The translations under genes and the position numbers were made by a program. A stretch of DNA of 64,000 bases from Rhodoligotrophos defluvii (GTDB taxonomy: Bacteria; Pseudomonadota; Alphaproteobacteria; Rhizobiales; Im1). This document shows, piece by piece, positions 1-64,000 of this stretch. Each line of letters starts with the position of its first letter. Position 1 is the stretch's first letter. Below the pieces are notes generated by a model. That model was not told where the DNA came from. It did not search any database and was given only the letters and a program-made list of their open reading frames with translations. The stretch spans positions 734,267 to 798,266 of the forward strand of contig NZ_SZZM01000002.1 of assembly GCF_005281615.1 (NCBI RefSeq), read 5' to 3'.

Positions 1-118
1 CGTCCGGCGCGCTGACGGTCGCAGACTGCGCTACCGCTTGGGTCGCGGTGACTGCTGCGACCTCCGGCATGACAGCTCCGAAGAGCGCGGCGGCTATGAT
101 GAAGTCCTTGAGGGTCAT
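1..118 (-). CDS. Secreted protein, N-terminal fragment (cut by window edge)
   Basis: Reading the minus strand from an ATG at 118 gives 39 codons open to the window edge. The translation starts MTLKDFIIAAALFGAVMPEV and continues with an Ala/Val/Thr-rich stretch containing AVAQS, which looks like a signal peptide with a cleavage site after AQ or nearby. No clear ribosome-binding site precedes the ATG, so the start is tentative. It lies 170 bp beyond the stop of the last GTA gene and reads in the same direction. The rest of the protein is outside the window and no function can be given. Confidence 0.5.
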   Translation of the reverse strand, partial: MTLKDFIIAAALFGAVMPEVAAVTATQAVAQSATVSAPD

Positions 119-260
119 CGCCGTCGGTTTCAGTTGCTTCTGGTGGGGTAGCCCCGTTGCTCTGAACATAGCCTGAATGTGAATCGCGGCTTGCTGGACA
201 AGCGCACAGTCTTGGTTAGCGGTTTTGCAGCGCTCCACAAATCAAAAGCTCCAAGCAAGA

Positions 261-282
261 GACCTGATTCCCATGTCAGGTC
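261..282 (-). terminator. Possible terminator hairpin after the GTA operon
   Basis: GACCTGA at 261-267 pairs perfectly with TCAGGTC at 276-282 around an 8-nt loop, just past the stop (289-291) of the last GTA gene. Read on the minus strand it is followed by a mixed T-rich stretch, not a clean T-run, so it is at best a weak terminator. It could mark the end of the long minus-strand transcription unit. Confidence 0.35.
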
Positions 283-288
283 CATGCC

Positions 289-3200
289 TTAGAGTTGGAC
301 TGCCGCCCTGCGGCCGGTGCCGCGTCCGACAGCCGCCGAGATCTGGTAGACCATGACGGTCAGGTTTCCTGGCAGGCTGCCGAAGTCGGCGAGCTGCGCG
401 CTGGCGGTATAGATCGCCGGGCTTTGCGGGGCGGTGATGGTGCGCTTCACGGCATCGGCTCCGTCGAGGACGTCGATCTCGTAGGCTTCCCTTTCCTCCG
501 CCAGCGGCACCTCGACCATGTGCCAGCTGTCGCCGCCTGCGCGTGTGCGCCGGATCCACCGGAGTTCCACATCCCCCGAGGCGAGCCTGCGGCCGCGTAT
601 GTGCACGGGGCTCAAGGGTCTCAAGCCCATCCCCGAAAAGGCGTGCTGCTGTTCGGTATAGGTGTCGCCGCCGAGGTCGTCTCCGGCCGGGCCGGCGCGG
701 TAGTGGTAGGCAAGGCCGATGTCGCCCGCCTGCATGTTGACCGGCACCACCGCTGCATCGATCACCAGGCAGCGGGTGCCTGGTGCGACGATGTCCGCCA
801 TCTCGCCGTCGGTGCCTGCTTGCGCCCGCAAGAGCCGGGTGAGCCGCCATGTCTTGGGCGCGATCAGTTCCGCGGAGGCGAATTGCAGCAGCTCCCATCG
901 CCCAGCGGCACTCTCCACCGCGATGAGATTGGCGCCGGCAAACACGGTCGGATCATCCCGCGATTGCACCTGCCCGTCGTAAAGGCGGATCTCCAGGACA
1001 TTGCCGTTGTCCCAGCGGCCGGTCGGGCCGGCGCCGAAGGGGGCGACGGTCTCGCCGGCAGCGGCGGGCGCCGCCAGCACACGGTTCAGGCTGTATCCCT
1101 GCCCACTGGCCGAACGGTAAAGATTGACGGCGCCCGGCCAGGGATGAGTGAAGGCGGCGGCATAGCCCACATGGTCGGGCTCGCCGTCCCTAAGCCGCGG
1201 CAGGTCGAGCAGGGCCAGGGCCGGCGCGGCGCGTGGCGCATTCACAGGCTTGGCCGAGATCGCCCGGCCGTGGCGGGGCGCCGCATAGGCGGCGTGGAAC
1301 ACGTCCTCGTCGAAGGCCTGGGCCTCGCAGGCACGGTTCGTCAGCTCGCTGATGCGGTTGATGCGCAAATCGCGCGCCGGTTCCCCATCATAGGCCACCG
1401 TCACGAGATCGCCGGGCTCGAGGGCGAGCAGCGACGGCGGCAGGGCGAAGGTGCCGAGATCGCGCGCCACCCACAGGTCCTGCAGCCATGTCTCGGCGGC
1501 GTTCTGCGCCCGTGCCTGGTCGATGACCACGGCCACCTCGGCCTCGGCCACCCGGGCGCTGAAGCCCGCGACCCGCCGCGCCTCGACCGCGGCCGTGCGG
1601 TAGTCCGCCTGCCCCTCGATGAAGCGCAGCTTGGCCACCTCCGGCAGCTCCGTCTCCTGGCGCCGCGTCAGGGTCAGCACCTCCCCTTGTCCCTGCTCCA
1701 CCAGCCTGTGCTGATCGAGCACCGCCACCGGCCTCGTGCCCCGCTTGGAGAACACGCGGACCTTGGCCCCGGCCTCGACCGCATCGAAGCCGAACATTAG
1801 GCCCAGCGGCTCCAGCGCCTCGCGCAGGGACATGGTGCTGTCCAGCACATAGCCGTCGACCGTGCCATGCAGCTCTGACGTGTCCAAGTTGTCGAAGCTG
1901 TAGTCCTCGCCCAGCGCCTGCACCAGGTCGGCCAGCGACACCGCGGTCGCCCGGCTGGAGATCCAGTGCCCCTGCGGCCAGTTCTCCGCGTCGCCCCAGG
2001 CCGAGCGGTCGATGGGAAAGGTCGGGAACGGCCGCGCGTCCCAAGCCCAGACACAGGTCTTGTCCGCATCCACCATGGCGCCGCCATAGGGGCCTGCCGG
2101 GTTGTTCCCCGATGCCGGGTCCCAATAGTGGGTCATGGCGTCGAGATAGGCCCGCTGGATCTCGTCGTCGCGGCCGCCGGTCGAGAAGGGCGGAATACCC
2201 GATTCCGACGACTTCGCATCGAAGAACAGGTTCGGCCGGTTGGTGCCCTTGTCGATGGCGGGGCAGCCGCATTCGGTGAAGCGCAACGGTTTTGCGCGCG
2301 GAACCCAGGCCGTGGGCGAGGCCGCCTCCACGCCGCCCGGCCGATCGTAATGAGGATTGTCCCACCAGCTGCGGATATCCTTGTTGCGGAACACCCAGGG
2401 CTTGCCGGCGCCGTCGGTGATGGGCGTGCGCAGCTGCGCGCGGCGCGCCGCCTCGTCGACATAGTACCAGTCGTAATATTCCCCGCCCTCGATGCCCCGT
2501 TCGAGGTAATCATGGTCATAGATCGAAAAGATGCCCGCCTCCGGGTCGTAATCGAGGTGATCGCGGCCCTCGCGCCAGTCGGACAGGGGCAGGTAGTTGT
2601 CGATGCCGATGAAATCGACATTGGCATCGGCCCAGAGCGGGTCGAGGTGGAAGATGACGTCACCGGAGCCGTCGTCCGGCCGGTGGCTGTGATATTCGGA
2701 CCAGTCGGCGGCATAGCCGATCGCCACCGCCGGTCCCAGCATCGTCCGCGCATCGGCGGCGATGCCCATCAGCGCCTGAACGAAGGGATATTGCCCCGCC
2801 GCGTCCCGCACCTGGCTCAAGCCGACCATTTCCGAGCCGATGAGCAAGGCGTCCACACCCGCGGCGTTGGCCAGGGCGGCATAGTGCAGGATGAAGCGGC
2901 GGTAGGACCATTCCGCCGGCCCGGCATAGTCGATCCGGCTGCCATCGACCGAGAAGTCGCCGGGGCCGGCCGTGCCCACGAACACATCCACCTGGGCGGC
3001 GGCTTCCGCCGTCAAGTCGGCGATCAGCGGTGTCGTGCCCAGATTGATCCAATAGGGCTTGAGCCCACGACCGCGGGTAATCTGCGGGCCAGCAAAACTG
3101 GCCGAGCCGGTGGCCGCGGCACTGGTGGCGGGGAAGGACGTCTTCAACCCGAAGGCGGGGAACAGATCCGCGCGCAGCATGGTGCCGCCGGGGTCCTCCA

Positions 3201-4791
3201 GATCGACCCACAGCCGGCGGAAGTCGCCGGCCGACTCCATGCCGTGGGCGTGCGCGACGAGCCCGGCGCCGGCGGTCAGCACATTCAGCTGGTCGGTGTC
3301 GGGATTGTAGCGGAGGGTGACGGTGTGGGTGCCGAGCCGGGTCATCACCCGCAGCGCCGGGAAATGGGCGGCGGCCTCATCCCGCAGCACATAGGCGGAA
3401 ACCGTGACCCGCTTGCCGGCCAGCAGATCGGCCGAGCACGCGCCGAAGCCGCCGGCCGCGCCTGAGCTGTCCGTCAGGGTGACCCGCTCCCCGGCAATGC
3501 CGTCGGGCATGGTGCCGGCAGCGGCCATCCGGCTCACATTCGATAGGGTCCAGCCGCTCAGGTCGCCCGTCGTCAGAAGCGCGTTGCCCTGCCCCGGCGC
3601 CGGGTCGCAGGCGATGCGGCCGCGCCAGGGATAGGCCGGCTGCCCGGTGCCGCCCGTATGCGGGTCCGGCAGGGCATTGTCCGCCGGCACGTCCATCATC
3701 AGGAACGGCAGCAGGATCACATAATAGCCGCGTGCCTTGAGCTGTTGGATCGCGGCGATCACGGATGCGTCGTTCGGTGTGCCGCCATAAGCGGGCCTAC
3801 CCGCGATCAGGGATACGACCTCAGCGTCTTGCCGCTCCAGGCCCGCAACCCGCCAGCGGATCGGCATGGTATCTTTCGTCGCATTATCGACCTTCGGGCG
3901 GACGGTGCAGCTGCCACAGCGCAGGTCGTCGCCGAACCAGGCCACCACCAGGTTCACCGATTTGAGGTTCGGCAGCAGCGCCGCGAGATGGTCGAGCGAG
4001 ACGCTCCAGTCGCTCGTGCCGGCGGTCACGTGCCGGTTCTCCGGGCCGACGAAGATCGCCCCCCAGCTGCCGGTGCTCACCTGCTTCACTGCCTGCGGCT
4101 CATAGCCGAACTCGGTCGCGCCGGGGATCAGGTTCACTCCGAGGATCCGCTCCTCCACTCGGCCGGGCAGCGGCTTGAACACCTCGAAATTCAGCTGCGG
4201 GATACGGTTGCCGAAGCGCTCCAGCGGCAGGCGCTCGAACACCACATAGGCAATCCCGCGATAGGCCGGCATATTGCCCGCCCCTTCCTTCGCCTCGAGG
4301 AGCGCGTCCGGCAGCTGGTCCTCGCTGCCGGCATGGACGCGGTAGCTGATGTTGTTGAGGTCCAGCTCCTTGCCGTCCGCCCAGACGCGGTTCACATGGG
4401 CGATTTCGCCCTCGCACAGGGCCACGGCGAAGTTGGCGTAATAGCGGTAGTTGATCGTGGTGATCGTCTGGCCGCCGACCCCGAACACGCCGCCCACGTC
4501 GTCCTTGTCCTTGTCGATCTCCTCCTCCAGGCGGGTCGCCCAGATCATCTGGCCGCCGAGGCGGGCGCGGCCATAGGCGCGGGGGATCGGGCTGCCTTCG
4601 GTCGCCGAGAGCACGTCGAGCTCCGTCAGCCGCGGCCCGATGCGGGTCGTGCCGCCGCCGCCGAACAGAGCGTTGTCGATGACGCTGCCGGCAATGGCCG
4701 CGCCGGCATTCAGCAAGGCTTGGCCGACGGCATTCAGCCCCAAGGACGAGCCCAAGGCGGATGCGGCCGTGGTCAGCAGGATCGACGCCAT
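289..4791 (-). CDS. GTA host-contact/baseplate protein with TIM-barrel domain (orfg15 type)
   Basis: This 1500-residue protein is the tail-tip 'megatron' of GTA particles, thought to bind the recipient cell surface. The N-terminus has a short hydrophobic Ala/Gly-rich segment followed by a region typical of tail-hub proteins. The middle carries the glycoside-hydrolase-like GTA TIM-barrel domain; visible pieces are FIGIDNYLPLSDW near residue 725 and RFTECGCPAIDKGTNRPN near residue 837, whose Glu is the probable active-site position. The C-terminal third matches the putative phage tail domain. The length is slightly above that of the R. capsulatus protein. It is the last gene of the operon, 7 bp after the NlpC/P60 gene. 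Role is from family knowledge; intactness is seen. Confidence 0.9.
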   Translation of the reverse strand: MASILLTTAASALGSSLGLNAVGQALLNAGAAIAGSVIDNALFGGGGTTRIGPRLTELDVLSATEGSPIPRAYGRARLGGQMIWATRLEEEIDKDKDDVGGVFGVGGQTITTINYRYYANFAVALCEGEIAHVNRVWADGKELDLNNISYRVHAGSEDQLPDALLEAKEGAGNMPAYRGIAYVVFERLPLERFGNRIPQLNFEVFKPLPGRVEERILGVNLIPGATEFGYEPQAVKQVSTGSWGAIFVGPENRHVTAGTSDWSVSLDHLAALLPNLKSVNLVVAWFGDDLRCGSCTVRPKVDNATKDTMPIRWRVAGLERQDAEVVSLIAGRPAYGGTPNDASVIAAIQQLKARGYYVILLPFLMMDVPADNALPDPHTGGTGQPAYPWRGRIACDPAPGQGNALLTTGDLSGWTLSNVSRMAAAGTMPDGIAGERVTLTDSSGAAGGFGACSADLLAGKRVTVSAYVLRDEAAAHFPALRVMTRLGTHTVTLRYNPDTDQLNVLTAGAGLVAHAHGMESAGDFRRLWVDLEDPGGTMLRADLFPAFGLKTSFPATSAAATGSASFAGPQITRGRGLKPYWINLGTTPLIADLTAEAAAQVDVFVGTAGPGDFSVDGSRIDYAGPAEWSYRRFILHYAALANAAGVDALLIGSEMVGLSQVRDAAGQYPFVQALMGIAADARTMLGPAVAIGYAADWSEYHSHRPDDGSGDVIFHLDPLWADANVDFIGIDNYLPLSDWREGRDHLDYDPEAGIFSIYDHDYLERGIEGGEYYDWYYVDEAARRAQLRTPITDGAGKPWVFRNKDIRSWWDNPHYDRPGGVEAASPTAWVPRAKPLRFTECGCPAIDKGTNRPNLFFDAKSSESGIPPFSTGGRDDEIQRAYLDAMTHYWDPASGNNPAGPYGGAMVDADKTCVWAWDARPFPTFPIDRSAWGDAENWPQGHWISSRATAVSLADLVQALGEDYSFDNLDTSELHGTVDGYVLDSTMSLREALEPLGLMFGFDAVEAGAKVRVFSKRGTRPVAVLDQHRLVEQGQGEVLTLTRRQETELPEVAKLRFIEGQADYRTAAVEARRVAGFSARVAEAEVAVVIDQARAQNAAETWLQDLWVARDLGTFALPPSLLALEPGDLVTVAYDGEPARDLRINRISELTNRACEAQAFDEDVFHAAYAAPRHGRAISAKPVNAPRAAPALALLDLPRLRDGEPDHVGYAAAFTHPWPGAVNLYRSASGQGYSLNRVLAAPAAAGETVAPFGAGPTGRWDNGNVLEIRLYDGQVQSRDDPTVFAGANLIAVESAAGRWELLQFASAELIAPKTWRLTRLLRAQAGTDGEMADIVAPGTRCLVIDAAVVPVNMQAGDIGLAYHYRAGPAGDDLGGDTYTEQQHAFSGMGLRPLSPVHIRGRRLASGDVELRWIRRTRAGGDSWHMVEVPLAEEREAYEIDVLDGADAVKRTITAPQSPAIYTASAQLADFGSLPGNLTVMVYQISAAVGRGTGRRAAVQL

Positions 4792-4798
4792 ATGCCCC

Positions 4799-5251
4799 TC
4801 ACAATGTGTAGAGATAAGCCCCGGCCAGGCGCTTGCGCCACCAGGGGTTCAAATGCACCTCGCTGACCGTGATGCCTTGGTGGATGTGGATCATTCGGTC
4901 AGATGCGGTGAGAATGCCGGCGTGTTTGGCGACGGCGCCCTCGCGCCAACGGAACGCCACCACGGCGGCAGCCCGGCATTCATCCACGGGCACGGATGCG
5001 AGGTGCCGTGCCAGGCCGTCGAGCAGCAGTTCGCGGCCGCCGGTCTCGGCCCAGTCCGGCGCATAGGCGGGCAGCGCCACCGGCGGCTGGCCACCGAGAT
5101 CGCGCCAGACACCGCGGACAAGGCCGATGCAGTCGCAGCCAATCCCTTTGAGGCTCGCCTGGTGGCGGTAGGGCGTGCCGAGCCAGGCCCGCGCCGCGGC
5201 GATGACTGCCTCACTCGCCGGAGAAATTGCCGCCGCCGTCGAGATTGGCAT
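4799..5251 (-). CDS. NlpC/P60 family peptidoglycan hydrolase (orfg14 type)
   Basis: About 150 residues, the usual length of the GTA/phage-tail NlpC/P60 cell-wall hydrolase that helps DNA cross the recipient envelope. The catalytic cysteine sits in GCDCIGLVRG (about C41) and the histidine in AKHAGIL (about H110), with a further His at MIHIHQG. The homologous part starts at EAVIAAARAWLGTPY. The ATG at 5251 was chosen because it is the closest in-frame ATG upstream of that segment; it overlaps the previous gene by 41 bp. A GTG at 5214 is in the wrong frame. The frame stays open further upstream, but that part lies over the previous gene and has no counterpart in the family. It is followed after 7 bp by the orfg15-type gene. 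Confidence 0.85.
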   Translation of the reverse strand: MPISTAAAISPASEAVIAAARAWLGTPYRHQASLKGIGCDCIGLVRGVWRDLGGQPPVALPAYAPDWAETGGRELLLDGLARHLASVPVDECRAAAVVAFRWREGAVAKHAGILTASDRMIHIHQGITVSEVHLNPWWRKRLAGAYLYTL

Positions 5252-6110
5252 CGCCGGGATTGGGATAGGCCATGACGAAGTCATTGGTCGGCATATGCGG
5301 AAAGCCGCGGAAATTGGCGGCATTGGCGAATTTCGCCCGGCAGGTGGCGAAGCGCTTGTCGCAACCGGCTTCGACCATGAACTGGTCGTCAAGGGCGATG
5401 GTGCCGGCAGGCGCCTGCCACAGTTCCAGGAACACCGCGCCCGCTTCCAGCCGGTGCGTCTTGACCTCGGACACAGTTCCCACATTCGCACCCGTGGTCC
5501 ACACGAGGCGCCCGCGCTCGAACCAGCGGCCGGGGAAATTGGCGAGGCCGCCGGCATCCAGCCTGCGGTTCGCCTGCACGGCGGCCACGCTGCCGAAGCC
5601 GCGAAACCCTTCCGTATCGAGCGAGAAGCGGCAGCGCTCGTCCCCCAGCACCGCGTCGCAGGTGAACTGATAGAGCCTCCCGCGGGGCTGATTGAGCCGA
5701 TGGGCCAGGCCGCGGATCTCGGCGGTGAAGGCTTTGCCGCTGCGGCTCACCTCGCCGAGATTGCCCTTGCGCATGAGCACCCACTGGGTGGGATCGCGCC
5801 AGTTCACCCGCAGGATTTCCACTTGCGCGTCATCATAGCGGCCGGCGGCGATATCCTCTTCGGTGATCGCGTCCGCGCTCAAGGCCGCTTCTGCCTGCAT
5901 GGTGTCCACGGCAAGCCCCAGGCCGGACGCGATCTCGCCCGCGGTGAAGCCGGTACCGGCCTGGTAGGTGACCCCAGCCACCACCAGGTCCAGATCATGG
6001 TCGGTGAAGCCCATCACCACGCCGTCATGGCGGGTGATCTTCCAGCACCAGGCCAGCGTCGTGGCGCCGCTGCCGAGATGGGCCTGCAGATCCGGGCTCA
6101 AGGCTTTCAT
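5211..6110 (-). CDS. Phage/GTA baseplate protein, DUF2163 (orfg13 type)
   Basis: This 299-residue protein matches the DUF2163 / BR0599-type phage family found as orfg13 in GTA clusters. It starts MKALSPDLQAHLGSGATTLA and contains TRHDGVVMGFTDHDLDL, a signature of this family, and several conserved cysteines in the second half (TCDAVLGDERCRF, CDKRFATCRAKF). In the R. capsulatus GTA particle the homologue is part of the distal tail/baseplate. Its start overlaps the stop of the orfg12-type gene by four bases (6107-6110), indicating translational coupling. Confidence 0.88.
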   Translation of the reverse strand: MKALSPDLQAHLGSGATTLAWCWKITRHDGVVMGFTDHDLDLVVAGVTYQAGTGFTAGEIASGLGLAVDTMQAEAALSADAITEEDIAAGRYDDAQVEILRVNWRDPTQWVLMRKGNLGEVSRSGKAFTAEIRGLAHRLNQPRGRLYQFTCDAVLGDERCRFSLDTEGFRGFGSVAAVQANRRLDAGGLANFPGRWFERGRLVWTTGANVGTVSEVKTHRLEAGAVFLELWQAPAGTIALDDQFMVEAGCDKRFATCRAKFANAANFRGFPHMPTNDFVMAYPNPGDANLDGGGNFSGE

Positions 6111-6739
6111 GTCCGCACCTCCACCAGCGGGATGTTGGGGATTTCGCCGGCCTGGAAGGCGGTCAGGTTGATGTCCAGCATGTCGGTATCGAAGCGCACC
6201 GGCACATCGAAGGCAAAGCCCGCGGTCACGGCCGCACCGGCCACGGGTGCCGCCGCAAAGGTCACGAGGCCGGTTGTCACGTCAACGGTGAAGTCCACAC
6301 CCAGGCTCTGCTCGATGCCGGCAACCGCCGCCCGCACCGTGCCCGCCGCCGGCTTGGCAATGGGCCTGATGTAGCTCACAGGGCCCGATGCATAGTGCTT
6401 CACCAGCTGGAAAATGGTTTGGGTGCCATCGCCGGTGCCGAGCTGCTGATCAGTCGGCGCGATATTGCCGCTGGGCGCGCAGGATTTGAAATCCGCATGG
6501 TCCTTGAAGCGGAAACCGTAGAGGCGGCCGCCGCGTGCCTCGAAGAAGGCGAGCACTGCGTGCAGGTCGTCCAGCGAGCGCACCCCATAACCGGCATTGT
6601 AGCGGCGTCTGGAATGGGCCCAGCGGCCGTTGCGCTCCTCGCCGCCCGAGGCGAGCGTCACCACATCGGTGCGCCGCTCGGGCCCGCCCGACGAGCCGAA
6701 GGCGATGCTGGTGGGAAACCGCACCTCATGAAAGGTCAT
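6107..6739 (-). CDS. Phage/GTA distal tail protein, DUF2460 (orfg12 type)
   Basis: A 210-residue protein of the DUF2460 (TIGR02217-like) family. Diagnostic stretches are the N-terminal FHEVRFPTSIAFGSSGGPER, the segment NAGYGVRSLDDLHAVLAFFE and ARGGRLYGFRFKDHADFKS. In GTAs the homologue forms the distal tail hub that connects tube and baseplate. It overlaps the next gene by four bases and follows the tape-measure gene after 15 bp. Full family length, no damage seen. Confidence 0.9.
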   Translation of the reverse strand: MTFHEVRFPTSIAFGSSGGPERRTDVVTLASGGEERNGRWAHSRRRYNAGYGVRSLDDLHAVLAFFEARGGRLYGFRFKDHADFKSCAPSGNIAPTDQQLGTGDGTQTIFQLVKHYASGPVSYIRPIAKPAAGTVRAAVAGIEQSLGVDFTVDVTTGLVTFAAAPVAGAAVTAGFAFDVPVRFDTDMLDINLTAFQAGEIPNIPLVEVRT

Positions 6740-6754
6740 GGCTGCTCTCGGCTG

Positions 6755-7339
6755 TCACAGATTGCGCTGGCCCCGGGCCATGGCTCTCGCCAGTATGGCG
6801 CCGATCTCCGATTGCGAGCGGCGGAAGCCGGCGACGTCCGGGGTGGTTACGTTGAAGGTGATGTGGATCGGCCGGGCGCCCGCCCCGTCGCTGCGCACGC
6901 CGAGGCGGCCGTCTGCGCCGCGGGCGAGCGGCAGGATGGCTTCCGGCCCCGCCTCGCCCATGAGCCCCGTGCCGCCGCGCAGGGGAAACAGGGTCGGGCC
7001 GTTCACCACCCCGCCATCGGCGAAGGGTTTGAGCACCCCGCCCGTGAACACATTGCCGCGCGCATTGGCGGTGAGGCCGCTGATCGCGCTGGTGAGCGCG
7101 GTGCCGATCCCCTGGGTCAGCGGCCGTAGCGCCGCCGTCAGGGTCTGCCGCGACAGGGACAGGATGAGCGAGCGCAGCACGTCATCCAGCTTGCGGCCGC
7201 TGATTGCCGCATTGGTGAAGACCCGCGCCATGGAACGCTCGAAGCCGGCGGTGAGCCGCCCCACCTCCTCTAGGTCCTTCCTGAACTGGGTCGAATCGAG
7301 CGCGATCGAGACGTTTAACCCCTCAATCTCCTCTGCCAT
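6755..7339 (-). CDS. Short tail tape-measure protein (orfg11 type)
   Basis: 194 residues, starting MAEEIEGLNVSIALDSTQF. The first half is predicted helical (DLEEVGRLTAGFERSMARVF). The second half carries the GTA tape-measure signature FADGGVVNGPTLFPL and GLMGEAGPEAILPL, followed by a nucleotide-level Gly/Arg-rich tail. The very short length compared with phage tape measures (often more than 600 residues) fits the short tail of GTA particles. It overlaps the preceding chaperone-like gene by 17 bp. Confidence 0.9.
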   Translation of the reverse strand: MAEEIEGLNVSIALDSTQFRKDLEEVGRLTAGFERSMARVFTNAAISGRKLDDVLRSLILSLSRQTLTAALRPLTQGIGTALTSAISGLTANARGNVFTGGVLKPFADGGVVNGPTLFPLRGGTGLMGEAGPEAILPLARGADGRLGVRSDGAGARPIHITFNVTTPDVAGFRRSQSEIGAILARAMARGQRNL

Positions 7340-7565
7340 GATCAGCTCCTTGGTCTGGATAGCGCTGGATCAGGCGGTCGAGCGTGGCGCGGTCGAGGGC
7401 GTCTGCGCCCCGCGGCAGCACGCCGGCGCCTTCGAGGGCCGCGCCGAGCTCGCGCGGGGTCATGGACCAGAAGCTGGCGGGATGCAGCTTGAGCACGCCC
7501 AGCCCCAAGGCCATCAATCGCCGCCAGGGGAACCCTGATGTGGCCCGGTTGTCAGGCACCATCAT
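7323..7565 (-). CDS. Phage tail assembly chaperone-like protein (orfg10.1 type)
   Basis: An 80-residue protein with the motif FPWRRLMALGLGVLKLHP and SFWSMTPRELGAAL, typical of the small conserved ORF between orfg10 and orfg11 in GTAs (TIGR02216-like; a tail assembly chaperone by position). The ATG pair at 7565/7562 lies 14 bp inside the end of the orfg10-type gene, and the homologous region begins about residue 12, so a start near here is needed. The position just before the tape-measure gene matches the chaperone slot of many siphophages. Confidence 0.82.
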   Translation of the reverse strand: MMVPDNRATSGFPWRRLMALGLGVLKLHPASFWSMTPRELGAALEGAGVLPRGADALDRATLDRLIQRYPDQGADHGRGD

Positions 7566-7884
7566 CGGCTCCGAACGTTGCCTGCAGCAGCGCTGCCGCC
7601 AGCCTCACAAATCCGGCGGCGCCACCCTCCATGGTCATCCGCGCCACTGTCGCATCGTCGACTTCTGCGCCGCCACCGCGCAGGCCCGCCCCGATGATCC
7701 TGATCACATCGGTCGCCTGCAGCCGGCCGCCGTCGAACCGCTGGGCGAGCTGCATCAGGTCGATGCCGCCATAGGCGGATTCGAGCTCGGCGAGTGCCCC
7801 CAGGGTCAGGCATAGCCGGTACGGCCGGCCGTCGAGCACCGCCTCGACCTCGCCCCGGTGTCGGTTGACCATCGTGCCGCTCAT
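7552..7884 (-). CDS. GTA family protein, tail chaperone slot (orfg10 type)
   Basis: 110 residues from the ATG at 7884 (MSGTMVNRHRGEVEAVLDGR). The frame is open further upstream, but only this start gives the family length and it makes a four-base ATGA overlap with the stop of the major tail protein gene. The stretch YRLCLTLGALAELESAYG is the hallmark of GTA gp10 proteins, followed by a helical segment with LQATDVIRIIGAGLRGGG. The two small ORFs orfg10 and orfg10.1 overlap, like the frameshift chaperone pair G/GT of lambdoid phages, although here each has its own start. Confidence 0.85.
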   Translation of the reverse strand: MSGTMVNRHRGEVEAVLDGRPYRLCLTLGALAELESAYGGIDLMQLAQRFDGGRLQATDVIRIIGAGLRGGGAEVDDATVARMTMEGGAAGFVRLAAALLQATFGADDGA

Positions 7885-8294
7885 GCCGCTGTAAAGGTGA
7901 GCGGGCCGGCGGATTCGAGCGCCAGTTCGAAGCTCAGCTCGCCATCGTGTTGACCGGCATAGTCCAGGGCGGTCATCTGGAACTTGCCCTCGATCGTGCC
8001 GAAATCGGGCACGATCACCTGCCAGTCGCGGATCGTGTCGGCGAAGAAATAAGAACGGGCGATCGCGTCCGAGCTTTCGTCCCGGAAGATGCCGGCGCCC
8101 CGTATGCTGGCTGATTTCACCCCGGCGCCGGCCAGCAGCTCCCGCCACTGGTTCACCGAGTCCGCATTGGTGGTGTCGACCGTGCGGGCATTGAGCCCGA
8201 TCGAATGGGTGCGCAGGCCGGCGATGGTCAGGAATGCACCATTGCCGTCCTGATCCACCTTGAGCAGCAGATCGCGGCCGCGTTGAGCCGTCAT
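7881..8294 (-). CDS. Major tail (tube) protein, TP901-1 family (orfg9 type)
   Basis: A 137-residue tail-tube subunit. It begins MTAQRGRDLLLKVDQDGNG and contains the family segment TVDTTNADSVNQWRELLAG and a C-terminal half with beta-strand patterns (ALDYAGQHDGELSFELALES). Proteins of this TIGR02126-type family polymerise to the non-contractile tail tube. It is coupled to orfg10 by an ATGA overlap and lies 37 bp after the tail-terminator gene, the only visible gap in this part of the operon. An SD-like GGAG (reading GAGAGGACC) precedes the ATG. Confidence 0.9.
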   Translation of the reverse strand: MTAQRGRDLLLKVDQDGNGAFLTIAGLRTHSIGLNARTVDTTNADSVNQWRELLAGAGVKSASIRGAGIFRDESSDAIARSYFFADTIRDWQVIVPDFGTIEGKFQMTALDYAGQHDGELSFELALESAGPLTFTAA

Positions 8295-8331
8295 GGTCCT
8301 CTCCTATGCATCCGTTCAGTGAGGCTGCGTG

Positions 8332-8754
8332 TCAGGCGTCCTGGGCCAGCGGCTCGGTCACGGCGCGCAGCCGGACGACCCCGTGATAGGTCACGCCATC
8401 CGGGTCGCGCAGGGCGTGCCAGAAGACGGGGCGCAGGTTGATGAGCCTGTGACCGGTCAGGGCCGGCAGTGGGCCGTCGAGCGCTTCGTCGATCGCGCCC
8501 ATGATGGTCTGGATCTCGCGGCGGCCGGCCGCCCGTGACCACACGTGGATGGTTACGTGGTGCTCGTGGCCGCGGCGGTTTTGGGTGCTCCAGTCGCTGG
8601 TGCGGATCTCGCCTATGGTGACATAGGGGAACGGCCGGCGCTCCTCCACGTCATCGGCGATCCCGTCGGGACCGATGAGATCGGTCACCCCCGCATTGGC
8701 GCTCAGATGGCTGAACAGCGCCTTTTGCAGCGCCAGGGCGGCGACAGTGCTCAT
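8332..8754 (-). CDS. Tail terminator/completion protein, DUF3168 (orfg8 type)
   Basis: 140 residues from the ATG at 8754 (MSTVAALALQKALFSHLSAN). The DUF3168 signature VTIGEIRTSDWSTQNRRGHE and the segment HVTIHVWSRAAGRREIQTI are clear. In GTA particles this family sits at the head-tail junction as the tail terminator ring. The upstream open frame was rejected because the ATG at 8754 is in the four-base ATGA overlap with a 37-codon ORF and because homologues start here. Confidence 0.88.
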   Translation of the reverse strand: MSTVAALALQKALFSHLSANAGVTDLIGPDGIADDVEERRPFPYVTIGEIRTSDWSTQNRRGHEHHVTIHVWSRAAGRREIQTIMGAIDEALDGPLPALTGHRLINLRPVFWHALRDPDGVTYHGVVRLRAVTEPLAQDA

Positions 8755-8864
8755 CGCCTGCCCTCCTCGTTTTTCGCTGCCGCCGCTGCCTTGATCCTGG
8801 CCAGAACCTCGGCGAGGCGCGCTGCGAGCCGCTCGCGGCCGGCTATACGCAGTTCGATCTTCAT
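8751..8864 (-). CDS. Small 37-residue ORF between head-closure and tail-terminator genes
   Basis: From ATG at 8864 to TGA at 8751-8753 the minus strand encodes 37 residues starting MKIELRIAGRERLAARL and ending KNEEGRR. Both ends use ATGA overlaps: its ATG overlaps the stop of the orfg7-type gene and its stop overlaps the ATG of the orfg8-type gene. That perfect nesting argues for real translation. The peptide is charged and predicted helical, with an Ala/Arg/Leu pattern. Its start resembles the N-terminus of HK97 gp10-type tail-completion proteins, which occupy this slot in many phages, so it may be a remnant of one. RcGTA has no recognised gene here. Confidence 0.6.
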   Translation of the reverse strand: MKIELRIAGRERLAARLAEVLARIKAAAAAKNEEGRR

Positions 8865-9187
8865 GGGGTGAGCCTTTCCCGCACGAGACAGGTGAGGTGT
8901 CGCCGCCGCTCGGCATCATCCCGCACGCTGTCGATTTCAAAGATCCTGGTGCCGGCGATCAACCGCATGTCGGTGGACACGTCGTCCCGGTAGCGGATGG
9001 TGATCCGGTGCGTCACTGCCGCCGAGATCTTCTCCGCCTTCACGCCGTTCTCGAAGCGCACCGGTTCCACCGCCGCCCAGACCGCTGCCACCGGCTGCCA
9101 AGTCACCTCGGCGCCGCCGGTACCGTCGCTCACGCGGACGGGCCGCTCCAGCCTGAGCCGATGGCGCAGCTTGCCGATGCGGGTCAC
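8861..9187 (-). CDS. Phage head-closure/head-tail adaptor (orfg7 type)
   Basis: A 108-residue protein starting MTRIGKLRHRLRLERPV with the pattern GGAEVTWQPVAAVWAAVEP, characteristic of the SPP1 gp16-like head-tail adaptor family. C-terminal ITIRYRDDVSTDMRLIAGTRIFEI completes the beta-barrel fold. It closes the portal-connector channel after packaging. It is four-base coupled both to the connector gene before it (9184-9187) and to the small ORF after it (8861-8864). Confidence 0.9.
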   Translation of the reverse strand: MTRIGKLRHRLRLERPVRVSDGTGGAEVTWQPVAAVWAAVEPVRFENGVKAEKISAAVTHRITIRYRDDVSTDMRLIAGTRIFEIDSVRDDAERRRHLTCLVRERLTP

Positions 9188-9759
9188 AGCGCCAGCACCC
9201 GGTACGGGGCGATCAGCGCCTTGATCATGGCCGGCAGCTCGAAGGGCTGGTCGCCGAGGCCCACCGGCTCGCGGTTCTCGTACCAGTGGGCGACGAGCTG
9301 CAGGATCGCCTGGCGCAGGGTCGCGGGCACCGTTTCCGGCTCGTCACCATAGCCGGCGGTAACCTCGATTTCGATGCCGCGGAAGGCCCGTTCCGGGCGC
9401 GGCCATTGTTTGCCGGTGCGCGGCTTCAGCCGAGGCAACACGCCCGTATCGGCCACATAGATCGCGGGGTCGACGAGCTCGGGTTCGCCGTCGTCGCCGT
9501 AGACGAGGACCCGGTCGACCGTCTGAACCGGCCGGATGGGCAGCGTGATGATGCCGTCCTTGGGCCAGTCGTCCAGGAACACCGACCAGCCCTGGGTGAT
9601 GAATATACGCCGGGTGGCGATTTCCAGGTGGATGCGGGCAGAGGTGATCAGCGCGGCAATCAGCTCGTCCTCGAACGCGCCATCCACGCGGAGATGGCCA
9701 CGCGCTTGCTCGAGGCTCACCGGTTCGACCGCCGGCGGTGAATTGGGAACCGACATCAT
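9184..9759 (-). CDS. Head-tail connector, gp6-like (orfg6 type)
   Basis: 191 residues from the double ATG at 9759/9756, preceded on the minus strand by a good SD, CGGAGACGACCC. The longer open frame upstream lacks such a site and was not used. The segment SLEQARGHLRVDGAFEDELIAALITSARIHLE is cut here to its idea: the conserved SLEQARxHLR start of HK97 gp6-like connectors, then ATRRIF and a C-terminal ILQLVAHWYENRE, which is diagnostic. The connector ring joins the portal to the tail. It lies 109 bp after the capsid gene. Confidence 0.88.
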   Translation of the reverse strand: MMSVPNSPPAVEPVSLEQARGHLRVDGAFEDELIAALITSARIHLEIATRRIFITQGWSVFLDDWPKDGIITLPIRPVQTVDRVLVYGDDGEPELVDPAIYVADTGVLPRLKPRTGKQWPRPERAFRGIEIEVTAGYGDEPETVPATLRQAILQLVAHWYENREPVGLGDQPFELPAMIKALIAPYRVLAL

Positions 9760-9868
9760 GGGTCGTCTCCGACAACGTGCTCTCAAATTCATGGAGGGGG
9801 CGCGGCAAACGGTCTCCCGCTGGCCGCGCCCCACATTCGGCACGCCCCTGTCGAGGGGGAGGCGGGGA

Positions 9869-11143
9869 TCAGGACGTGCCGAATTTGATGAGCTTGATCG
9901 CGTCGAAATCCTGCACGCCGCCGCCGACCCGCTTGGTCGTGTAGAACAGCACGTAGGGCTTCGCCGAATAGGGATCGCGCAGCACCCGTAGCCCCAACCG
10001 GTCGACGATCAGGTAGCCGCGGCGGAAGTCGCCGAAGCCTACGGAGAAGCTGTCCGTGGCCATGTCGGGCATCGCCTCCGCCTCCGCGACGGGGAAGCCG
10101 AGCAGGCTTGCCGGGGTGCCCGCCTGCAGGGCGGGCTGCCAGATATAGTTGCCGTCCAGATCCTTGATCTTGCGGATCGCCGCCTGAGTCTTGCGGTTCA
10201 TGACCCAGTGGGCATTCTGCCGGTAGCCCGCCTTGAGGGCATAGACCAGGTCGACCAGCACGTCGGCCGGATCGGTGCCGGCGAAATCGCCCGCGGCGCC
10301 GGTGGCGAGATAGCCGAGATTGCCCCAGCTCCATCCGCCATTCGCGACCTTGGCATAATCCAGGAAGCCCCTCGGCTTGTTGCTGCCGTCGCCGGTCACG
10401 AAGGCCGTTCCTTCCTGCTCGGCGAACACGGTGCGCACTTCCTCGGCGATCCACTGGTCGATATTGACGGCTGAGTCATCGAGCAGGGTCTGGGTTGCCG
10501 CCGGCATCGCATAGAGCTCCATGGTGGGGAATTCGAGCGAGGCGAGCGTGGGCGAGGTGGTCTGGTTGCGGGTGCCGGTCTCGGCCACCCAGCCCGCGGC
10601 GGCGCCGGTCGTCACGAAGGGCTTCTTGTAAAGCGCGCCGGAGACTTGCCGCACGCTGGCGATGGCGCGGATCGGCGAGATCTCGGCCATGAGCCGGCCG
10701 ATCTCGGTCTCGGTCTCCTCGGGCACGAGATAGCCGCCATCCGGCCCTGAACCGACCGAGAGCGCCTTCGCCTCCAGCCCGGCGAGGCCGGTGGTCTCGC
10801 CCTTCCGGACATAGGCGTGGAAGGCGGCCTTGTGCTCCGCCGCGCGGGCGTCAGGCAGGCCGTCCTCCGCAGTGCTCGCGCCCAGGCGTGGCCGGGCGGC
10901 CTTGAGCACCAGCTCGTCCAGCCGCTGCTTCTGCTCGTCCAGCGCGCCGTTGATCCGCTGCACCTTCTCGCTGGTCACGGCGTCGGCCGTCATGCGCCGC
11001 TCCAGTTGCGCGAGGCGTTCGTCATTGGCCTCCTTGAAGCTCTCGAAGGCCTGCATGAAGCCGTTGAAAGCGGCCGCGATATCCGCCGATGGCGGTATGG
11101 CGACCTTGGTCTCGAACGGTCCGTGGTCCAGATCTCGCATCAT
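9869..11143 (-). CDS. Major capsid protein, HK97 fold (orfg5 type)
   Basis: 424 residues. Residues about 25-85 form the charged coiled-coil scaffold (delta) domain, with EANDERLAQLERR and INGALDEQKQRLDELVLKAA. It is probably removed by the operon's prohead protease near residue 100-125. The mature part has the HK97 phage-capsid signatures GGYLVPEETETEI, TLDDSAVNIDQWIAEEV and GDGSNKPRGFL, and the C-terminal VGFGDFRRGYLIVDR. It follows the protease gene, the usual order. A 109-bp gap after the gene may allow extra control of capsid levels. Confidence 0.93.
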   Translation of the reverse strand: MMRDLDHGPFETKVAIPPSADIAAAFNGFMQAFESFKEANDERLAQLERRMTADAVTSEKVQRINGALDEQKQRLDELVLKAARPRLGASTAEDGLPDARAAEHKAAFHAYVRKGETTGLAGLEAKALSVGSGPDGGYLVPEETETEIGRLMAEISPIRAIASVRQVSGALYKKPFVTTGAAAGWVAETGTRNQTTSPTLASLEFPTMELYAMPAATQTLLDDSAVNIDQWIAEEVRTVFAEQEGTAFVTGDGSNKPRGFLDYAKVANGGWSWGNLGYLATGAAGDFAGTDPADVLVDLVYALKAGYRQNAHWVMNRKTQAAIRKIKDLDGNYIWQPALQAGTPASLLGFPVAEAEAMPDMATDSFSVGFGDFRRGYLIVDRLGLRVLRDPYSAKPYVLFYTTKRVGGGVQDFDAIKLIKFGTS

Positions 11144-11166
11144 GGTTGTCCTCGCTTGGCAGATGA

Positions 11167-11664
11167 TCAGGTCAGGAAGGATCGGGCCGCGGCGCGGATG
11201 GCCGCCGCGGTGGTCATGGGAAGCGGCACTGGAGCAGGCTGCCGCTGCCCCATGATCCGGGCCTCGCTCAGCAGCGGAAAGGTGACGATCGAGATCTCCC
11301 AGAGATCCACCGCCCTCAGCAGCCGCAACCCGGTCGCGCGGTCGCGGGCGGCGCGCACCGTGCGGAAGCCGATGGACAGGCCGTCGAGCGCGCCGAGGCG
11401 GATCAGCCGGGCAATGTCCTCCGCCCGCGCGACGCCCGCCGCCAGCATGCCGCTCGCTTTCAGCCCATGGCGGTCCTCGCGGATATCGGTCCAGATGCCG
11501 ATGGGCTGCGCCGGGTCGTGCTGGAACAGCATCTTCACCGCGGCCGGCGGCCGGCGGGCGAGGCTTGCGGCGAAGGCGCCGGCCATCACCACGTCGCCGG
11601 CGCTGTCCGGGCGGCCGAACAGGCTCGCATAGCCCTCGACGCGAAGCGAGGCTTCGAAATTCAT
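11167..11664 (-). CDS. Prohead protease, HK97 family (orfg4 type)
   Basis: 165 residues from the ATG at 11664, which is preceded on the minus strand by an AGGAC SD at suitable spacing. The frame is open further upstream but homologues start here (MNFEASLRVEGYASLFG). The U35-type catalytic residues are visible: His in MLFQHDPAQPIG (about H49) and Ser in ALDGLSIGFRT (about S97). The enzyme matures the capsid by cutting the scaffold domain. It sits between portal and capsid genes, as in GTAs and HK97. Confidence 0.9.
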   Translation of the reverse strand: MNFEASLRVEGYASLFGRPDSAGDVVMAGAFAASLARRPPAAVKMLFQHDPAQPIGIWTDIREDRHGLKASGMLAAGVARAEDIARLIRLGALDGLSIGFRTVRAARDRATGLRLLRAVDLWEISIVTFPLLSEARIMGQRQPAPVPLPMTTAAAIRAAARSFLT

Positions 11665-11731
11665 GGATGATGTCCTGTGGAAAATCGAAGAGGGGGCCTG
11701 CCCAGAAGCTGGCAGCACCGACCGCCCGCGG

Positions 11732-12940
11732 TTATTCGGACGGCCTGCTCGCCTGGCGCGGCCCATAGCCGACAGCGGCCCGCTTCTCGTCGTCCGAAAG
11801 GAACGTCGCGGCGTTGATGCGCGACCACAGCGCCTCGCGCTCGGTGGCCAGCGCCTCGATCTGGTCGGCATCGTACCAGAGCCGCAGGTCCTCGCCGAAG
11901 CTGGGCGCCAGCCACTGGCTCAAGGCCCGTGCCGTACGCCCCACCAGGGGCAGCACCGTCTGGCGCCAGAAGGTGCGGTTCGCCTCGGCGTAGTTGGCGA
12001 AGGTGTTGTCGCCGGGAATGGCCAGCAGCATCGGCGGCACGCCGAAGGCCAGCGCGATCTCGCGGGCAGCCGTGTTCTTGGCCTCGATGAAGTCCATGTC
12101 GCGCGGGCTCAGGCTCATGCTCTTCCAGTCGAGCCCGCCTTCCAGCACCAGGGGCCGTCCGGCATTGGCCGTGCCCTGGAATGAGGTCTCCAGCTCCTGC
12201 TTCAGCCTAGCGAACTGCTCTTCCGAAAGGTTGCCGGCGCCGTCCTGGCCGGCATAGACGAGCGCGCCGGAAGGGCGCGCCGCGTTGTCCAGCAGGCTCT
12301 TGTTCCAGGCGCCCGCGGCGGTATGCACGTCCACGCTGTGCGCGGCCGCCTCGAACGGGCTCAGGCCGTAGTGCTCGTTGGTGGGATTGAACAGCTTCAG
12401 GTGCAGGATCGGCTTCTGTCCGCGCGCCGGCTGGGTGAAGCGGACAGTCTGCCCGTCCACCGTATAGGCATAAGCTTCGGGCCAGCCGTCGCTGCCGGGA
12501 ATGACCCGCATGCGGTCCGGCCGCAGCACGTGCAGCTCGCGCGGGCGGCCGCCGACGGCGACCACCTCGAGATAGCTGTTGCCGGCGGTCTGCAGGTAGC
12601 CGTAGAAGGCTTCGAACAGGTCGGCACCGCTGCTGACCGGATTGGGGCTCGTCAGCAAGTCGAGCAGCGGATGGCGGTTGACCTCGGCGTTTCCGTCGTA
12701 GAGCAGCCAGGGCACGGCGGCCGCGGCTTCGGCGATCATCCTCACGCAGCGATAGCCCACCGCGTTATGCGCATAGCCTTCGCGCGCGAGGCTCGCATAA
12801 TTCCGGGGGGTCCATACCGGCTGCCCCTGCATGTGCAGGGCGATGAGCGGACCCGTCGCGCTGCGCTTTTCCTCGGGCGCGGTCGCTGCCGGTGAAACCG
12901 GCCTGGTGGCCCGCCACTTCAATCGTTCCAGGATGCCCAT
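11732..12940 (-). CDS. Phage portal protein, HK97 family (orfg3 type)
   Basis: 402 residues from the ATG at 12940 (MGILERLKWRATRPVSP). A TTG at 12964 would add eight residues and overlap the terminase stop, but the ATG has a strong AGGGG SD five bases upstream. Family landmarks: NAVGYRCVRMIAEAAAAVPW, the segment DLFEAFYGYLQTAGNSYLEV and IALAFGVPPMLLAIPGDNTF. The dodecameric portal forms the DNA entry channel and docks the terminase. A gap of 67 bp separates it from the protease gene; RcGTA has a small orfg3.5 here that is not recognisable in this window. Confidence 0.92.
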   Translation of the reverse strand: MGILERLKWRATRPVSPAATAPEEKRSATGPLIALHMQGQPVWTPRNYASLAREGYAHNAVGYRCVRMIAEAAAAVPWLLYDGNAEVNRHPLLDLLTSPNPVSSGADLFEAFYGYLQTAGNSYLEVVAVGGRPRELHVLRPDRMRVIPGSDGWPEAYAYTVDGQTVRFTQPARGQKPILHLKLFNPTNEHYGLSPFEAAAHSVDVHTAAGAWNKSLLDNAARPSGALVYAGQDGAGNLSEEQFARLKQELETSFQGTANAGRPLVLEGGLDWKSMSLSPRDMDFIEAKNTAAREIALAFGVPPMLLAIPGDNTFANYAEANRTFWRQTVLPLVGRTARALSQWLAPSFGEDLRLWYDADQIEALATEREALWSRINAATFLSDDEKRAAVGYGPRQASRPSE

Positions 12941-12960
12941 GCTGTCCCCTGCTGAATTGA

Positions 12961-14367
12961 TCAAACCGCGCGGATGCGCGGCGCCCGCTGGCGGCCGAGC
13001 ATCAGGTCGGTGAAGGCCCAGACCAGGGCGTCCGCCCGGTCGGGGCTGCGCCCGGCGCTCGCCACCAACTGCGCGAAGCTCACCAGCTCGTCCTCGAGCT
13101 CGGGAAAGGTCCCCACATGCGATATCCGCCCCTGCTCGTAGAGCGCTGCGACCGGTTCCGCGCGAACCTGCTTGCCCCGGCTCGCCCGCACCGCGCGAAA
13201 CGGGATCGCCGGGTCCACCTCGCGCAATACCGCTTCGACCATGTCGCCCCCTTGATTGACTTCCGCCACCAACCGGTCCGCCTCGAACGAGTGCAACAGC
13301 TCGATGGCGCGCTTTGCCCAGCGGCCGGGTGCTGCGCCGTCCAGCGAGCCGTCGTGCAGAACGTAGCCGCGCCCGTCGCCGCCGATCCCGGCGCAGACGA
13401 TGCCGCAGGCATTGGCCCTGGCCGAGCCGGTGGCCGGCGGGTCGACGGCGACAACGACCCGGACCAGGTCCGGGGCTGCGGCCAGCCGTCCCGCCTCGAT
13501 GTCGGCGCGTTTGAACAGCGCGTCGGGATCATCCTCGATCAGCTCGCCGTCGAGCTCCTGGCGGCCGAGCCTGGTGCCGCCGTATTTTCCTTCGACCGCC
13601 GCGATGAAGGTGGGCGCCAGGTTGGCCGCGTTGTCCCGGGTCCTGGCGCGGGAGACCCGCGTGCCCGCATCCGCCAGCAGCCGCTTGAGCAGCGGCACCG
13701 GCTTCGGTGTGGTGGTGGCCACGATCCGGGGTCTCGCGCCCAGGCGCAGGCCGAACTGCAGCATGTCCCAGGTCTCTTCGGCATTGCGCCACTTGGCGAT
13801 CTCGTCGCACCAGGCCACCTCGAATTGCGGGCCGCGCAGGGCGTCCGGCTCCTCGGCCGAGAAGAGCTGCGCGATGGCGCCGTTGGCCCAGGTGATCGTG
13901 CGCTTGGAAGGCTCGTAGTCCGGGCGGCTCCGGCGATCGTGGACGGCAAGCAGCCCGGAGTCTCCCTCGACCATCACCGCGCGCACGTCGTTCAGGGTCT
14001 GGCCCACCAGGGCGATCCGGCGCACCGGCGCGCAGCAGAAGCATAGATCCCCCCGCGCTTGCGCCTTGATCCATTCCGCGCCCGTTCGGGTCTTGCCGGC
14101 GCCGCGGCCGCCCATCAGCAGCCACACGGTCCAGGTCTCGTCGAAATCCGTAAGATCCGGCGGAAGTTGATCCTTGCGGGCGCGCAGCGCCCAGTCCCTC
14201 TGCATCTCCGTGAGTTCGCCCAGCCCAAGCCGGCCGAGCCGGGCCAGTCGCTCAGAGGGGGCCAAGGAGGCCCAACCGTTCCGCAAGCTCCGCGCGCAGG
14301 ATATGTAGTACCTTCTCGTCTCGTTCAGGGTTCGGCTCCTCCGGCTTGCCTCCCCCCTTGAGTTCAA
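12961..14367 (-). CDS. Terminase large subunit (orfg2 type)
   Basis: Packaging ATPase/nuclease. Walker A GGRGAGKT lies at residues 86-93 of the longest frame, with Walker B-like FEVAWCDEIAKW near 185-192. The RNase-H-like nuclease domain starts around VVVAVDPPATGS (residue 300) and ends with DRADALVWAFTDLMLG. The ATG at 14367 would overlap the small terminase gene by 116 bp. A TTG at 14265, 14 bp before the small-subunit stop, gives a family-like start (LAPSERLARL) and may be the true one, so the first 34 residues are uncertain. The stop overlaps a possible TTG start of the portal gene. Confidence 0.9.
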   Translation of the reverse strand: MNSRGEASRRSRTLNETRRYYISCARSLRNGWASLAPSERLARLGRLGLGELTEMQRDWALRARKDQLPPDLTDFDETWTVWLLMGGRGAGKTRTGAEWIKAQARGDLCFCCAPVRRIALVGQTLNDVRAVMVEGDSGLLAVHDRRSRPDYEPSKRTITWANGAIAQLFSAEEPDALRGPQFEVAWCDEIAKWRNAEETWDMLQFGLRLGARPRIVATTTPKPVPLLKRLLADAGTRVSRARTRDNAANLAPTFIAAVEGKYGGTRLGRQELDGELIEDDPDALFKRADIEAGRLAAAPDLVRVVVAVDPPATGSARANACGIVCAGIGGDGRGYVLHDGSLDGAAPGRWAKRAIELLHSFEADRLVAEVNQGGDMVEAVLREVDPAIPFRAVRASRGKQVRAEPVAALYEQGRISHVGTFPELEDELVSFAQLVASAGRSPDRADALVWAFTDLMLGRQRAPRIRAV

Positions 14368-14761
14368 GGTCGATCAGCTTGTCGATGGCGTTCACGATGG
14401 TGGCCATGGCGCGCGCCGACCGCTCGCTCAACGCGCTGTCGTTCGGATGTCGGTCGTTTATGGCCGCAAGCTGCTCGAGCTGGTTGGTCAGCACCTCCAG
14501 CATGCGGGCCCGGATCTGCGGCACGGTCATTGCCTTGCGGCGGTTCCGCTTGACTGGCGCGCCCGGCGTGATCGGCGCCGGCGGCGGCCCGCTCCCGCGG
14601 CGCCGTGCCGGCATCCGCCCCGGCCAAGCCTCGCGCACGGCGCGGTGGTAGAGCGAGGAGACGGATATGCCGAACCGGTGGGCGAGCGCCTCGACCGGTT
14701 CCTTGTTGGCCTCGTAGGCAGCCCTGAGCGCCGCCCAGTCTACCTTGACCGAACTGGCCAT
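14252..14761 (-). CDS. Terminase small subunit-like, with HTH (orfg1 type)
   Basis: 169 residues from the ATG at 14761 (MASSVKVDWAALRAAYEAN). Residues about 20-45, VEALAHRFGISVSSLYHRAV, read as a helix-turn-helix like those that recognise pac/cos sites in phage small terminases. The middle is basic with Pro (APVKRNRRKAMTVPQIR), followed by an oligomerisation-type helix (MLEVLTNQLEQLAAINDRH) and a C-terminal tail. As first gene of the cluster, directly before the large subunit, it fills the orfg1/TerS position. Function is inferred from position and domain pattern; the family is weakly conserved. Confidence 0.8.
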   Translation of the reverse strand: MASSVKVDWAALRAAYEANKEPVEALAHRFGISVSSLYHRAVREAWPGRMPARRRGSGPPPAPITPGAPVKRNRRKAMTVPQIRARMLEVLTNQLEQLAAINDRHPNDSALSERSARAMATIVNAIDKLIDLELKGGGKPEEPNPERDEKVLHILRAELAERLGLLGPL

Positions 14762-15161
14762 CGCTGGTCGTCCTCGACGGATATGGGGCTGTGTCTGGAG
14801 GCTGTCGCAATCGCGACGGCGGCGCTCACGGAATGACCGGTGCCGGGCAAATGCAGGAACGATCACCAACGCGAATGCCGCGTCGGCCTTTCCCTCGCCC
14901 GCAGTGATCGGATTATGGCAAATTTTACACAAACAGCGGCGCGCTGTCAATAGAAATTTACGAACAGCGTGAGTTTATGTTGCCATGGCGTGATCGTGAG
15001 CAAAACTGCAAGAGCTGTGCGGATCCGATTGACGTCCCTCGCGTTTTTCGGACCAGCGTCTTGGTTATGTATTCTTTAGCCGGGTTGTCGTATATTGCCG
15101 CAATTGGCGCTTATCTCAGGCAAGCGACCGCGCTTGGGTTGCCCGCGAAGCGGACGGCCGG
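14762..15161. promoter_or_regulatory. Divergent intergenic region: GTA operon promoter side and PBP1A
   Basis: About 400 bp without a convincing gene lie between the GTA terS (leftward) and the PBP1A gene (rightward). It must hold both promoters. It contains an inverted repeat ACAGCG-GCG-CGCTGT at 14933-14947 in an AT-richer patch (AATTTTACACAAACAG before it and AATAGAAATTTACG after it), and AACAGCG occurs again at 14963-14969. These are candidates for a regulator site controlling the GTA operon. An 87-codon frame at 14977-15240 has no protein-like features and was rejected. No clear -35/-10 pair could be assigned. Confidence 0.5.
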
Positions 15162-17495
15162 TTGCTTGCTGATGCATTCAAGGCCCACAAAGCCGATCGA
15201 GAGCCCTTGCACGTGTCGAAGCCTCGTTCAGACAATGTGATCTACCGGTTCTTCTTCACGCTCGAGTCCTGGGTGGGCTCGGCTCTCTACGAGTTTGGAG
15301 AGCGGGTCGGGCGGATGTGGGACAATTATGCGGCGCGCTTGTCGCCCCTCAAGGTCTCCGGCCTGCCGCGCGCCTTCTTCGAGGTCGGATCGGACGCGCT
15401 GACCCTGGGTCTGATCGCCGCCCTCGGCATTCTCTACTACGCGCTGCCCCCATTCACCGGCACAGGCGACATCTGGAACCGCGGCCGTGAATATGCGGTC
15501 ACCTTCACCGACGCCTCCGGCCAGTTCATCGGCCGCCGCGGCGTCCGGCAGGACGACAATATCGCGCTGGAAGAGATCCCGCCACACGTGATCAAGGCGG
15601 TGCTGGCCACCGAGGACGCGCGCTTCTTTACCCATGTGGGCGTCGACGTGCTCGGCACCATGCGCGCGCTCATCAGCAACCTGCGCGCCAATGACGTGGT
15701 TCAAGGCGGCTCCACGCTGACGCAGCAGCTGGCCAAGAACCTCTTCCTCAGCCCCGAGCGCACCTTTCGCCGCAAGATCAACGAGGCCTTTCTGGCCCTG
15801 TGGATCGAGACCCGCCTGACCAAGCCCGAGATCCTGAAGCTCTATCTCGACCGCTCCTATCTCGGCGGCGGCACCTATGGGGTGGAGGCAGCGGCCCAGT
15901 TCTATTTCGGCAAGTCGATCCGGGACGTGAACCTGCCGGAGGCGGCGATGCTCGCCGGGCTGTTCAAGGCACCCAGCACCTATGCGCCGCATGTGCATCC
16001 CGAAGCGGCCAGGGCGCGGGCCAATGTGGTGCTGCATCGCATGCTGGACGCGGGCTATATCAGCCAAGGCGAGCTTTTCGCCGCGCGGCGCGCCCCCGCC
16101 GAGAGCACGAAGCCGCCGAGCTTCTTCGCGCCGGACTACTTCCTCGATTATGCCTATTCGCAGACGTTGCGGATCCTCCAGGAGCATAATCTCACCGGCG
16201 AATACGTGATCGAGGTCCGGACGACCATCGACATCGCGCTGCAGAAGCACGCCCAGAAGACGATCAACGACGTGCTCGCGACGGAGGGCCAGAAGCTCCG
16301 TGCCAACGAAGGCGCGCTGGTCGCCATGCGCCCGGACGGGGCGGTGAAGGCGATTGTCGGCGGGCGCGATTATGAGCAGAGCCAGTTCAACCGTGCCACG
16401 GACGCTCGTCGGCAGCCGGGCTCCTCGTTCAAGCCTCTCGTCTACCTGGCGGCGTTGAGGGCAGGGTTCCATCCGGACACGATCGTCTATGACACGCCGG
16501 TCTCGATCGGCGGGTGGACGCCGAAGAACTACACGCGCAAATATACGGGCCGCACCACCCTGGCCTATGCGCTGCGTCACTCCCTCAACACCATCCCCGT
16601 GCAGATCTCGCTGAAGATCGGCCGCAAGCCGATCATCGAGGTGGCACAGAAAGCCGGCATCACGTCGCCGATCCTGTCGGTGGCGTCCCTGCCGCTCGGC
16701 ACCAACGAGGTCACGGTGATGGAGCTCACCACCGCCTATGCCACCTTCGCCAATGGCGGAAAGGCGGTGACGCCGTATACCGTGCTCGAGATCCGGCGGC
16801 CCAATGGCGATCTGCTCTACAGCCGCGCGAAGGATGCACCCCCTGCCCCGCAGGTGTTCGATCCGGTCAACGTGGCCGACCTGAACTACATGCTCAACCA
16901 GGTGATCACTCAGGGAACAGGCCGTCGCGCGCAGCTGGGCTTCACGCCTCAGGCCGGCAAGACGGGCACCACCCAGGACTATCGCGACGCGTGGTTCATG
17001 GGGTTCACCGCGCAATATGTCACCGGCGTGTGGTTCGGCAATGACGATTACTCGCCGATGGACAAGGTCACCGGCGGCTCGATCCCGGCGACCGCCTGGA
17101 AGATGTTCATGGACAAGGCCCTGGAAACGCAGGTCGCCGCGCCGCTCCCGGGCATTCCGCTCGACAACAGCTATGCGGCCTATGTCGCGCGCCGCGAGAG
17201 CCAGGGGCAGAAGTTGCCGCCCGTGGTCGCCTCGGGGTCGCGCACGTCGAAGCGTGGCGGGTCGGCGGTGGCCGCCGTACAGCCGCGCACGTCCGGTGCT
17301 AGGCAGCAGCGGCAGATGCTGCCGCCCGTGCAGGAGGCCGCTCCGCGGCCACAGCCCACGAACGTGTTCCAGCGGATTTTCGGCGGGCTGTTTGGTGGCC
17401 GGCAGCAGCAGAGGGCGGCCCCGCCACCGCCGCCGCCGGTGGTGCTGCCGCCCGCGCGCGGCAACGTCTTCCAAGGCCGATTCCAGAACCGCTAG
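15162..17495 (+). CDS. Penicillin-binding protein 1A-like bifunctional PG synthase
   Basis: A 777-residue class A PBP that polymerises and cross-links peptidoglycan in the periplasm. A transmembrane helix lies near residues 76-96. The GT51 transglycosylase motifs are EDARFFTHVGVD (151-162), GGSTLTQQLAKN (182-193) and LYLDRSYLGGGTYGVEAA. The transpeptidase motifs are SSFK (about 420), SLN (about 472) and KTGT (about 600). The C-terminal tail, after residue 700, is Gln/Pro/Arg-rich and disordered, ending in a poly-Pro run. The start is uncertain: TTG at 15162 is the longest, and in-frame GTGs at 15213 and 15237 are alternatives. It is followed after 12 bp by a membrane protein gene. Confidence 0.92.
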   Translation: MLADAFKAHKADREPLHVSKPRSDNVIYRFFFTLESWVGSALYEFGERVGRMWDNYAARLSPLKVSGLPRAFFEVGSDALTLGLIAALGILYYALPPFTGTGDIWNRGREYAVTFTDASGQFIGRRGVRQDDNIALEEIPPHVIKAVLATEDARFFTHVGVDVLGTMRALISNLRANDVVQGGSTLTQQLAKNLFLSPERTFRRKINEAFLALWIETRLTKPEILKLYLDRSYLGGGTYGVEAAAQFYFGKSIRDVNLPEAAMLAGLFKAPSTYAPHVHPEAARARANVVLHRMLDAGYISQGELFAARRAPAESTKPPSFFAPDYFLDYAYSQTLRILQEHNLTGEYVIEVRTTIDIALQKHAQKTINDVLATEGQKLRANEGALVAMRPDGAVKAIVGGRDYEQSQFNRATDARRQPGSSFKPLVYLAALRAGFHPDTIVYDTPVSIGGWTPKNYTRKYTGRTTLAYALRHSLNTIPVQISLKIGRKPIIEVAQKAGITSPILSVASLPLGTNEVTVMELTTAYATFANGGKAVTPYTVLEIRRPNGDLLYSRAKDAPPAPQVFDPVNVADLNYMLNQVITQGTGRRAQLGFTPQAGKTGTTQDYRDAWFMGFTAQYVTGVWFGNDDYSPMDKVTGGSIPATAWKMFMDKALETQVAAPLPGIPLDNSYAAYVARRESQGQKLPPVVASGSRTSKRGGSAVAAVQPRTSGARQQRQMLPPVQEAAPRPQPTNVFQRIFGGLFGGRQQQRAAPPPPPPVVLPPARGNVFQGRFQNR

Positions 17496-17507
17496 CATGC
17501 TTTTGTC

Positions 17508-18101
17508 ATGAGCCGCACCCGCTACACCGTCCGGATCCTGCTGAACTTCGTCGCGTTCGTCGTTCTCGGCCTCGCCGTGGGCTATTTCACGGTGGATGTG
17601 GCGGTCACCCGGGGTTTCTCACCCATCGTCGAGAGGGCGGGCCCTTGGGCGATGTGGCCGCACATGGCCAGCGCCGATGCGGACCCCTATACCCGCGCCC
17701 ACTTCGCCGCCTTCGGCAAGCTCGGCCTCATGCCTTTCGAGGCTTTGGAGCTCAGAGCCGAACAGGATAGCGAGGGCGCCCCGCTCGATCAGTCCTGCAC
17801 CTATGTGCTCACCGGCGCGCCGCTGGGCGGCCGGTGGTGGAGCATCGCGGCCTATGAGGAGGACCGCAGGCTCATCGCCAATGCTGCCGACCGGCATAGC
17901 TTCAATTCGGAAAACATCGTGCGCGAGCCGGATGGCTCCTTCCGTATCACCGCTTCGGAAACCCCCTATCCCGGCAATTGGCTCCCCTTGGGCCGCGGGG
18001 GTCCGTTCAGGCTGATCCTCACCATTACCGATGCACCCGCCGCCTATCGGAATGATCCGGCCAGCGTCCCGGTGCCGACGATCGAGCGGAGGTCGTGCTG
18101 A
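17508..18101 (+). CDS. DUF1214 domain membrane-anchored protein
   Basis: 197 residues starting MSRTRYTVRILLNFVAFVVL with one N-terminal membrane helix (about 8-28). The rest is a DUF1214-type beta domain, seen in YVLTGAPLGGRWWSIAAYEEDR, NSENIVREPDGSFRI and the ending GPFRLILTITDAP. The function of DUF1214 is not established. It is probably periplasmic and anchored in the inner membrane. It overlaps the following DUF1254-like gene by one base (TGATG), so the two products likely act together, as DUF1214/DUF1254 are usually found paired or fused. Confidence 0.85.
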   Translation: MSRTRYTVRILLNFVAFVVLGLAVGYFTVDVAVTRGFSPIVERAGPWAMWPHMASADADPYTRAHFAAFGKLGLMPFEALELRAEQDSEGAPLDQSCTYVLTGAPLGGRWWSIAAYEEDRRLIANAADRHSFNSENIVREPDGSFRITASETPYPGNWLPLGRGGPFRLILTITDAPAAYRNDPASVPVPTIERRSC

Positions 18102-18691
18102 TGGGACGCATCTTCTTCTGGGGCGCGGCGGTGCTGCTTCTGGCCCTCGCCACCCATCTCGGGGCCGTATTGTTCAGTCCGGCGGTCAGCATGACCAGCG
18201 CCATGGAGCGCGCCTTCGCCGTCACCCCCGTCAACGCCATGACCGTCTTGGATGAAGAGATCGTGGGCAACGTGCTGCGCGAGGCCAATCCCGATCTCGT
18301 CTACGCCGTCTGTCCTTACGACCTCAGGCACGGGGCGTTGAGCATCGACGCGCATATTCCGGAGTTCTACTGGTCGATCAGCCTCTACACCGTGCAGGGC
18401 GACAATATCTATACCCTGAACGATGAGCAGGCCGGCGTCAGTAATCTGAGGTTCCGGCTTGAGCTGGAAAAGCCGACACTCGACATCGAGAAGGTCATTG
18501 GCAGCGAGGCTGAGGAGGAAGCGGCGGCCGCTGCCGAGGCGGCAAAGAGCGATGACACGGTGCTCCTCAAAACTCCCACGGAGAGGGGGGTGGTGCTGCT
18601 GCGGGCCTTTTTGCCTGATCCGGCCTATCGCGAGCGGGTGGCTCAAGTGCTGGCAGCATCGTCCTGTCATCCGACCCATGCCCATTCTTGA
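18101..18691 (+). CDS. DUF1254-like membrane-anchored protein
   Basis: 196 residues from the ATG at 18101, preceded by a strong SD GGAGG at 18088-18092. A GTG six bases upstream was not used. One membrane helix (MGRIFFWGAAVLLLALATH) is followed by a DUF1254-type domain with NPDLVYAVCPYDLRHGALSI and FYWSISLYTVQGDNIYTLND. An acidic/alanine-rich insert (EAEEEAAAAAEAAKSDD) precedes the C-terminal part LRAFLPDP. It is translationally coupled to the DUF1214 gene. Biochemical role unknown. Confidence 0.85.
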   Translation: MGRIFFWGAAVLLLALATHLGAVLFSPAVSMTSAMERAFAVTPVNAMTVLDEEIVGNVLREANPDLVYAVCPYDLRHGALSIDAHIPEFYWSISLYTVQGDNIYTLNDEQAGVSNLRFRLELEKPTLDIEKVIGSEAEEEAAAAAEAAKSDDTVLLKTPTERGVVLLRAFLPDPAYRERVAQVLAASSCHPTHAHS

Positions 18692-18713
18692 AGTCAGGGT
18701 GCGTTTGGCGCGG

Positions 18714-18824
18714 GTCTAGAGCATTTTCGAGCGAAATAGATGCCGGTTCGCGTGAAGAAAATGCGACCAGGCAAAACCTTAGAGTGGTTCCGCGATTCGA
18801 AGAAGAGCGGAAGCGCTCCAGGAG
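18714..18824. repeat. RIME-like rhizobial intergenic mosaic repeat
   Basis: About 110 bp between convergent genes. It holds two adjacent imperfect palindromes: GCATTTTC (18721-18728) pairs with GAAAATGC at the far side of a loop containing the typical CCGGTTCGCGTGAAG core, and GTGGTTCCGC pairs with GCGGAAGCGCTC around CGATTCGAAGAA. This arrangement and core wording match the intergenic mosaic elements spread in many copies through rhizobial genomes. Identification is from memory of that family. Only this copy was noticed in the window. Confidence 0.7.
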
Positions 18825-18837
18825 GTTATGCGGCCAT

Positions 18838-19008
18838 TCAGCCCTGTTTCCGTTCCTTATCCGAGGACGGCGCGCTATCACGGTCTTCCACCTCGCGCAT
18901 CCATTCGATCCGCACCCCTGGGAAGATGATGATTTTGCACGGTGGATCGGTAGGCAGCCGCGAAAGCTTGGGCGATCGCCACTGCGGCAATGCGAGCACG
19001 TTCGACAT
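18838..19008 (-). CDS. Conserved-looking small protein (56 residues), unknown function
   Basis: The minus strand from ATG at 19008 encodes 56 residues: MSNVLALPQWRSPKL, then KIIIFPGVRIEW and a charged C-terminus. The ATG is preceded by GGAAGGA at SD distance. The phrase 'I-F-x-G-V-R-x-E' followed by a short charged tail resembles small uncharacterised proteins common in rhizobia. A longer start at 19059 is possible but lacks an SD. It is flanked by the RIME-like repeat (downstream) and by non-coding DNA (upstream), so it is a single-gene unit. No function is known to me. Confidence 0.6.
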   Translation of the reverse strand: MSNVLALPQWRSPKLSRLPTDPPCKIIIFPGVRIEWMREVEDRDSAPSSDKERKQG

Positions 19009-19514
19009 GGGCTCAATCCTTCCGGTGTCGACGCAAGCAGGCCTTCGCCTACCGGTCAAAAACTGCAGGATGTATGGTTAACGATCGGCTAATAAGTCCC
19101 CTTCGCGTGCGGTGGCCAGGCAGAAATTCTCCTCGCCACCATCGCCGGCATGCCTATAACGGGATGGGCGGCGTTTTGTTTCCCTGACGGGAAGCCGTTC
19201 TTTTCCGGCAGGATGTGCCTGCAACTCTGTATGCTGTGTTAACGAGCCAGTCCCTCCGGCCAATCCCTCCGCGGAGGCGGGAGGAAAGGCAAAAGAGGGG
19301 TTATTTTGAGACGGCGAAAGCCAATCCCTCCCCCGCGGCGCGGGGGAGGGAGGGAAAGCAGGTCGCACCTTCGTCCTTCGCTCGGCCCCAATGGCTGACG
19401 TCCTTGACCGTCCTGCCGGCCGCGCCTCGGCGCCGAGCCGGCCTCCAGGGCCACATGGCACAAACCTTCCCCTGTCAGACGCGGCAAGGACGCAAGCGGC
19501 TGCTGATGTTGCGC
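19009..19514. other. Intergenic region with GC-rich hairpins
   Basis: No gene is supported in these 506 bp. A perfect palindrome CCTCCGCGGAGG occurs at 19266-19277. A 12-bp-stem hairpin lies at 19325-19351 (TCCCTCCCCCGC, loop GGC, then its complement). Both sit next to the words CAATCCCTCC/AATCCCTCCC, so this looks like a degenerate pair of the 'CCCTCCCC' type elements that also appear in the tandem repeat at 23.8-24.5 kb. They lie downstream of the peptidoglycan-binding gene and may end its transcript. Confidence 0.5.
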
Positions 19515-20297
19515 TTAGGCCTCGTTGAGGCTGGAAAGCCCGGTCACCTTGCTCAGCTCTTTCAGCAAGGCCTCGTCCACGCGGCCGGTCACCGGCAGCT
19601 CGCGGTCGCGCTGGAACTGCATGATCGCCTCGCGGGTCTGCGCGCCGATGAGACCGTCCGCCGGTCCGGGCTGATAGCCGAGCTCCGCCAGCCCTTTTTG
19701 CACCCGAGCCACCTGTTCCCGGGTGGGATCGGTCCGGCCGGCGTTCACGCTCGCCGTTGCTGCCGGCTCGACGCTGGCCTTGTTCGCGGCCGGAGCCATC
19801 GCCTCGGATGGAGCCTCGCCCTCGACATTTCGCGAAGGTTGTGTCGCGCCGAACCGGCTTGCGTTCAGAAAGGCGAGGTCTGTCGCAACCTGTTCCCGCA
19901 GCGCGGGGGTTGCCGATCCGCTCGGCTCCAGCCCGCGATCCGTCTGATAAGCGGTGATCGCCGCCCGTAGGCCATCGCCTTGCCTGCCGTCGATCGCGCC
20001 CTTGTAGTAGCCGAGGTGAGCGAGCTGCGACTGCAGCCGTCGCAGGTCTTCGCTCACAGGGACTGAGCTGTTCTGCTTCGTCGGCGTCTTGCCGACGGCT
20101 GCTGGCTTTGCCCGTTTCTCGCTCGGCCGCGCGGCCGGTGCGTCGGACCAGCCATCGCCCAGCGGCGCCGGGTGGCGCGCCGTCTGCCCGATCAGCGCGT
20201 TGTAGCAGATCGCCAGGGCCGCCGCCGCGGCCAGGCCCAAGGTGATTGCCCCGCGGGTCGAGATGACCGGGGGCGTCTCGTCGAGCACGTCCTTCAC
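19515..20297 (-). CDS. Membrane-anchored protein with two peptidoglycan-binding domains
   Basis: 260 residues starting MKDVLDETPPVISTRG, with a membrane helix at about 17-37 (ITLGLAAAAALAICYNALI). After a low-complexity linker, two PG_binding_1 domains follow: residues about 83-145 (LRRLQSQLAHLGYYKGAIDG ... ALREQV) and about 195-250 (VARVQKGLAELGYQPGPADG ... EAIMQFQRDREL). They are joined by an Ala/Glu/Pro-rich spacer. No catalytic domain is present, so it probably anchors or positions something at the cell wall. It is divergent from the DUF5330/sufE genes across a 450-bp region. Confidence 0.85.
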   Translation of the reverse strand: MKDVLDETPPVISTRGAITLGLAAAAALAICYNALIGQTARHPAPLGDGWSDAPAARPSEKRAKPAAVGKTPTKQNSSVPVSEDLRRLQSQLAHLGYYKGAIDGRQGDGLRAAITAYQTDRGLEPSGSATPALREQVATDLAFLNASRFGATQPSRNVEGEAPSEAMAPAANKASVEPAATASVNAGRTDPTREQVARVQKGLAELGYQPGPADGLIGAQTREAIMQFQRDRELPVTGRVDEALLKELSKVTGLSSLNEA

Positions 20298-20748
20298 GGC
20301 CCGCGTCCATGCTCGTCCCGGTCCGGCCGACAGGTCACCGGGTGCATCGGCCGGGCCGCACGGCCGCGCCCGCCGCAGGCTGTTGCCGCGCCTTGCTGCC
20401 GGTCTCTGAAGGTCGTACTCATCTCACCGATATGCTACTCACTGGGATGCTGCCGCCTTCCCGCCCCAAAAGTCTGCACGGGGCGCCTTAAAGAAGTTTG
20501 AACCTTAACAGGCGAAAGCCGGGGCCTCGCGCGTAAGGGGTAGCAGCTTCGACAACTTTATCGAAATTGTCTTCGCTCATTTCACGATAAGGCAACGACG
20601 CATTGCTACGTTTGTATCGAATGCATGGCAAGATCCAGCTGCGTCATGGCTTTACGTGGGTGAATTCGGCTGTCGAGCAGCTTGCGAGGCCTCCATACCG
20701 GGCACGGTCCGGCCAGGCAAGCTTTACAGAAGTCGAGGTGAGTGGGTG
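20298..20748. promoter_or_regulatory. Divergent intergenic region with a 21-bp imperfect palindrome
   Basis: These 451 bp separate divergent genes and carry their promoters. At 20551-20571 GACAA and TTGTC flank an AT-rich centre (CTTTATCGAAA) with further internal TT/AA symmetry, a plausible operator. AT-rich words around 20500 (GTTTGAACCTTAACAG) could belong to a promoter. No gene-like frame was found. Confidence 0.35.
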
Positions 20749-21195
20749 ATGTCCTTGTTCCGCATCGTGGTGATTCTGGTTGTGATCATCATGATCTTGC
20801 CGATCGGTGACGATCGCGCCGCCACACAACGTGCTAGCCCCGAGAGTGGCGTCTCGACCGGGCAGTTCGTGGACGCGGCCGTCTCGGCAGCCTATGATGT
20901 CTCGGGGATCTGCAGCCGCCAGCCCGTGGTCTGCGCCATCGGCCACGAGCTGTGGACCACGTTCCAACGCAAGTTCCTCTATATCGCCGGCCTCGGCTAT
21001 GACTGGCTCAACGGTTCCTGGCAGACACAGCCGCCCTTGCAGCGGCGCGAGCAGAGCAGCGTCGGCCAGCCGGGTGATCTCGTGGCCCCGAAGCCGCCCG
21101 CCAAGCCGCGCGATCGGCTCGAGGATCCGTCGGACACGCTCACGGAAGGCGACCTGCTGGTGCCCTGGCACGGGCCGGCAACCCCGGCGGGCTGA
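20749..21195 (+). CDS. DUF5330 domain protein, membrane anchored
   Basis: 148 residues from the ATG at 20749 (MSLFRIVVILVVIIMILPIGDD). A GAGG lies ten bases upstream; a longer frame from 20656 lacks a hydrophobic start and was not used. One N-terminal helix is followed by the DUF5330 pattern: VDAAVSAAYDVSGICSRQPVVC and AIGHELWTTFQRK, with the two cysteines of the family. The C-terminal 55 residues are Pro/charged and probably disordered. The family is largely restricted to Hyphomicrobiales and its function is unknown. It precedes sufE by 68 bp. Confidence 0.8.
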   Translation: MSLFRIVVILVVIIMILPIGDDRAATQRASPESGVSTGQFVDAAVSAAYDVSGICSRQPVVCAIGHELWTTFQRKFLYIAGLGYDWLNGSWQTQPPLQRREQSSVGQPGDLVAPKPPAKPRDRLEDPSDTLTEGDLLVPWHGPATPAG

Positions 21196-21263
21196 GCGAT
21201 CCTCCGACAGTCCTGGGCTCCCTGGTGCTTGTCCTTCGCCGGCAAAGGGACTATGTCCGCGGT

Positions 21264-21731
21264 ATGAGTGAAGCCCTTGCCCATACGGCCACGGCCGCCG
21301 CGCCCCAGGATGCTGCCATCGCGCGCCTGATCGAGGATTTCGAGCTGCTCGACGACTGGGAGGAGCGCTATCGCTACCTCATCGAGCTGGGGCGCGACCT
21401 GCCGCCGCTCAACGAGCATCTGCGCGTCCCGGAAAACAAGGTGCGCGGGTGTGCCAGCCAGGTCTGGCTCCATACCAGCATCGCGCCGGCCGAGCCCGGC
21501 AATCCGGTGCTGACGTTTCAGGGCGACAGCGATGCCCATATCGTGAAGGGCCTGATTGCGGTGCTGTTCATGCTCTATTCCGGCCGCACGGCCCGCTCCA
21601 TCCTCGCGGTCGATCCGCAGGTCGTGTTCTCGCGCCTTGGCCTCGACGAGCATCTCACGCCGCAGCGCGCCAACGGGTTTTCCGCCATGGTCGGCCGGAT
21701 CCGGGCCGACGCCCAGGCGGCGCTATCCTGA
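21264..21731 (+). CDS. sufE: SufE family sulfur-acceptor protein
   Basis: 155 residues from the ATG at 21264 (MSEALAHTATAAAPQD). SufE accepts sulfane sulfur from the cysteine desulfurase SufS for Fe-S cluster assembly in the cytoplasm. The family core is complete: DDWEERYRYLIELGR, LPPLNEHLRVPENKVRGC and SQVWLHT, with the sulfur-accepting Cys at about residue 63, and IVKGLIAVLFMLYSGR. The stop lies only 8 bp from the stop of the convergent DUF6456 gene, leaving no room for a separate terminator. No other suf genes are nearby. Confidence 0.93.
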   Translation: MSEALAHTATAAAPQDAAIARLIEDFELLDDWEERYRYLIELGRDLPPLNEHLRVPENKVRGCASQVWLHTSIAPAEPGNPVLTFQGDSDAHIVKGLIAVLFMLYSGRTARSILAVDPQVVFSRLGLDEHLTPQRANGFSAMVGRIRADAQAALS

Positions 21732-21739
21732 GCTCGCGG

Positions 21740-22585
21740 TCATAGCCCGGGCCGCAGGCCCTCCAGGCGCCAGCTGCGGACCGCGCGCGCCCGCGGCGGC
21801 CCGCTTACCGCGCCGATGAGGCCGTAGTGCCGGGCAAGCTGGGTCAGGGCGATCTGCAGCACCACCTTCGCCGATCGCGGCGGCCAGCCGAACATGCGTT
21901 CGGCCGCTTCCAAGCCGTTTGCCAGACAGCATATCTGGAGCAGAACCTTGCCGAGCTCGGGTCCGGTTGCTTCGAGCGCCGCATTGAGCCGTGCGCGCGC
22001 CGCAATGACCGAGTCCTGCAGGTCAGCGCTGCCTTTCGCACCGCCCTGCCCCGCATGCGCGATGCGGCTGGGGTCCCATTGGGTGGTGACCCGCGGGATC
22101 ATCGCGGCAAGGGTATAGTCACGGTGCAGCCTTTCCCCGGCTGCAAGCTGTTCCGCCGTGATCAGGGGATTGCCGTTCGCATCCTTGCGGCGGGCGAGCC
22201 AGCTGAGCGGATTTTCCCCCGCATTGACGGTGACCCGCTCCCAGCGGGCGCCATGGCGCACCTTCTGCTCGTAAAGGCACTGATGCTGTGCCCGGTAGGG
22301 GTTCGGTCCGCCGGTCCGCCGCCGCTTCAGCCAGGCGCGGCCGGCGGTCGTCAGTTCCATCACATCCCTTTCGCGCCGGGCAACCCAATCGCGGGTGAGC
22401 CACGCCTTGACGATGTCGTCGTCGACCGTCCCGCTGCGCTCCGCACCGTCTCCGCCCGTGAGGTGCCATTGCCCGCTCTGGCCCTCGTGCCGCCAGACCA
22501 GCCGGTGACCGATGGCCAGTTTGGGAAAGCAACGTTCCGCATCCCGGGTGATCTTGATCTCGCTTGCCCCCATTTCACGCCTCAC
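21740..22585 (-). CDS. DUF6456 domain protein, likely DNA-binding regulator
   Basis: 281 residues (MRREMGASEIKITRD...). The centre has NPYRAQHQCLYEQKVRHG, and NAGENPLSWLARRKDANGNP with LITAEQLAAGERLHRDYTLA, which is the DUF6456 signature. The C-terminal part RMFGWPPRSAKVVLQIALTQL resembles a helix-turn-helix. The ATG overlaps the stop of the upstream DnaA-domain gene by four bases, so the two are made together. In Hyphomicrobiales these two genes are, to my knowledge, a recurrent pair. A role in transcription or replication control is inferred only. Confidence 0.8.
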   Translation of the reverse strand: MRREMGASEIKITRDAERCFPKLAIGHRLVWRHEGQSGQWHLTGGDGAERSGTVDDDIVKAWLTRDWVARRERDVMELTTAGRAWLKRRRTGGPNPYRAQHQCLYEQKVRHGARWERVTVNAGENPLSWLARRKDANGNPLITAEQLAAGERLHRDYTLAAMIPRVTTQWDPSRIAHAGQGGAKGSADLQDSVIAARARLNAALEATGPELGKVLLQICCLANGLEAAERMFGWPPRSAKVVLQIALTQLARHYGLIGAVSGPPRARAVRSWRLEGLRPGL

Positions 22586-23022
22586 GCCGCTGGTGACTGC
22601 CAGTCGGACGACCGCCAGTATCTCAGAGTGCTGTCCAAGGCGCTCAGCGCGAGATCGACAGTGGGATCGTCACGCTCATCTTCGATTTGACGGCAGGCAT
22701 GGGCTGCCGTGGTGCGGTCGCGCCCGAACAGGCGGCCGACCTCGGTCAGCGTCAAGCCGCAGGAGACATGAGCGAGGTACATGGCGATCTGCCGCGCTCT
22801 CGCGATGTCCGCGCGGGATCGCGTGGCCGCGGCCAGCTCTGACTGGCGCACGCCGTATGCTCCGCAGACCACCAGCATGATGGAGCCATAGAGTGAAATC
22901 ATCTCCGAGCAGTCCGTCCGTGGCCGGCGAACATACGCGCTGCGTCCCCGCTCATCGAGCGTGCGTATTACTTGACCAATTCTGCATCTTTCCCCTACGC
23001 AAAAGCTTTGCATACAGACCAT
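22582..23022 (-). CDS. Orphan DnaA domain IV-like HTH protein
   Basis: 146 residues (start as given is an ATG; a later ATG before ISLYGSIMLVV is possible). The C-terminal half matches DnaA domain IV, the dnaA-box-binding part of the replication initiator: RSRADIARARQIAMYLAH, LTLTEVGRLFGRDRTTAAHAC. The domain IV signature normally reads GRDHTTV-HAC; here His is replaced by Arg. The AAA+ ATPase domain of DnaA is missing, so it cannot be an initiator by itself. It might bind DnaA boxes and compete with DnaA or act as a transcription factor. Coupled to the DUF6456 gene. Confidence 0.85.
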   Translation of the reverse strand: MVCMQSFCVGERCRIGQVIRTLDERGRSAYVRRPRTDCSEMISLYGSIMLVVCGAYGVRQSELAAATRSRADIARARQIAMYLAHVSCGLTLTEVGRLFGRDRTTAAHACRQIEDERDDPTVDLALSALDSTLRYWRSSDWQSPAA

Positions 23023-23042
23023 TTCTCGACCCTCGCCCCGTC

Positions 23043-23082
23043 ATCTCCAATATTCCTTAGGCCGATTACTGGAGATATCTCC
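23043..23082. promoter_or_regulatory. Palindromic operator candidate in front of xre gene
   Basis: Three ATCTCC/GGAGAT half-sites lie in 40 bp: ATCTCC at 23043-23048, then the perfect 12-bp palindrome GGAGATATCTCC at 23071-23082. The first half-site also forms ATCTCCA...TGGAGAT with the second. The sequence TTGACG follows immediately at 23083 and could be a -35 element for the rightward Xre gene. A regulator bound here would block that promoter and perhaps the leftward DnaA-like operon as well. Regulator identity is inference. Confidence 0.55.
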
Positions 23083-23193
23083 TTGACGTGATGCGTAACC
23101 TTAACGACTCAATTATTACCCAATCGAATACGTCCGGGGATAAGTTGAGGTCGAATGGGCGCCGACCAAATACGCAGCGGGGTGCTTTAAAAG

Positions 23194-23760
23194 ATGAAGA
23201 CCCGGATACGAGAGTTGCGCCGTCTGCACGGTTGGACGCTCAAAGTCCTGGCTGAACGTCTTGCAACCACGCCACAGACCATACATCGGCTCGAGACCGG
23301 CACCGTTTCCGTCTCGACCGACTGGCTCGAGCGTTTCGCGAAGGTTTTCGGGGTGGCGCCGGCGGAGCTCATCGGCAGCGCCGAGACGCGCGGCACCGTC
23401 GAGCTGCTGGGGGAGCTCGGGCGGAACGGGCAGCTTCGCCTCGAGTCTTGCTGGCACGAGCCGTTCAAGCTCGACGTGCCCGCTGTCCGGCCGGTGGCGG
23501 TGCGGGTACAGGAGCAGATCGGGCCTTATCCACGCGGGGCGATCCTCATCGGCAATCGGCTCGAGGGGCCGGATCTCGCGGCCATCCGCTCCTGCGACGC
23601 CCTGGTGGCGGTCGACGATGCGACGGTTCTCCTGCGCCGTCTGATCCCGAGCGGGGTCGGCCAGTTCATCCTGGTGCCCTTTGCGGCCGACGGCGACATC
23701 CATTATGACGTGGTCCCACGCTGGGTCGCTCGTCTCATCATGCGCGTTGAATATCTCTAG
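23194..23760 (+). CDS. XRE-family transcriptional regulator with peptidase-S24-like C-terminus
   Basis: 188 residues. The N-terminal HTH_3 domain covers about residues 4-60 (IRELRRLHGWTLKVLAERL, ATTPQTIHRLETGTVSV, FGVAPAELI). The C-terminal 110 residues resemble the folded LexA/CI-type sensor domain of short Xre regulators (AVRVQEQIGPYPRGAILIGNR, CDALVAVDDATVLLRRLIP), but no Ser/Lys autocleavage pair was recognised. It is divergent from the DnaA-like operon. A palindrome array lies in the intergenic region, so autoregulation is likely. Confidence 0.85.
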   Translation: MKTRIRELRRLHGWTLKVLAERLATTPQTIHRLETGTVSVSTDWLERFAKVFGVAPAELIGSAETRGTVELLGELGRNGQLRLESCWHEPFKLDVPAVRPVAVRVQEQIGPYPRGAILIGNRLEGPDLAAIRSCDALVAVDDATVLLRRLIPSGVGQFILVPFAADGDIHYDVVPRWVARLIMRVEYL

Positions 23761-23775
23761 CAACGGCAAGCGAGA

Positions 23776-24557
23776 GCCCTCCCCGCGCCATCCCTCCCCG
23801 ATCCGGGGAGGGATACGCCTTCAGCATCAACCATTTCGTCATTGCCGCGCTTGACGCGGCAATCCAGGGGCCAAGCCGGAAAGCCCCCGCCCCGCGCTTG
23901 CCATCCCTCCCCGGTCCGGGGAGGGTGGACGCCGCAAGGCGGCCGGGTGGGGTCGAGGCCGGAAACAAAGGCCCCGCCGCTGCGCTTAGCTCTGGATGCG
24001 CCGGTCAAGCCGGCGCATGACGGCTTTAACGAGAGAAGATAGAGCGTGCCCAGTATGAGCCCGCCCCACCCCGACGCGCTTCGCGCGCCGACCCTTCCCG
24101 CGCCGTGGGGAGGGATACGCCTTCAGCATCAACCACCTCCGTCATTGCCGCGCTTGACGCGGCAATCCAGGGGCCAAGGCGGAAAGCCCCCGCCCCACGC
24201 TTGCCATCCCTCCCCGGTCCGGGAGGGTGGACGCCGCAAGGCGGCCGGGTGGGGTCGAGGCCGGAAACAAAGGCCCCGCCGATGCGCTTGGCTCTGGATG
24301 CGCCGGTCAAGCCGGCGCATGACGACTTTAACGAGAGAAGATAGAGCGTGCGCAGTGTGAGCCCGCCCCACCCCGACGCGTTTCGCCCTTGCCATCCCTC
24401 CCCGGTCCGGGGAGGGATACGCCTTCAGCATCAACCATTTCGTCATTGCCGCGCTTGACGCGGCAATCCAGGGGCCAAGCCGGAAAGCCCCCGCCCCGCG
24501 CTTGCCATCCCTCCCCGATCCGGGGAAGGGTGGACGCCGTAAGGCGGCCGGGTGGGG
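23776..24557. repeat. 302-bp tandem repeat, about 2.6 copies, made of inverted repeats
   Basis: The landmark GATACGCCTTCAGCATCAAC recurs at 23812, 24114 and 24416, exactly 302 bp apart each time. Each unit contains three nested palindromes: CCCTCCCCGG/CCGGGGAGGG; ATTGCCGCG-CTTGA-CGCGGCAAT; and ATGCGCCGG-TCAAG-CCGGCGCAT. The third copy breaks off after the second block. Copies differ by only a few bases and small indels, so the duplication is recent. It fills the whole gap between the Xre gene and the PAS gene. Six small ORFs inside are by-products of the repeats. Confidence 0.9.
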
Positions 24558-25049
24558 CTAGGGACTTTGCGTGAAGGCGAGAACCTTCCCCACTCCGCCA
24601 CCCAGCTGGTCCTGCGAGGTGCTCAGATCCATGGCGGGCACGAAGGCATCGTGACAGAGGATCATGTCGATCCGCCGCGCGTCGGAGGACAGCGGCAGGC
24701 GCAGCCAGAACTGCACCAGATGCTCCTTGGAGGCGCGCGGTCCCCGCACCACGCCCTGTGCCGGCCGCCCGGTGCCGACCACCCGCTCATAGGCCGACAC
24801 CCAATAGTCCCGGCGGTCGCCCCAGTCCAGTTCGTCAAGATAAAGCCCGGTGATCTCGCGCTCGTAGATCTCGCGCAGCCGGGTGCCGGCAAGCCGGACC
24901 CGGAACCGCTGGTCCGTCGCCATCACGTCGATCAGGCTGATGCCGGGGAGAAGCTTTGGGAAATCGGCCGGATTGATGTCCCGGCGGCCAGGCAGGCGAT
25001 CCCCGGCACGCGCGGCCCAGTAATCATAGAGCTGCCGTTGTTCGGTCAT
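24558..25049 (-). CDS. PAS-domain protein (PAS_5/PF07310 type)
   Basis: 163 residues from ATG at 25049 (MTEQRQLYDYWAARAGDR); a GTG at 25094 would add 15 residues of no obvious similarity. The pattern YWAARAGDRLPGRRDINP, FPKLLPGISLIDV and RFRVRLAGTRLREIYEREI is that of the alphaproteobacterial PAS_5 family, single-domain sensory proteins of unknown partner. The domain has no attached kinase or GGDEF. It is separated from the gcdH gene by 170 bp that includes a hairpin. Its 3' end touches the tandem repeat array. Confidence 0.8.
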   Translation of the reverse strand: MTEQRQLYDYWAARAGDRLPGRRDINPADFPKLLPGISLIDVMATDQRFRVRLAGTRLREIYEREITGLYLDELDWGDRRDYWVSAYERVVGTGRPAQGVVRGPRASKEHLVQFWLRLPLSSDARRIDMILCHDAFVPAMDLSTSQDQLGGGVGKVLAFTQSP

Positions 25050-25178
25050 CACCAGCTGAGCCCTGAACGTGTCATGTGTTGGTTCCAAACCCACGGCAAG
25101 TCCCGCTCAACGAATCAGTCGACAGCCTCTCGGAATCCTTATGAATTGGTTAGCGGACGAGCACAAGTCCCAAGCCTT

Positions 25179-25201
25179 GCTGCAAAGCAGCCCTTTGCAG
25201 C
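25179..25201 (-). terminator. Hairpin after gcdH, possible terminator
   Basis: GCTGCAAAG (25179-25187) pairs perfectly with CTTTGCAGC (25193-25201) around a 5-nt loop, 18 bp beyond the gcdH stop on the minus strand. There is no T-run after it, so intrinsic termination is doubtful. It may instead protect the 3' end of the message. Confidence 0.4.
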
Positions 25202-25219
25202 GAGGCTGTGCCTTGCCGC

Positions 25220-26452
25220 CTACTGGAAGGCCTGGATCCCGGTCTGGGCGCGGCCGAGGATCAGCGCATGGACATCATGCGTGCCCTCGTACGTGTTCAC
25301 CGTCTCCAGATTGACCAGGTGACGGATGACATGGAACTCGTCGGAGATGCCGTTGCCCCCGTGCATGTCGCGCGCCATGCGTGCGATATCCAGGGCCTTG
25401 CCGCAGTTGTTGCGCTTCAGCAGGGAAATTGCCGGCGGCGCGGCGCGCCCGGCTTCGAGAGCCCGGCCGAGCGCCAGCGCGGCGTGCAGGCCGAGGGTGA
25501 TCTCGGTCTGCATGTCGGCGAGCTTCTTCTGGATCAGCTGGTTGGCCGCCAGCGGCCTGCCGAACTGCTTGCGGTCGAGCGTGTACTGGCGGGCGGCATG
25601 CCAGCAGAACTCGGCAGCGCCCATGGCTCCCCAGGCGATGCCGTAGCGCGCCTTGTTCAGACAGCCGAACGGCCCCGACAGGCCCTTGGCATTGGGCAAC
25701 AGGTTGCTGGCCGGGATCGCGCAATCCTCGAGCACGATCTCGCCGGTGATCGATGCTCTGAGCGAGAACTTTCCTTCGATGGTCGGGGTCGAGAAGCCCT
25801 TGGTGCCCCGCTCGACGATGAAGCCGCGGATGCCCTCATCCTCCAGCTTCGCCCAGACGACGGCCACGTCGGCCACCGGCGCGTTGGAGATCCACATCTT
25901 GGTGCCGTTGAGCACGAACCGATCGCCGTCGCGGCGGGCACGCGTCTTCATGCCGCCAGGATCGGAACCGGCATCGGGCTCGGTCAGGCCGAAGCAGCCG
26001 ATGAATTCCCCCGACGCAAGCTTCGGCAGATATTTGCGGCGGTGCTCCTCGGTGCCATAGGCGTGGATCGGGTGCATCACCAGCGAGTTCTGCACGCTCA
26101 TGGTCGAGCGATAGCCCGAGTCGACCCGCTCGATCTCCCGCGCGGCCAGGCCGTAGGCCACATAGCCAAGGCCCGCTCCGCCATATTCCTCGGGGATCAT
26201 GATGCCGAGCAGGCCCAGTTCGCCCAGTTCGTTCACGACCTCGCGGTCGAACCGTTCGTCCCGGAAGGCGGATTGGATCCGCGGCATCAGCTTGGCGTCC
26301 GCATAGCTGCGGACACTGTCGCGGATCATCCGTTCTTCCTCGCTCAGGAGGAATTCGAGGCCAAGAGGGTCCTGCCAATCGAACGGGACCTTGTCGAGAT
26401 CACCGCCTGCCGGCTTGGCTCCCGCCTGATTGCTACGCAGGGCTTGGCTCAT
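25220..26452 (-). CDS. gcdH: Acyl-CoA dehydrogenase, glutaryl-CoA dehydrogenase type
   Basis: 410 residues from ATG at 26452, which has GGAGAGAGAT just upstream. FAD enzyme that oxidises and decarboxylates glutaryl-CoA to crotonyl-CoA in lysine/tryptophan breakdown. The GCDH-type features are [21 protein letters not shown] at the N-terminus, [19 protein letters not shown], and the C-terminal [20 protein letters not shown], whose Glu (about residue 387) is the catalytic base. The family assignment rests on this C-terminal block. The gene overlaps the 3' end of the upstream oligopeptidase B gene by 20 bp. Confidence 0.9.
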
Positions 26453-28571
26453 ATCTCTCTCCACTGGGTCGGCTGCTCGCTCGCGCTGTTATGCTGCAAG
26501 CGAAGGCATAGATCAACGCGACTTCTTTGAGATGGTCGAAACGTCCCGCGGCACCGACGTGGCCTGCTTCCATATGGGTGCGCAGCAGGAGCAGGTTGTT
26601 GTTCGTCCTGTTCGCCCGTAGCCGCGCCACCCATTTCGCCGGCTCCCAATAGGTCACGCGCGGATCCGTCAGGCCGGCCAATGCAAAGATGTGCGGGTAG
26701 TCCTGGGCCCGCACGTTCTCATAGGGACTATAGGACAGGATGTAGCGGAAGTCTTCCTCGCTGGCGATGGGGTTGCCCCATTCCGGCCATTCCGGCGGGG
26801 TCAGCGGCAGATCCGCATCCAGCATGGTGTTCAGCACGTCCACGAAGGGCACCTGGGCAATGATGCCGCGGAACAGCTTCGGCGCCATATTGGCCACTGC
26901 CCCCGCCAGCATGCCTCCCGCGCTGCCGCCCATGGCAATGATGTTTCCGCGGCTGGTATAGCCTTCGCTGGCCAGGTGCTCGGCCACCGCGATGAAGTCG
27001 CTGAACGTGTTCATCTTGTTGAGGTGCTTGCCGGCGCGATACCAGCCGTAGCCCTTGTCCTTGCCGCCGCGGACATGGGCAATCGCGTAGACGAAGCCCC
27101 GGTCCACCAGCGACAGCCTGTTCGTGTCGAATATGGCTGGCATGGTCAGTCCGTAGGCACCGTATCCGTGCAGCAGGCAGGGTGCCGTGCCATCGAGCGG
27201 CAGGTCCCTCGCATGGACCACGGAGACGGGCACCAGTTCGCCGTCCGGCGCGGGCGCCATCAGCCGGCGCGTCACATAGCGCCTCGGATCATGTCCGCTT
27301 GGCACCTCCTGTGTCTTGCGCAGGTCTCTTTGCCGCGCGGCCATGTCGTAGTCGAAGGTCTGGTTCGGCGTCGTCATCGATGAATAGGTGAAGCGGAGAA
27401 TGGTCGTCTCGTATTCGAGGGTGTCGCCGAGCCTGAGCGCATAGGCCTCTTCATCGAAACGGATGTCGTGTTCCACGGCGGTTGCCCAATCGCGGATGAC
27501 GATGCGCGGCAGTCCGTTCTCCCGTTCCAGCCGCACCAGGTGGCGCTCGAAGCACCGGCTGGCCAGGATGAAGCGGCCCAGCTGGTGCGGCACGATTTCC
27601 CGCCAGTTTCGGCGCTGCGGCGCGGCGACGGGCGCCGCCATGATCTTGAAGTCCTCGGCGCCGTCCGCATTGGTCAGGATCACCAGCTGGTCCTCGTGGT
27701 GGTCCACCGAATATTCGTGCCCCACCTGTCGCGGCTCGATCAGGACAGGCGGTGCTGAGGGCGCGTGCGCGTCGATCAGACGGATCTCCGATGTCTGGTG
27801 ATCGTTGCATTTGATGATGATGTAGCGGCGGCTCTGCGTGGTCCCCAGGCCAACGAAGAACCCGACGTCCTTCTCCTCGTAGAGCAGGACGTCTTCCGCG
27901 ATGGCCGTGCCGAGCCTGTGGGCGTAGACCCGGCGGGGGCGATGGCGGTCGTCGATCCACACGTAGAACAGGGTCTCGCCGTCGGCTGCCCAGGCCAAGT
28001 CCCCTGCCGTGCTGGGTATCACGTCCTCCAGGTCGGCCCCGGTCGCTAGGTCTCGGACGCGGATCGTGAAATATTCGCCACCCGTGTCGTCGGTCGCATA
28101 GGCGACCCGCCGGTGATCTGGGCTATGGACAACCGTGCCGAAGCGAAAATAGACGTGCCGCGCGCCCAATGCCTGGCCGTCGACCAGCACCTCGACCGGG
28201 CCGCCGTCACGGGGCTCACGGCAATAGGCCGGATGCTCGGCGCCTTCCTCGTAGCGAAAGAAATAGGCGAAGGGTCCGTCGGGAACGGGCACTCCCGAAT
28301 CGTCCTCCTTGATGCGGCCGCGCAGCTCGCGGTAGAGTTCCGCCTGCAGATCCGCGGTGTGGGCAAGGGCTGCTTTCGTGCGCGCGTTTTCCGCTTCGAG
28401 ATAGGTCCTGATCTCCGGGTCGAGCGCCTTGGGATTGCGCATGACCTCTTGCCAATTGGCTGCCCGCAGCCAGTGATAGGGGTCGTCCAGCCTGATCCCG
28501 TGATGGATCGTCACATGCCCGTGTCTGGGGGCGGTGGGCTCTACATCAAATTCCAGCATCGATTCCAGCAT
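26433..28571 (-). CDS. ptrB: Oligopeptidase B (S9A prolyl oligopeptidase family)
   Basis: 712 residues, the usual length. It cleaves oligopeptides after basic residues in the cytosol. The N-terminal beta-propeller starts with [17 protein letters not shown] and includes [20 protein letters not shown]. The C-terminal alpha/beta-hydrolase domain holds the Ser nucleophile in MGGSAGGML (about residue 545), the Asp in [15 protein letters not shown] and the His in [14 protein letters not shown] (about 667). [10 protein letters not shown] matches the family. Its end overlaps the start of gcdH by 20 bp, so the two are probably co-transcribed although unrelated in function. Confidence 0.92.
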
Positions 28572-28736
28572 TCCTAAATTCCAATTGAAAACCGGGGCTA
28601 CAACCCTCGCGCGAGGCGCGAGGCCCGGATCTCACAATCGATCTTTGGACAGTGAATTCGGCGGTCTTCCGCCCATGGCATCAGGTTATAGGGTCAGCGG
28701 GACGGTCCGGGGACAAGTTTTTGGCCGGGCGCCGGC

Positions 28737-29150
28737 CTATTTGTCCTCCGGCTCCAGCTTCAGCGCGGTGCCGTTCATGCAATATCGCAGTCCGGTGGGC
28801 TGGGGGCCATCCGGAAAGACATGGCCGAGATGGGCGCCGCAATTGGCGCATTGCACCTCGGTGCGCACCATGAAATGCGATCTGTCCTCATGTTCCGCTA
28901 CAGCATCTTCACGTATCGGCTTGAAAAAACTGGGCCAGCCGGAGCCAGACTCGTATTTCGTATGGGAGTCGAACAAGGGGGCGCCGCAGCAGACGCAGGT
29001 ATAGACCCCTTCGCGCTTCTCGAAGTTATAGGGGTGGCTGAAGGGTGGCTCGGTCCCACAGGCGCGGGTGACGGCGAATTGCTCCGGGGTCAGCTCGGCG
29101 CGCCATTCCTCCTCGGACTTCCTGACTTTCGGTTGCTTTTCTTCGGGCAT
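28737..29150 (-). CDS. msrB: Peptide-methionine (R)-S-oxide reductase
   Basis: 137 residues. Reduces methionine-R-sulfoxide in oxidised proteins using thioredoxin. Zinc-binding pairs C52/C55 ([10 protein letters not shown]) and C101/C104 ([15 protein letters not shown]) are present, and the catalytic Cys is C124 in [10 protein letters not shown]. The substrate pocket motif SGSGWPSFF is intact. MsrA is not adjacent. The gene lies between the MaoC-like gene (48 bp upstream) and oligopeptidase B (165 bp downstream). Confidence 0.95.
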
Positions 29151-29198
29151 GGCTCAACCTCTCGGCCAAAGCGGGCGGATGGGTTCTGCTTGATCGGC

Positions 29199-29651
29199 TT
29201 ACTCGTAGAATATGGTGAGGAGTTCGGCGATCGCCACCGGTTTCGCCACGCCTTCGCGCTCCACGACGAACTCGGACACCGTTCTGAGCGAGCGGCTGCT
29301 GAGCACTGCCTTGGTCAGCGTCACCCTGCCGCGCAACCTGGTATTCACGGGGACCACCCCGGTAAAGCGGACGCGGTTGGCCCCGAGATTGATCAGCCGC
29401 TTCACGGACCGGACCGTGAAGATCCGGCTTGTGAAATGCGGGATGAGCGACAAGGTCAGGTAGCCGTGGGCGATCGGTTCCATGTCCAGTTCGGCGCGGG
29501 TCCGCTCCGGATCCACATGGATCCACTGATGATCGTCGGTTGCGTCCGCAAAGCGGTTGATCCGCTCCTGCGTGATCTCGAGCCAGTCGCTGACCCCGAT
29601 TTCCCGTCCTTGGTCGGCGGCGAGATCGGCAAGCGTGGGATAGACCTTCAT
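29199..29651 (-). CDS. MaoC-like hot-dog hydratase
   Basis: 150 residues from ATG at 29651 (MKVYPTLADLAADQGREIGVSDW). The longer upstream frame was rejected. MaoC-type (R)-enoyl-CoA hydratase signature: ITQERINRFADATDDHQWIHVDPER, with the catalytic Asp/His pair in DDHQWIH, and APIAHGYLTLSLIP (the G-L-T block). It has the single-domain length. Substrate unknown; the neighbour gcdH makes crotonyl-CoA, which such enzymes can hydrate, but the link is speculative. Confidence 0.88.
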   Translation of the reverse strand: MKVYPTLADLAADQGREIGVSDWLEITQERINRFADATDDHQWIHVDPERTRAELDMEPIAHGYLTLSLIPHFTSRIFTVRSVKRLINLGANRVRFTGVVPVNTRLRGRVTLTKAVLSSRSLRTVSEFVVEREGVAKPVAIAELLTIFYE

Positions 29652-29950
29652 GGAGCCCGGTTCAGTACTGGGATGAGCCTCGGCGAGCTGGTCCCCAAGG
29701 GGATCGGAGCTTGCCTTGCCGTGTGACAGGCCCTCTTGCCTCCCATATCTTGCGGTCCGTTGCAAGCTGCTGCTCGATTTTGGCCTACGGTATGCCGTTT
29801 GGCGTTGGCGCGGTCGGTGCCATTCGATATAAGGCCAGGATTATCTCGATTGCTCGCAAGCTCAGGGTCTGGCGCGGCGGTAGCCGAGCCGCCGCTGCGA
29901 TCACATTGGCGAGCACAGGTTGGCTATGAAACGAGGCTGAGACGAGCGTC

Positions 29951-32293
29951 ATGTTGCCCGCCATTCTATCGTGCTTCCTTTTGGCGGGCATCGCTCCTCT
30001 GGTCTCACGATATGCGCAGCCAGCCGCCGGATGGCTCCTGGCTCTGCTTCCCTTTGTTCTGCTTTGGTATTTCGCGAGCTTCCTCACCACGATATCAGCG
30101 GGAAGCGCAGTCTCTCAGTCGTTGGACTGGCTGCCGCAATTGGACGTCGCCCTGTCCTTCCGGCTGGATGGCCTCAGTCTCGTCTTTGCGTTGCTCATCA
30201 CCGGCATCGGCGCCTTCATCGTCATTTATGCAGGCGCCTATCTCGGCGGCCATCCCCGGCGCGGCGGCTTTCTCGCCGTTCTGCTGATGTTCATGGGCTC
30301 GATGCTCGGCCTGGTGTTGGCCGACAATATCGTTGCCTTTTTTGTCTTTTGGGAACTCACGTCGATCACTTCATTTCTGCTGATCGGGTTCGATCATGCC
30401 CGGTTCGCATCGCGCCGTGCGGCCATACAGGCGCTCGTGGTGACCGGGGGCGGCGGCCTCGCCCTGTTGGCCGGGCTGATCGCGATGAGTCTCGCGACGG
30501 GTGGGTGGGACCTTTCGGCCCTGAACCTGCAGGGAGATGCCCTGCGCGCGCACCCGCTTTACCCGATGATGCTGTGCCTCGTTCTGGTTGGCGCCTTTAC
30601 CAAATCCGCCCAGGTGCCGTTCCATTTCTGGTTGCCCAACGCCATGGAGGCGCCGACACCGGTCAGCGCTTATTTGCATTCCGCAACCATGGTCAAGGCT
30701 GGCGTCTATTTGCTGATGCGGTTGACGCCTGCGCTCGGCGGGACCGAGCTGTGGAGCGGTGCGCTCACGGTGTTCGGCGGGGCGACATTGCTGGTCGGTG
30801 CTGTCCTTTCGCTTCGCCAGACTGACCTGAAGCTGATCCTTGCCTATACGACCGTGGGCTCGCTCGGGCTGCTTGTGATGCTTTTGGGCCTCGGCGTGGA
30901 AAAGGCGGTCGAAGCGGCCGTGCTCTATCTCATCGCCCATGCTTTGTTCAAGGGCGCCCTCTTCATGGTTGCCGGTATTGTCGACCACGAGACCGGCACC
31001 CGCGACATCACCGCCCTGGCCGGCCTTCGCCATGCCATGCCGTTGACCTTTACGGCCGCGATCATTGCCGCCCTGTCCATGTCCGGGCTGCCGCCACTGG
31101 TCGGCTTCATCGCAAAGGAGGCAATTTACGGCGTCACCGAGTCCGGCCTAGTCGTGACTACTGCGATTGCTGGCAACGCTCTCATGGTGGCTGCGGCCCT
31201 CGCAGTGGTATGGCTGCCCTTCACGGGAGCGATGGCGCCCACTCCGGAGAGGCCCCACGAGCCCTCACTTGGCCTGCTACTCGGCCCAATGGTACTGGCT
31301 CTTCTCGGCCTCTGCGCCGGCGCGCTTGTGACCGCATTCGGCAACCTGTTTGCCGCCGGAATGGTGGGCGCCATTCTGGGCCGTCACGTTTCCCTGGATC
31401 TTGCTCTTTGGCACGGGTTCAGTACGCCACTATTGATGAGCATCGGCACATTGGCGTTGGGAGTCGGCGCCTTTGCGCTCCTATCCCGCTTGCGGGCGGC
31501 CATCGGCTCGGTGCTTGCCACCCTTGGCTGGACCATGGACCGGGTCTATGACGCGGCGCTCTCGGGACTTGTGCGGTCTTGCCGGTTCGCCCTTCGGATT
31601 ATCCAGCCGGGCCTGTTGCGGGTTTACATGCTGATGATCCTGCTCATGGTCACGGCAGCGCTCGTGCTACCGGCTCTTGCCCTCGGGCTTCCGATCAAGA
31701 TGCCGCTGATCGAGGTCGAACAGGCTTTCCAAAACCTAAATGGTATCGCCATCATGCTGCTGGCTTTGGCCGGTGCATGCGCAGTGGTTTTCGTCAGGAG
31801 CCGGCTGAACGCCATCGTGGCGCTGGGCGTGCAAGGCGTTGCGGTAGCGCTCTTGTTCCTCATCTATGGTGCGCCAGACCTCGCCTTCACCCAGTTCATG
31901 GTCGAGATCCTCTCGGTGGCCATCCTCACCCTGGTGATGACGCGGTTGCGGCTGGACGTGGGCGACCGCCGCGAGATCAGCGACCGGCTCGTGCATGGCG
32001 GCATTGCGCTGGTCGCGGCCGCCGGATTGGGTAGCACTCTCGTCGCGCTCACCCAGCAGCCGCTGGACCTCCGGCTTTCCGCCTTTTTTGCTACGCACAG
32101 CGTTCCCGAAGCGCACGGGCGCAATATCGTCAATGTGATCCTCGTGGACTTCCGCGGTCTCGACACTCTTGGCGAGATCACCGTGGTCCTGATGGCGGGA
32201 TTGGCGGCCCTGGCTTTGATCAGGATGAGGAACCGAGCCGCCGCATTGGGCGAAGATCAGGACAGCGAGAGGACGCGATCATGCGTACAGTAA
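29951..32293 (+). CDS. mrpA: Na+/H+ antiporter subunit A (Mrp complex)
   Basis: 780 residues, about 20 membrane helices, first gene of a seven-gene operon. Mrp is a hetero-oligomeric cation/proton antiporter of the inner membrane. The NuoL-like proton-translocation core shows [36 protein letters not shown] in parts: the Lys, Glu and His of that block are conserved, and [15 protein letters not shown] follows. The C-terminal extension typical of MrpA ends [17 protein letters not shown]. The 299-bp gap upstream (from 29652) should hold the promoter; no clear motif was assigned. MrpA and MrpB are separate, unlike the fused PhaAB of Sinorhizobium. Confidence 0.92.
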
Positions 32294-32703
32294 TTCTACG
32301 CACCATCGTGCCTATTCTGACAGGGCTAATGGCACTGTTCTCTGTCTTCGTGCTCCTGCGTGGCCACAACGAGGCGGGTGGCGGGTTTATCGGCGGCCTC
32401 ATCGCCGCTTCGGCTCTCGCTCTTTATGGCATCGCTTGCGGCGTGCAATCGGCAAGACAGGCGCTGGTCGTTCATCCCATCGCCATTGCTGGGGCTGGCG
32501 TGTTCCTGGCCGGCGGCGCCGGTCTTTTATCGTTTCCTCTCAACCTGCCCTACCTCACCGGGCTTTGGTGGCCAGTTTATTTGTCCGCGATCACCACCGT
32601 CTACCTTTCCACGCCATTGCTCTTCGACATCGGCGTATACCTGGTGGTGGTCGGGGCGATCAGCAGCATCGCGTTTGCGCTGGAAGAGGGAGATTTCGAC
32701 TGA
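32281..32703 (+). CDS. mrpB: Na+/H+ antiporter subunit B (Mrp complex)
   Basis: 140 residues, four predicted membrane helices, MnhB/MrpB family: [21 protein letters not shown] is the family hallmark (GHNEAGGGF). It overlaps the mrpA 3' end by 13 bp and its stop is immediately followed by the mrpC start (ATG at 32705, one base later). Part of the Mrp membrane complex, where the B and C subunits form the membrane arm next to A. Confidence 0.92.
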
Positions 32704-32704
32704 G

Positions 32705-33085
32705 ATGGAAGTGCTGCTCTCAGTCACGGTTGCGGGCCTGTTCGGTGCCTCCGTTTATCTGTTGCTGTCGCGCAGCTTGGTGCGGCTGCTTTTGGGGGTC
32801 GTCACCTTGGGCAATGCCACGAACCTGCTGATTTTCACGGCAGGCCGTATCCTCGGCACGGTTCCACCCATTGTGCCGGTCGACGCGAAAGCCCCTCCGG
32901 CCGACATCGCCAACCCTTTGCCGCAAGCCCTCATCCTCACCGCCATCGTGATCAGCTTTTCCCTATTCGCCTATGTGCTGGTGCTGAGCTACCGAGCGTA
33001 CCAGGATCTTGGCACCGACGATTCCGACGAGATGCGCCTCGCCGAGCCCGTTGCCCAGCCCTTCCGCGAGCAGACCGATGAATGA
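32705..33085 (+). CDS. mrpC: Na+/H+ antiporter subunit C (Mrp complex)
   Basis: 126 residues from ATG at 32705, homologous to NuoK. Three membrane helices are visible; family motifs are LLGVVTLGNATNLLIFTAGR and DIANPLPQALILTAIVISFS. The longer frame beginning at 32360 is antisense-like noise in another phase of mrpB. The stop overlaps the mrpD start by 8 bp. Confidence 0.92.
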   Translation: MEVLLSVTVAGLFGASVYLLLSRSLVRLLLGVVTLGNATNLLIFTAGRILGTVPPIVPVDAKAPPADIANPLPQALILTAIVISFSLFAYVLVLSYRAYQDLGTDDSDEMRLAEPVAQPFREQTDE

Positions 33086-34601
33086 GGCTGCCACAGCTCC
33101 GGTGGCCTGGCTTGCCATTGCACCGGCGATTTTTCCCTTGCTGGCCGGAGCATTGCTGATTGTGTTTAGGGGCAATGTTGCACTCCAGCGCTGGCCGGCG
33201 CTCTTAGTGCTGGTCGTGCAGGTCGCTCTCAATCTTGGCCTGCTGAGCGAGGTTTACCATCACGGTGTGCTATCCCTCACCATGGGCAATTGGCTGCCGC
33301 CGTTCGGCATCAGCTTCACTGTGGACATGTTAGGTGCCGTGCTGGCATTCACCAGCGCCCTCGTCGCCCTAGCCTGCGGCGTGTACGCCTTCGGCGAGAT
33401 CGATCAGCCCTCGACCCGCTTCGGCTTCTTTCCCATGCTGCTGGTTCTGGTCGCCGGCATGAATGGCGCGTTTCTCACGGGCGATATTTTCAATCTTTAT
33501 GTCTGGCTGGAAATCCTGCTGATCTCCTCATTCGGACTGATCATCCTCGGCGGCAGGGCAGTTCAGCTTGATGGCGGCGTGAAATACGCCTTCCTCAATC
33601 TGGTGGCGACGACCATCTTCCTGATTGCCACGGGACTGCTTTATGGCGCTATGGGCACGCTGAATTTTGCAGACCTGGTCGGCAAGGCGGCGGCCTATCC
33701 CAGCCGCGGCCTCATCGCAGTGATTGCTACCCTTTATCTCGTCGCCTTGGGCACGAAGGCCGCAGCCTTCCCGCTGTTCTTCTGGTTGCCTGCCTCCTAT
33801 CACACACCGAAATTTGTGGTTTCGGCGCTCTTTGCGGGGCTGCTCACGAAGGTTGGCGTATATGGCATCTATCGCGTTTTCACTGCAGTCTTCGCCGGCG
33901 ACGAGGCCTTCGCCGCCAAGATCGTCACTGGTGTTGCCGGGCTTACCATCCTGCTTGGCGCGGCCGGCGCTGTCGCTCAGTCGCGCCTGCGCCCCATGCT
34001 GGACTATTTGGTGATTGGCGGCATCGGCTACATGCTGCTTGGTTTCGGGTTGGGTACCGAGGCCGCGCGGGCCGCCGGCATGTTCTATATGGTCCAATCG
34101 ATGCTGGTGATGGCGGGCCTTTATCTCTTGTCCGGTCTCGCTGCTGGCAGAGCACGTGGCGGCGATGCTTTCGCGCCCGTTCACTGGGCTGAGGCTCCCG
34201 CGCTTCTCGCTATTCTGTTCCTCTGCTTCGGCTTTGCGGTTGCCGGGCTGCCCCCATTCTCCGGCTTTTGGCCGAAGTTCATGCTGGTGCGAGAAAGCCT
34301 GGCCCAGGGGCTGGGTTGGGGTGTGGCGACTGTGCTCATCGGAGGTTTCTTGACGACCATCGCGATTGCCCGGGCATTTTCCGCCATGTTTTGGCAGCCA
34401 CAGGTTCAGCGCCCAGAGGAGGAACTACAACCTTCGCCTCCGCCGCGCTTTGCCACGATCTTTCCAGTCCTTCTTCTGGCGAGCAGCGCAGTGCTGCTGG
34501 GTTTGCTGCCCGATCGTCTCTACCTATTTGCGGAGGCCGCGGCTCATGGCCTGTCCGATTACGCGCCTTATATCAAAGCTGTTTTCGGAGTAGCTCCATG
34601 A
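33078..34601 (+). CDS. mrpD: Na+/H+ antiporter subunit D (Mrp complex)
   Basis: 507 residues from ATG at 33078 (MNEAATAPVAWLAIAPA). NuoM/NuoN-like proton channel subunit with about 14 helices. The core motif ALGTKAAAFPLFFWLPASYHTP carries the conserved Lys, and GDIFNLYVWLEILLISSFGL the conserved Glu. A frame starting at 33009 extends it but lies over mrpC. It overlaps mrpE by four bases (ATGA). Confidence 0.92.
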   Translation: MNEAATAPVAWLAIAPAIFPLLAGALLIVFRGNVALQRWPALLVLVVQVALNLGLLSEVYHHGVLSLTMGNWLPPFGISFTVDMLGAVLAFTSALVALACGVYAFGEIDQPSTRFGFFPMLLVLVAGMNGAFLTGDIFNLYVWLEILLISSFGLIILGGRAVQLDGGVKYAFLNLVATTIFLIATGLLYGAMGTLNFADLVGKAAAYPSRGLIAVIATLYLVALGTKAAAFPLFFWLPASYHTPKFVVSALFAGLLTKVGVYGIYRVFTAVFAGDEAFAAKIVTGVAGLTILLGAAGAVAQSRLRPMLDYLVIGGIGYMLLGFGLGTEAARAAGMFYMVQSMLVMAGLYLLSGLAAGRARGGDAFAPVHWAEAPALLAILFLCFGFAVAGLPPFSGFWPKFMLVRESLAQGLGWGVATVLIGGFLTTIAIARAFSAMFWQPQVQRPEEELQPSPPPRFATIFPVLLLASSAVLLGLLPDRLYLFAEAAAHGLSDYAPYIKAVFGVAP

Positions 34602-35077
34602 ACAACCGGCTTCTGCCACTCAACTTGATATTGGCGCTGGTGTGGGTGGCGGTGACAGCTACCTTCACAGTCGCCAATTTTCTGTTTGGCCTCCTGCTCG
34701 GCGCAGGCGCCCTTTGGCTTGTACGTGAGCAGTTCCCGACCGAGCGCTATTTCGGCCGCACGATTTCCGTCGTGCGCCTGCTGTTGACCTTCATCGTGGA
34801 GCTCACCAAATCGACTTGGACCGTGGTGAAACTGGTTTGGTCGCCCTCTCCCCGGTATGAGACCGGCTTCGTCGCATTGCCGCTGAGTGTGAAATCAGAC
34901 CGTGAGATCACGCTGCTGGCAAATCTGATTACCTTGACGCCCGGGACACTCAGCGTGGATGTCTCCGACGATCGGAGTACTTTGTATATTCACGCTTTGG
35001 ATGCCCCCGATGTCGAAAGCTTGCGGCGGGACATTGCTACGGGTTTCGAGCAGAAGGTACGGGAGGCGCTGCGATGA
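34598..35077 (+). CDS. mrpE: Na+/H+ antiporter subunit E (Mrp complex)
   Basis: 159 residues from ATG at 34598, in ATGA overlap with mrpD. MrpE family: two N-terminal membrane helices (LNLILALVWVAVTATFTV), then a cytoplasmic part with VVKLVWSPSPRYETGFVALPL and LLANLITLTPGTLSVDV, which is the family signature. The role of MrpE in the complex is assembly or stability rather than transport. Overlaps mrpF by four bases. Confidence 0.92.
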   Translation: MNNRLLPLNLILALVWVAVTATFTVANFLFGLLLGAGALWLVREQFPTERYFGRTISVVRLLLTFIVELTKSTWTVVKLVWSPSPRYETGFVALPLSVKSDREITLLANLITLTPGTLSVDVSDDRSTLYIHALDAPDVESLRRDIATGFEQKVREALR

Positions 35078-35436
35078 GCGTGAACATTGGCGGCATCGTC
35101 TCGTTGTCCCTGTCCATCGGCTTTGCCGCGCTGCTGCTCGCATTCGCGCTAATCTTCATCCGGCTTATCAGAGGCCCGACGCTACCGGACCGTGTGGTGG
35201 CTCTCGACCTGCTGACGGTCGTCGCCACGGCCTTCATTCTGCTGCTGGCCATCAAGAATCATGCTGGCGCGTTCGTGGACGTGGCGATCTCCCTTGGTCT
35301 CGTGGGGTTTCTGAGCACGGTTGCCTTTGCACGCTACGTGATGTTCCGCCGACTAAATCCGTTGGGGGCTTCGCGTGAAACTCAAGAGGAGCATACCGGC
35401 CCGTCGGATACCGTGGAGGGGAATCAGCAATCATGA
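35074..35436 (+). CDS. mrpF: Na+/H+ antiporter subunit F (Mrp complex)
   Basis: 120 residues, three membrane helices; typical RLIRGPTLPDRVVALDLLTVVA motif of MrpF with the conserved Asp. The C-terminus (QEEHTGPSDTVEGNQQS) is longer and more hydrophilic than in most relatives. Coupled by ATGA overlaps to mrpE before it and mrpG after it. Confidence 0.92.
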   Translation: MSVNIGGIVSLSLSIGFAALLLAFALIFIRLIRGPTLPDRVVALDLLTVVATAFILLLAIKNHAGAFVDVAISLGLVGFLSTVAFARYVMFRRLNPLGASRETQEEHTGPSDTVEGNQQS

Positions 35437-35867
35437 TGACTGAGCTCGCCCACGTCATCATCGCTATGTTGCAAGTTGTGTGCATCGTCCTGGGCAGCTT
35501 CCTCTGCCTCAGTGCTGCGGTTGGCATTTTGCGCTTTCCCGATGTCTATGCGCGAATGCATGCGGCCAGCAAGGCGGGCACCTTGGGCCTCGGGTTCCTG
35601 TTCCTTGCCAGCACCGTTCATTTCGGCAATCTCGAGATCACCATTCGCGCTGCCGTCGGCGTTCTATTCTTCGTCCTCACCGCTCCAATTTCCGCACATC
35701 TCCTCGCGCGCGCCGCCTACTGGGCGGGTGTAAAGCCGTGGGAAGGCGCCGGTGTTGACCAGCTGTCTGGGCGCTACCATAAGGAGACGCATAGGTTAGA
35801 CGGATACCCATTCGAAAAGCGATACGCGAAACACATTCCCAAGGGTTCAGAAAATCTGGACACGTAG
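35433..35867 (+). CDS. mrpG: Na+/H+ antiporter subunit G (Mrp complex)
   Basis: 144 residues, MnhG/MrpG family: LCLSAAVGILRFPDVYARMHAASKAGTLG is represented by FPDVYARMHAASKAGTLG, the family hallmark. Three membrane helices are followed by a hydrophilic C-terminal tail of about 45 residues (GVDQLSGRYHKETHR), longer than usual. It closes the mrp operon; 264 bp without a gene follow before mucR. Confidence 0.92.
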   Translation: MMTELAHVIIAMLQVVCIVLGSFLCLSAAVGILRFPDVYARMHAASKAGTLGLGFLFLASTVHFGNLEITIRAAVGVLFFVLTAPISAHLLARAAYWAGVKPWEGAGVDQLSGRYHKETHRLDGYPFEKRYAKHIPKGSENLDT

Positions 35868-36131
35868 AAAATCTGTCGCAGTCTGTTTTGTATTGCTTGA
35901 ACAGAATACGGAACTCTGCAATAAGCTTTTATCGTTGCACACAGTTTCGGAGCAACGAATCAGGTTCTTAGACCTAGCGGTCGAAGGCTCGCTGCGCGCT
36001 GATAAACACATCAGTGGCTGAGAATGTCGATTGCGGCAGTTTTGCTGCTGATCTGGTGAAAACACGAATGCCACAAAGCGTGCTGTCACGAACCAGAATA
36101 GAACATGTTGGCTAAGGAGCTTTAGAGAGTA

Positions 36132-36569
36132 ATGGAAGCATCGGTAAATAGTGGACCGGCTACGGACATTGGTGAGCTTGCAGAACTGACGGCTGAAATT
36201 GTCGCTGCCTATGTAGCCAATAACGCAGTTCCCTCGGAATCCCTCCCCGGTCTGATCAAGGACGTTTATCGGGCCCTGACCGGCACCTTGGAAACCGAGG
36301 AGAAGCAGGTCGCAGAATTGAAGCCTGCTGTGCCGTTGCGCCGTTCGGTTACGCCGGACTACATCGTCTGTCTCGAGGACGGGAAGAAGTTCAAGTCGCT
36401 GAAGCGGCATCTTCGTACGCAGTACAATATGACGCCCGAGCAGTACCGGGAGAAGTGGGGTTTGCCTGCCGATTATCCGATGGTAGCGCCCAACTATGCG
36501 GCAGCGCGGTCGGATCTGGCCAAGAAGATGGGCCTCGGGCAAAAGAAACGTCGCCGGGCCAGCAAGTAA
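36132..36569 (+). CDS. mucR: MucR/Ros family transcriptional regulator
   Basis: 145 residues, H-NS-like gene silencer family of Alphaproteobacteria. The N-terminal oligomerisation helix ([18 protein letters not shown]) and the C-terminal zinc-finger-like DNA-binding domain (residues 76-125) are intact. Of the four Ros zinc ligands, C80 and H93 are kept but the second Cys is D83 and the last His positions are Q97/Y98 ([17 protein letters not shown]), a variant also seen in other rhizobial MucRs. AAGGAG lies 12 bp before the ATG. The upstream 264 bp are AT-rich, with an inverted repeat TGCAA/TTGCA at 35917-35939, suited to MucR autoregulation. Confidence 0.92.
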
Positions 36570-36611
36570 TCCTGGCCGGCGCTTCCTCCTTGTCGTGGCA
36601 GTCGGCTTGAG

Positions 36612-36645
36612 GGTTATTCTGCGGCTCAACCCAGCCGCAATAACC
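36612..36645 (+). other. Strong hairpin in the mucR 3' UTR
   Basis: GGTTATT-CT-GCGGCT at 36612-36626 pairs with AGCCGC-AATAACC at 36633-36645, around a CAACCC loop with only a small bulge. No T-run follows, so it is not a terminator. It lies between the mucR stop and the terminator at 36714, making a structured 3' UTR or a possible short RNA. Confidence 0.5.
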
Positions 36646-36713
36646 ATCGGCGGCGCTGGAGACGGGAAGCGGGCGTCGCTGCTGGCAGATAACAGACATG
36701 TCGTTTTTAGTGG

Positions 36714-36741
36714 AAAGCCCTGCGCGCATGCAGGGCTTTTT
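36714..36741 (+). terminator. Rho-independent terminator after mucR
   Basis: AAAGCCCTGC (36714-36723), loop GCGCAT, then GCAGGGCTTT (36730-36739) and further T's: a perfect 10-bp stem ending in a T-run of five. It ends rightward transcription of mucR, 145 bp after its stop codon, and separates it from the convergent methylmalonyl-CoA mutase gene. Confidence 0.9.
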
Positions 36742-36776
36742 GCTATTCGGGAATGGATGACAGCGGCTTTGAAATG

Positions 36777-38972
36777 CTATTCTGCCGCTTGGGCGTAGCC
36801 CAGCCGCCGACGCAGGGTATGGATCAGATCGGTCGCAGCATCAGCGATATTGGTGCCGGGCGGGAAAATCGCCGAAGCTCCGGACGCTTTCAGTTCGTCA
36901 TAATCCTGGGGTGGGATAACACCGCCCACCACGATCATGATGTCCGGCCGGCCTAACTCCTCTAGCGCGCGCTTCAGTGCGGGAACAAGGGTCAGGTGCC
37001 CGCCCGCGAGCGAAGACACGCCCACGATGTGCACATCATTCTCTACTGCCTGCCGCGCAACCTCTTCCGGCGTTGCAAACAACGGTCCAATATCGACGTC
37101 GAAGCCGAGGTCGGCAAAGGCCGATGCGATGACCTTTTGTCCGCGGTCGTGGCCATCCTGGCCGACCTTGGCGACCAGAATGCGTGGCCGCCGGCCATCC
37201 GCTTCCTCGAAAGCGTCGACCTTGGCGCGCGCCTTGTCGACTGAACTGGACATGGCCTGAGCCTCCCTGCGATAGACGCCCTGAATGGCTCTGATCTCGG
37301 CGACATGCCGGCCGAAGACCCGCTCCATGGCAGCCGAGATCTCACCGACCGTTGCCTTGGCACGGGCAGCGTCCACTGCCGCTGCTAAGAGATTGCCCTC
37401 TCCGGCCGCCACCGCGGTTAGCCGTTCCAACGCCGCTTGGGTTTCCGCATCGTCCCGTTCGGCCCTCAGTCGCGCCAGTTTTTCAAGCTGCCGGGCGCGC
37501 ACGGCGGAGTTGTCGACCTTCAGGATCTCGACCGCAAGGTCCTCCTCGACCTTGTATTTGTTGACGCCGACCACGGTCTGGGCCCCGGTATCGATGCGAG
37601 CTTGTGTGCGGGCCGCCGCTTCCTCGATGCGTAGCTTCGGCACGCCCGCTTCGATTGCCCGGGCCATGCCGCCCAGCTCTTCCACCTCAGCAATGTGAGT
37701 GAGCGCCTTTTCGGCAAGATCGTGGGTCAGCCGCTCCACGAAATAGCTGCCGCCCCATGGGTCGATAAACTTGGTGGTGCCGGCCTCCTGGATCAGGAAC
37801 AGCTGGGTGTTGCGCGCAATCCGTGCCGAGAAGTCGGTGGGCAAGGCAAGCGCCTCGTCGAGGGCGTTGGTATGGAGCGACTGGGTGCCGCCGTGAACGG
37901 CCGCCATGGCTTCGATGCACGTGCGGGTCACGTTGTTGAAAACATCCTGAGCGGTCAGAGACCAGCCCGATGTCTGGCAATGGGTCCTCAGCGAGAGCGA
38001 CCGTTCATCCCTGGGGTTGAACTGCTTCATCAGCTTGGCCCAAAGCACGCGGGCAGCGCGCATCTTGGCCACTTCCATGAAGAAGTTCATGCCAATGGCC
38101 CAGAAGAAGGAGAGCCGCGGGGCGAAGCTGTCGACATCAAGGCCCGCATTGAGCCCGGCGCGCACATATTCGATGCCGTCGGCCAGGGTGTAGGCCAGTT
38201 CCAGATCCGCCGTCGCCCCTGCCTCCTGCATGTGATAGCCAGAGATCGAGATCGAGTTGAACTTCGGCATCTTCTGCGAGGTATAGGCGAAGATATCGGA
38301 GATGATCCGCATAGAGGGCTTGGGCGGATAGATATAGGTGTTGCGGACCATGAACTCCTTGAGAATGTCGTTCTGGATGGTCCCCGACAGCCTTTCCGGC
38401 GGCACTCCCTGCTCTTCGGCGGCAACGATATAGAGCGCCAGCACCGGCAGCACGGCGCCGTTCATGGTCATGGACACGCTCATCTCGTCGAGCGGTATGC
38501 CGTCGAAAAGGGTGCGCATATCGAGAATGGAGTCGATCGCCACCCCGGCCATGCCGACATCGCCGGCAACCCGTGGGTGGTCCGAGTCATATCCGCGGTG
38601 GGTGGCAAGATCGAAGGCGATGGACAGCCCTTTTTGACCGGCTGCCAGATTGCGCCTGTAAAAGGCATTCGATTCTTCAGCGGTCGAGAAGCCCGCATAT
38701 TGGCGGACGGTCCAGGGCCGCGTCACGTACATGGTGGGGTAAGGGCCGCGCAGGAAGGGCGGTATGCCAGGCAAGCCCTTGATGAAGTCGAATCCGTGAA
38801 TGTCCTCCGCGCCATAGGCTGGTTTGAGCGCCAATCCTTCCGCCGTCGTCCAGACGTGGTCCTCGAGCCCCGCCTGCCCTGCTGCTGCGTCGGCCGCCGC
38901 ACGCCACAGCTCAGCCGAGGCGGCAAGCTCCGTCTTCAGCGGCACGGTGGTGAAATCCGGGATCTCTGTCAT
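36777..38972 (-). CDS. scpA: Methylmalonyl-CoA mutase, large (B12-binding) subunit
   Basis: 731 residues. Adenosylcobalamin enzyme interconverting (R)-methylmalonyl-CoA and succinyl-CoA, last step of propionyl-CoA use. The N-terminal TIM barrel ([40 protein letters not shown]) binds the CoA ester. The C-terminal cobalamin domain starts near [20 protein letters not shown], whose His in the DxHxxG box ligates cobalt. It lies 42 bp after the small subunit gene, same operon. Start is the ATG at 38972. Confidence 0.95.
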
Positions 38973-39014
38973 TGCCTCAACTCTTCTGGATTTCCGGCAA
39001 ATCGAGTTCAGGGC

Positions 39015-40943
39015 TCAGGCGCTCTTACTCAGAATATCGTACACGTCACGGAGGCCCGCAAGAACGTCTGCCCCTTCGAAGAAGAAGCCGTGCAAACCGG
39101 GATCTTTCAAGGTCTGTTCTGCATCTCCCGGGCGCCCGGCCAAATAAACGGCGCACGCACCAGCATTTTTGAGCGCCTTCGCAGTCGGGGCGGCCATCGT
39201 CTCGTAAATCGCGTCGCTCGAGCAGATGATGGCGAGTTTCGCACCGCTCTCCTGAAATTCCCGTGCTACATCCTGCGGATTATCACAGCCGCGCCCAGGC
39301 AAAGCGGCAATTCCGCCCGCCTCGAACAGATTGCGGGCCCATGTGGTGCGCGTATTGAAGTCGGCCAATCGGCCGAGATTGGCCAGAAAAATCTGTGGCC
39401 GCTGGCCCGTGTCTGCCGCAATGGCATCGCCCTGGTCCCGCAGAGCTTCGAACTCGGCGGCAAGCGGCCGCGGCTGCAGCGGATCCACCTTGGTTTCGCC
39501 TTCAAACCGTGGGGCGCCGGGTTCAAAGGCCGGTTGCCCGCTCGTCTCCGCCACCTGCGCTGCGGCTTCATCGAGCTTGGGGAATGCAGACACGCCGGTG
39601 ACCAGGCGCTTGCGCCGGGCATAGTCCCGGGTGCGCGCCACGGCAGCCGCATGGACCATGGTCTGCACGTGTCCACTAAGAAGGGCTACCGCCATGCCAC
39701 CCCTGGCCTCGATTTCCTGAAAAAGCGCCCAGCCCTTTTCGGCCAGCTGATCGGTAAGGCGCTCAATAGCCCAGGCGCCGCCGGCCGGATCCGCCACGCG
39801 GCCTATCCCCGACTCTTCCTGCAGGATTAGCTGCACGTTGCGCGCGATCCGGCGGGCGAAATCGTCCGGCAGACCAAGTGCGGCGTTGTAGGGCGCGACC
39901 GTGATCAGCTCGGCGCCAGCAATCCCCGCCGCGAAGGCGGCTGCAGTGCCCCGCAGCATATTCACCCAGGGATCGCGGCGCGTGATCATGCGGGCCGCGG
40001 TCTCCACGGCCAGCCGCGGCGGCTTGGCAGCCAAGCCGCAAGCTTCGGTCACGTTGGCCCAAAGCCTGCGAAAAGCACGGAGCTTGGCTATGCTGGTGAT
40101 CACATCGGCGTCACTGACCAGGGTAAAGCCGATCACCGCAACTGCCTGTTCAAGGCTAAGGCCCGCGGTTGTAAGGCCGCGCAGGTAAGCAACACCGGTT
40201 GCCAAGGCGATCGCCAATTCCTGTCCTTCAGTAGCGCCGGCGGCATGATAGGGGCGCGTGTCCGCGTTCATCACCTGCACATCCGCGTAACCGCGTACCG
40301 CCGCTGCAAGCCTAGCCGCCGGACCCAAGTGATCATTGACGGTGCCCGGCAGGCTTCCCCGTCGCGCCAGGCAGCCGAGCGGATCTATACCGAAGGCGCC
40401 GCGCCGCTCTGCCTTGTCGACAGCGCCAGCAGACCAGAGGTCGATGAGCCATTCCGCAAGCTCGAGAGCGCGTATTCCAGCGTTCAGCCGCACGGGAACC
40501 GCGCCGATGACCACGTCCTTCAAGACGATCGCGAGATCTTCGGCCCGCCAAACGCCAATACCGGGTGCGTGCGGATCCTCCGCGATCATGAGATCCACCG
40601 AATCGACACCATTGGCCAGTGCCTCCAACAAGGCCCTATTCGCTCGCTCCGGCGATGGATCCATAATGGGTTGAGCGACAGTCCATGGTCTTGGCAACGG
40701 CTGAATTGGAGAGGCGCCGCGGGTGAAGGGAGGCAGTCCTGGCCATTCCGGCCGTACCTTGGTCCACGGCCCCCCCAGGGGATCGACCGCAATGCCGTCG
40801 TCGGTTCGCCAGACCAGCCGTTTGTCGTAGTCGGCGCCTTTGAGCGTTGCCTCTACGCGCCTGAGCCAGTCATCCCGTGTCGGGGTAGGAAAATCGGGCT
40901 GATCGAAGGAACCGGACATCGGCGCTGCCTTGCTGTTCGCCAC
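39015..40943 (-). CDS. mutA: Methylmalonyl-CoA mutase, small subunit
   Basis: 642 residues, paralogous to the large subunit but lacking the DxHxxG cobalt-ligand box, as expected for the non-catalytic beta subunit of the heterodimer. Landmarks: RVEATLKGADYDKRLVWRT, PLPRPWTVAQPIMDPSPE and RNVQLILQEESGIGRVADPA. The start could also be the ATG at 40919 (MSGSFDQPDFP). Cotranscribed with scpA; no epimerase or propionyl-CoA carboxylase genes are in this window. Confidence 0.92.
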   Translation of the reverse strand: MANSKAAPMSGSFDQPDFPTPTRDDWLRRVEATLKGADYDKRLVWRTDDGIAVDPLGGPWTKVRPEWPGLPPFTRGASPIQPLPRPWTVAQPIMDPSPERANRALLEALANGVDSVDLMIAEDPHAPGIGVWRAEDLAIVLKDVVIGAVPVRLNAGIRALELAEWLIDLWSAGAVDKAERRGAFGIDPLGCLARRGSLPGTVNDHLGPAARLAAAVRGYADVQVMNADTRPYHAAGATEGQELAIALATGVAYLRGLTTAGLSLEQAVAVIGFTLVSDADVITSIAKLRAFRRLWANVTEACGLAAKPPRLAVETAARMITRRDPWVNMLRGTAAAFAAGIAGAELITVAPYNAALGLPDDFARRIARNVQLILQEESGIGRVADPAGGAWAIERLTDQLAEKGWALFQEIEARGGMAVALLSGHVQTMVHAAAVARTRDYARRKRLVTGVSAFPKLDEAAAQVAETSGQPAFEPGAPRFEGETKVDPLQPRPLAAEFEALRDQGDAIAADTGQRPQIFLANLGRLADFNTRTTWARNLFEAGGIAALPGRGCDNPQDVAREFQESGAKLAIICSSDAIYETMAAPTAKALKNAGACAVYLAGRPGDAEQTLKDPGLHGFFFEGADVLAGLRDVYDILSKSA

Positions 40944-41073
40944 GGTCGATAGGATTTGACCGGTGGGTTATACAATGCTCCCAGAACACAGCAAGCCCCG
41001 ATCACGCTGCCGGTGCGTCAGCTGTACGCCTTCGCCGCGCCCGCATGTCTGCCACGCGGAACCAAGCCCTCAG

Positions 41074-41481
41074 TCAATGCGTGATGACGATAGGAAGTTG
41101 CTTTGCCTGGGCGATCCAGTTTGCCACGCGCTTCTCCCCGGGGGCTTCGCGCACCAGGCGCTGCTGCGCGTTGACCGCACTGAGAGCGGCTGCCAGTCTG
41201 CCGGGGTTGCGGTTGCGCAGATCCTTGACAGTTTCAACTCCACCCGCCTGAAGCAATTCTGAATAATCCTGTCCGATGCCGCGGATGCGCATCAGGTCGG
41301 CCATGTTGGCCCAGCGCAGAATGAGCGCCTCGCATATGCCCGTCTCGGCCGCCAACTGGCGCCGCCCCCTGCGATCCTTCGCCCTGCTCAGCAGAAGTCT
41401 ATGGCTTCTGATCCCAGCCTGGTTCAACCGTTCCAGGCGCGCCTGGTCGACGCCATCCATGCTCGCGATTGAGCGCCCCAT
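41074..41481 (-). CDS. DUF4332 domain protein (helix-hairpin-helix type)
   Basis: 135 residues from ATG at 41481 (MGRSIASMDGVDQARLERL). Two helix-hairpin-helix-like units typical of DUF4332: GVDQARLERLNQAGIRSHRLLLSRAKDRRGR in part, and MADLMRIRGIGQDYSELLQAGGVETVKDL in part; the GIGQDYSELLQAGGV block is characteristic. Such domains are predicted to bind nucleic acid or act as adaptors. Function unknown. The longer start at 41652 lacks similarity. It lies upstream-opposed to nothing in particular: a single gene between mutA and the DUF2267-like gene. Confidence 0.75.
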   Translation of the reverse strand: MGRSIASMDGVDQARLERLNQAGIRSHRLLLSRAKDRRGRRQLAAETGICEALILRWANMADLMRIRGIGQDYSELLQAGGVETVKDLRNRNPGRLAAALSAVNAQQRLVREAPGEKRVANWIAQAKQLPIVITH

Positions 41482-41554
41482 GTCCCCGCCTTTGTTTTTT
41501 CCCCGTGTCGATTTAAGACCACATTGCGGGTGTTCGTAAATGGGTGTGATAGGA

Positions 41555-41929
41555 TCATACAAAGGCAGACATTCCTGGGATCGATCGCGCAACGTCCTTG
41601 ACCAGAGGCTCGCCACATTTGGCCTTAGCGTGCGCCAAGACCTGTCTGCCAAGCTCCTTGCTCTGCTCCGCGCTCAAGCCGGCTGCCTTCAGCTTCGATA
41701 GGGCGACCACCGGGCCGGCCACGGACGAGAACGCCCCAAACAGCCCGCCGCTTCGTTCGCCATATTGCGCTGCCATAGCATCAGCACCGGGCAGTTGATC
41801 GAACATCTGCTGCACCTTGTCGGCATCTCCGTGCTGCTTGACCAGGCCGAGCACAACGCCGATCGCGCGTTCCGCTACCGCCCGATCGATGCCCAACCGC
41901 ATGGAAACCGCATCGATCAGCTCATCCAT
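41555..41929 (-). CDS. Small helical protein, DUF2267/DUF2780-like
   Basis: 124 residues: MDELIDAVSMRLGIDRAVAERAIGVVLGLV, quoted here as its start MDELIDAVSMRLGIDRAV, then QQMFDQLPGADAMAAQYGE and a Gly-rich middle (SGGLFGAFSSVAGP). The C-terminal helix GLSAEQSKELGRQVLAHAK completes a pattern seen in DUF2267/DUF2780-type proteins. Exact family membership is unsure. It is divergent from the HerA-like gene, with 150 bp between. Confidence 0.6.
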   Translation of the reverse strand: MDELIDAVSMRLGIDRAVAERAIGVVLGLVKQHGDADKVQQMFDQLPGADAMAAQYGERSGGLFGAFSSVAGPVVALSKLKAAGLSAEQSKELGRQVLAHAKAKCGEPLVKDVARSIPGMSAFV

Positions 41930-42079
41930 CTACGCTCTCCATATCTCGCTGTGTTGCCAAGCGATCTCACTTGTCTCATTCTCGGCACCCTCTCGCGGCC
42001 AGCGTTGCTCCTTGCACGGTTTTGTAGCACGTTCAGAGACGGCCGAGACAATGATTTGGCTAGCACAAGGGCAAGGCAA

Positions 42080-43564
42080 ATGGCGAATGCTGACGCTGTT
42101 TTCATAGGACGGAGCGTAAAGCCCGAGGAGCTTCTGCTGCGCTTTGGCAACCGTCACGGGTTGATCACCGGTGCTACCGGTACCGGAAAGACCGTCACGC
42201 TCCAGATCATGGCAGAGGGCTTCTCCAAGGCCGGAGTTCCTGTCTTCGCTGCTGACGTCAAGGGCGACCTTTCGGGCATAGCCGCCGCGGGCGGGCCGAA
42301 TGATGCCATTATCGCGCGCGCCAAGCAGGTCGGCATGGACGATTTCGGCTTCGAGGCCTTCCCCACCATCTTTTGGGATCTCTATGGCGAGCAGGGCCAC
42401 CCGGTGCGCACCACCATCACTGAAATGGGACCGCTACTGCTGTCCCGGCTGATGAGCCTCACGGAGGCGCAGGAGGGCGCACTCAACATCGCGTTCCGCA
42501 TTGCCGACCAAGAGGGCATGGCACTCCTGGACATGAAGGACCTGAGGGCGATGCTCTCCGATCTGGCCGGCCGCGCCAGCGAACTCCGAACCGATTTCGG
42601 CAATATCGCGCCGGCTACCATCGGGGCGATCCAGCGTCGGCTGCTGGTGCTCGATGAGCAGGGGGCAGACAACTTCTTCGGCGAGCCCGCGTTGTCGATC
42701 TCAGACCTCATGCGCACCACGCCCGATGGTCGGGGCTATATTAGCATTCTTGCCGCCGACAAGCTGATGCAGGCGCCGGCGCTCTATTCGACCTTCCTGC
42801 TATCACTCATGTCGGAGCTGTTCGAGCAGCTTCCGGAGGTCGGCGATCCCGACAAGCCCAGGCTCGTCTTCTTCTTCGACGAGGCGCATCTGCTCTTTGA
42901 CGAGGCACCGCCCGCGCTGCTCCAGAAGGTCGAGCAGGTGGTGCGGCTGATCCGCTCCAAGGGCGTAGGCATCTATTTCATTACCCAGAATCCGCTCGAT
43001 ATTCCCGATACCGTGCTAGCCCAGCTCGGCAATCGCGTGCAGCACGCACTGCGCGCCTATACCCCCCGCGAGCAGAAGGCGGTCAAGGCTGCTGCTTCCA
43101 CCTTCCGGCAGAATCCGCAGATCGATACCGAAACGGCGATCATGCAGCTCGGCACGGGCGAGGCGCTCACGTCGATGCTGGAGGACAAGGGCGTGCCCTC
43201 GATGGTGCAGAAGACCCTGATCCGGCCACCCTCCTCTCGGCTTGGGCCGATCACTCCTGACGAGCGCCGGGCTCTGATCACCAAAAGCCCCGTCTATGGC
43301 ATCTATGAACAGGCCGTTGACCGGGAATCTGCCTACGAGATCTTGACCAAGCGCGCCCAGGAGAAGGCGGACGCCGCTGCAGCCGCGGCTGCAGAGGTGG
43401 CCGCGGCCAAGCAACAGAGGCAAGTCTCGTCAAGCGGGGCGAGCCGGACGCTCGAGACAATTACGGATCGGATCGTACGGAACGTGGCAAGCCAGGTCGG
43501 CACCCAGATCGGCAGGGCCTTGATGCGCGGCATTCTGGGAAGCCTAACCGGAGGTCGCAGATAG
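42080..43564 (+). CDS. HerA-like ATPase (DUF853 family)
   Basis: 494 residues from ATG at 42080 (MANADAVFIGRSVKPEELLLR). P-loop: Walker A GATGTGKT at 31-38; Walker B in LVFFFDEAHLLFDEAP; arginine finger region SKGVGIYFITQNPLDIPD. C-terminal 60 residues are Ala-rich and charged, ending in VGTQIGRALMRGILGS, a family feature. HerA-type translocases pump DNA, but the role of bacterial DUF853 proteins is not settled. The longer frame from 41765 overlaps the divergent gene. It converges with the histidine kinase gene 43 bp away. Confidence 0.88.
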   Translation: MANADAVFIGRSVKPEELLLRFGNRHGLITGATGTGKTVTLQIMAEGFSKAGVPVFAADVKGDLSGIAAAGGPNDAIIARAKQVGMDDFGFEAFPTIFWDLYGEQGHPVRTTITEMGPLLLSRLMSLTEAQEGALNIAFRIADQEGMALLDMKDLRAMLSDLAGRASELRTDFGNIAPATIGAIQRRLLVLDEQGADNFFGEPALSISDLMRTTPDGRGYISILAADKLMQAPALYSTFLLSLMSELFEQLPEVGDPDKPRLVFFFDEAHLLFDEAPPALLQKVEQVVRLIRSKGVGIYFITQNPLDIPDTVLAQLGNRVQHALRAYTPREQKAVKAAASTFRQNPQIDTETAIMQLGTGEALTSMLEDKGVPSMVQKTLIRPPSSRLGPITPDERRALITKSPVYGIYEQAVDRESAYEILTKRAQEKADAAAAAAAEVAAAKQQRQVSSSGASRTLETITDRIVRNVASQVGTQIGRALMRGILGSLTGGRR

Positions 43565-43607
43565 CCAACGGAAGCTGGCGCGTGGGCGGCGTCCGGTCAG
43601 GATCGCG

Positions 43608-44843
43608 CTACTCTGCGACGGTTATCGAAAAGCGTGCACCGCGGCCATCCTCGCCGGGGCCAACAGACAACCGGCCGCCGAGCTGCTGTGCCAGAACGCG
43701 GACGACCTTCATACCGAGGCCGCTCTTCCTGCGGGGATCAAACCCCTGGGCAAGGCCGGGCCCCTGGTCAACGACCGAGAGCATGAAGCCAGTGTCGGCG
43801 AGGCGCTGTAGCGACACGGTAATGCGACCTTCGCCGTATTTGGCGGCATTGGTCACGAACTCATTCACGATGAGGCCGATCGGCACGATCTGCTTTGCAG
43901 GGATCTCGATGTCCTCACCCTCGACAGTGAGATCAGACAAGCGAAGCATCTGCGAGAGACCCGCGCACAGGTTGCGGAGATAGGTCACGCACGGCACGTT
44001 CTGAACGGAGGCATCGAGATAGAAATGGCGGTGGACCTGGGCTACGGTGGACACTCGGCTTGAGGCGCTGCGCAAATGCTCCGCGGCTTCCTCGCTGCTG
44101 ACCGACCGGCTCTGCAGCAGCAGCAGGCTGGAGACGAGCTGCAGACTGTTCATGATACGGTGATCGGTTTCCTGCTTCATCAGCTCGGCTCGCTCTAGAG
44201 CCCGTTCCTTTTCGGCCATCACCTCCGAAATCTGCGCCACCGCCCGGCTCTGGCTTTGACGGAGTTCGAGCTGATTTATCGCGAGCGCTGCAAGATCTTG
44301 GAGCAGACCGACCTCCGGCTCGTTGAGCTGTCGCGCCACCCGGTCGGCAACGGTAAGGGTGCCCACGCGGTAGCCATCGCTGGTGACAAGGGGAATGCCA
44401 GCATAGAAGCGCATGCCGACGGTTCCTGCCACCAGCGGATGCGCCATCGCGCGGGCATCGGCGCGCGCATCAACGATGATGTGGGGCTTGCTTGTGAGAA
44501 TGGCCGTGGCGCACAGGCCCGGTCTGCGCTCGATCTGATCAAGCTCAAACCCATGCTGCGCCTTGAACCAGACCCGGTCGGCATCGACGAGGCTAATGAA
44601 CCCAATGGGCGTCTTCGCCAGGCGGCTTGCCATTGAGACAATGCGGTTAAGCACCAGGTCGATTACCGCATCCGAAAAGTCATAGCGCCTGAGCGCCGCG
44701 AGCCGCTCGGCTTCATAGCCGGGCGAGAGCCCGGACGGCTCCAACACGCTTTCCGGATGTCGCCTGATCTCGCTCAGCATTTGCCTCATTCGCCAGGGAC
44801 AGTGGCTCTCGCCGGACTGCCCGATCCATTCAGGGGCAAGCAT
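43608..44843 (-). CDS. GAF-sensor histidine kinase (HisKA_2/HWE type)
   Basis: 411 residues. A GAF domain covers residues about 50-205 (FISLVDADRVWFKAQHGFEL, GMRFYAGIPLVTSDGYRVGTL). A coiled linker leads to the dimerisation/phosphoacceptor box KQETDHRIMNSLQLVSSLL (His near residue 229) and the ATPase with N-box LIVNEFVTNAAKYGEG, G1 VVDQGPGLAQGF and SGLGMKVVR. No membrane segment, so it senses a cytosolic signal. Start ATG at 44843 is the longest; ATGs at 44789 and 44780 are alternatives. No response regulator is adjacent, as often for HWE-type kinases. Confidence 0.88.
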   Translation of the reverse strand: MLAPEWIGQSGESHCPWRMRQMLSEIRRHPESVLEPSGLSPGYEAERLAALRRYDFSDAVIDLVLNRIVSMASRLAKTPIGFISLVDADRVWFKAQHGFELDQIERRPGLCATAILTSKPHIIVDARADARAMAHPLVAGTVGMRFYAGIPLVTSDGYRVGTLTVADRVARQLNEPEVGLLQDLAALAINQLELRQSQSRAVAQISEVMAEKERALERAELMKQETDHRIMNSLQLVSSLLLLQSRSVSSEEAAEHLRSASSRVSTVAQVHRHFYLDASVQNVPCVTYLRNLCAGLSQMLRLSDLTVEGEDIEIPAKQIVPIGLIVNEFVTNAAKYGEGRITVSLQRLADTGFMLSVVDQGPGLAQGFDPRRKSGLGMKVVRVLAQQLGGRLSVGPGEDGRGARFSITVAE

Positions 44844-45016
44844 ACCCCGCGAGGGCCGGTGCGGGCAGCAGAATCTTGCGCAGATGAAGAGCAGGCAATT
44901 TTGGTTTTAAGAGGGCACCGCGCGGCGTCGAAGGCTGGGGGTCGTCCTGTTTGTCCACGCGGCTCCAGGTGCAATCAGCTAAGCGCGCTTGGCACTAGCC
45001 GAAGACGGATCGACAT

Positions 45017-45835
45017 CTACGGGCGTTCGCGCAGATAAGCCTCTGCCAGCTGTACTGTGCCTTCGGCAAAGGTCGGCGCAAGTTCGCGGGCAATGTCGAC
45101 CTCGGCATGCGAGCCGATCCAGGCCAGCAAGGCCGTGCGCCGAAGCATGAGAAAGGTGTCGATCTCGCGCGCCTCCTCCTCCGAAAGCAGCCGCACACGA
45201 ACGATAGCCTTTCACCCAAGCCGCCTTCAGCGCCGGCACCTGTGGATGGTCTTCGATGAAGGAAACGCCCGCCGCAAAATCGTAGAGGAACCAGCCGAAC
45301 CCGCAGTCGTCGAAGTCAATGAGGCGGGTCATACCATCATCGATAAGCAGATTGGCCAGCCGCATGTCGGCATGGATCAGGCCATAGCGGTCGGAGGACT
45401 TGCCGAACGTCGCCAGCCGGCTGATGAGCTCGCGCTTCAGCCGCTCCAGCAGCGTGCGGATCTCGGGCGTGACGTTCGGGGCCATCGCGCCAGTCGCCCC
45501 AGGTGGGACTGGGCCCGAAGACAGCCTTCTCGTCCCAGATCAGCCGCTCGAAACCCGACTGGCCGCCGCCCCCGCCGGGAATGCTCATGGGTTCGGGCGG
45601 CGATCTCGCCGAGTTGCTCAAAGGGGCCGACGAGATCCTGGTTCTGTTGCGGCTCTTCATCTTCGACAAAGGCGAACATCACCATGTGCCGCTCGTTCGG
45701 AAGCCCATCGATGTGCGCCGTCTGAATCGGACTGCCGTCCCTCCCGGTGAAATAGCTCGGCCGGCGCTCTCACGTAGGCGCCATCCGTCGCTGCAACCGG
45801 TCTTTCGAGATTGACAAGCCCCGAACACGCCTCCT
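45017..45835 (-). pseudogene. Phosphotransferase (APH family) pseudogene, several frameshifts
   Basis: Pieces of one APH-type kinase lie in order on the minus strand in different frames: LVNLERPVAATDGAYVRAP (near 45800), then HIDGLPNERHMVMFAF and GPFEQLGEIAARTHEHS, then GFERLIWDEKAVFGPSPTW, then RYGLIHADMRLANLLIDD with TRLIDFDDCGFGWFLYD, and finally VRLLSEEEAREIDTFLMLR, ending at TAG 45017-45019. The catalytic HADMRxxN and DFDD motifs survive, but at least four frame changes prevent translation. The N-terminal third is missing. The break coincides with the start of the operon at 45.84 kb, suggesting that insertion of that operon killed the gene. Confidence 0.85.
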
Positions 45836-45856
45836 ACAAAATACAAAATAATGGAT

Positions 45857-45868
45857 TTTGGATCCAAA
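45857..45868. promoter_or_regulatory. Palindrome TTTGGATCCAAA, likely GntR operator
   Basis: A perfect 12-bp palindrome, 18 bp before the start codon of the binding-protein gene and inside an AT-rich stretch (ACAAAATACAAAATAATGGATT) that could contain the promoter. FCD-type GntR regulators typically bind short TTGGATCCAA-like palindromes, and one is encoded four genes downstream. Binding here would block the operon promoter. Regulator-site pairing is inferred. Confidence 0.6.
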
Positions 45869-45885
45869 CAAAAAAGGGGAAAGCG

Positions 45886-46719
45886 ATGAAACAGACATTT
45901 TTAGTTGCCGTGCTTTTTGCGCTAGCACTGGTGGGTCCTTCCGCAGCCCAAAACACTGAGCCTCGCGTCGCTCCGCCGAGCGAATTGGTCGAGAAGGGAA
46001 CGCTGACCTACGGGACGGCGGCAAGCTTTCCGCCCTTTGAGTACAAGGACCCGGGCACCGGCAACGTCACTGGTTTCGACATCGAGATGATCGAGACGCT
46101 GGCCGGCTACATGGGGCTTAAGACTGACATCCTCGACATCGATTTCGACGGCCTCGTGCCAGCCTTGCGCGGCGGCCGCATCGACGTCATCAACTCCGCC
46201 ATGTACATCAAGCCGGAGCGCGAGGAGCAGATCGACTTCGTCCGCTACATGGTGATCGGCGAGGCGATCGTCGTTCCGCAGGGCAATCCCAAGAACATTT
46301 CCACCCTCCCGGATGATCTGTCCGGTCTGAACGTTGCCGTTACCCGCGGGGCGATCGGCGAGCGCTACATGGTCGACTTCAACAAGCAGCTCGAGGCCAA
46401 GGGGATGAAGCCGATGAGCATCATGACATTCCCGACCAACCAGGACGCCCTGCTTGCTGTTCACAGTGGCCGCGCCGATGCCTTCGACACGTCGATTCCG
46501 GGCGCCGCCTATCTCAACAAGGAGCGCCCCGGCGAGTTTCAGGTTGCCGCGACCTTCGATCTCGGCACACAGATCGGGATCGGCACCCGCAAGGGCGATG
46601 AAGACATGCAGCGTGCCCTCAACGAGGCGATGAAAATCTTCGTCGAGGAAGGCGAATACGAGCGCTTGCTGCAGAAATACAACCTTCCGGCCGAGGTGAA
46701 CTACTTCGCGAAAAAGTAA
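45886..46719 (+). CDS. ABC transporter substrate-binding protein, polar amino-acid type
   Basis: 277 residues from ATG at 45886, with AAGGGGAAA before it. A signal peptide (MKQTFLVAVLFALALVGPSAAQ) is followed by the SBP_bac_3 fold: LTYGTAASFPPFEYKD, VTGFDIEMIETLAGY, DFDGLVPALRGGRIDVINSA and ATFDLGTQIGIGTRKGDE. It captures the substrate in the periplasm and passes it to the permease. First gene of the catabolic operon, so the enzymes downstream probably act on its ligand. Substrate unknown. Confidence 0.92.
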   Translation: MKQTFLVAVLFALALVGPSAAQNTEPRVAPPSELVEKGTLTYGTAASFPPFEYKDPGTGNVTGFDIEMIETLAGYMGLKTDILDIDFDGLVPALRGGRIDVINSAMYIKPEREEQIDFVRYMVIGEAIVVPQGNPKNISTLPDDLSGLNVAVTRGAIGERYMVDFNKQLEAKGMKPMSIMTFPTNQDALLAVHSGRADAFDTSIPGAAYLNKERPGEFQVAATFDLGTQIGIGTRKGDEDMQRALNEAMKIFVEEGEYERLLQKYNLPAEVNYFAKK

Positions 46720-46788
46720 GTCGAGGTCGCTCTGCAGGGCGGCCACGTCGCCCTGCAGCTTTCGTCCGAGGTAGCGAGGAGGACACTC

Positions 46789-47523
46789 GTGCCAGCCTTC
46801 CTGGAATACTTCTTCTCAATCAATTTCGTCATTGGCGCGGGCATCACACTGGCGTTGACGCTGCTCTCGATGATCCTGGGTATTATCGGCGGACTCGTCC
46901 TTGCCCTTATCAAGACCTCGGGCATTCGCATTCTGCAGGCGCCGACGGACCTCTATATCTGGCTGTTTCGTGGCACGCCCGTCCTACTGCAGCTGATTTT
47001 CATCTTCAACGCGTTGCCACAGATGGGATTGCGCTTCTCCGCCTTCACCTCGGCGGTGATTGCCCTGACGCTCAACGAAGCCGCCTACATGGCCGAGATC
47101 ATTCGGGCCGGCATCGGCTCGGTCGATAAGGGGCAGCGCAGCGCCGCCCGCGTTCTCGGATTGCGCGACGCACAGATCATGCGGCACATCATTCTGCCGC
47201 AGGCGATGCGGCTCATTATCCCGCCGACTGGCAACCAGTTCATCGGGATGCTGAAGACATCAGCGCTGGCTTCGGTCATCGCCGTGCAGGATCTTCTCCT
47301 ACGCGCACAGCGCATCGCAAGCGCGAATTTCGACTACGTCAACACGCTTCTCGCCGCCGGAATTTGGTACCTGATCCTGACAACCCTGTTCACATTCGGT
47401 CAGCGCTGGCTCGAAAGATACATGGATGTTTCCCGCCGCAAGCGTCCGAATACACCCGGGTCCAATGGTCTGGAAACGCCTGCCTCCCTGACGACGGGTG
47501 ACGCGCGACGACCAAGCACGTGA
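46789..47523 (+). CDS. Amino-acid ABC transporter permease (HisM-like)
   Basis: 244 residues from GTG at 46789 with GAGGAGG six to seven bases upstream. Five membrane helices; the HisMQ-type EAA loop reads ARVLGLRDAQIMRHIILPQA and NEAAYMAEIIRAGI is the family signature. Only one permease gene is present, so it should form a homodimer. A hydrophilic C-terminal tail of about 30 residues follows. Its stop overlaps the GTG of the ATPase gene (GTGA). Confidence 0.92.
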   Translation: MPAFLEYFFSINFVIGAGITLALTLLSMILGIIGGLVLALIKTSGIRILQAPTDLYIWLFRGTPVLLQLIFIFNALPQMGLRFSAFTSAVIALTLNEAAYMAEIIRAGIGSVDKGQRSAARVLGLRDAQIMRHIILPQAMRLIIPPTGNQFIGMLKTSALASVIAVQDLLLRAQRIASANFDYVNTLLAAGIWYLILTTLFTFGQRWLERYMDVSRRKRPNTPGSNGLETPASLTTGDARRPST

Positions 47524-48260
47524 CCGAAATGCCCATCCTCGAAGTCGAAAACGTACACAAGTCCTATGGCCCGGTCAGAGTCCTGAACGACATCAGCTTC
47601 GAGCAGGCGAACGGCGAAGCCGTCGTGATCGTCGGCTCCTCGGGTTCGGGCAAGTCGACGCTGCTGCGCTGTATTGCCGGCCTGGAGGACGTGGATGGTG
47701 GCAGCATTAGCTTCGACGGCAAGCGAGTTGCGGCCGACAAGGCGTCACGCAACGCGCTTCAGGGCGAGATCGGGATGCTCTTCCAGTCCTTCAATCTGTT
47801 CCCGCATCTCACTGTCCTGGACAACATCACGCTGGCGCCGCGTCTGGTTCGCGACACGCCCCGTAGCCAAGCCGAGAATCGTGCGCGTGAGCTGCTGGAG
47901 AAGGTGGGGCTCAGTCAGAAGGTCCACAGCTATCCCGGCGAACTGTCCGGCGGCCAGGCGCAGCGCGTGGCTATTGCGCGAGCGCTCGCAATGGATCCGA
48001 AGCTCATGCTCTTCGACGAGCCGACCTCGGCCCTCGATCCCGAACTCACGAAGGAAGTGCTCGATGTGATGCTGAACCTCGTCCAGGACGGCATGACCGT
48101 CACGATCGTCACCCACGAGATGAACTTCGCGCGCAAGGCCGCGGATCGGCTGGTCTTCATGGAGCATGGAAGGATCGTCGAACAGGGCCCGACGGAGGAT
48201 CTCTTCACCAACCCGAGGCACGAACGGACCGCCCAATTTCTAAAGCAGATATCGGACTGA
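47520..48260 (+). CDS. Amino-acid ABC transporter ATP-binding protein
   Basis: 246 residues. Start GTG at 47520 overlaps the permease stop; ATG at 47529 is an alternative. Walker A GSSGSGKST (39-47), Q-loop FQSFNLFPHL, signature LSGGQAQRVAIARAL (about 142), Walker B LMLFDEPTSALDP and the switch His in TIVTHEMNFA are all present. Energises uptake for the operon. Its stop overlaps the ATG of the regulator gene by one base. Confidence 0.95.
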   Translation: MTEMPILEVENVHKSYGPVRVLNDISFEQANGEAVVIVGSSGSGKSTLLRCIAGLEDVDGGSISFDGKRVAADKASRNALQGEIGMLFQSFNLFPHLTVLDNITLAPRLVRDTPRSQAENRARELLEKVGLSQKVHSYPGELSGGQAQRVAIARALAMDPKLMLFDEPTSALDPELTKEVLDVMLNLVQDGMTVTIVTHEMNFARKAADRLVFMEHGRIVEQGPTEDLFTNPRHERTAQFLKQISD

Positions 48261-49015
48261 TGGCCAAGACTTCCGACCCATTCATCAGAACAGATCTGTC
48301 TTCCGAAACAGAAGGTTACCGCACGAAGGCGGATTGGGCCTATCTCCAGCTGAGACGCTGGATCCAGTCGAACACGCTGCAGCCCGAAGAGCGTCTCGAC
48401 CAGGAGGAACTCGCGGCGCGGCTGGGGATCAGCCGTGTGCCGCTGCGGCAGGCCTTGGTGAGACTGCAGGCAGACGGCTTGGTGGTCGGCCGCCCGCATG
48501 CCGGCGCCACGGTTGCACCGTTGTCGCTTGAAGATGCCGAGGACGTTTATGCCGCCCGGGCCGTCATGGAGCCAATGCTGACTGAGATGGCCGTCGCACG
48601 CCTCGCCGATGACACCATTCGCGAGCTCGAAATCCTGGTGGAGCGGCAGCAGCAGGCGCTGTCGAAAGGCGCCTTCCCGCAACTCCTGGAGCTCGATCGG
48701 CAATTCCATAATCGCCTGTACGCTCAATCCGGCTACAGGACGTCGTACCAGATCGTTCAGCGGCTGCGCGATCAAAGCGACCGGTATGTCGCCATCTATC
48801 AGGGCGATATGGAACGGTCGAAAACCACGCTCGCCGAGCATCGCGAAATCGTCCGGCTGTGTGCTGCCCGAGACGCAGCCGGCGCCAGCAGGTTGATGCG
48901 CGAGCACGTGCAGCGCGGCATCGACTATTTGCAGCGGAGCCTGACGGTGCGACCTCGGCCTGAATCCGAGGAAGCCACCCATCTTGAGACGATGGCAACC
49001 AGGAGAACCAAGTGA
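48260..49015 (+). CDS. GntR family regulator, FCD subfamily
   Basis: 251 residues. Winged-helix HTH at about 25-90 (TKADWAYLQLRRWIQSNTL, EELAARLGISRVPLRQALVRL). The FCD effector domain has the usual metal-ligand Asp/His pattern: ELDRQFHNRLYA, LAEHREIVRL, LMREHVQRGIDYL. It sits inside the operon, coupled to the ATPase gene and overlapping the aminotransferase gene by four bases. It probably senses the imported compound or a breakdown product and represses via the palindrome at 45857. Confidence 0.92.
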   Translation: MAKTSDPFIRTDLSSETEGYRTKADWAYLQLRRWIQSNTLQPEERLDQEELAARLGISRVPLRQALVRLQADGLVVGRPHAGATVAPLSLEDAEDVYAARAVMEPMLTEMAVARLADDTIRELEILVERQQQALSKGAFPQLLELDRQFHNRLYAQSGYRTSYQIVQRLRDQSDRYVAIYQGDMERSKTTLAEHREIVRLCAARDAAGASRLMREHVQRGIDYLQRSLTVRPRPESEEATHLETMATRRTK

Positions 49016-50247
49016 CGACTTCAGACGTCTTCGGCAAAATCCCAGGGAGGATCGAAAAACTCTCGATGCCTGGATGGCAGCCCAAGCTCGGCCAATCCCT
49101 TCGCGCTGCCGAGCGCGAGCTTGAGCGCGCCAAGTACGATGGCAAGCTTCTCGACCTTACCTGTGCCGATACACATCGGTTCCCGCCGCCGCCCTGGGCG
49201 CTTGAGATGTTCCAACGCGCAGCCAGCGGCGAGGGGATGACCTACACACCCTATGCCGGCGACGTGTCCGTCCGCCAGGCGGTGGCCGACAATCTCGGAA
49301 AGACACTCGGGCTCACGGCAAAGGTAGAGAATGTCATTCTCACGCCCGGGACACAGGCGGGTCTCTATACCGCCTTGTCGTCCATCGTCGAGCAGGGCGA
49401 CCATGTGATCCTTGCCGACCCGGAATATCTCTCGACCGAGCGGATGCTCCATTACCTCGGCGCGACCGTGACGCATGTCCCTCTCATTCGAGACAGCACC
49501 GGGCTGGCGATGCTCGATGTCGAGACCCTCGAGGCGGCCATGAGAAGGCGCCCGGCCCTCCTCGTGTTCTCGAACCCGAACAATCCAACCGGCGCGGTAC
49601 ACAGCAAGCACTCGATCGAGACCATCGCCAGGCTTGCGAAAACCTACAACGTGCCCGTGCTGGTCGACCAACTCTACTGCCGGCTCGTCTATGGTGACAC
49701 GAAGTTCCATCACCTGGCGGCGATCGAGGGCATGGCAGAGCGCACCGTCACCCTGCTCGGCCCCTCCAAGACGGAATCGCTGAGCGGCTATCGGCTCGGC
49801 GTGGCACTGGCGCCCAGCGGTCTTATCGAGCGAATGGAAGATGTGCTCAGCGTCTCCGCGCTGCGGGCGCCTGCCTATGCTCAGCACGTTCTCAAGCGCT
49901 GGCTTGCCGACGATCAGGACTATGTGGCCAAGCGGATCGGCGAATATGAGAACCTCCGCAACATGGCGATCGAGCGCTTCGCCAAGACCAATCTCCTTGA
50001 GGTGATCCCGGCGCGCGGCACCGCCTATCTCTTTGTGCACAGCACCGCCGGCCTTCCCGACCAGAAGCTTGCGCTCGCACTCAAGACCCAGGCCGGCCTC
50101 GTGGTGAATCCCGGCTATCAGTTCGGTCCGCGCGGGGAAGGACATTTCCGGATCTGTTTCGCGCAGGACGAGAAGGCGTGGGAAGGCGCGCTGGAACGCA
50201 TCGTTGAAACCGTAACGCGGCTTGCCCGGATCAACGTGACGGCATGA
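49012..50247 (+). CDS. PLP-dependent aminotransferase, fold type I
   Basis: 411 residues from GTG at 49012. Class I/II aminotransferase. The PLP-binding Lys is in LGPSKTESLSGYRLG (about K253), the Asp/Tyr pair in VLVDQLYCRLVYGD and the substrate-carboxylate Arg in GEGHFRICFAQ. NPNNPTGAVHS is the usual signature. It resembles MalY/aspartate-aminotransferase-like enzymes; substrate unknown. Overlaps its neighbours by four bases on both sides (49012-49015, 50244-50247). Confidence 0.92.
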   Translation: MTTSDVFGKIPGRIEKLSMPGWQPKLGQSLRAAERELERAKYDGKLLDLTCADTHRFPPPPWALEMFQRAASGEGMTYTPYAGDVSVRQAVADNLGKTLGLTAKVENVILTPGTQAGLYTALSSIVEQGDHVILADPEYLSTERMLHYLGATVTHVPLIRDSTGLAMLDVETLEAAMRRRPALLVFSNPNNPTGAVHSKHSIETIARLAKTYNVPVLVDQLYCRLVYGDTKFHHLAAIEGMAERTVTLLGPSKTESLSGYRLGVALAPSGLIERMEDVLSVSALRAPAYAQHVLKRWLADDQDYVAKRIGEYENLRNMAIERFAKTNLLEVIPARGTAYLFVHSTAGLPDQKLALALKTQAGLVVNPGYQFGPRGEGHFRICFAQDEKAWEGALERIVETVTRLARINVTA

Positions 50248-51335
50248 GCAATATCTCGGCAGTGCGGCTCTACCGGGCGGACCTTCCGTTGCGGGTGGGT
50301 CTGAAGCATGCATCCGCGTCCGAGGCGGCGCTTGAGGAGGTCTTTCTTCGGGTGGAGACGTCCACCGGCGAGTTTGGCATGGCAGAAGTCCGTGGCAATG
50401 GTGCCTATGCCACTGGGGCGGGCACAGCAACCGTTCTGCGCGAGACGGAAGAAGCGGTTGTCGGCGCGCTGCTGGGATGTCGACTTGCCGACGCTCCGCA
50501 GCGCATTGCAGCGCTTTCATGCAAGCCGCTCGTCAAGGCGCTCGCCGATAGCGCCGTGCATGACGCGCTTGCCCGGGAAGCCGGTCAGCCGCTCTGCCAG
50601 TTCCTCGGCGCCTCCCCGCCGGACGCCATCGCGACGCATGCCCAGATCGGCTTCTGCGCACTCGACGACGCGGTGTCGCGCGCGCAGGCGGCGGTGGAAC
50701 AAGGCTTTCGACGCCTGAAGGTGCGTGTCGGACGGCCCAGCGCCGAGGCTGATATCGACATCCTTCGAGCCCTGCGCGAAACGGTCGGCAAGGAGGTCGC
50801 CCTGGCGATCGATGCGAATGGGGGCTGGGACGCCGAGAAGGCGATTTTCGTCTTGCGCGCGATTGGTGCCAGCGACATCGCCTGGGCCGAACAGCCGACC
50901 CCGTCCGGGGATGATGAAGCGCTGAGAAGGGTGCTAGAATCGACGGACATTCCGATCATCGGCGATGAATCGATCAGAACGGCCGCGGATATCGAGCGGC
51001 TGTCGCGCCTCGAAGCGATCGACGGGGTGCATCTGAAGCTGGAGAAAGCGGGCACAATCGCCAACTTGATGCATCTCACGCACCGGGCACGGGAGGCCGG
51101 GCTCAAGGTTTGCATCGGCCAGATGGATCAGGGGCGCCTCGGCAGCAGCATCACCGCACATCTTGCAGCATCTATCGATGCCCAAGCCTACGAGCTTTGG
51201 GGCTTTCAACACGTGATCGCCGATGTCGCGACCGGCCTCGACATCCGGAATGGATCGATGATGGTGCCGAGCGGTCCGGGCACGGGCGTAACGGTGGACA
51301 TGGACCGTCTGACCTTGGTGAGAGAATTTGCATGA
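50244..51335 (+). CDS. Enolase-superfamily enzyme (MLE/MR type epimerase or racemase-like)
   Basis: 363 residues. N-terminal capping domain (about 1-125), then the TIM barrel. Metal ligands D190 (AIDANGGW), E216 (AEQPTPSG) and D241 (IIGDESI) are present. The general base K265 lies in GVHLKLEKAGT. On the second barrel strand the usual KxK is K159-V-R161 (RRLKVRVG), so one catalytic Lys is replaced by Arg. That suggests a different stereochemistry or a non-racemase reaction (for example beta-elimination). Next to an M20 deacylase, an N-acyl-amino-acid racemase or dipeptide epimerase would otherwise be the first guess. ATGA overlaps on both sides. Confidence 0.85.
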   Translation: MSNISAVRLYRADLPLRVGLKHASASEAALEEVFLRVETSTGEFGMAEVRGNGAYATGAGTATVLRETEEAVVGALLGCRLADAPQRIAALSCKPLVKALADSAVHDALAREAGQPLCQFLGASPPDAIATHAQIGFCALDDAVSRAQAAVEQGFRRLKVRVGRPSAEADIDILRALRETVGKEVALAIDANGGWDAEKAIFVLRAIGASDIAWAEQPTPSGDDEALRRVLESTDIPIIGDESIRTAADIERLSRLEAIDGVHLKLEKAGTIANLMHLTHRAREAGLKVCIGQMDQGRLGSSITAHLAASIDAQAYELWGFQHVIADVATGLDIRNGSMMVPSGPGTGVTVDMDRLTLVREFA

Positions 51336-52489
51336 GTGACGTGGCTGAGCTGTTACAGAGACTGGTAAGAATCGACACCAGGAATCCGCCCGGCAACGAG
51401 ATCGAGGCGGCCCGCATGCTCGGCGGCTGGCTGGGCGATCGCGGTATCGCGTGGTCGATCGACGAATTTGCGCCCGGCCGGGCCAACCTCTTTGCCGAGG
51501 TGCGCGCCACGAAGCCCGGGCGGTCGATCATGTTCAACACCCACACGGATGTCGTGCCGACCGGCAATGATTGGACTCACGATCCCTTTTCCGCCACCCT
51601 GATTGATGGCGTCATCTGGGGCCGCGGCGCCGCAGATTCCAAGGGCAGCCTCGCCGCGATGGCCATCGCGCTCGCGCGTTTTGCTGCTCGCCGTGATACG
51701 TTCTCAGGGGCCGTTCAGCTCACGGCGGTTGCCGACGAGGAGGCGCACAGCCGTGGCGCCAAGCGCTTCCTCGAACAAGTCCAGCAGCGGCCGGATGCCG
51801 TCATTGTCGGCGAGCCCACCGATCTGCGCCTGATGGCGGCACACAAGGGCAGCCTTCGGCCAGTGATCGAGATCATCGGCCGCGCGTCTCACGCGGCCCT
51901 GCCGCAACATGGCGTCAATGCCATCGAGGGCGCGAGTAAGCTGCTGTCCAGCCTGGATGGCTTGCGGGAGAAGGTTCAGGCAAAGGCCCACCCTCTCGTC
52001 GGCAGCCCGACGATCGTGCCGGTACTCATTCAGGGGGGCGAGGCGCCCAATATGGTGCCCAATCGCTGCCGCGTCACCTTTGACCGGCGTCTCGTGCCCG
52101 GCGAGACGGAAGACGCCGTCATCGCGCAGTTCAAGACCTGGCTCGAGGCCTTCGAGTCCAGCACGGAGGGTTACACCGCGCGTATCGTCGACCTTGCACC
52201 GAGTACCGGCGGACCATCCGAAACGCTGCCTGACCATCCCTTTGTGATCGCCTGTCAGGCTGGCCTCGCCGAGATCGGCCTCCCGACAGCGCTTTCCGGG
52301 CTCGTGGTGAACTGTGACATGAGTTCGTTCCGTGCTGCTGGCATTCCGGCGGTCGTATGCGGGCCCGGAAGCCCCGACGTCATGCATGCACGTGACGAGC
52401 ACATCACGGTTGCAGCGCTGGAGCGCGGCGTCGATGCCTATGAGTCGATGGCGCGGCAATGGCTCGCGGGCGTTGGAGGCGTCGCATGA
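51332..52489 (+). CDS. M20 family metallohydrolase (ArgE/DapE-type deacylase)
   Basis: 385 residues from ATG at 51332, in ATGA overlap with the preceding gene. The di-zinc M20 residues are visible: His in FNTHTDVVPTG, Asp in GRGAADSKGSL, Glu pair in AVADEEAHSRGA, Glu in IVGEPTDLR, and His in VMHARDEHI. The dimerisation domain lies between (KGSLRPVIEIIGRASHAA). Such enzymes remove acetyl or succinyl groups from amino acids. The gene is longer when an upstream frame from 51110 is used, but that overlaps the previous gene. Confidence 0.92.
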   Translation: MSDVAELLQRLVRIDTRNPPGNEIEAARMLGGWLGDRGIAWSIDEFAPGRANLFAEVRATKPGRSIMFNTHTDVVPTGNDWTHDPFSATLIDGVIWGRGAADSKGSLAAMAIALARFAARRDTFSGAVQLTAVADEEAHSRGAKRFLEQVQQRPDAVIVGEPTDLRLMAAHKGSLRPVIEIIGRASHAALPQHGVNAIEGASKLLSSLDGLREKVQAKAHPLVGSPTIVPVLIQGGEAPNMVPNRCRVTFDRRLVPGETEDAVIAQFKTWLEAFESSTEGYTARIVDLAPSTGGPSETLPDHPFVIACQAGLAEIGLPTALSGLVVNCDMSSFRAAGIPAVVCGPGSPDVMHARDEHITVAALERGVDAYESMARQWLAGVGGVA

Positions 52490-53313
52490 AGACGTTGGCC
52501 GTCGCACAGGCTCCAAGCTTCCCCGGACAAATCGACAGGAATGTCGAACAGGCGATTGCGCTGATCTCGACGGCGGCCGAAGCGGGCGCCGACATCGTCG
52601 TTCTTCCCGAGCTTTTCCTGTGTGGCTACGACCCGGCTGCCATCAAGGCCAACCCCGCAGCCCATGTGCTCAAGCCTGATGACGACCCTTGCAAGCGGCT
52701 CACGCGCGCATCGGCCGAGCGCCGGGTCGCGGTGATCGTCGGTGGTGCGATAGAGGTTGACGGTGGCGTTGCGAACGCAGCGCTCGTCATCGCTCCTGAC
52801 GGGGACATCATCCATGTCTATCGCAAGGCCCATCTCTGGGGCACGGAGGCGGAGGCCTTCGTTGCCGGAGGAGGTCCCGTCCTGGTCAACCTGGCCGGCA
52901 CGCGCATCGGCCTGTCGATCTGTTTCGATGCCGGCTTTCCCGAGCACATGCGTGCTCTCGCGCTTGCCGGCGCCGATGTCATCGCATGCCCCGCCGCCTT
53001 TGCGGTCGGCGAGGAGCGTCACCGCTACAACCTCTACTATCCGGTCCGCGCGCTCGAGAATACGCTCTATCTCGGTGTCTCGAACGCCGTCGGGCTGCAG
53101 GGCGGGTTGGAGATGTTCGGCGAGAGTGCGCTGTTCAGCCCTCGTGGACATGAAATCGCTCGCATCCAGGACAGCGTGGGTGTGGCCGTAACGGCCATAG
53201 ACAGCGCTGAGATTGCCAGGGCGCGCGCAGACCTTCCCTATCTCGCCAATCTGGCGAACAGCCCGAACCCCCTTCCCGCCCGGATCAATATTCCCGTCAT
53301 CGAGTGGAGCTGA
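52486..53313 (+). CDS. Carbon-nitrogen hydrolase (nitrilase superfamily amidase)
   Basis: 275 residues from ATG at 52486 (MKTLAVAQAPSFPGQIDRN). Full Glu-Lys-Cys triad: E42 in VLPELFLCGYD, K114 in VYRKAHLWG and C146 in LSICFDAGFPE. It probably hydrolyses an amide or carbamoyl bond; nitrilase and N-carbamoylase branches cannot be separated by eye. The ATG overlaps the M20 stop by four bases and the gene continues to 3 bp before the next ATG (53316). Confidence 0.92.
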   Translation: MKTLAVAQAPSFPGQIDRNVEQAIALISTAAEAGADIVVLPELFLCGYDPAAIKANPAAHVLKPDDDPCKRLTRASAERRVAVIVGGAIEVDGGVANAALVIAPDGDIIHVYRKAHLWGTEAEAFVAGGGPVLVNLAGTRIGLSICFDAGFPEHMRALALAGADVIACPAAFAVGEERHRYNLYYPVRALENTLYLGVSNAVGLQGGLEMFGESALFSPRGHEIARIQDSVGVAVTAIDSAEIARARADLPYLANLANSPNPLPARINIPVIEWS

Positions 53314-53315
53314 TT

Positions 53316-54452
53316 ATGGCACCTGTGTTTCCCCGAGAAGAATACGCCTGGCGGCAATCCCGGTTTCGCGAGGCGCTCGACAAGGCCGGCATCGACATGT
53401 GTCTGGTCACCGGGCCTGAAAGCGTCTGCTACCTCACGGGCCATGCCACCCCCGGCTATTACACCTACCAGGCGCTCGTCTTTCCGCGGAGGGCGGAACC
53501 GATCCTGATCATGCGGGAGTCCGAGGTCATCAATGCCGAGGAACTGACCTATTTGGATCGTGACCGGATCGAGGGCTATCCCGACAATATCGATCCGATC
53601 GAAGTCACGGCGAAGATCATGAAATCGGCCGGACCGCTCAACAAGGTCGGGTTTGATACCCGCTCATGGTTCCTCACACCGTTCCAGTATGAACGATTGC
53701 TCACAGCGCTCAATCCGGGCGAGACTGCGACGGTGGACAGTCTCCTCTCTGCTCTCCGCATCATCAAGAGCCCTCGCGAGATCGACGCGATCCGCGATGC
53801 GGCACGCATTGTCAATCTGGCTGCGAAGGCGGCGATCGCACAGATCCGTCCCGGCATACGCGAGCGTGACGTGGCGGCGACGATCTTCGATACGATGGTG
53901 CGCGAGGGTTCCGAGTTTCTGGGCATGGAGCCGTTCGTCGCCTCCGGTCCACGCAGCGGCAACATACACGCGACCTGGACCGATCGAGAGATCCGGGAGG
54001 GCGAGCCCGTGCTGTTCGAGCATGCCGCGGCGGTGAAGCGCTACCACGCGGTTCTGATGCACACGGTTGCCGTCGGCCGTTTACCGGACGACCTTCAGAA
54101 GGTCGCCGACACCTGTGCCAAGGCTCGTGACGCGACGATTGCCACCATGCGGCCCGGGGTGACGGCGGAGGACTGCCACAAGGCCTGCGTGAAAGCGATC
54201 GAAGACAATGGGCTGCTGGAATATTACCGCAAGCGCACGGGCTATTCGGTCGGCATCGCCTTTGCGCCCGACTGGGGCGAGGGCGGCATTCTCAGCCTTG
54301 GCTACGGTCAGACGACGAAACTGCAGCCTGGGATGGTCTTGCACGCGGTTCCTGCAATCCGCATCCCCGGCCGTGGCGGGGTCGGGCTGAGCGCGACGGT
54401 GCTGATCACCGAAAGCGGCGCGGAAATCCTGACGACTGCCGAGGGCGGGTAA
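53316..54452 (+). CDS. M24-fold hydrolase without metal ligands (creatinase/ectoine hydrolase-like)
   Basis: 378 residues from ATG at 53316, which has GGAG six bases upstream; a GTG at 53304 is a second choice. Pita-bread fold: creatinase N-domain (FREALDKAGIDMCLVTGPES) and C-domain (SGPRSGNIHATWTD, KRTGYSVGIAFAPDWGEGG). The five metal ligands of aminopeptidases are replaced: the Asp...Asp pair reads LFEHAAAVKRYHAV, and the Glu positions read HAVPAIR and GLSATV. This is the state of creatinase and of DoeA/EutD ectoine hydrolases, so C-N ring or amidine hydrolysis is likely, not peptide cleavage. Last gene of the operon. Confidence 0.85.
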   Translation: MAPVFPREEYAWRQSRFREALDKAGIDMCLVTGPESVCYLTGHATPGYYTYQALVFPRRAEPILIMRESEVINAEELTYLDRDRIEGYPDNIDPIEVTAKIMKSAGPLNKVGFDTRSWFLTPFQYERLLTALNPGETATVDSLLSALRIIKSPREIDAIRDAARIVNLAAKAAIAQIRPGIRERDVAATIFDTMVREGSEFLGMEPFVASGPRSGNIHATWTDREIREGEPVLFEHAAAVKRYHAVLMHTVAVGRLPDDLQKVADTCAKARDATIATMRPGVTAEDCHKACVKAIEDNGLLEYYRKRTGYSVGIAFAPDWGEGGILSLGYGQTTKLQPGMVLHAVPAIRIPGRGGVGLSATVLITESGAEILTTAEGG

Positions 54453-54479
54453 CGAACGCCAGTAAGTCAAGCGTTAGGA

Positions 54480-54556
54480 TGGTCGGAGTGGCGTGATTCG
54501 AACACGCGACCCCCTCGTCCCGAACGAGGTGCGCTACCAGGCTGCGCTACACTCCG
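54480..54556 (-). tRNA. tRNA-Pro (anticodon CGG)
   Basis: The minus strand folds as a cloverleaf of 77 nt including an encoded CCA (54480-54482). Acceptor CGGAGTG pairs CACTCCG. The anticodon stem CCTCG/CGAGG holds loop TTCGGGA, giving CGG for codon CCG. T-loop TTCGAAT is standard and the discriminator is A. The 3' end faces the catabolic operon that ends at 54452. Confidence 0.95.
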
Positions 54557-54673
54557 ACTGCGGGCTATATAGCGCCGCGTCCAGGCGTCCGCAACCCGTC
54601 TGTCACGTCCTGCTGAAATCGGTGTTCGGGCGATTGCGCTGATCGATCAGAATGATTATGGTCCGGCCCGTCT

Positions 54674-54747
54674 TGGGGCGTGGCCAAGCGGTAAGGCAAC
54701 GGGTTTTGGTCCCGTGATCCCAGGTTCGAATCCTGGCGCCCCAGCCA
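54674..54747 (+). tRNA. tRNA-Gln (anticodon TTG)
   Basis: 74 nt including encoded CCA. Acceptor TGGGGCG pairs CGCCCCA; anticodon stem ACGGG/CCCGT with loop TTTTGGT gives TTG, which reads CAA (and CAG by wobble). T-loop TTCGAAT. Not linked to the tRNA-Pro in one operon: opposite strand. Confidence 0.95.
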
Positions 54748-54767
54748 AGTTCTACCCGCGGACGTTG

Positions 54768-55325
54768 CTAAGCCGGCCGCCAGAGGGAGGTCAGCGGCCC
54801 GTCCGCGCCCAGCACGGGATCGGTGCTGGGCAGCGGCACCTGGGCGATGCGGGTCAGGATTTCCGGCCTGGCGGCATCGCAGCATATGTCCCAGTCCTGG
54901 CCGGGCGGATACGCGCCCACAACAAGGAAGTCCTCGCTTGCTTCAAGCCGGCAATGTCCAGTGCCCGCCGGAAGCACAGCGGCGTCGCCAGCATTGACCC
55001 TTACCTCACGCCCACCCGGGCCGCCGAGTACCAGTCGTGCCGTCCCGCGGGCGAAACCCAGCGCCTCATGGGCGGTGGAGTGATAGTGGTGAAAAGAATA
55101 GATGCCGCTCCGCCACTGCGGCGACCACCCGGTCCGGCGGAACAGGTCCTCTAAAGTTGCAGCCGGATCGGTGACATCAAGGCTCTTCACAGCACCGCGG
55201 TAGATCAGTACCGGCAGGCGCGGATTGTTCGGCATCCAGCCATTGGGCCCAAGCTGAAGGGTCTCTGGCCGTATTCCGATCGAATTATGATGGGTTTCAG
55301 ACGGGCTCGCAGTCGTCGAGTTCAT
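54768..55325 (-). CDS. Cupin-domain protein
   Basis: 185 residues. Cupin motif 1, [16 protein letters not shown], and motif 2, [15 protein letters not shown], supply the usual His/Glu metal ligands. [18 protein letters not shown] matches the YjlB-type single-cupin family. Metal-dependent activity is probable, but substrate is unknown. It is convergent with the tRNA-Gln gene, with 20 bp between. Confidence 0.88.
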
Positions 55326-55490
55326 GTCTCAGCCACGCGATCATCAGCAATGTCATGCCTGAGGATTCAATCGCGTGGCGCACAGCATCGTTCCCATCGC
55401 AAACCCCTCGTAGCGCTCGCGACGAAACACGGCTGGCCCGCCTGGAGGCAAGCCAGCCATTTTGCGAACGGCTAAACGCTGCTTAAACGC

Positions 55491-55940
55491 TCAGGACGAG
55501 CCCTTGAGCTGCGCGTTGCAATGGCTGTAATAGCCACCGCCCTTCTGAATCCACTTGAGCCCGTTAAGCGCGTTGGCGTCCTTGGCCGCGTAGTAGCTGT
55601 CGAGGCATGTGTGCATGCGGGCCTTGCCGGGCGATTCCGATGCGTATTTCGGCGAGATGCTCGTGGGGAAGCCGATACCCTGCGGCGCAGGCGCAGCAGG
55701 CGCCGGTGGCTCCTGGCTGTATTGCGCCTCGGTTGGCGCGGGAACGGTCTCATCCTCGGCCGCGCTGGCGCTGCACTGCTGCTTGCGGAAGTCATTCCAC
55801 TTCAGCCCGCCGAGCGTACCTGCGCTCTTGGCGGCCTGGTATTTCGCACTGCATTCCTTCATCGTGAGCGCATGGGCTGGCGCGGACGCCAGCGAAGCTG
55901 CCAAAGCAATACCCGCCAAAGCAGTGAGACGTGTCAGCAT
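55491..55940 (-). CDS. Secreted protein with two Cys-rich KYQAAK-type repeats
   Basis: 149 residues. Signal peptide MLTRLTALAGIALAASL ending near AHA-LTM. Two related units follow: KECSAKYQAAKSAGTLGGLKWNDF with a second Cys (KQQC), and HTCLDSYYAAKDANALNGLKW with GGYYSHC. They are joined by a Pro/Ala/Glu linker. Such small secreted proteins are common in Hyphomicrobiales and have no known function; the repeats probably form disulfide-closed helical hairpins. It is a single gene on the minus strand between the cupin gene and the PotBC-type permease gene. Confidence 0.8.
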   Translation of the reverse strand: MLTRLTALAGIALAASLASAPAHALTMKECSAKYQAAKSAGTLGGLKWNDFRKQQCSASAAEDETVPAPTEAQYSQEPPAPAAPAPQGIGFPTSISPKYASESPGKARMHTCLDSYYAAKDANALNGLKWIQKGGGYYSHCNAQLKGSS

Positions 55941-56128
55941 TTCGGTTCTCCCGTTGAAGCATCAGCCCTGAACCGGCTGTACCTGAACGGTAAGAAAACT
56001 TTGTCATGCTGAGCTTGCAATCGGAAGTATTCGTCACAGTAAATTGCCTATTCCGGCACTCTCGACAATTAACATTAAATTCTATGACGCGACATCACGA
56101 TGCTTAACCGATTGCTTTTGGCAAGCTT

Positions 56129-57934
56129 CTACGACCGACCGACTCCTCGGCGCCGTAGATATTCCGAGAGCAGGATCAAGGCAGTCATGAACACGAGAAT
56201 GCCCGTCGCGACAGCGGCGAGCGCCGGGCTGACGCGCAGCAGGGCATCGTCCCACATCTGCTTCGGGAGTGTGGTGACCTGGCCGCTGGTGACGAACAGC
56301 GCTATGGTCAGCTCGTCGAAGGAGACGATGAAGGCGAACATGAAGGCGGCGATCAGGCCGGCGCGGATGAGCGGCAGGGTGACGTGATAGAAGGCGCGCG
56401 CCTTGCTGGCGCCCAGAGTATAGGCGGCTTGGTCGAGACGCTGGTCGTAGTTCTTGAGCACCGCGATGACGGTGACCACCACATACGGCATGGCCAGCAC
56501 GGTGTGGCCGATGATCAGGCCCAGCGTCGTGCCCACCAAGCCAATCCGGGCAAAGACATAGAACAGGGCAACCGCGATAATGATGTGCGGCATGATAATG
56601 GGCGAGATCAGGAAGGCCAGCAACGCGGTGCCCCCGAGGCGAGCCTGACGTGCCAGATAGAAGGCGGCCGGCACCCCGATCAGCAGGCTTAAGGCCGCCG
56701 CGCTGGTCGCCACGACCAGCGACCGCCAGGCGGCGCCGATCCACAGCGGGTTCTCGAGAACGCTTTCGTACCATTCGAGGGAGAAGCCGACGGGCGGCCA
56801 GCTCAGGAAGCTCGCTTCAGTGAACGAGACCGGCACCACGAACAGTGCCGGCAACGCCAGGAACAGGATCACCGCCATGGCGACGGTCCAAAGCAGCGCT
56901 CGCCCCGTGCGCCGCGGGCGCCGGTCTGCGCGGGGCGGAGTCACGTAATCGATCGCGCGCGACACCGCATCGGTGACGGCTGCAAGGGCTACGATCACGC
57001 CGTGACCCAGGATGCCGCCTACTCGACCCAGCAAACCGGGCCGCGCGACGCTGGCTGTGCGCGCGCTCCCGCCAGAGAGGGTCGAAAGGCCAACCAGCCG
57101 GTCATAGAGATAGAAGATGACCAGGGCCACGACGAGCAGCAGCACCGCGATTGCCCCAGCAAAACCCCAGTTCAGCATTTCCTTGATCTGGAAGATGACG
57201 AGCTGAACGATCACGGTCTGCCGTTCGCTGCCGAGCAGTGCGGGCGTAATGAAGAAACCAAGCGCGGTGATGAACACCAGGAGCGCGCCGGCAGCAACCC
57301 CGGGCAGCGACAGCGGGAAATAGATACGCCAGAACGCAGCGCCCGGCCGCGCGCCGAGAGTGCCGGCCGCGCGGGTCAGGTTGCGGTCGATATTCTCCAT
57401 GACTGACAGCATGGTCAGTACACAGAGCGGCATCAGCGCGTGCACCATGCCGATCATCACGCCGGTGAAATTGTAGATGAAGCTCGGCGGATCGGTGATG
57501 CCAAGCAGGCTCAAGAGCTGGTTGAGGGCCCCGTTGCGGCCGAGCAGCACGATCCAGGCGAAGGTGCGCACGAGAAAGCTCGTCCAGAACGGCATGAGTA
57601 CGAAGATGACGAGCAGATTGCGCTGGTTGGGCTTGAGGGTGGCGAGCAGGTAAGCGACGGGATAACCCGCGACGACCGCGATCAGGGTGGTCCAAGCGGC
57701 AAGCTCGAAGGTGATGATGAGCACCCGGACGACGACGGTGGAGTCGAACAGGCGGACGTAATGCTCAGGCGTAAGTGCGCCGGTGCGGTCGACGATGCTG
57801 GTGGCGAGCAAGAGCAGCACGGGATAGACGAAGGCTGCACCGAGAAACAGCATGGCCGGCAGTAGCGGCCAAACCTTCAGCCAGCGGCGGGGCCTCGGGC
57901 TATGGGCCGTCTGAGGCAAGGCCATCTCAGCCAT
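56129..57934 (-). CDS. Fused ABC transporter permease (PotB-PotC type)
   Basis: 601 residues, twice the usual size: two permease domains joined, residues about 1-290 (PotB-like, with EAA-type loop LGARPGAAFWRIYFPLSLPG) and about 340-600 (PotC-like, LGASKARAFYHVTLPLIRAG). They are connected by a basic linker with PPRADRRPRRTGR. Around 12 membrane helices. The stop-to-start order on the minus strand is PotD, PotA, then this gene; its start overlaps the end of the ATPase gene by 8 bp. Probably imports an organic anion or polyamine. Confidence 0.9.
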   Translation of the reverse strand: MAEMALPQTAHSPRPRRWLKVWPLLPAMLFLGAAFVYPVLLLLATSIVDRTGALTPEHYVRLFDSTVVVRVLIITFELAAWTTLIAVVAGYPVAYLLATLKPNQRNLLVIFVLMPFWTSFLVRTFAWIVLLGRNGALNQLLSLLGITDPPSFIYNFTGVMIGMVHALMPLCVLTMLSVMENIDRNLTRAAGTLGARPGAAFWRIYFPLSLPGVAAGALLVFITALGFFITPALLGSERQTVIVQLVIFQIKEMLNWGFAGAIAVLLLVVALVIFYLYDRLVGLSTLSGGSARTASVARPGLLGRVGGILGHGVIVALAAVTDAVSRAIDYVTPPRADRRPRRTGRALLWTVAMAVILFLALPALFVVPVSFTEASFLSWPPVGFSLEWYESVLENPLWIGAAWRSLVVATSAAALSLLIGVPAAFYLARQARLGGTALLAFLISPIIMPHIIIAVALFYVFARIGLVGTTLGLIIGHTVLAMPYVVVTVIAVLKNYDQRLDQAAYTLGASKARAFYHVTLPLIRAGLIAAFMFAFIVSFDELTIALFVTSGQVTTLPKQMWDDALLRVSPALAAVATGILVFMTALILLSEYLRRRGVGRS

Positions 57935-59036
57935 CGCGCAGCACCACGCAGGCCTCGCGTTCCCAGCTCAACGTGACCTCGGCGCCCTGCACCGGTGCGG
58001 TCCCGTGACGCTCGGTGAGAACGTGGGCGACCACCGCCTCGTCTGTTGGACCGCGAAAAAACCACTTGCTGGTGCTGCCGCTGAGGATCACCTCCCGGAA
58101 CTGCGCGCGTAGGCTGTTTGTCGCAATATCGCCGTCCGCCATCCGCAGCGCTTCGGGCCGGATCATTAGCCTGATCCTGTCGCCGGGGGCGAGCCCTCCA
58201 TCCGAGATGATGCCTTCTGCCCTCCCGCCGCCGGCCAGCTCCACTTCGCCATAAGCGCCGTTGCGGCTGAGCAGCTGGCCGGGCAGCAGGTTCGATTCCC
58301 CCAGGAAATCCGCCGTGAACAGACTGCGCGGCCGGAAGTAGAGCTCGTCGGGTGTGCCGATCTGCTCGATGCGGCCGTCGCGCATGAGGCAGATGCGGTC
58401 GGACATGACCAGCGCCTCCTCCTGGTCATGGGTCACATAGAGAACGGACAGCCGGAGGTCGCGGTGCAACCGCTTTATCTCCAGCTGCAGCTGCTCGCGC
58501 AGCTTCTTGTCGAGCGCGCCGAGCGGCTCATCCATCAGCACGATCGAAGGCTCGTAGACGAGGGCACGCGCCAGGGCTACCCGCTGCTGCTGGCCACCCG
58601 AGAGCTCGCGGGGGTAGCGGCTGCCCAGCTCGGGCAGGCGGATCACCTCCAGCACCCGGTTGACCGCTTTGTCGATCTCGGCCCCGGGGCGGCGGCGCAT
58701 CCGCAGGGGAAACGCGATGTTCTCAAATACGGTGAGATGCGGGAACAGGGCATAGTTCTGGAAGACCATGCCGATATCGCGCATATGCGGGGGCAGATAT
58801 GTCGCCGGCTGCCCATCGATACGGATCTCGCCTTCATCCGGCTCGACCAGGCCGGCGATGGTCAGCAGCAGCGTCGTCTTGCCGGAGCCGGACGGACCGA
58901 GCAGGGTCAGAAACTCGCCCTCGCGCAGGTCGATGCTCGGCCCGGCAAGGGCGACAAAGTTGCCGAAGCGCTTGCGCAGATCCCTGGCGGCAAGCTTCAC
59001 CGCATGCGGCTGCTCACCTGTGGCTGTTGGGCTCAT
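57927..59036 (-). CDS. ABC transporter ATP-binding protein (PotA type)
   Basis: 369 residues from ATG at 59036 (GGAG seven bases upstream; a TTG at 59051 is weaker). Walker A GPSGSGKTTLL, signature LSGGQQQRVALARAL, Walker B IVLMDEPLGALD, and VTHDQEEALVM are complete. The C-terminal TOBE domain (about 250-369) is typical of spermidine/putrescine- or iron-type importers. It energises the fused permease. Confidence 0.95.
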   Translation of the reverse strand: MSPTATGEQPHAVKLAARDLRKRFGNFVALAGPSIDLREGEFLTLLGPSGSGKTTLLLTIAGLVEPDEGEIRIDGQPATYLPPHMRDIGMVFQNYALFPHLTVFENIAFPLRMRRRPGAEIDKAVNRVLEVIRLPELGSRYPRELSGGQQQRVALARALVYEPSIVLMDEPLGALDKKLREQLQLEIKRLHRDLRLSVLYVTHDQEEALVMSDRICLMRDGRIEQIGTPDELYFRPRSLFTADFLGESNLLPGQLLSRNGAYGEVELAGGGRAEGIISDGGLAPGDRIRLMIRPEALRMADGDIATNSLRAQFREVILSGSTSKWFFRGPTDEAVVAHVLTERHGTAPVQGAEVTLSWEREACVVLRDG

Positions 59037-59105
59037 GGCAGCTCTCCGCAAGGCAGCCGACGTGGCCGGGCCGGCCGTGGGTCATCACCGGCCCGCAATT
59101 GCGGA

Positions 59106-60173
59106 TCAAGACAACAGCCATTCGTTGAACTTCTGCTCAGCCTCGCCCTTGTGCTGGCCCCACCAGTCCTGGTTGGCCAGGATCAGCTTTTGTATATGCT
59201 CGGGCGCCGTCGGCAGATATTTCGCACGCTCCGGTGGGATGTAATCGTAAGCCTTGGGATTCGTGGGCCCATAGGCCAGGGTCTTGGTGTATTCCGCCTG
59301 GCGCTTGGGATCGGCGCAGAAGGCAATGAACGGCATGCCCAGTGCAGCTTTGGGATTGCCTTTCGGGATCGCCCAGCCCTCGATGGAGTAGAGCCCCTGG
59401 TTCCAGCCTATGCCGACGGGCTTGCCGGCATCGATCACCGTCTGCGCACGGCCGTTCCAGGTGGCGATCAGGTCAACCTCGCCGGATTCGAGCATCTGGC
59501 TGGTCTGGGCGCCCCCTGTCCACCACACGGCGATGTCGGGACGGATCTTGTCCAGCATCCGGAAAGCACGGTCATAATCGATGGGATAGAGCTCCTTCGG
59601 ATCGACCCCGTCGGCCAGAAGCGCGATCTCCAGGGTGTCGATCGGGCTGCGCCGCAGCGACCGGCGGCCGGGGAACCCCTTCACGTCCCAGAAGTCAGCC
59701 CAGGACTGCGGCACCTTGTTGCCGAAAGTCGCGCTGTTGTAGCTAAGCACGGTGGCGTAGACATCGACGCCCATCCAGTCGTCGCGCCGGGCTTCCGGCA
59801 TGATGTCCTTCATGTTCTGGTCGGACCAGTCGAGCTTCTCCAGCATGCCGAGGCTGCTCAGCATCACCTGGTCGCCAAGCGTGATGGTGACCACGTCCCA
59901 GCTGTAGTTCTTGGTTTCGACAATGGCGCGGACTTGGCTGGTCGGCTGGTGCTCGCGGGCGATGTTGACGATCTCGACGCCTGTCTGTTCCTGGTATGGG
60001 CGGTAGAACGCCGCGCCATAGCCCTCCTTGAACGGCCCCCCAGGGTCAGCCACCACTAGGCTTTCGGCGGCTCTTGCCGAACCCCAGCTCATGCCAATTG
60101 CGCTCAGCGCAGTCATCCCAGCCGCTCCGGCAAGGAGGTCGCGGCGCGTGGTCGAGAACAGAGACTTTGTCAT
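59106..60173 (-). CDS. ABC transporter substrate-binding protein (PotD-like, Tat signal)
   Basis: 355 residues from ATG at 60173 (MTKSLFSTTRRDLLAGAAG). A twin-arginine signal (TTRRDLLAGA) ends near SARA-AES, so it is exported folded. The SBP_bac_8 fold is visible in VVADPGGPFKEGYGAAFY, SYNSATFGNKVPQSWADFWD and VGIGWNQGLYSIEGWAIPKG. It resembles the branch of PotD-like proteins found next to enoyl-CoA hydratase and CoA-ligase genes, so the ligand may be a carboxylate. A GTG upstream is less likely. The operon continues without a large gap. Confidence 0.9.
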   Translation of the reverse strand: MTKSLFSTTRRDLLAGAAGMTALSAIGMSWGSARAAESLVVADPGGPFKEGYGAAFYRPYQEQTGVEIVNIAREHQPTSQVRAIVETKNYSWDVVTITLGDQVMLSSLGMLEKLDWSDQNMKDIMPEARRDDWMGVDVYATVLSYNSATFGNKVPQSWADFWDVKGFPGRRSLRRSPIDTLEIALLADGVDPKELYPIDYDRAFRMLDKIRPDIAVWWTGGAQTSQMLESGEVDLIATWNGRAQTVIDAGKPVGIGWNQGLYSIEGWAIPKGNPKAALGMPFIAFCADPKRQAEYTKTLAYGPTNPKAYDYIPPERAKYLPTAPEHIQKLILANQDWWGQHKGEAEQKFNEWLLS

Positions 60174-60209
60174 ATGTCCCACCCCTTTCCTGATAACGAA
60201 TGCTCCCAT

Positions 60210-61109
60210 TCACACCTTCACCCGGGGCTTCTCTGCTTCGCGGCCGGACAGGATCCGGTGCGCGGCGGCCCCGATGTCAAAAAGGCTGTCGACCACCCAA
60301 GCGCCGGCGGCGCGCAAGGCAGCCTGCTTGCCAGGCACGTTCTCATCCGGCGCCCCCATGAGCGCGCCGGCATGTCCCATCCGCTTGCCCGGCGGCGCAT
60401 GGCGGCCGGCGATATAGGCGATCACCGGCTTGCCCGCGGTCTTGATGAACTCTGCCGCATCGAGCTCGGAGCGGCCACCGATTTCGCCGATCAGGATGAT
60501 CGCATCCGTCTCGTCATCACGTTCGAACAATTCCAGCACGTCGCGATGGCTCGTGCCGATGACCGGATCGCCGCCGAGGCAGACGACGGTGCTCTGCCCA
60601 AGGCCGCGGCGATTGAGGTCAGCGATCACCTCATAGGTGAGCGTGCCGCTCTTCGAGACGACGCCGATACGGCCGCGGCGCAGCAGCGCCGCGTTCAGAT
60701 CCGAGAGGTTGGCCTCGCCCGGGCTGATGCAGCCGGCGGCGTTGGGGCCGATCAGCCGGGCGCCCCGGGCCCTGGCATAAGCGGCCATGCGCAGCGCATC
60801 CAGCATCGGCACACCCTCGGCATAGGCGACGATGGTCCCGATGCCGGCATCGACGGCCTCGAGCGCCGCATCCAGCATGCGCGGGGCCGGCACGGAGATG
60901 AAGGATGCGGTGGCTCCCGCCTTGGCCACGGCCTCGTAGCAGGAGGCATAGACCGGAAGCCCCGCCACCTCGCCGCCGGGATTGCGCGGGGATACGCCGG
61001 CAACGAGCGGGCTTCCCTCATCGAGGAAGCGGCTGGCCAGGTTCCGGCCCACGCCGCCGGTGATGCCTTGGATGATGATACGTGAGTTTCGCCCGACCAG
61101 GATCGCCAT
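60210..61109 (-). CDS. CoA ligase, SucD-like alpha subunit
   Basis: 299 residues. Rossmann CoA-binding domain ([37 protein letters not shown]) and the phosphohistidine in [10 protein letters not shown] (about H245). It is related to succinyl-CoA synthetase alpha but distinct from the TCA-cycle enzyme, as shown by residues such as [14 protein letters not shown]. With the beta gene 3 bp before it, it makes an acyl-CoA ligase for a dicarboxylate-like substrate, possibly malate/itaconate type. Substrate not proven. Confidence 0.88.
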
Positions 61110-61112
61110 CGC

Positions 61113-62222
61113 TCAAGTCCTTCGGCCGGGGACCAGGGCGGCGATGGCCGGCTCCAGGTCTTCATGGATCTCGAAGCCAAGCGGCTGCAGGCGTGCCCGG
61201 CCAACGTCCGCGCGGCGGCCCTTGAGGCGCACCACGATCCGGCCCGGCAGCGGCGCCGACGCGTGAGCTCCGGCCAGACCTTCGGCAAACACATCGCAGA
61301 AGGCGGTCTGCATGAAGGCGTTCAGGAACGTCACCCGGGGGTTGAGCGGCGCGACTGCGGACAAGACCTGCTGCAGGCCATCCGCGCCGGACAGGACCGT
61401 GCCGCCGAGATCGATCACGGCGCGTACCTTGAGCCCCGCATCTGCCAGCAGGTCGAGTGTGGCCATCATCAGCCCCGCTCCGCTGACCACGGCAACCGTG
61501 TCGCCCTCAGGGTCGACCTCCACCCCTACCGCGCCGGCCGTGGCGGCGGCGCGCTCGAAGGTACTGCGGTCGGTGCGGTCCGTGCTGTCGGGCCACTCCG
61601 GATGCCGGAAACGGGCATTGTCATCGAGGATGACCTTGGCATCCGCCGCAACCAGGCCGCCGGGCGTGACCGCGAGCGGATTGATTTCGATCAGCTCGGC
61701 GTCCACCGCGACCACCGCGCGATAGAGGCTAGCGACGAGCTCGGAAAGCGGTGTCTGGTCATGCCCGTCTTCCGTCAAAAACCGAGCGACGCAATCGGCA
61801 TGGAAGCTACGCAGGCCGAGCAGCGGGTCAATGGGCAGACGCAGGATGTGGTGCTCGTCCACCTCCTCGATGTCCATGCCGCCTTTGGGCGAGGCGATGA
61901 TGAGGTGGCAACGGCGATCGCGGTCGAGGGCGACGGCGAGATAATGCTCGTGCAGGATCTCGAGCCTCTCCTCTACATAGACGGCGTTGGCGCGATGCCC
62001 CCCGATCTCCATGCCAAGTAGAGCTTTGGCGGCGCTTTCAGCCTGCTGATGACCGGCAGCAAAGCGGATGCCGCCAGCCTTGCCGCGTCTGCCCGTCGGT
62101 ACCTGCGCCTTCACCACAAGCGCGCCTTCCGTTTCCGGCAGCTCGGGCCACAAGGCGCCGCGCGGCACCGCTATGCCGTGCCGGGCGATGAGCGCCTTGC
62201 CTTCGGCCTCGAGCAGGTTCAT
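61113..62222 (-). CDS. CoA ligase, SucC-like beta subunit
   Basis: 369 residues. ATP-grasp domain starts MNLLEAEGKALIARHGIAVP, with VVKAQVPTGRRGKAGGIRFA, AVVAVDAELIEINPLAVTPGG (metal-binding) and the ligase CoA domain VVSGAGLMMATLDLLADAG. It is slightly shorter than E. coli SucC. Its ATG overlaps the stop of the upstream enoyl-CoA hydratase by four bases, linking activation and hydration steps. Confidence 0.88.
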   Translation of the reverse strand: MNLLEAEGKALIARHGIAVPRGALWPELPETEGALVVKAQVPTGRRGKAGGIRFAAGHQQAESAAKALLGMEIGGHRANAVYVEERLEILHEHYLAVALDRDRRCHLIIASPKGGMDIEEVDEHHILRLPIDPLLGLRSFHADCVARFLTEDGHDQTPLSELVASLYRAVVAVDAELIEINPLAVTPGGLVAADAKVILDDNARFRHPEWPDSTDRTDRSTFERAAATAGAVGVEVDPEGDTVAVVSGAGLMMATLDLLADAGLKVRAVIDLGGTVLSGADGLQQVLSAVAPLNPRVTFLNAFMQTAFCDVFAEGLAGAHASAPLPGRIVVRLKGRRADVGRARLQPLGFEIHEDLEPAIAALVPGRRT

Positions 62223-63007
62223 GCGTGCACGCCTCCTGCCTTGCGCTTTTCAGCGGTGCGGGCGAAGAAGGCCTCCATCATACGCTGCGGCTCGCCGGTG
62301 CCATAGGCTTCCTTCTGGATCCGTGCTCCGGCTTGCAGCGCGTCCTCGAAGCCAGCAGCAGTCACTTCCGCGAACCGCCTCTTATTGAGGCGCATGGCGA
62401 TCGGCGGCTTGGAGGCAAGTAGGCGCCCCACTTCCATGGCCTTGGCCATCACCTGATCCTGAGGCACGAGGTAATGGATGAGACCGATGCGGTGGCATTC
62501 CTCGCCGTCCATGATGCGGCCGGTCAGGGTCAGCTCGATCGTGCGCGAGATGCCGAGCATCTCCTTCATGAGCCAGGGGCCGAGGGTGCTGGGAATGCCG
62601 GAGTTGATCTCCGGCTGGCCCATACGGCTGCCCGCATGACCCACGCGCACGTCGCATAGCAGCGCAACCTGAAAGGCCGATCCAGCGGCGACGCCGTTGA
62701 GGGCAGCGATGATCGGCTTCGTAAGCGAGCGCATGGTGCCGTAAAGCTCGCGCCATTCTTCAATCCACTCGGCAGCGCGCTCGCTGCTGAATGTCTTGGC
62801 CTCGCCGAGGTCTTGCCCAGCCGAGAAGGCGCGGTCACCGGCGCCGGTCAGGACGATCGCGCGGATCTTGTCATCCCCGTCCTGCTCCTTGAGGACGGCC
62901 GCGAGCTCCTTGCGCATCGCGCTGTGCCAGGCATTCAGCACCTCCGGCCGGTTCAGGGTTATGGTGGCAACGTCACCGTCCTGGTCGATCTTGATGAATT
63001 GCGGCAT
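62219..63007 (-). CDS. Enoyl-CoA hydratase/isomerase family protein 1
   Basis: 262 residues from ATG at 63007 (MPQFIKIDQDGDVATITLN). Crotonase fold with oxyanion holes in AFSAGQDLGE and NGVAAGSAF. Of the two catalytic Glu residues of classic hydratases, the second is kept (MGQPEINSG) but the first is replaced (SAFQVALLCD has Gln at that place). It may therefore be an isomerase or a hydratase with altered specificity. The gene is 20 bp after the second paralogue and coupled by ATGA to the CoA ligase gene. Confidence 0.9.
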   Translation of the reverse strand: MPQFIKIDQDGDVATITLNRPEVLNAWHSAMRKELAAVLKEQDGDDKIRAIVLTGAGDRAFSAGQDLGEAKTFSSERAAEWIEEWRELYGTMRSLTKPIIAALNGVAAGSAFQVALLCDVRVGHAGSRMGQPEINSGIPSTLGPWLMKEMLGISRTIELTLTGRIMDGEECHRIGLIHYLVPQDQVMAKAMEVGRLLASKPPIAMRLNKRRFAEVTAAGFEDALQAGARIQKEAYGTGEPQRMMEAFFARTAEKRKAGGVHA

Positions 63008-63027
63008 GTTCGGATGTCCTCTTGCGT

Positions 63028-63807
63028 TCACGCGTCAGCCGGCTGCCGCTCTTGGCGGCGGGTAAAAAAGGCCTGCATGGCTTGTTGCGGTTCACCGGTG
63101 GCCACGGCCTCACTTTGGTAGCGGGCGGAGGCCTGTTCCGCGTCCAGGAGGGCGGGCAGCAGCACCTCGCGAAAACGCCCGACCGTCAGCTGCATGGCCG
63201 TGGGCGGCTTATCCGCCAATTCGCACGCTTGCTCAGCGGCCGCGACCGGCAGATCGCCTTCCTCGACCACCCGGTGGACGAGCCCGATCTCGCAGGCCTC
63301 GTCCGCCGTCAGGGTGCGCGCGGTGAGCACCAGCTCGGTTGTGCGGGACAGGCCGAGATGGATGCCGAGAAGATGCTGGCCGACGATGGCCGGCAGGCCG
63401 ATATCAGCCTCAGCCATAAGGAAGCGGGCGTTCCTCGATGCGATGCGGATGTCGCCGAGTAGCGCGGTCTCGAGACCCCCTCCCGCGGCAACGCCGTTCA
63501 CCGCCATGACCAGTGGCTTGGTTACCCGGGCGAAGGCCGAGAAATAGCGCACCCAGCCGGCCATCCAAGCGGGGCCGTCAGATGGCTTGAGGGCGGCACT
63601 CTCGTGCAGGTCCTGTCCGGCAGAGAAGGCGCGGGTACCATTGCCCGTCAGGCTAACGACGCGGACGCCGGGGTCGGCATCGGCGTTCTCGATGGCGCTG
63701 GCGATGGCCTGGCGCAGCTCATGGTCCAAAGCATTGAGCCGCCGGGGCCGGTTCAGCGTCAGATTGAGAATGGGCCCCTGACGCTCATACAGGAGAGACG
63801 CCTCCAT
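63028..63807 (-). CDS. Enoyl-CoA hydratase/isomerase family protein 2
   Basis: 259 residues (MEASLLYERQGPILNLTLN). Crotonase fold: AFSAGQDLHE, NGVAAGGGLETALLGDI and LMAEADIGLPAIVG. Both Glu positions corresponding to the catalytic pair seem occupied. First gene of the operon, 190 bp from the window end; AT-rich DNA with inverted repeats precedes it. It shares about the same architecture with paralogue 1 and they may act in succession or as a complex. Confidence 0.9.
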   Translation of the reverse strand: MEASLLYERQGPILNLTLNRPRRLNALDHELRQAIASAIENADADPGVRVVSLTGNGTRAFSAGQDLHESAALKPSDGPAWMAGWVRYFSAFARVTKPLVMAVNGVAAGGGLETALLGDIRIASRNARFLMAEADIGLPAIVGQHLLGIHLGLSRTTELVLTARTLTADEACEIGLVHRVVEEGDLPVAAAEQACELADKPPTAMQLTVGRFREVLLPALLDAEQASARYQSEAVATGEPQQAMQAFFTRRQERQPADA

Positions 63808-63826
63808 TCAGCCACGGCCTCCCTTT

Positions 63827-63850
63827 ATTGAATTTCAATAATTATTATTG
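63827..63850. promoter_or_regulatory. AT-rich inverted repeats before the enoyl-CoA hydratase operon
   Basis: ATTGA-ATT-TCAAT at 63827-63839 overlaps CAATAAT-T-ATTATTG (63836-63850), a perfect 7-bp inverted repeat. They sit 20-43 bp upstream of the start codon at 63807 in otherwise GC-rich DNA. Likely promoter/operator DNA for a TetR-type or similar regulator; the regulator itself is not in the window. Confidence 0.5.
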
Positions 63851-64000
63851 TTATCAGCGTAGCGCAGACTCCGGCCAGCTTGCAAGGACAAACCGCATAA
63901 CTAGGGAGTGCTCAGGCTGGCAAACTATGTGGCCGCGGGTTCCGCGGGTGCGCGGAGGCTTGCCCCAGAAGGCTGCCGGCCATTTCTGCGGCTCGGGAAG

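Follow-up and report, generated by a model that had tools for sequence, protein, structure and literature searches.

Known gene transfer agents and the locus of Rhodoligotrophos defluvii

Gene transfer agents (GTAs) are phage-like particles by which bacteria pass fragments of their own DNA to one another. The GTA of Rhodobacter capsulatus (RcGTA; Rhodogtaviriformidae, type I GTA) comprises head–tail genes in the order g1–g15 together with a gafA-type activator, and its endolysin is a GH108 protein. Completeness of a GTA is tested, according to PMC10883770, on 14 head–tail genes, these being the 17 less g1, g3.5 and g7. In the GTA of Caulobacter crescentus (CcGTA), the activator is split into GafY and GafZ and the operon promoter contains a palindrome in the −35/−10 interval (PMC11150451, PMC9632790), which is described as the GafZ element (PMC11150451). 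Within Hyphomicrobiales, 60% of 730 genomes have been proposed to carry RcGTA-like genes (PMC9638019, citing Kogay 2019), and Sherlock and Fogg describe split gafA with sufE and HTH neighbours (PMC9638019). Inducible prophages in which 12 RcGTA homologues are similarly arranged are also known from this order of bacteria, and vB_MseS-P1, an RcGTA-like inducible prophage of Mesorhizobium, has homologous head–tail genes in similar order (PMC11409702).

The locus described here lies in a window of 64,000 nucleotides, the whole stretch of DNA that was analysed (C2:734267-798266, C2 being contig NZ_SZZM01000002.1), within the 5.49 Mb, 20-contig genome of Rhodoligotrophos defluvii (G000). The relatives used for comparison are two members of the same genus, G001 and G002, and one of the same family, G003. 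Sixteen genes occupy positions 289–14761 of the minus strand in RcGTA order, from g1 (TerS) to g15 without g3.5, and very probably constitute a domesticated RcGTA-type (alphaproteobacterial type I) GTA of Hyphomicrobiales that is inherited chromosomally and kept by selection. Compared with RcGTA, gafA is split in two and lies less than 12 kb from the capsid gene, g3.5 is missing, g15 carries a 197-residue insert and the genome contains no GH108 match. The split activator and the promoter palindrome are shared with CcGTA, from which the locus differs in the sequence of the palindrome and in that the CcGTA RogA operator was not found. Unlike vB_MseS-P1, the cluster has no nearby tyrosine integrase, and its flank genes are common to relatives. 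Predicted RcGTA-like clusters of Hyphomicrobiales come from the same order of bacteria, and the present cluster departs from them by the g15 insert, being otherwise ordinary. Such gene sets are already known in relatives; the new elements are side details, namely a g15 insert found almost only in this genus, a tail tip related to that of a prophage-like region in the source genome, and a congener g15 split by an integrase-bearing element. Being complete, under selection and, as it seems, regulated, the GTA is a further candidate for experiment beyond the two model species.

Organization of the head–tail cluster

Table 1. Positions in the window of the cluster genes, the activator locus and neighbouring features.
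Feature	Position	Strand	Evidence or remark
g1, small terminase TerS	14252..14761	-	PHROG terminase small subunit 3e-5; ATG 14761, purine-rich leader
g2, large terminase TerL	12961..14367	-	Terminase_6N 6.8e-30, 6C 5.1e-17; motifs
g3, portal	11732..12940	-	RcGTA portal Rcc01684, 1.5e-133
g4, prohead protease	11167..11664	-	Peptidase_S78 7e-30
g5, major capsid protein	9869..11143	-	RcGTA capsid Rcc01687, 2.7e-102
g6, adaptor	9184..9759	-	RcGTA Rcc01688, 1.6e-10
g7, head completion	8861..9187	-	Phage_HCP 6e-29
g8, tail terminator	8332..8754	-	Tail_completion_gp17 1.3e-35
g9, tail tube	7881..8294	-	RcGTA Rcc01691, 4.9e-47
g10	7552..7884	-	Phage_TAC_11 (GTA-gp10) 7.9e-30
g10.1, tail assembly chaperone	7323..7565	-	Phage_TAC_6 4.2e-19
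g11, short tape measure, assigned by position	6755..7339	-	75% identical in G001
g12, distal tail protein	6107..6739	-	RcGTA Rcc01695, 9.1e-85
g13, hub	5211..6110	-	RcGTA chain, 2.8e-79
g14, NlpC/P60 peptidase, start unsure	4799..5251	-	NLPC_P60 8.8e-6
g15, megatron, 1500 aa, stop at 289	289..4791	-	GTA_TIM 1.7e-140; RcGTA chain, 1014 bits
g15 insert, residues 396-592, 197 residues	3016..3606	-	3/3 genomes of genus
Operon promoter TTGACA-17-TAAAAT with palindrome ACAGCG-CGC-CGCTGT	14950-14922	-	upstream of TerS
Class A penicillin-binding protein (PBP), right flank	15162..17495	+	Transgly 8.7e-64
sufE, usual neighbour of split gafA, downstream of gafZ	21225..21731	+	SufE 4.9e-46
gafZ (C-terminal half of gafA), 281 aa	21740..22585	-	DUF6456 4.3e-49
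gafY (N-terminal half of gafA)	22582..23022	-	Bac_DnaA_C 3.6e-19, DnaA helix-turn-helix domain
Divergent Cro/C1-type HTH gene	23194..23760	+	HTH_31 5.4e-13

The 14 genes on which completeness is tested are all present (g2–g6, g8–g10, g10.1 and g11–g15), g11 being assigned by position and conservation only, with no match in a Pfam search; g1 and g7, outside that set, are likewise present. The matching RcGTA protein is the top solved structure for seven of the eight cluster proteins searched against the PDB, and a PDB search with TerS returned no match. Walker A, acidic-pair and nuclease-type motifs are found in the TerL sequence, and Cys and His motifs in that of g14. The start of TerL is unsure, with TTG codons at 14367, 14286 or 14265. 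The g3–g4 spacing of 67 b leaves no room for g3.5. Among the named genomes, from which very near ones are possibly left out, those with the most similar capsid genes belong to Hyphomicrobiales. Terminase_4 (PF05119), the first terminase family tried, had zero matches in the genome.

The extent of the cluster given in the original prediction, from a g15 stop at 289 to a TerS ATG at 14761, stands, as does its TerS-to-tail-tip set in RcGTA order, which profile and structure matches recover from g1 to g15. The reading frames are undamaged as claimed, stops or frameshifts in g1–g15 not having been found. The tight four-base overlaps that it described, however, occur at only three of 15 junctions (g6/g7, g9/g10 and g12/g13); the others, depending on the starts chosen, overlap by 14–116 b or are separated by gaps of 7–109 b.

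The gafYZ activator locus

A search for gafA in the rest of the genome had been proposed; the gene, missed by the original prediction, is found inside the window, split into gafY and gafZ, which overlap by four bases. DUF6456 has a single match in the genome, at window positions 21821-22231. The divergent HTH gene lies upstream of gafY, 8.4 kb from TerS, and is a candidate repressor of gafYZ. The locus thus consists of a DnaA-like gene and a DUF6456 gene, flanked by sufE and an HTH gene. The intergenic region of gafYZ contains no RogA operator (GGAA-N4-TTCC); the one match to this operator in the window, at 55787, compares with 0.84 expected by chance.

Across 61 genomes (the source genome and 60 relatives), a capsid match is found in 46, some of these matches being weak or fragmentary (for example in G016, G028 and G032), a DUF6456 match in 50, and both in 43. 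Both lie on one contig in 23 genomes and are at most 50 kb apart in 22 of these 23; in the other 20 they fall on different contigs, most of these assemblies being fragmented; in G002 they are on C3 and C12.

The operon promoter

The promoter upstream of TerS has 11 of 12 consensus bases, and its palindrome starts inside the −35 hexamer and occupies most of the −35/−10 interval. The 9-mer TTGACAGCG is common to the four genomes G000–G003, and the full promoter pattern of the window, with up to 3 mismatches allowed, occurs once in the genome. A wider survey started from 75 named loci: TerL was matched in 60 of them, and in 57 the sequence before TerL extends over 500 b or more. The looser pattern TTGAC-nn-CG-n3/4-CG occurs on the operon strand before TerL in 45 of the 57 loci, against a Markov-resampled expectation of 1.6, and on the opposite strand in none; the pattern was composed after viewing the loci, so that the shuffle control is a rarity measure rather than a blind test, and since many loci come from close kin (Bosea, Microvirga) the 45 are not 45 independent cases. 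A leave-one-out matrix finds the promoter pattern in 47 of 57 loci. An earlier count of TTGACAGCG, a 9-mer picked from the four family genomes in advance of the wider survey, gave 17 of 59 regions, two of which (L003 and L010) had been wrongly cut; the loci, 1.32 Mb altogether, contain 25 copies. GATAAG upstream of the promoter, considered as a GafY site, was present in two of 49 regions (window and G001) and was rejected as a general element. The literature searched, which included the text, as distinct from figures and supplements, of PMC6363796, PMC9638019 and PMC11150451, yielded no report of an order-wide promoter pattern or of the gafYZ–cluster distance.

By analogy with the Caulobacter element, the palindrome at 14950-14922 is a putative GafZ site. 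If the promoter pattern is indeed such a site, GTA control would be predictable across much of the order and testable by a few base changes. On the model of RcGTA and the Caulobacter GTA, the divergent HTH protein would hold gafYZ down; upon its release, GafY (DnaA-like) and GafZ (DUF6456) would act on the promoter, GafZ through the palindrome, and the 16-gene operon would be transcribed. TerS and TerL would then pack host DNA into small heads, and delivery of this DNA would fall to the tail, formed by g9–g13 together with the peptidase (g14) and the megatron (g15). The cluster is presumably expressed in this manner.

Purifying selection on the cluster

The comparison of synonymous and non-synonymous change that had been suggested with the original prediction reveals purifying selection on all 16 genes, similar in magnitude to that on the flanks. 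Specifically, dN/dS against G001 (Nei-Gojobori) ranges from 0.076 (g13) to 0.335 (g7), next to 0.113 for the PBP and 0.152 for sufE, values that are rough given a dS of 0.81–1.66; the exact strength of selection is not the claim. Against G002 and G003, dN/dS is mostly higher, flanks included, with TerS reaching up to 0.69 against G003.

The g15 insert and the origin of the tail tip

At 1500 aa, the g15 protein is longer than the RcGTA chain, which has 1304. Its insert is 66% and 57% identical to the window copy in the two congeners; a search of 397 genomes of the order gave six matches at E 1e-3, and beyond the genus the insert lies within a megatron in G383 only, at 30% identity, the matches in G037 and G231 being short and outside any megatron match. 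No match was obtained in Pfam or among phage records at E 1, and the PDB search gave no meaningful match (best 0.39). The sole viral-contig match proved to be the GTA of G002 itself (100% over 6,573 b). An AlphaFold model of the insert alone has a mean pLDDT of 39.5 and was set aside; our tentative impression is that the insert may resemble a beta-sandwich, sugar-binding module. The insert falls where g15 matches the RcGTA megatron's peripheral domain, described as residues 230-744 (PMC7296036), and may have a role in binding recipients. Together with the tail tip related to a prophage-like region, it bears on a question still open for GTAs, namely what determines their recipients.

A prophage-like region at C1 ~494–513 kb encodes its own capsid, 47% identical to the GTA capsid; position and size also mark out a terminase and, with 605 aa, a tape measure. 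No integrase was found within ~55 kb. Its g12–g15 are related to those of the GTA, and its g15, which has no insert, is 80% identical across residues 1–395. It is plausible, though less likely than not, that the GTA is a mosaic which swapped tail tips with a phage like this one, g15 gaining its insert afterwards. In a quick g15 tree of 30 rows, of which the other 26 are the first of 44 in file order, the g15 of the C1 region joins the window and G001 with support 1.000 and the family member G003 stands apart; this placement and the contrast of 80% in g15 with 47% in the capsid point towards exchange. The closeness of g15 is not repeated in g12, where the C1 region (68% identical) is hardly nearer than G003 (67%), or in g14, where it is further away (46% against 56%); moreover, the tree is a quick one. 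Such exchange, which may have run in either direction, is compatible with a domesticated GTA. In a broader and more doubtful proposal, Hyphomicrobiales GTAs might share one promoter with a GafZ-loading palindrome, gafYZ travelling beside the cluster, and the tail tip of the genus might have been exchanged with a temperate phage before g15 gained a domain that helps to choose DNA recipients.

In G002, G003 and the C1 prophage-like region, g15 is followed by a gene for a DUF2793 protein, a relative of chain S in PDB entry 8gtc, a roseophage. The source genome has another DUF2793 gene standing alone at C3:432947, and G001 has one at C1:3671933. The search for tail-fibre genes proposed at the outset accordingly yields a candidate GTA fibre gene at C3:432947, one that is unlinked to the cluster.

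Particle release and the split g15 of a congener

In G003, the DUF2793 gene is followed by a phage lysozyme and a PF11351 holin. The source genome has no relative of this lysozyme, no GH108 match and no GTA-linked holin, so that the endolysin and holin genes expected elsewhere in the genome did not turn up as GTA-linked lysis genes. The only PF11351 match of the genome, at C1:1881963, was rejected as the GTA holin, having an integrase in its neighbourhood and neighbours unlike a GTA, and belongs to another prophage region. The holin–endolysin pair is a trait of RcGTA itself and is not required of the wider family: Caulobacter GTA release is described as proceeding through LypABC without holin and endolysin (PMC13236601), homologues of which have not been reported in CcGTA, and missing lysis genes therefore do not exclude release.

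The g15 match of G002 breaks off at codon 778 and is taken up again from codon 765 at a distance of about 15 kb; the second part contains a single in-frame TAA. The first break is adjoined by an integrase gene (Phage_integrase 2e-8), the element includes a DUF5906 ATPase gene, and 13 b are common to both junctions. The split shows that the cluster is not intact throughout the genus and that its loss is tolerated there.

These observations are what would be expected if the head–tail operon were intact and particle release lost, the lysis genes and linked fibre having gone and the genes persisting through recent or other selection: where G003 has fibre, lysozyme and holin after g15, the start of a PepSY-like gene follows here, no lysozyme relative occurs elsewhere in the genome, and g15 is split in G002. 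That reading is nevertheless unlikely, as purifying selection acts on all 16 genes, G001 lacks the same two lysis families (GH108 and the G003-type lysozyme) and yet has an intact g15, and the Caulobacter GTA leaves by another route.

Chromosomal position and inheritance

The cluster adjoins PBP-DUF1214-DUF1254 also in G001, G002 and G003. The capsid tree (82 rows) groups the window with its congeners (support 100/99), and many GTA capsids group by host family, the place of G003 being uncertain; this tree and the common right flank point to vertical inheritance at a fixed place. The prophage-like-region capsids of G000 and G003 pair outside (100/98), and two prophage-like capsids of G002 sit on long branches whose position is unsure, one of them appearing among GTA rows. 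The nearest phage capsids are at best 62% identical, in two records. The G+C content is 0.684 for the cluster, 0.633 for the remainder of the window and 0.652 for the near right flank, and G+C above that of the host is reported as a mark of RcGTA-like clusters (PMC6821227).

An integrase or repressor beyond the window with att sites around the cluster had been named as counter-evidence. No tyrosine integrase lies within 380 kb on the contig, the nearest on C2 being ~382 kb away, and no direct repeats of at least 12 b flanking the cluster were found; the genome has 13 tyrosine-integrase matches, of which the nearest to C1:581227 is ~142 kb away. The absence of lysogeny genes noted earlier holds for tyrosine integrases near the cluster; a Cro/C1-type HTH gene does occur in the window, but next to gafYZ, a place where such a gene is described for the order. 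That the cluster belongs to a temperate phage or recent prophage with RcGTA-like head–tail genes, having lost its lysogeny module or carrying it outside the window, is very improbable: inducible prophages of this kind are known in the order and the HTH gene is 8.4 kb from TerS, but tyrosine integrase and repeats are missing as described, three relatives have the same flank genes, the capsid tree largely follows host family, and the HTH gene stands beside gafYZ in the published arrangement (PMC9638019).

The original proposal of a domesticated GTA under selection, as opposed to a decaying prophage, is well supported by selection, neighbours, capsid tree, split gafA and promoter pattern, and a working particle would be its presumed product. 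The flanks had been described as ordinary, which applies to the right side (class A PBP, DUF1214, DUF1254 and sufE). On the left, the window contains 288 b only, and immediately outside it stands a single N (C2:734266) that joins the N-terminal part of the PepSY-like gene to an autotransporter-like gene. The rest of the PepSY-like gene adjoins a second single N, at C1:581227; with its parts at two separate Ns, the left join is either an assembly join, as we read it, or a rearrangement. The other side of the cluster in G001, G002 and G003 carries a PepSY-like gene and a two-component pair, in some with intervening genes, and if the N at C2:734266 is an assembly join, the left flank would be common to these relatives too, the histidine kinase of the left neighbourhood lying at C1:578728.

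GTA clusters and prophage-like regions

In the congener G002, the GTA tail-tip gene g15 is split by an integrase-bearing element of ~15 kb, and g15 looks as though it had served as the integration site of this element, because its two junctions have 13 bases in common. The viral-contig record IMGVR_UViG_2828001536_000002 (L166) is identical across 6,573 bases to the GTA cluster of the same genome and is thus a GTA listed as a virus.

In the genome of the window (G000), contig C1 holds a prophage-like region and a second, prophage region. The first encodes a capsid related to one in G003, a member of the same family (C1:2763978); as no integrase was found within ~55 kb of it, it may be either a phage or another domesticated cluster. 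The second holds the sole GTA-type holin family match of G000.

Location and content of the features
Feature	Location	Loci	Content
g15-splitting element	G002:C3:354005-369270	L153, L117	integrase
Prophage-like head-tail region	G000:C1 ~494-513 kb	L150, L113	GTA-related g12-g15; DUF2793 genes
Second prophage region	G000:C1:1878-1892 kb	L114	integrase; GTA-type holin family match
Large autotransporter-like gene	C2, left of window (L112:5898-10151)	L112	at least 10 passenger repeats
gafYZ-HTH intergenic region	23023-23193		conserved motifs
Scanned window proteins	24558-62222		PAS domain; acyl-CoA dehydrogenase; prolyl oligopeptidase; Mrp antiporter; methylmalonyl-CoA mutase; HerA-like helicase; M24 peptidase; ABC permease; ATP-grasp/CoA ligase

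Intergenic motifs and surroundings of the window

Between gafYZ, the split gafA, and the divergent HTH gene, GGGGATAA(G/A)TT is conserved throughout G000-G003; TTAA-N7-ATTA, which resembles a degenerate CtrA site, is conserved in three of these four genomes.

Single Ns lie at the left edge of the window (C2:734266) and at C1:581227, and the parts of a single PepSY-like gene are divided between these two sites; the Ns therefore probably mark an assembly join, so that the C2 genes left of the window may not be its true neighbours. Among these, the autotransporter-like gene reaches the N, and its end as read may not be its true end. Within the window, the nine further proteins scanned are all ordinary.
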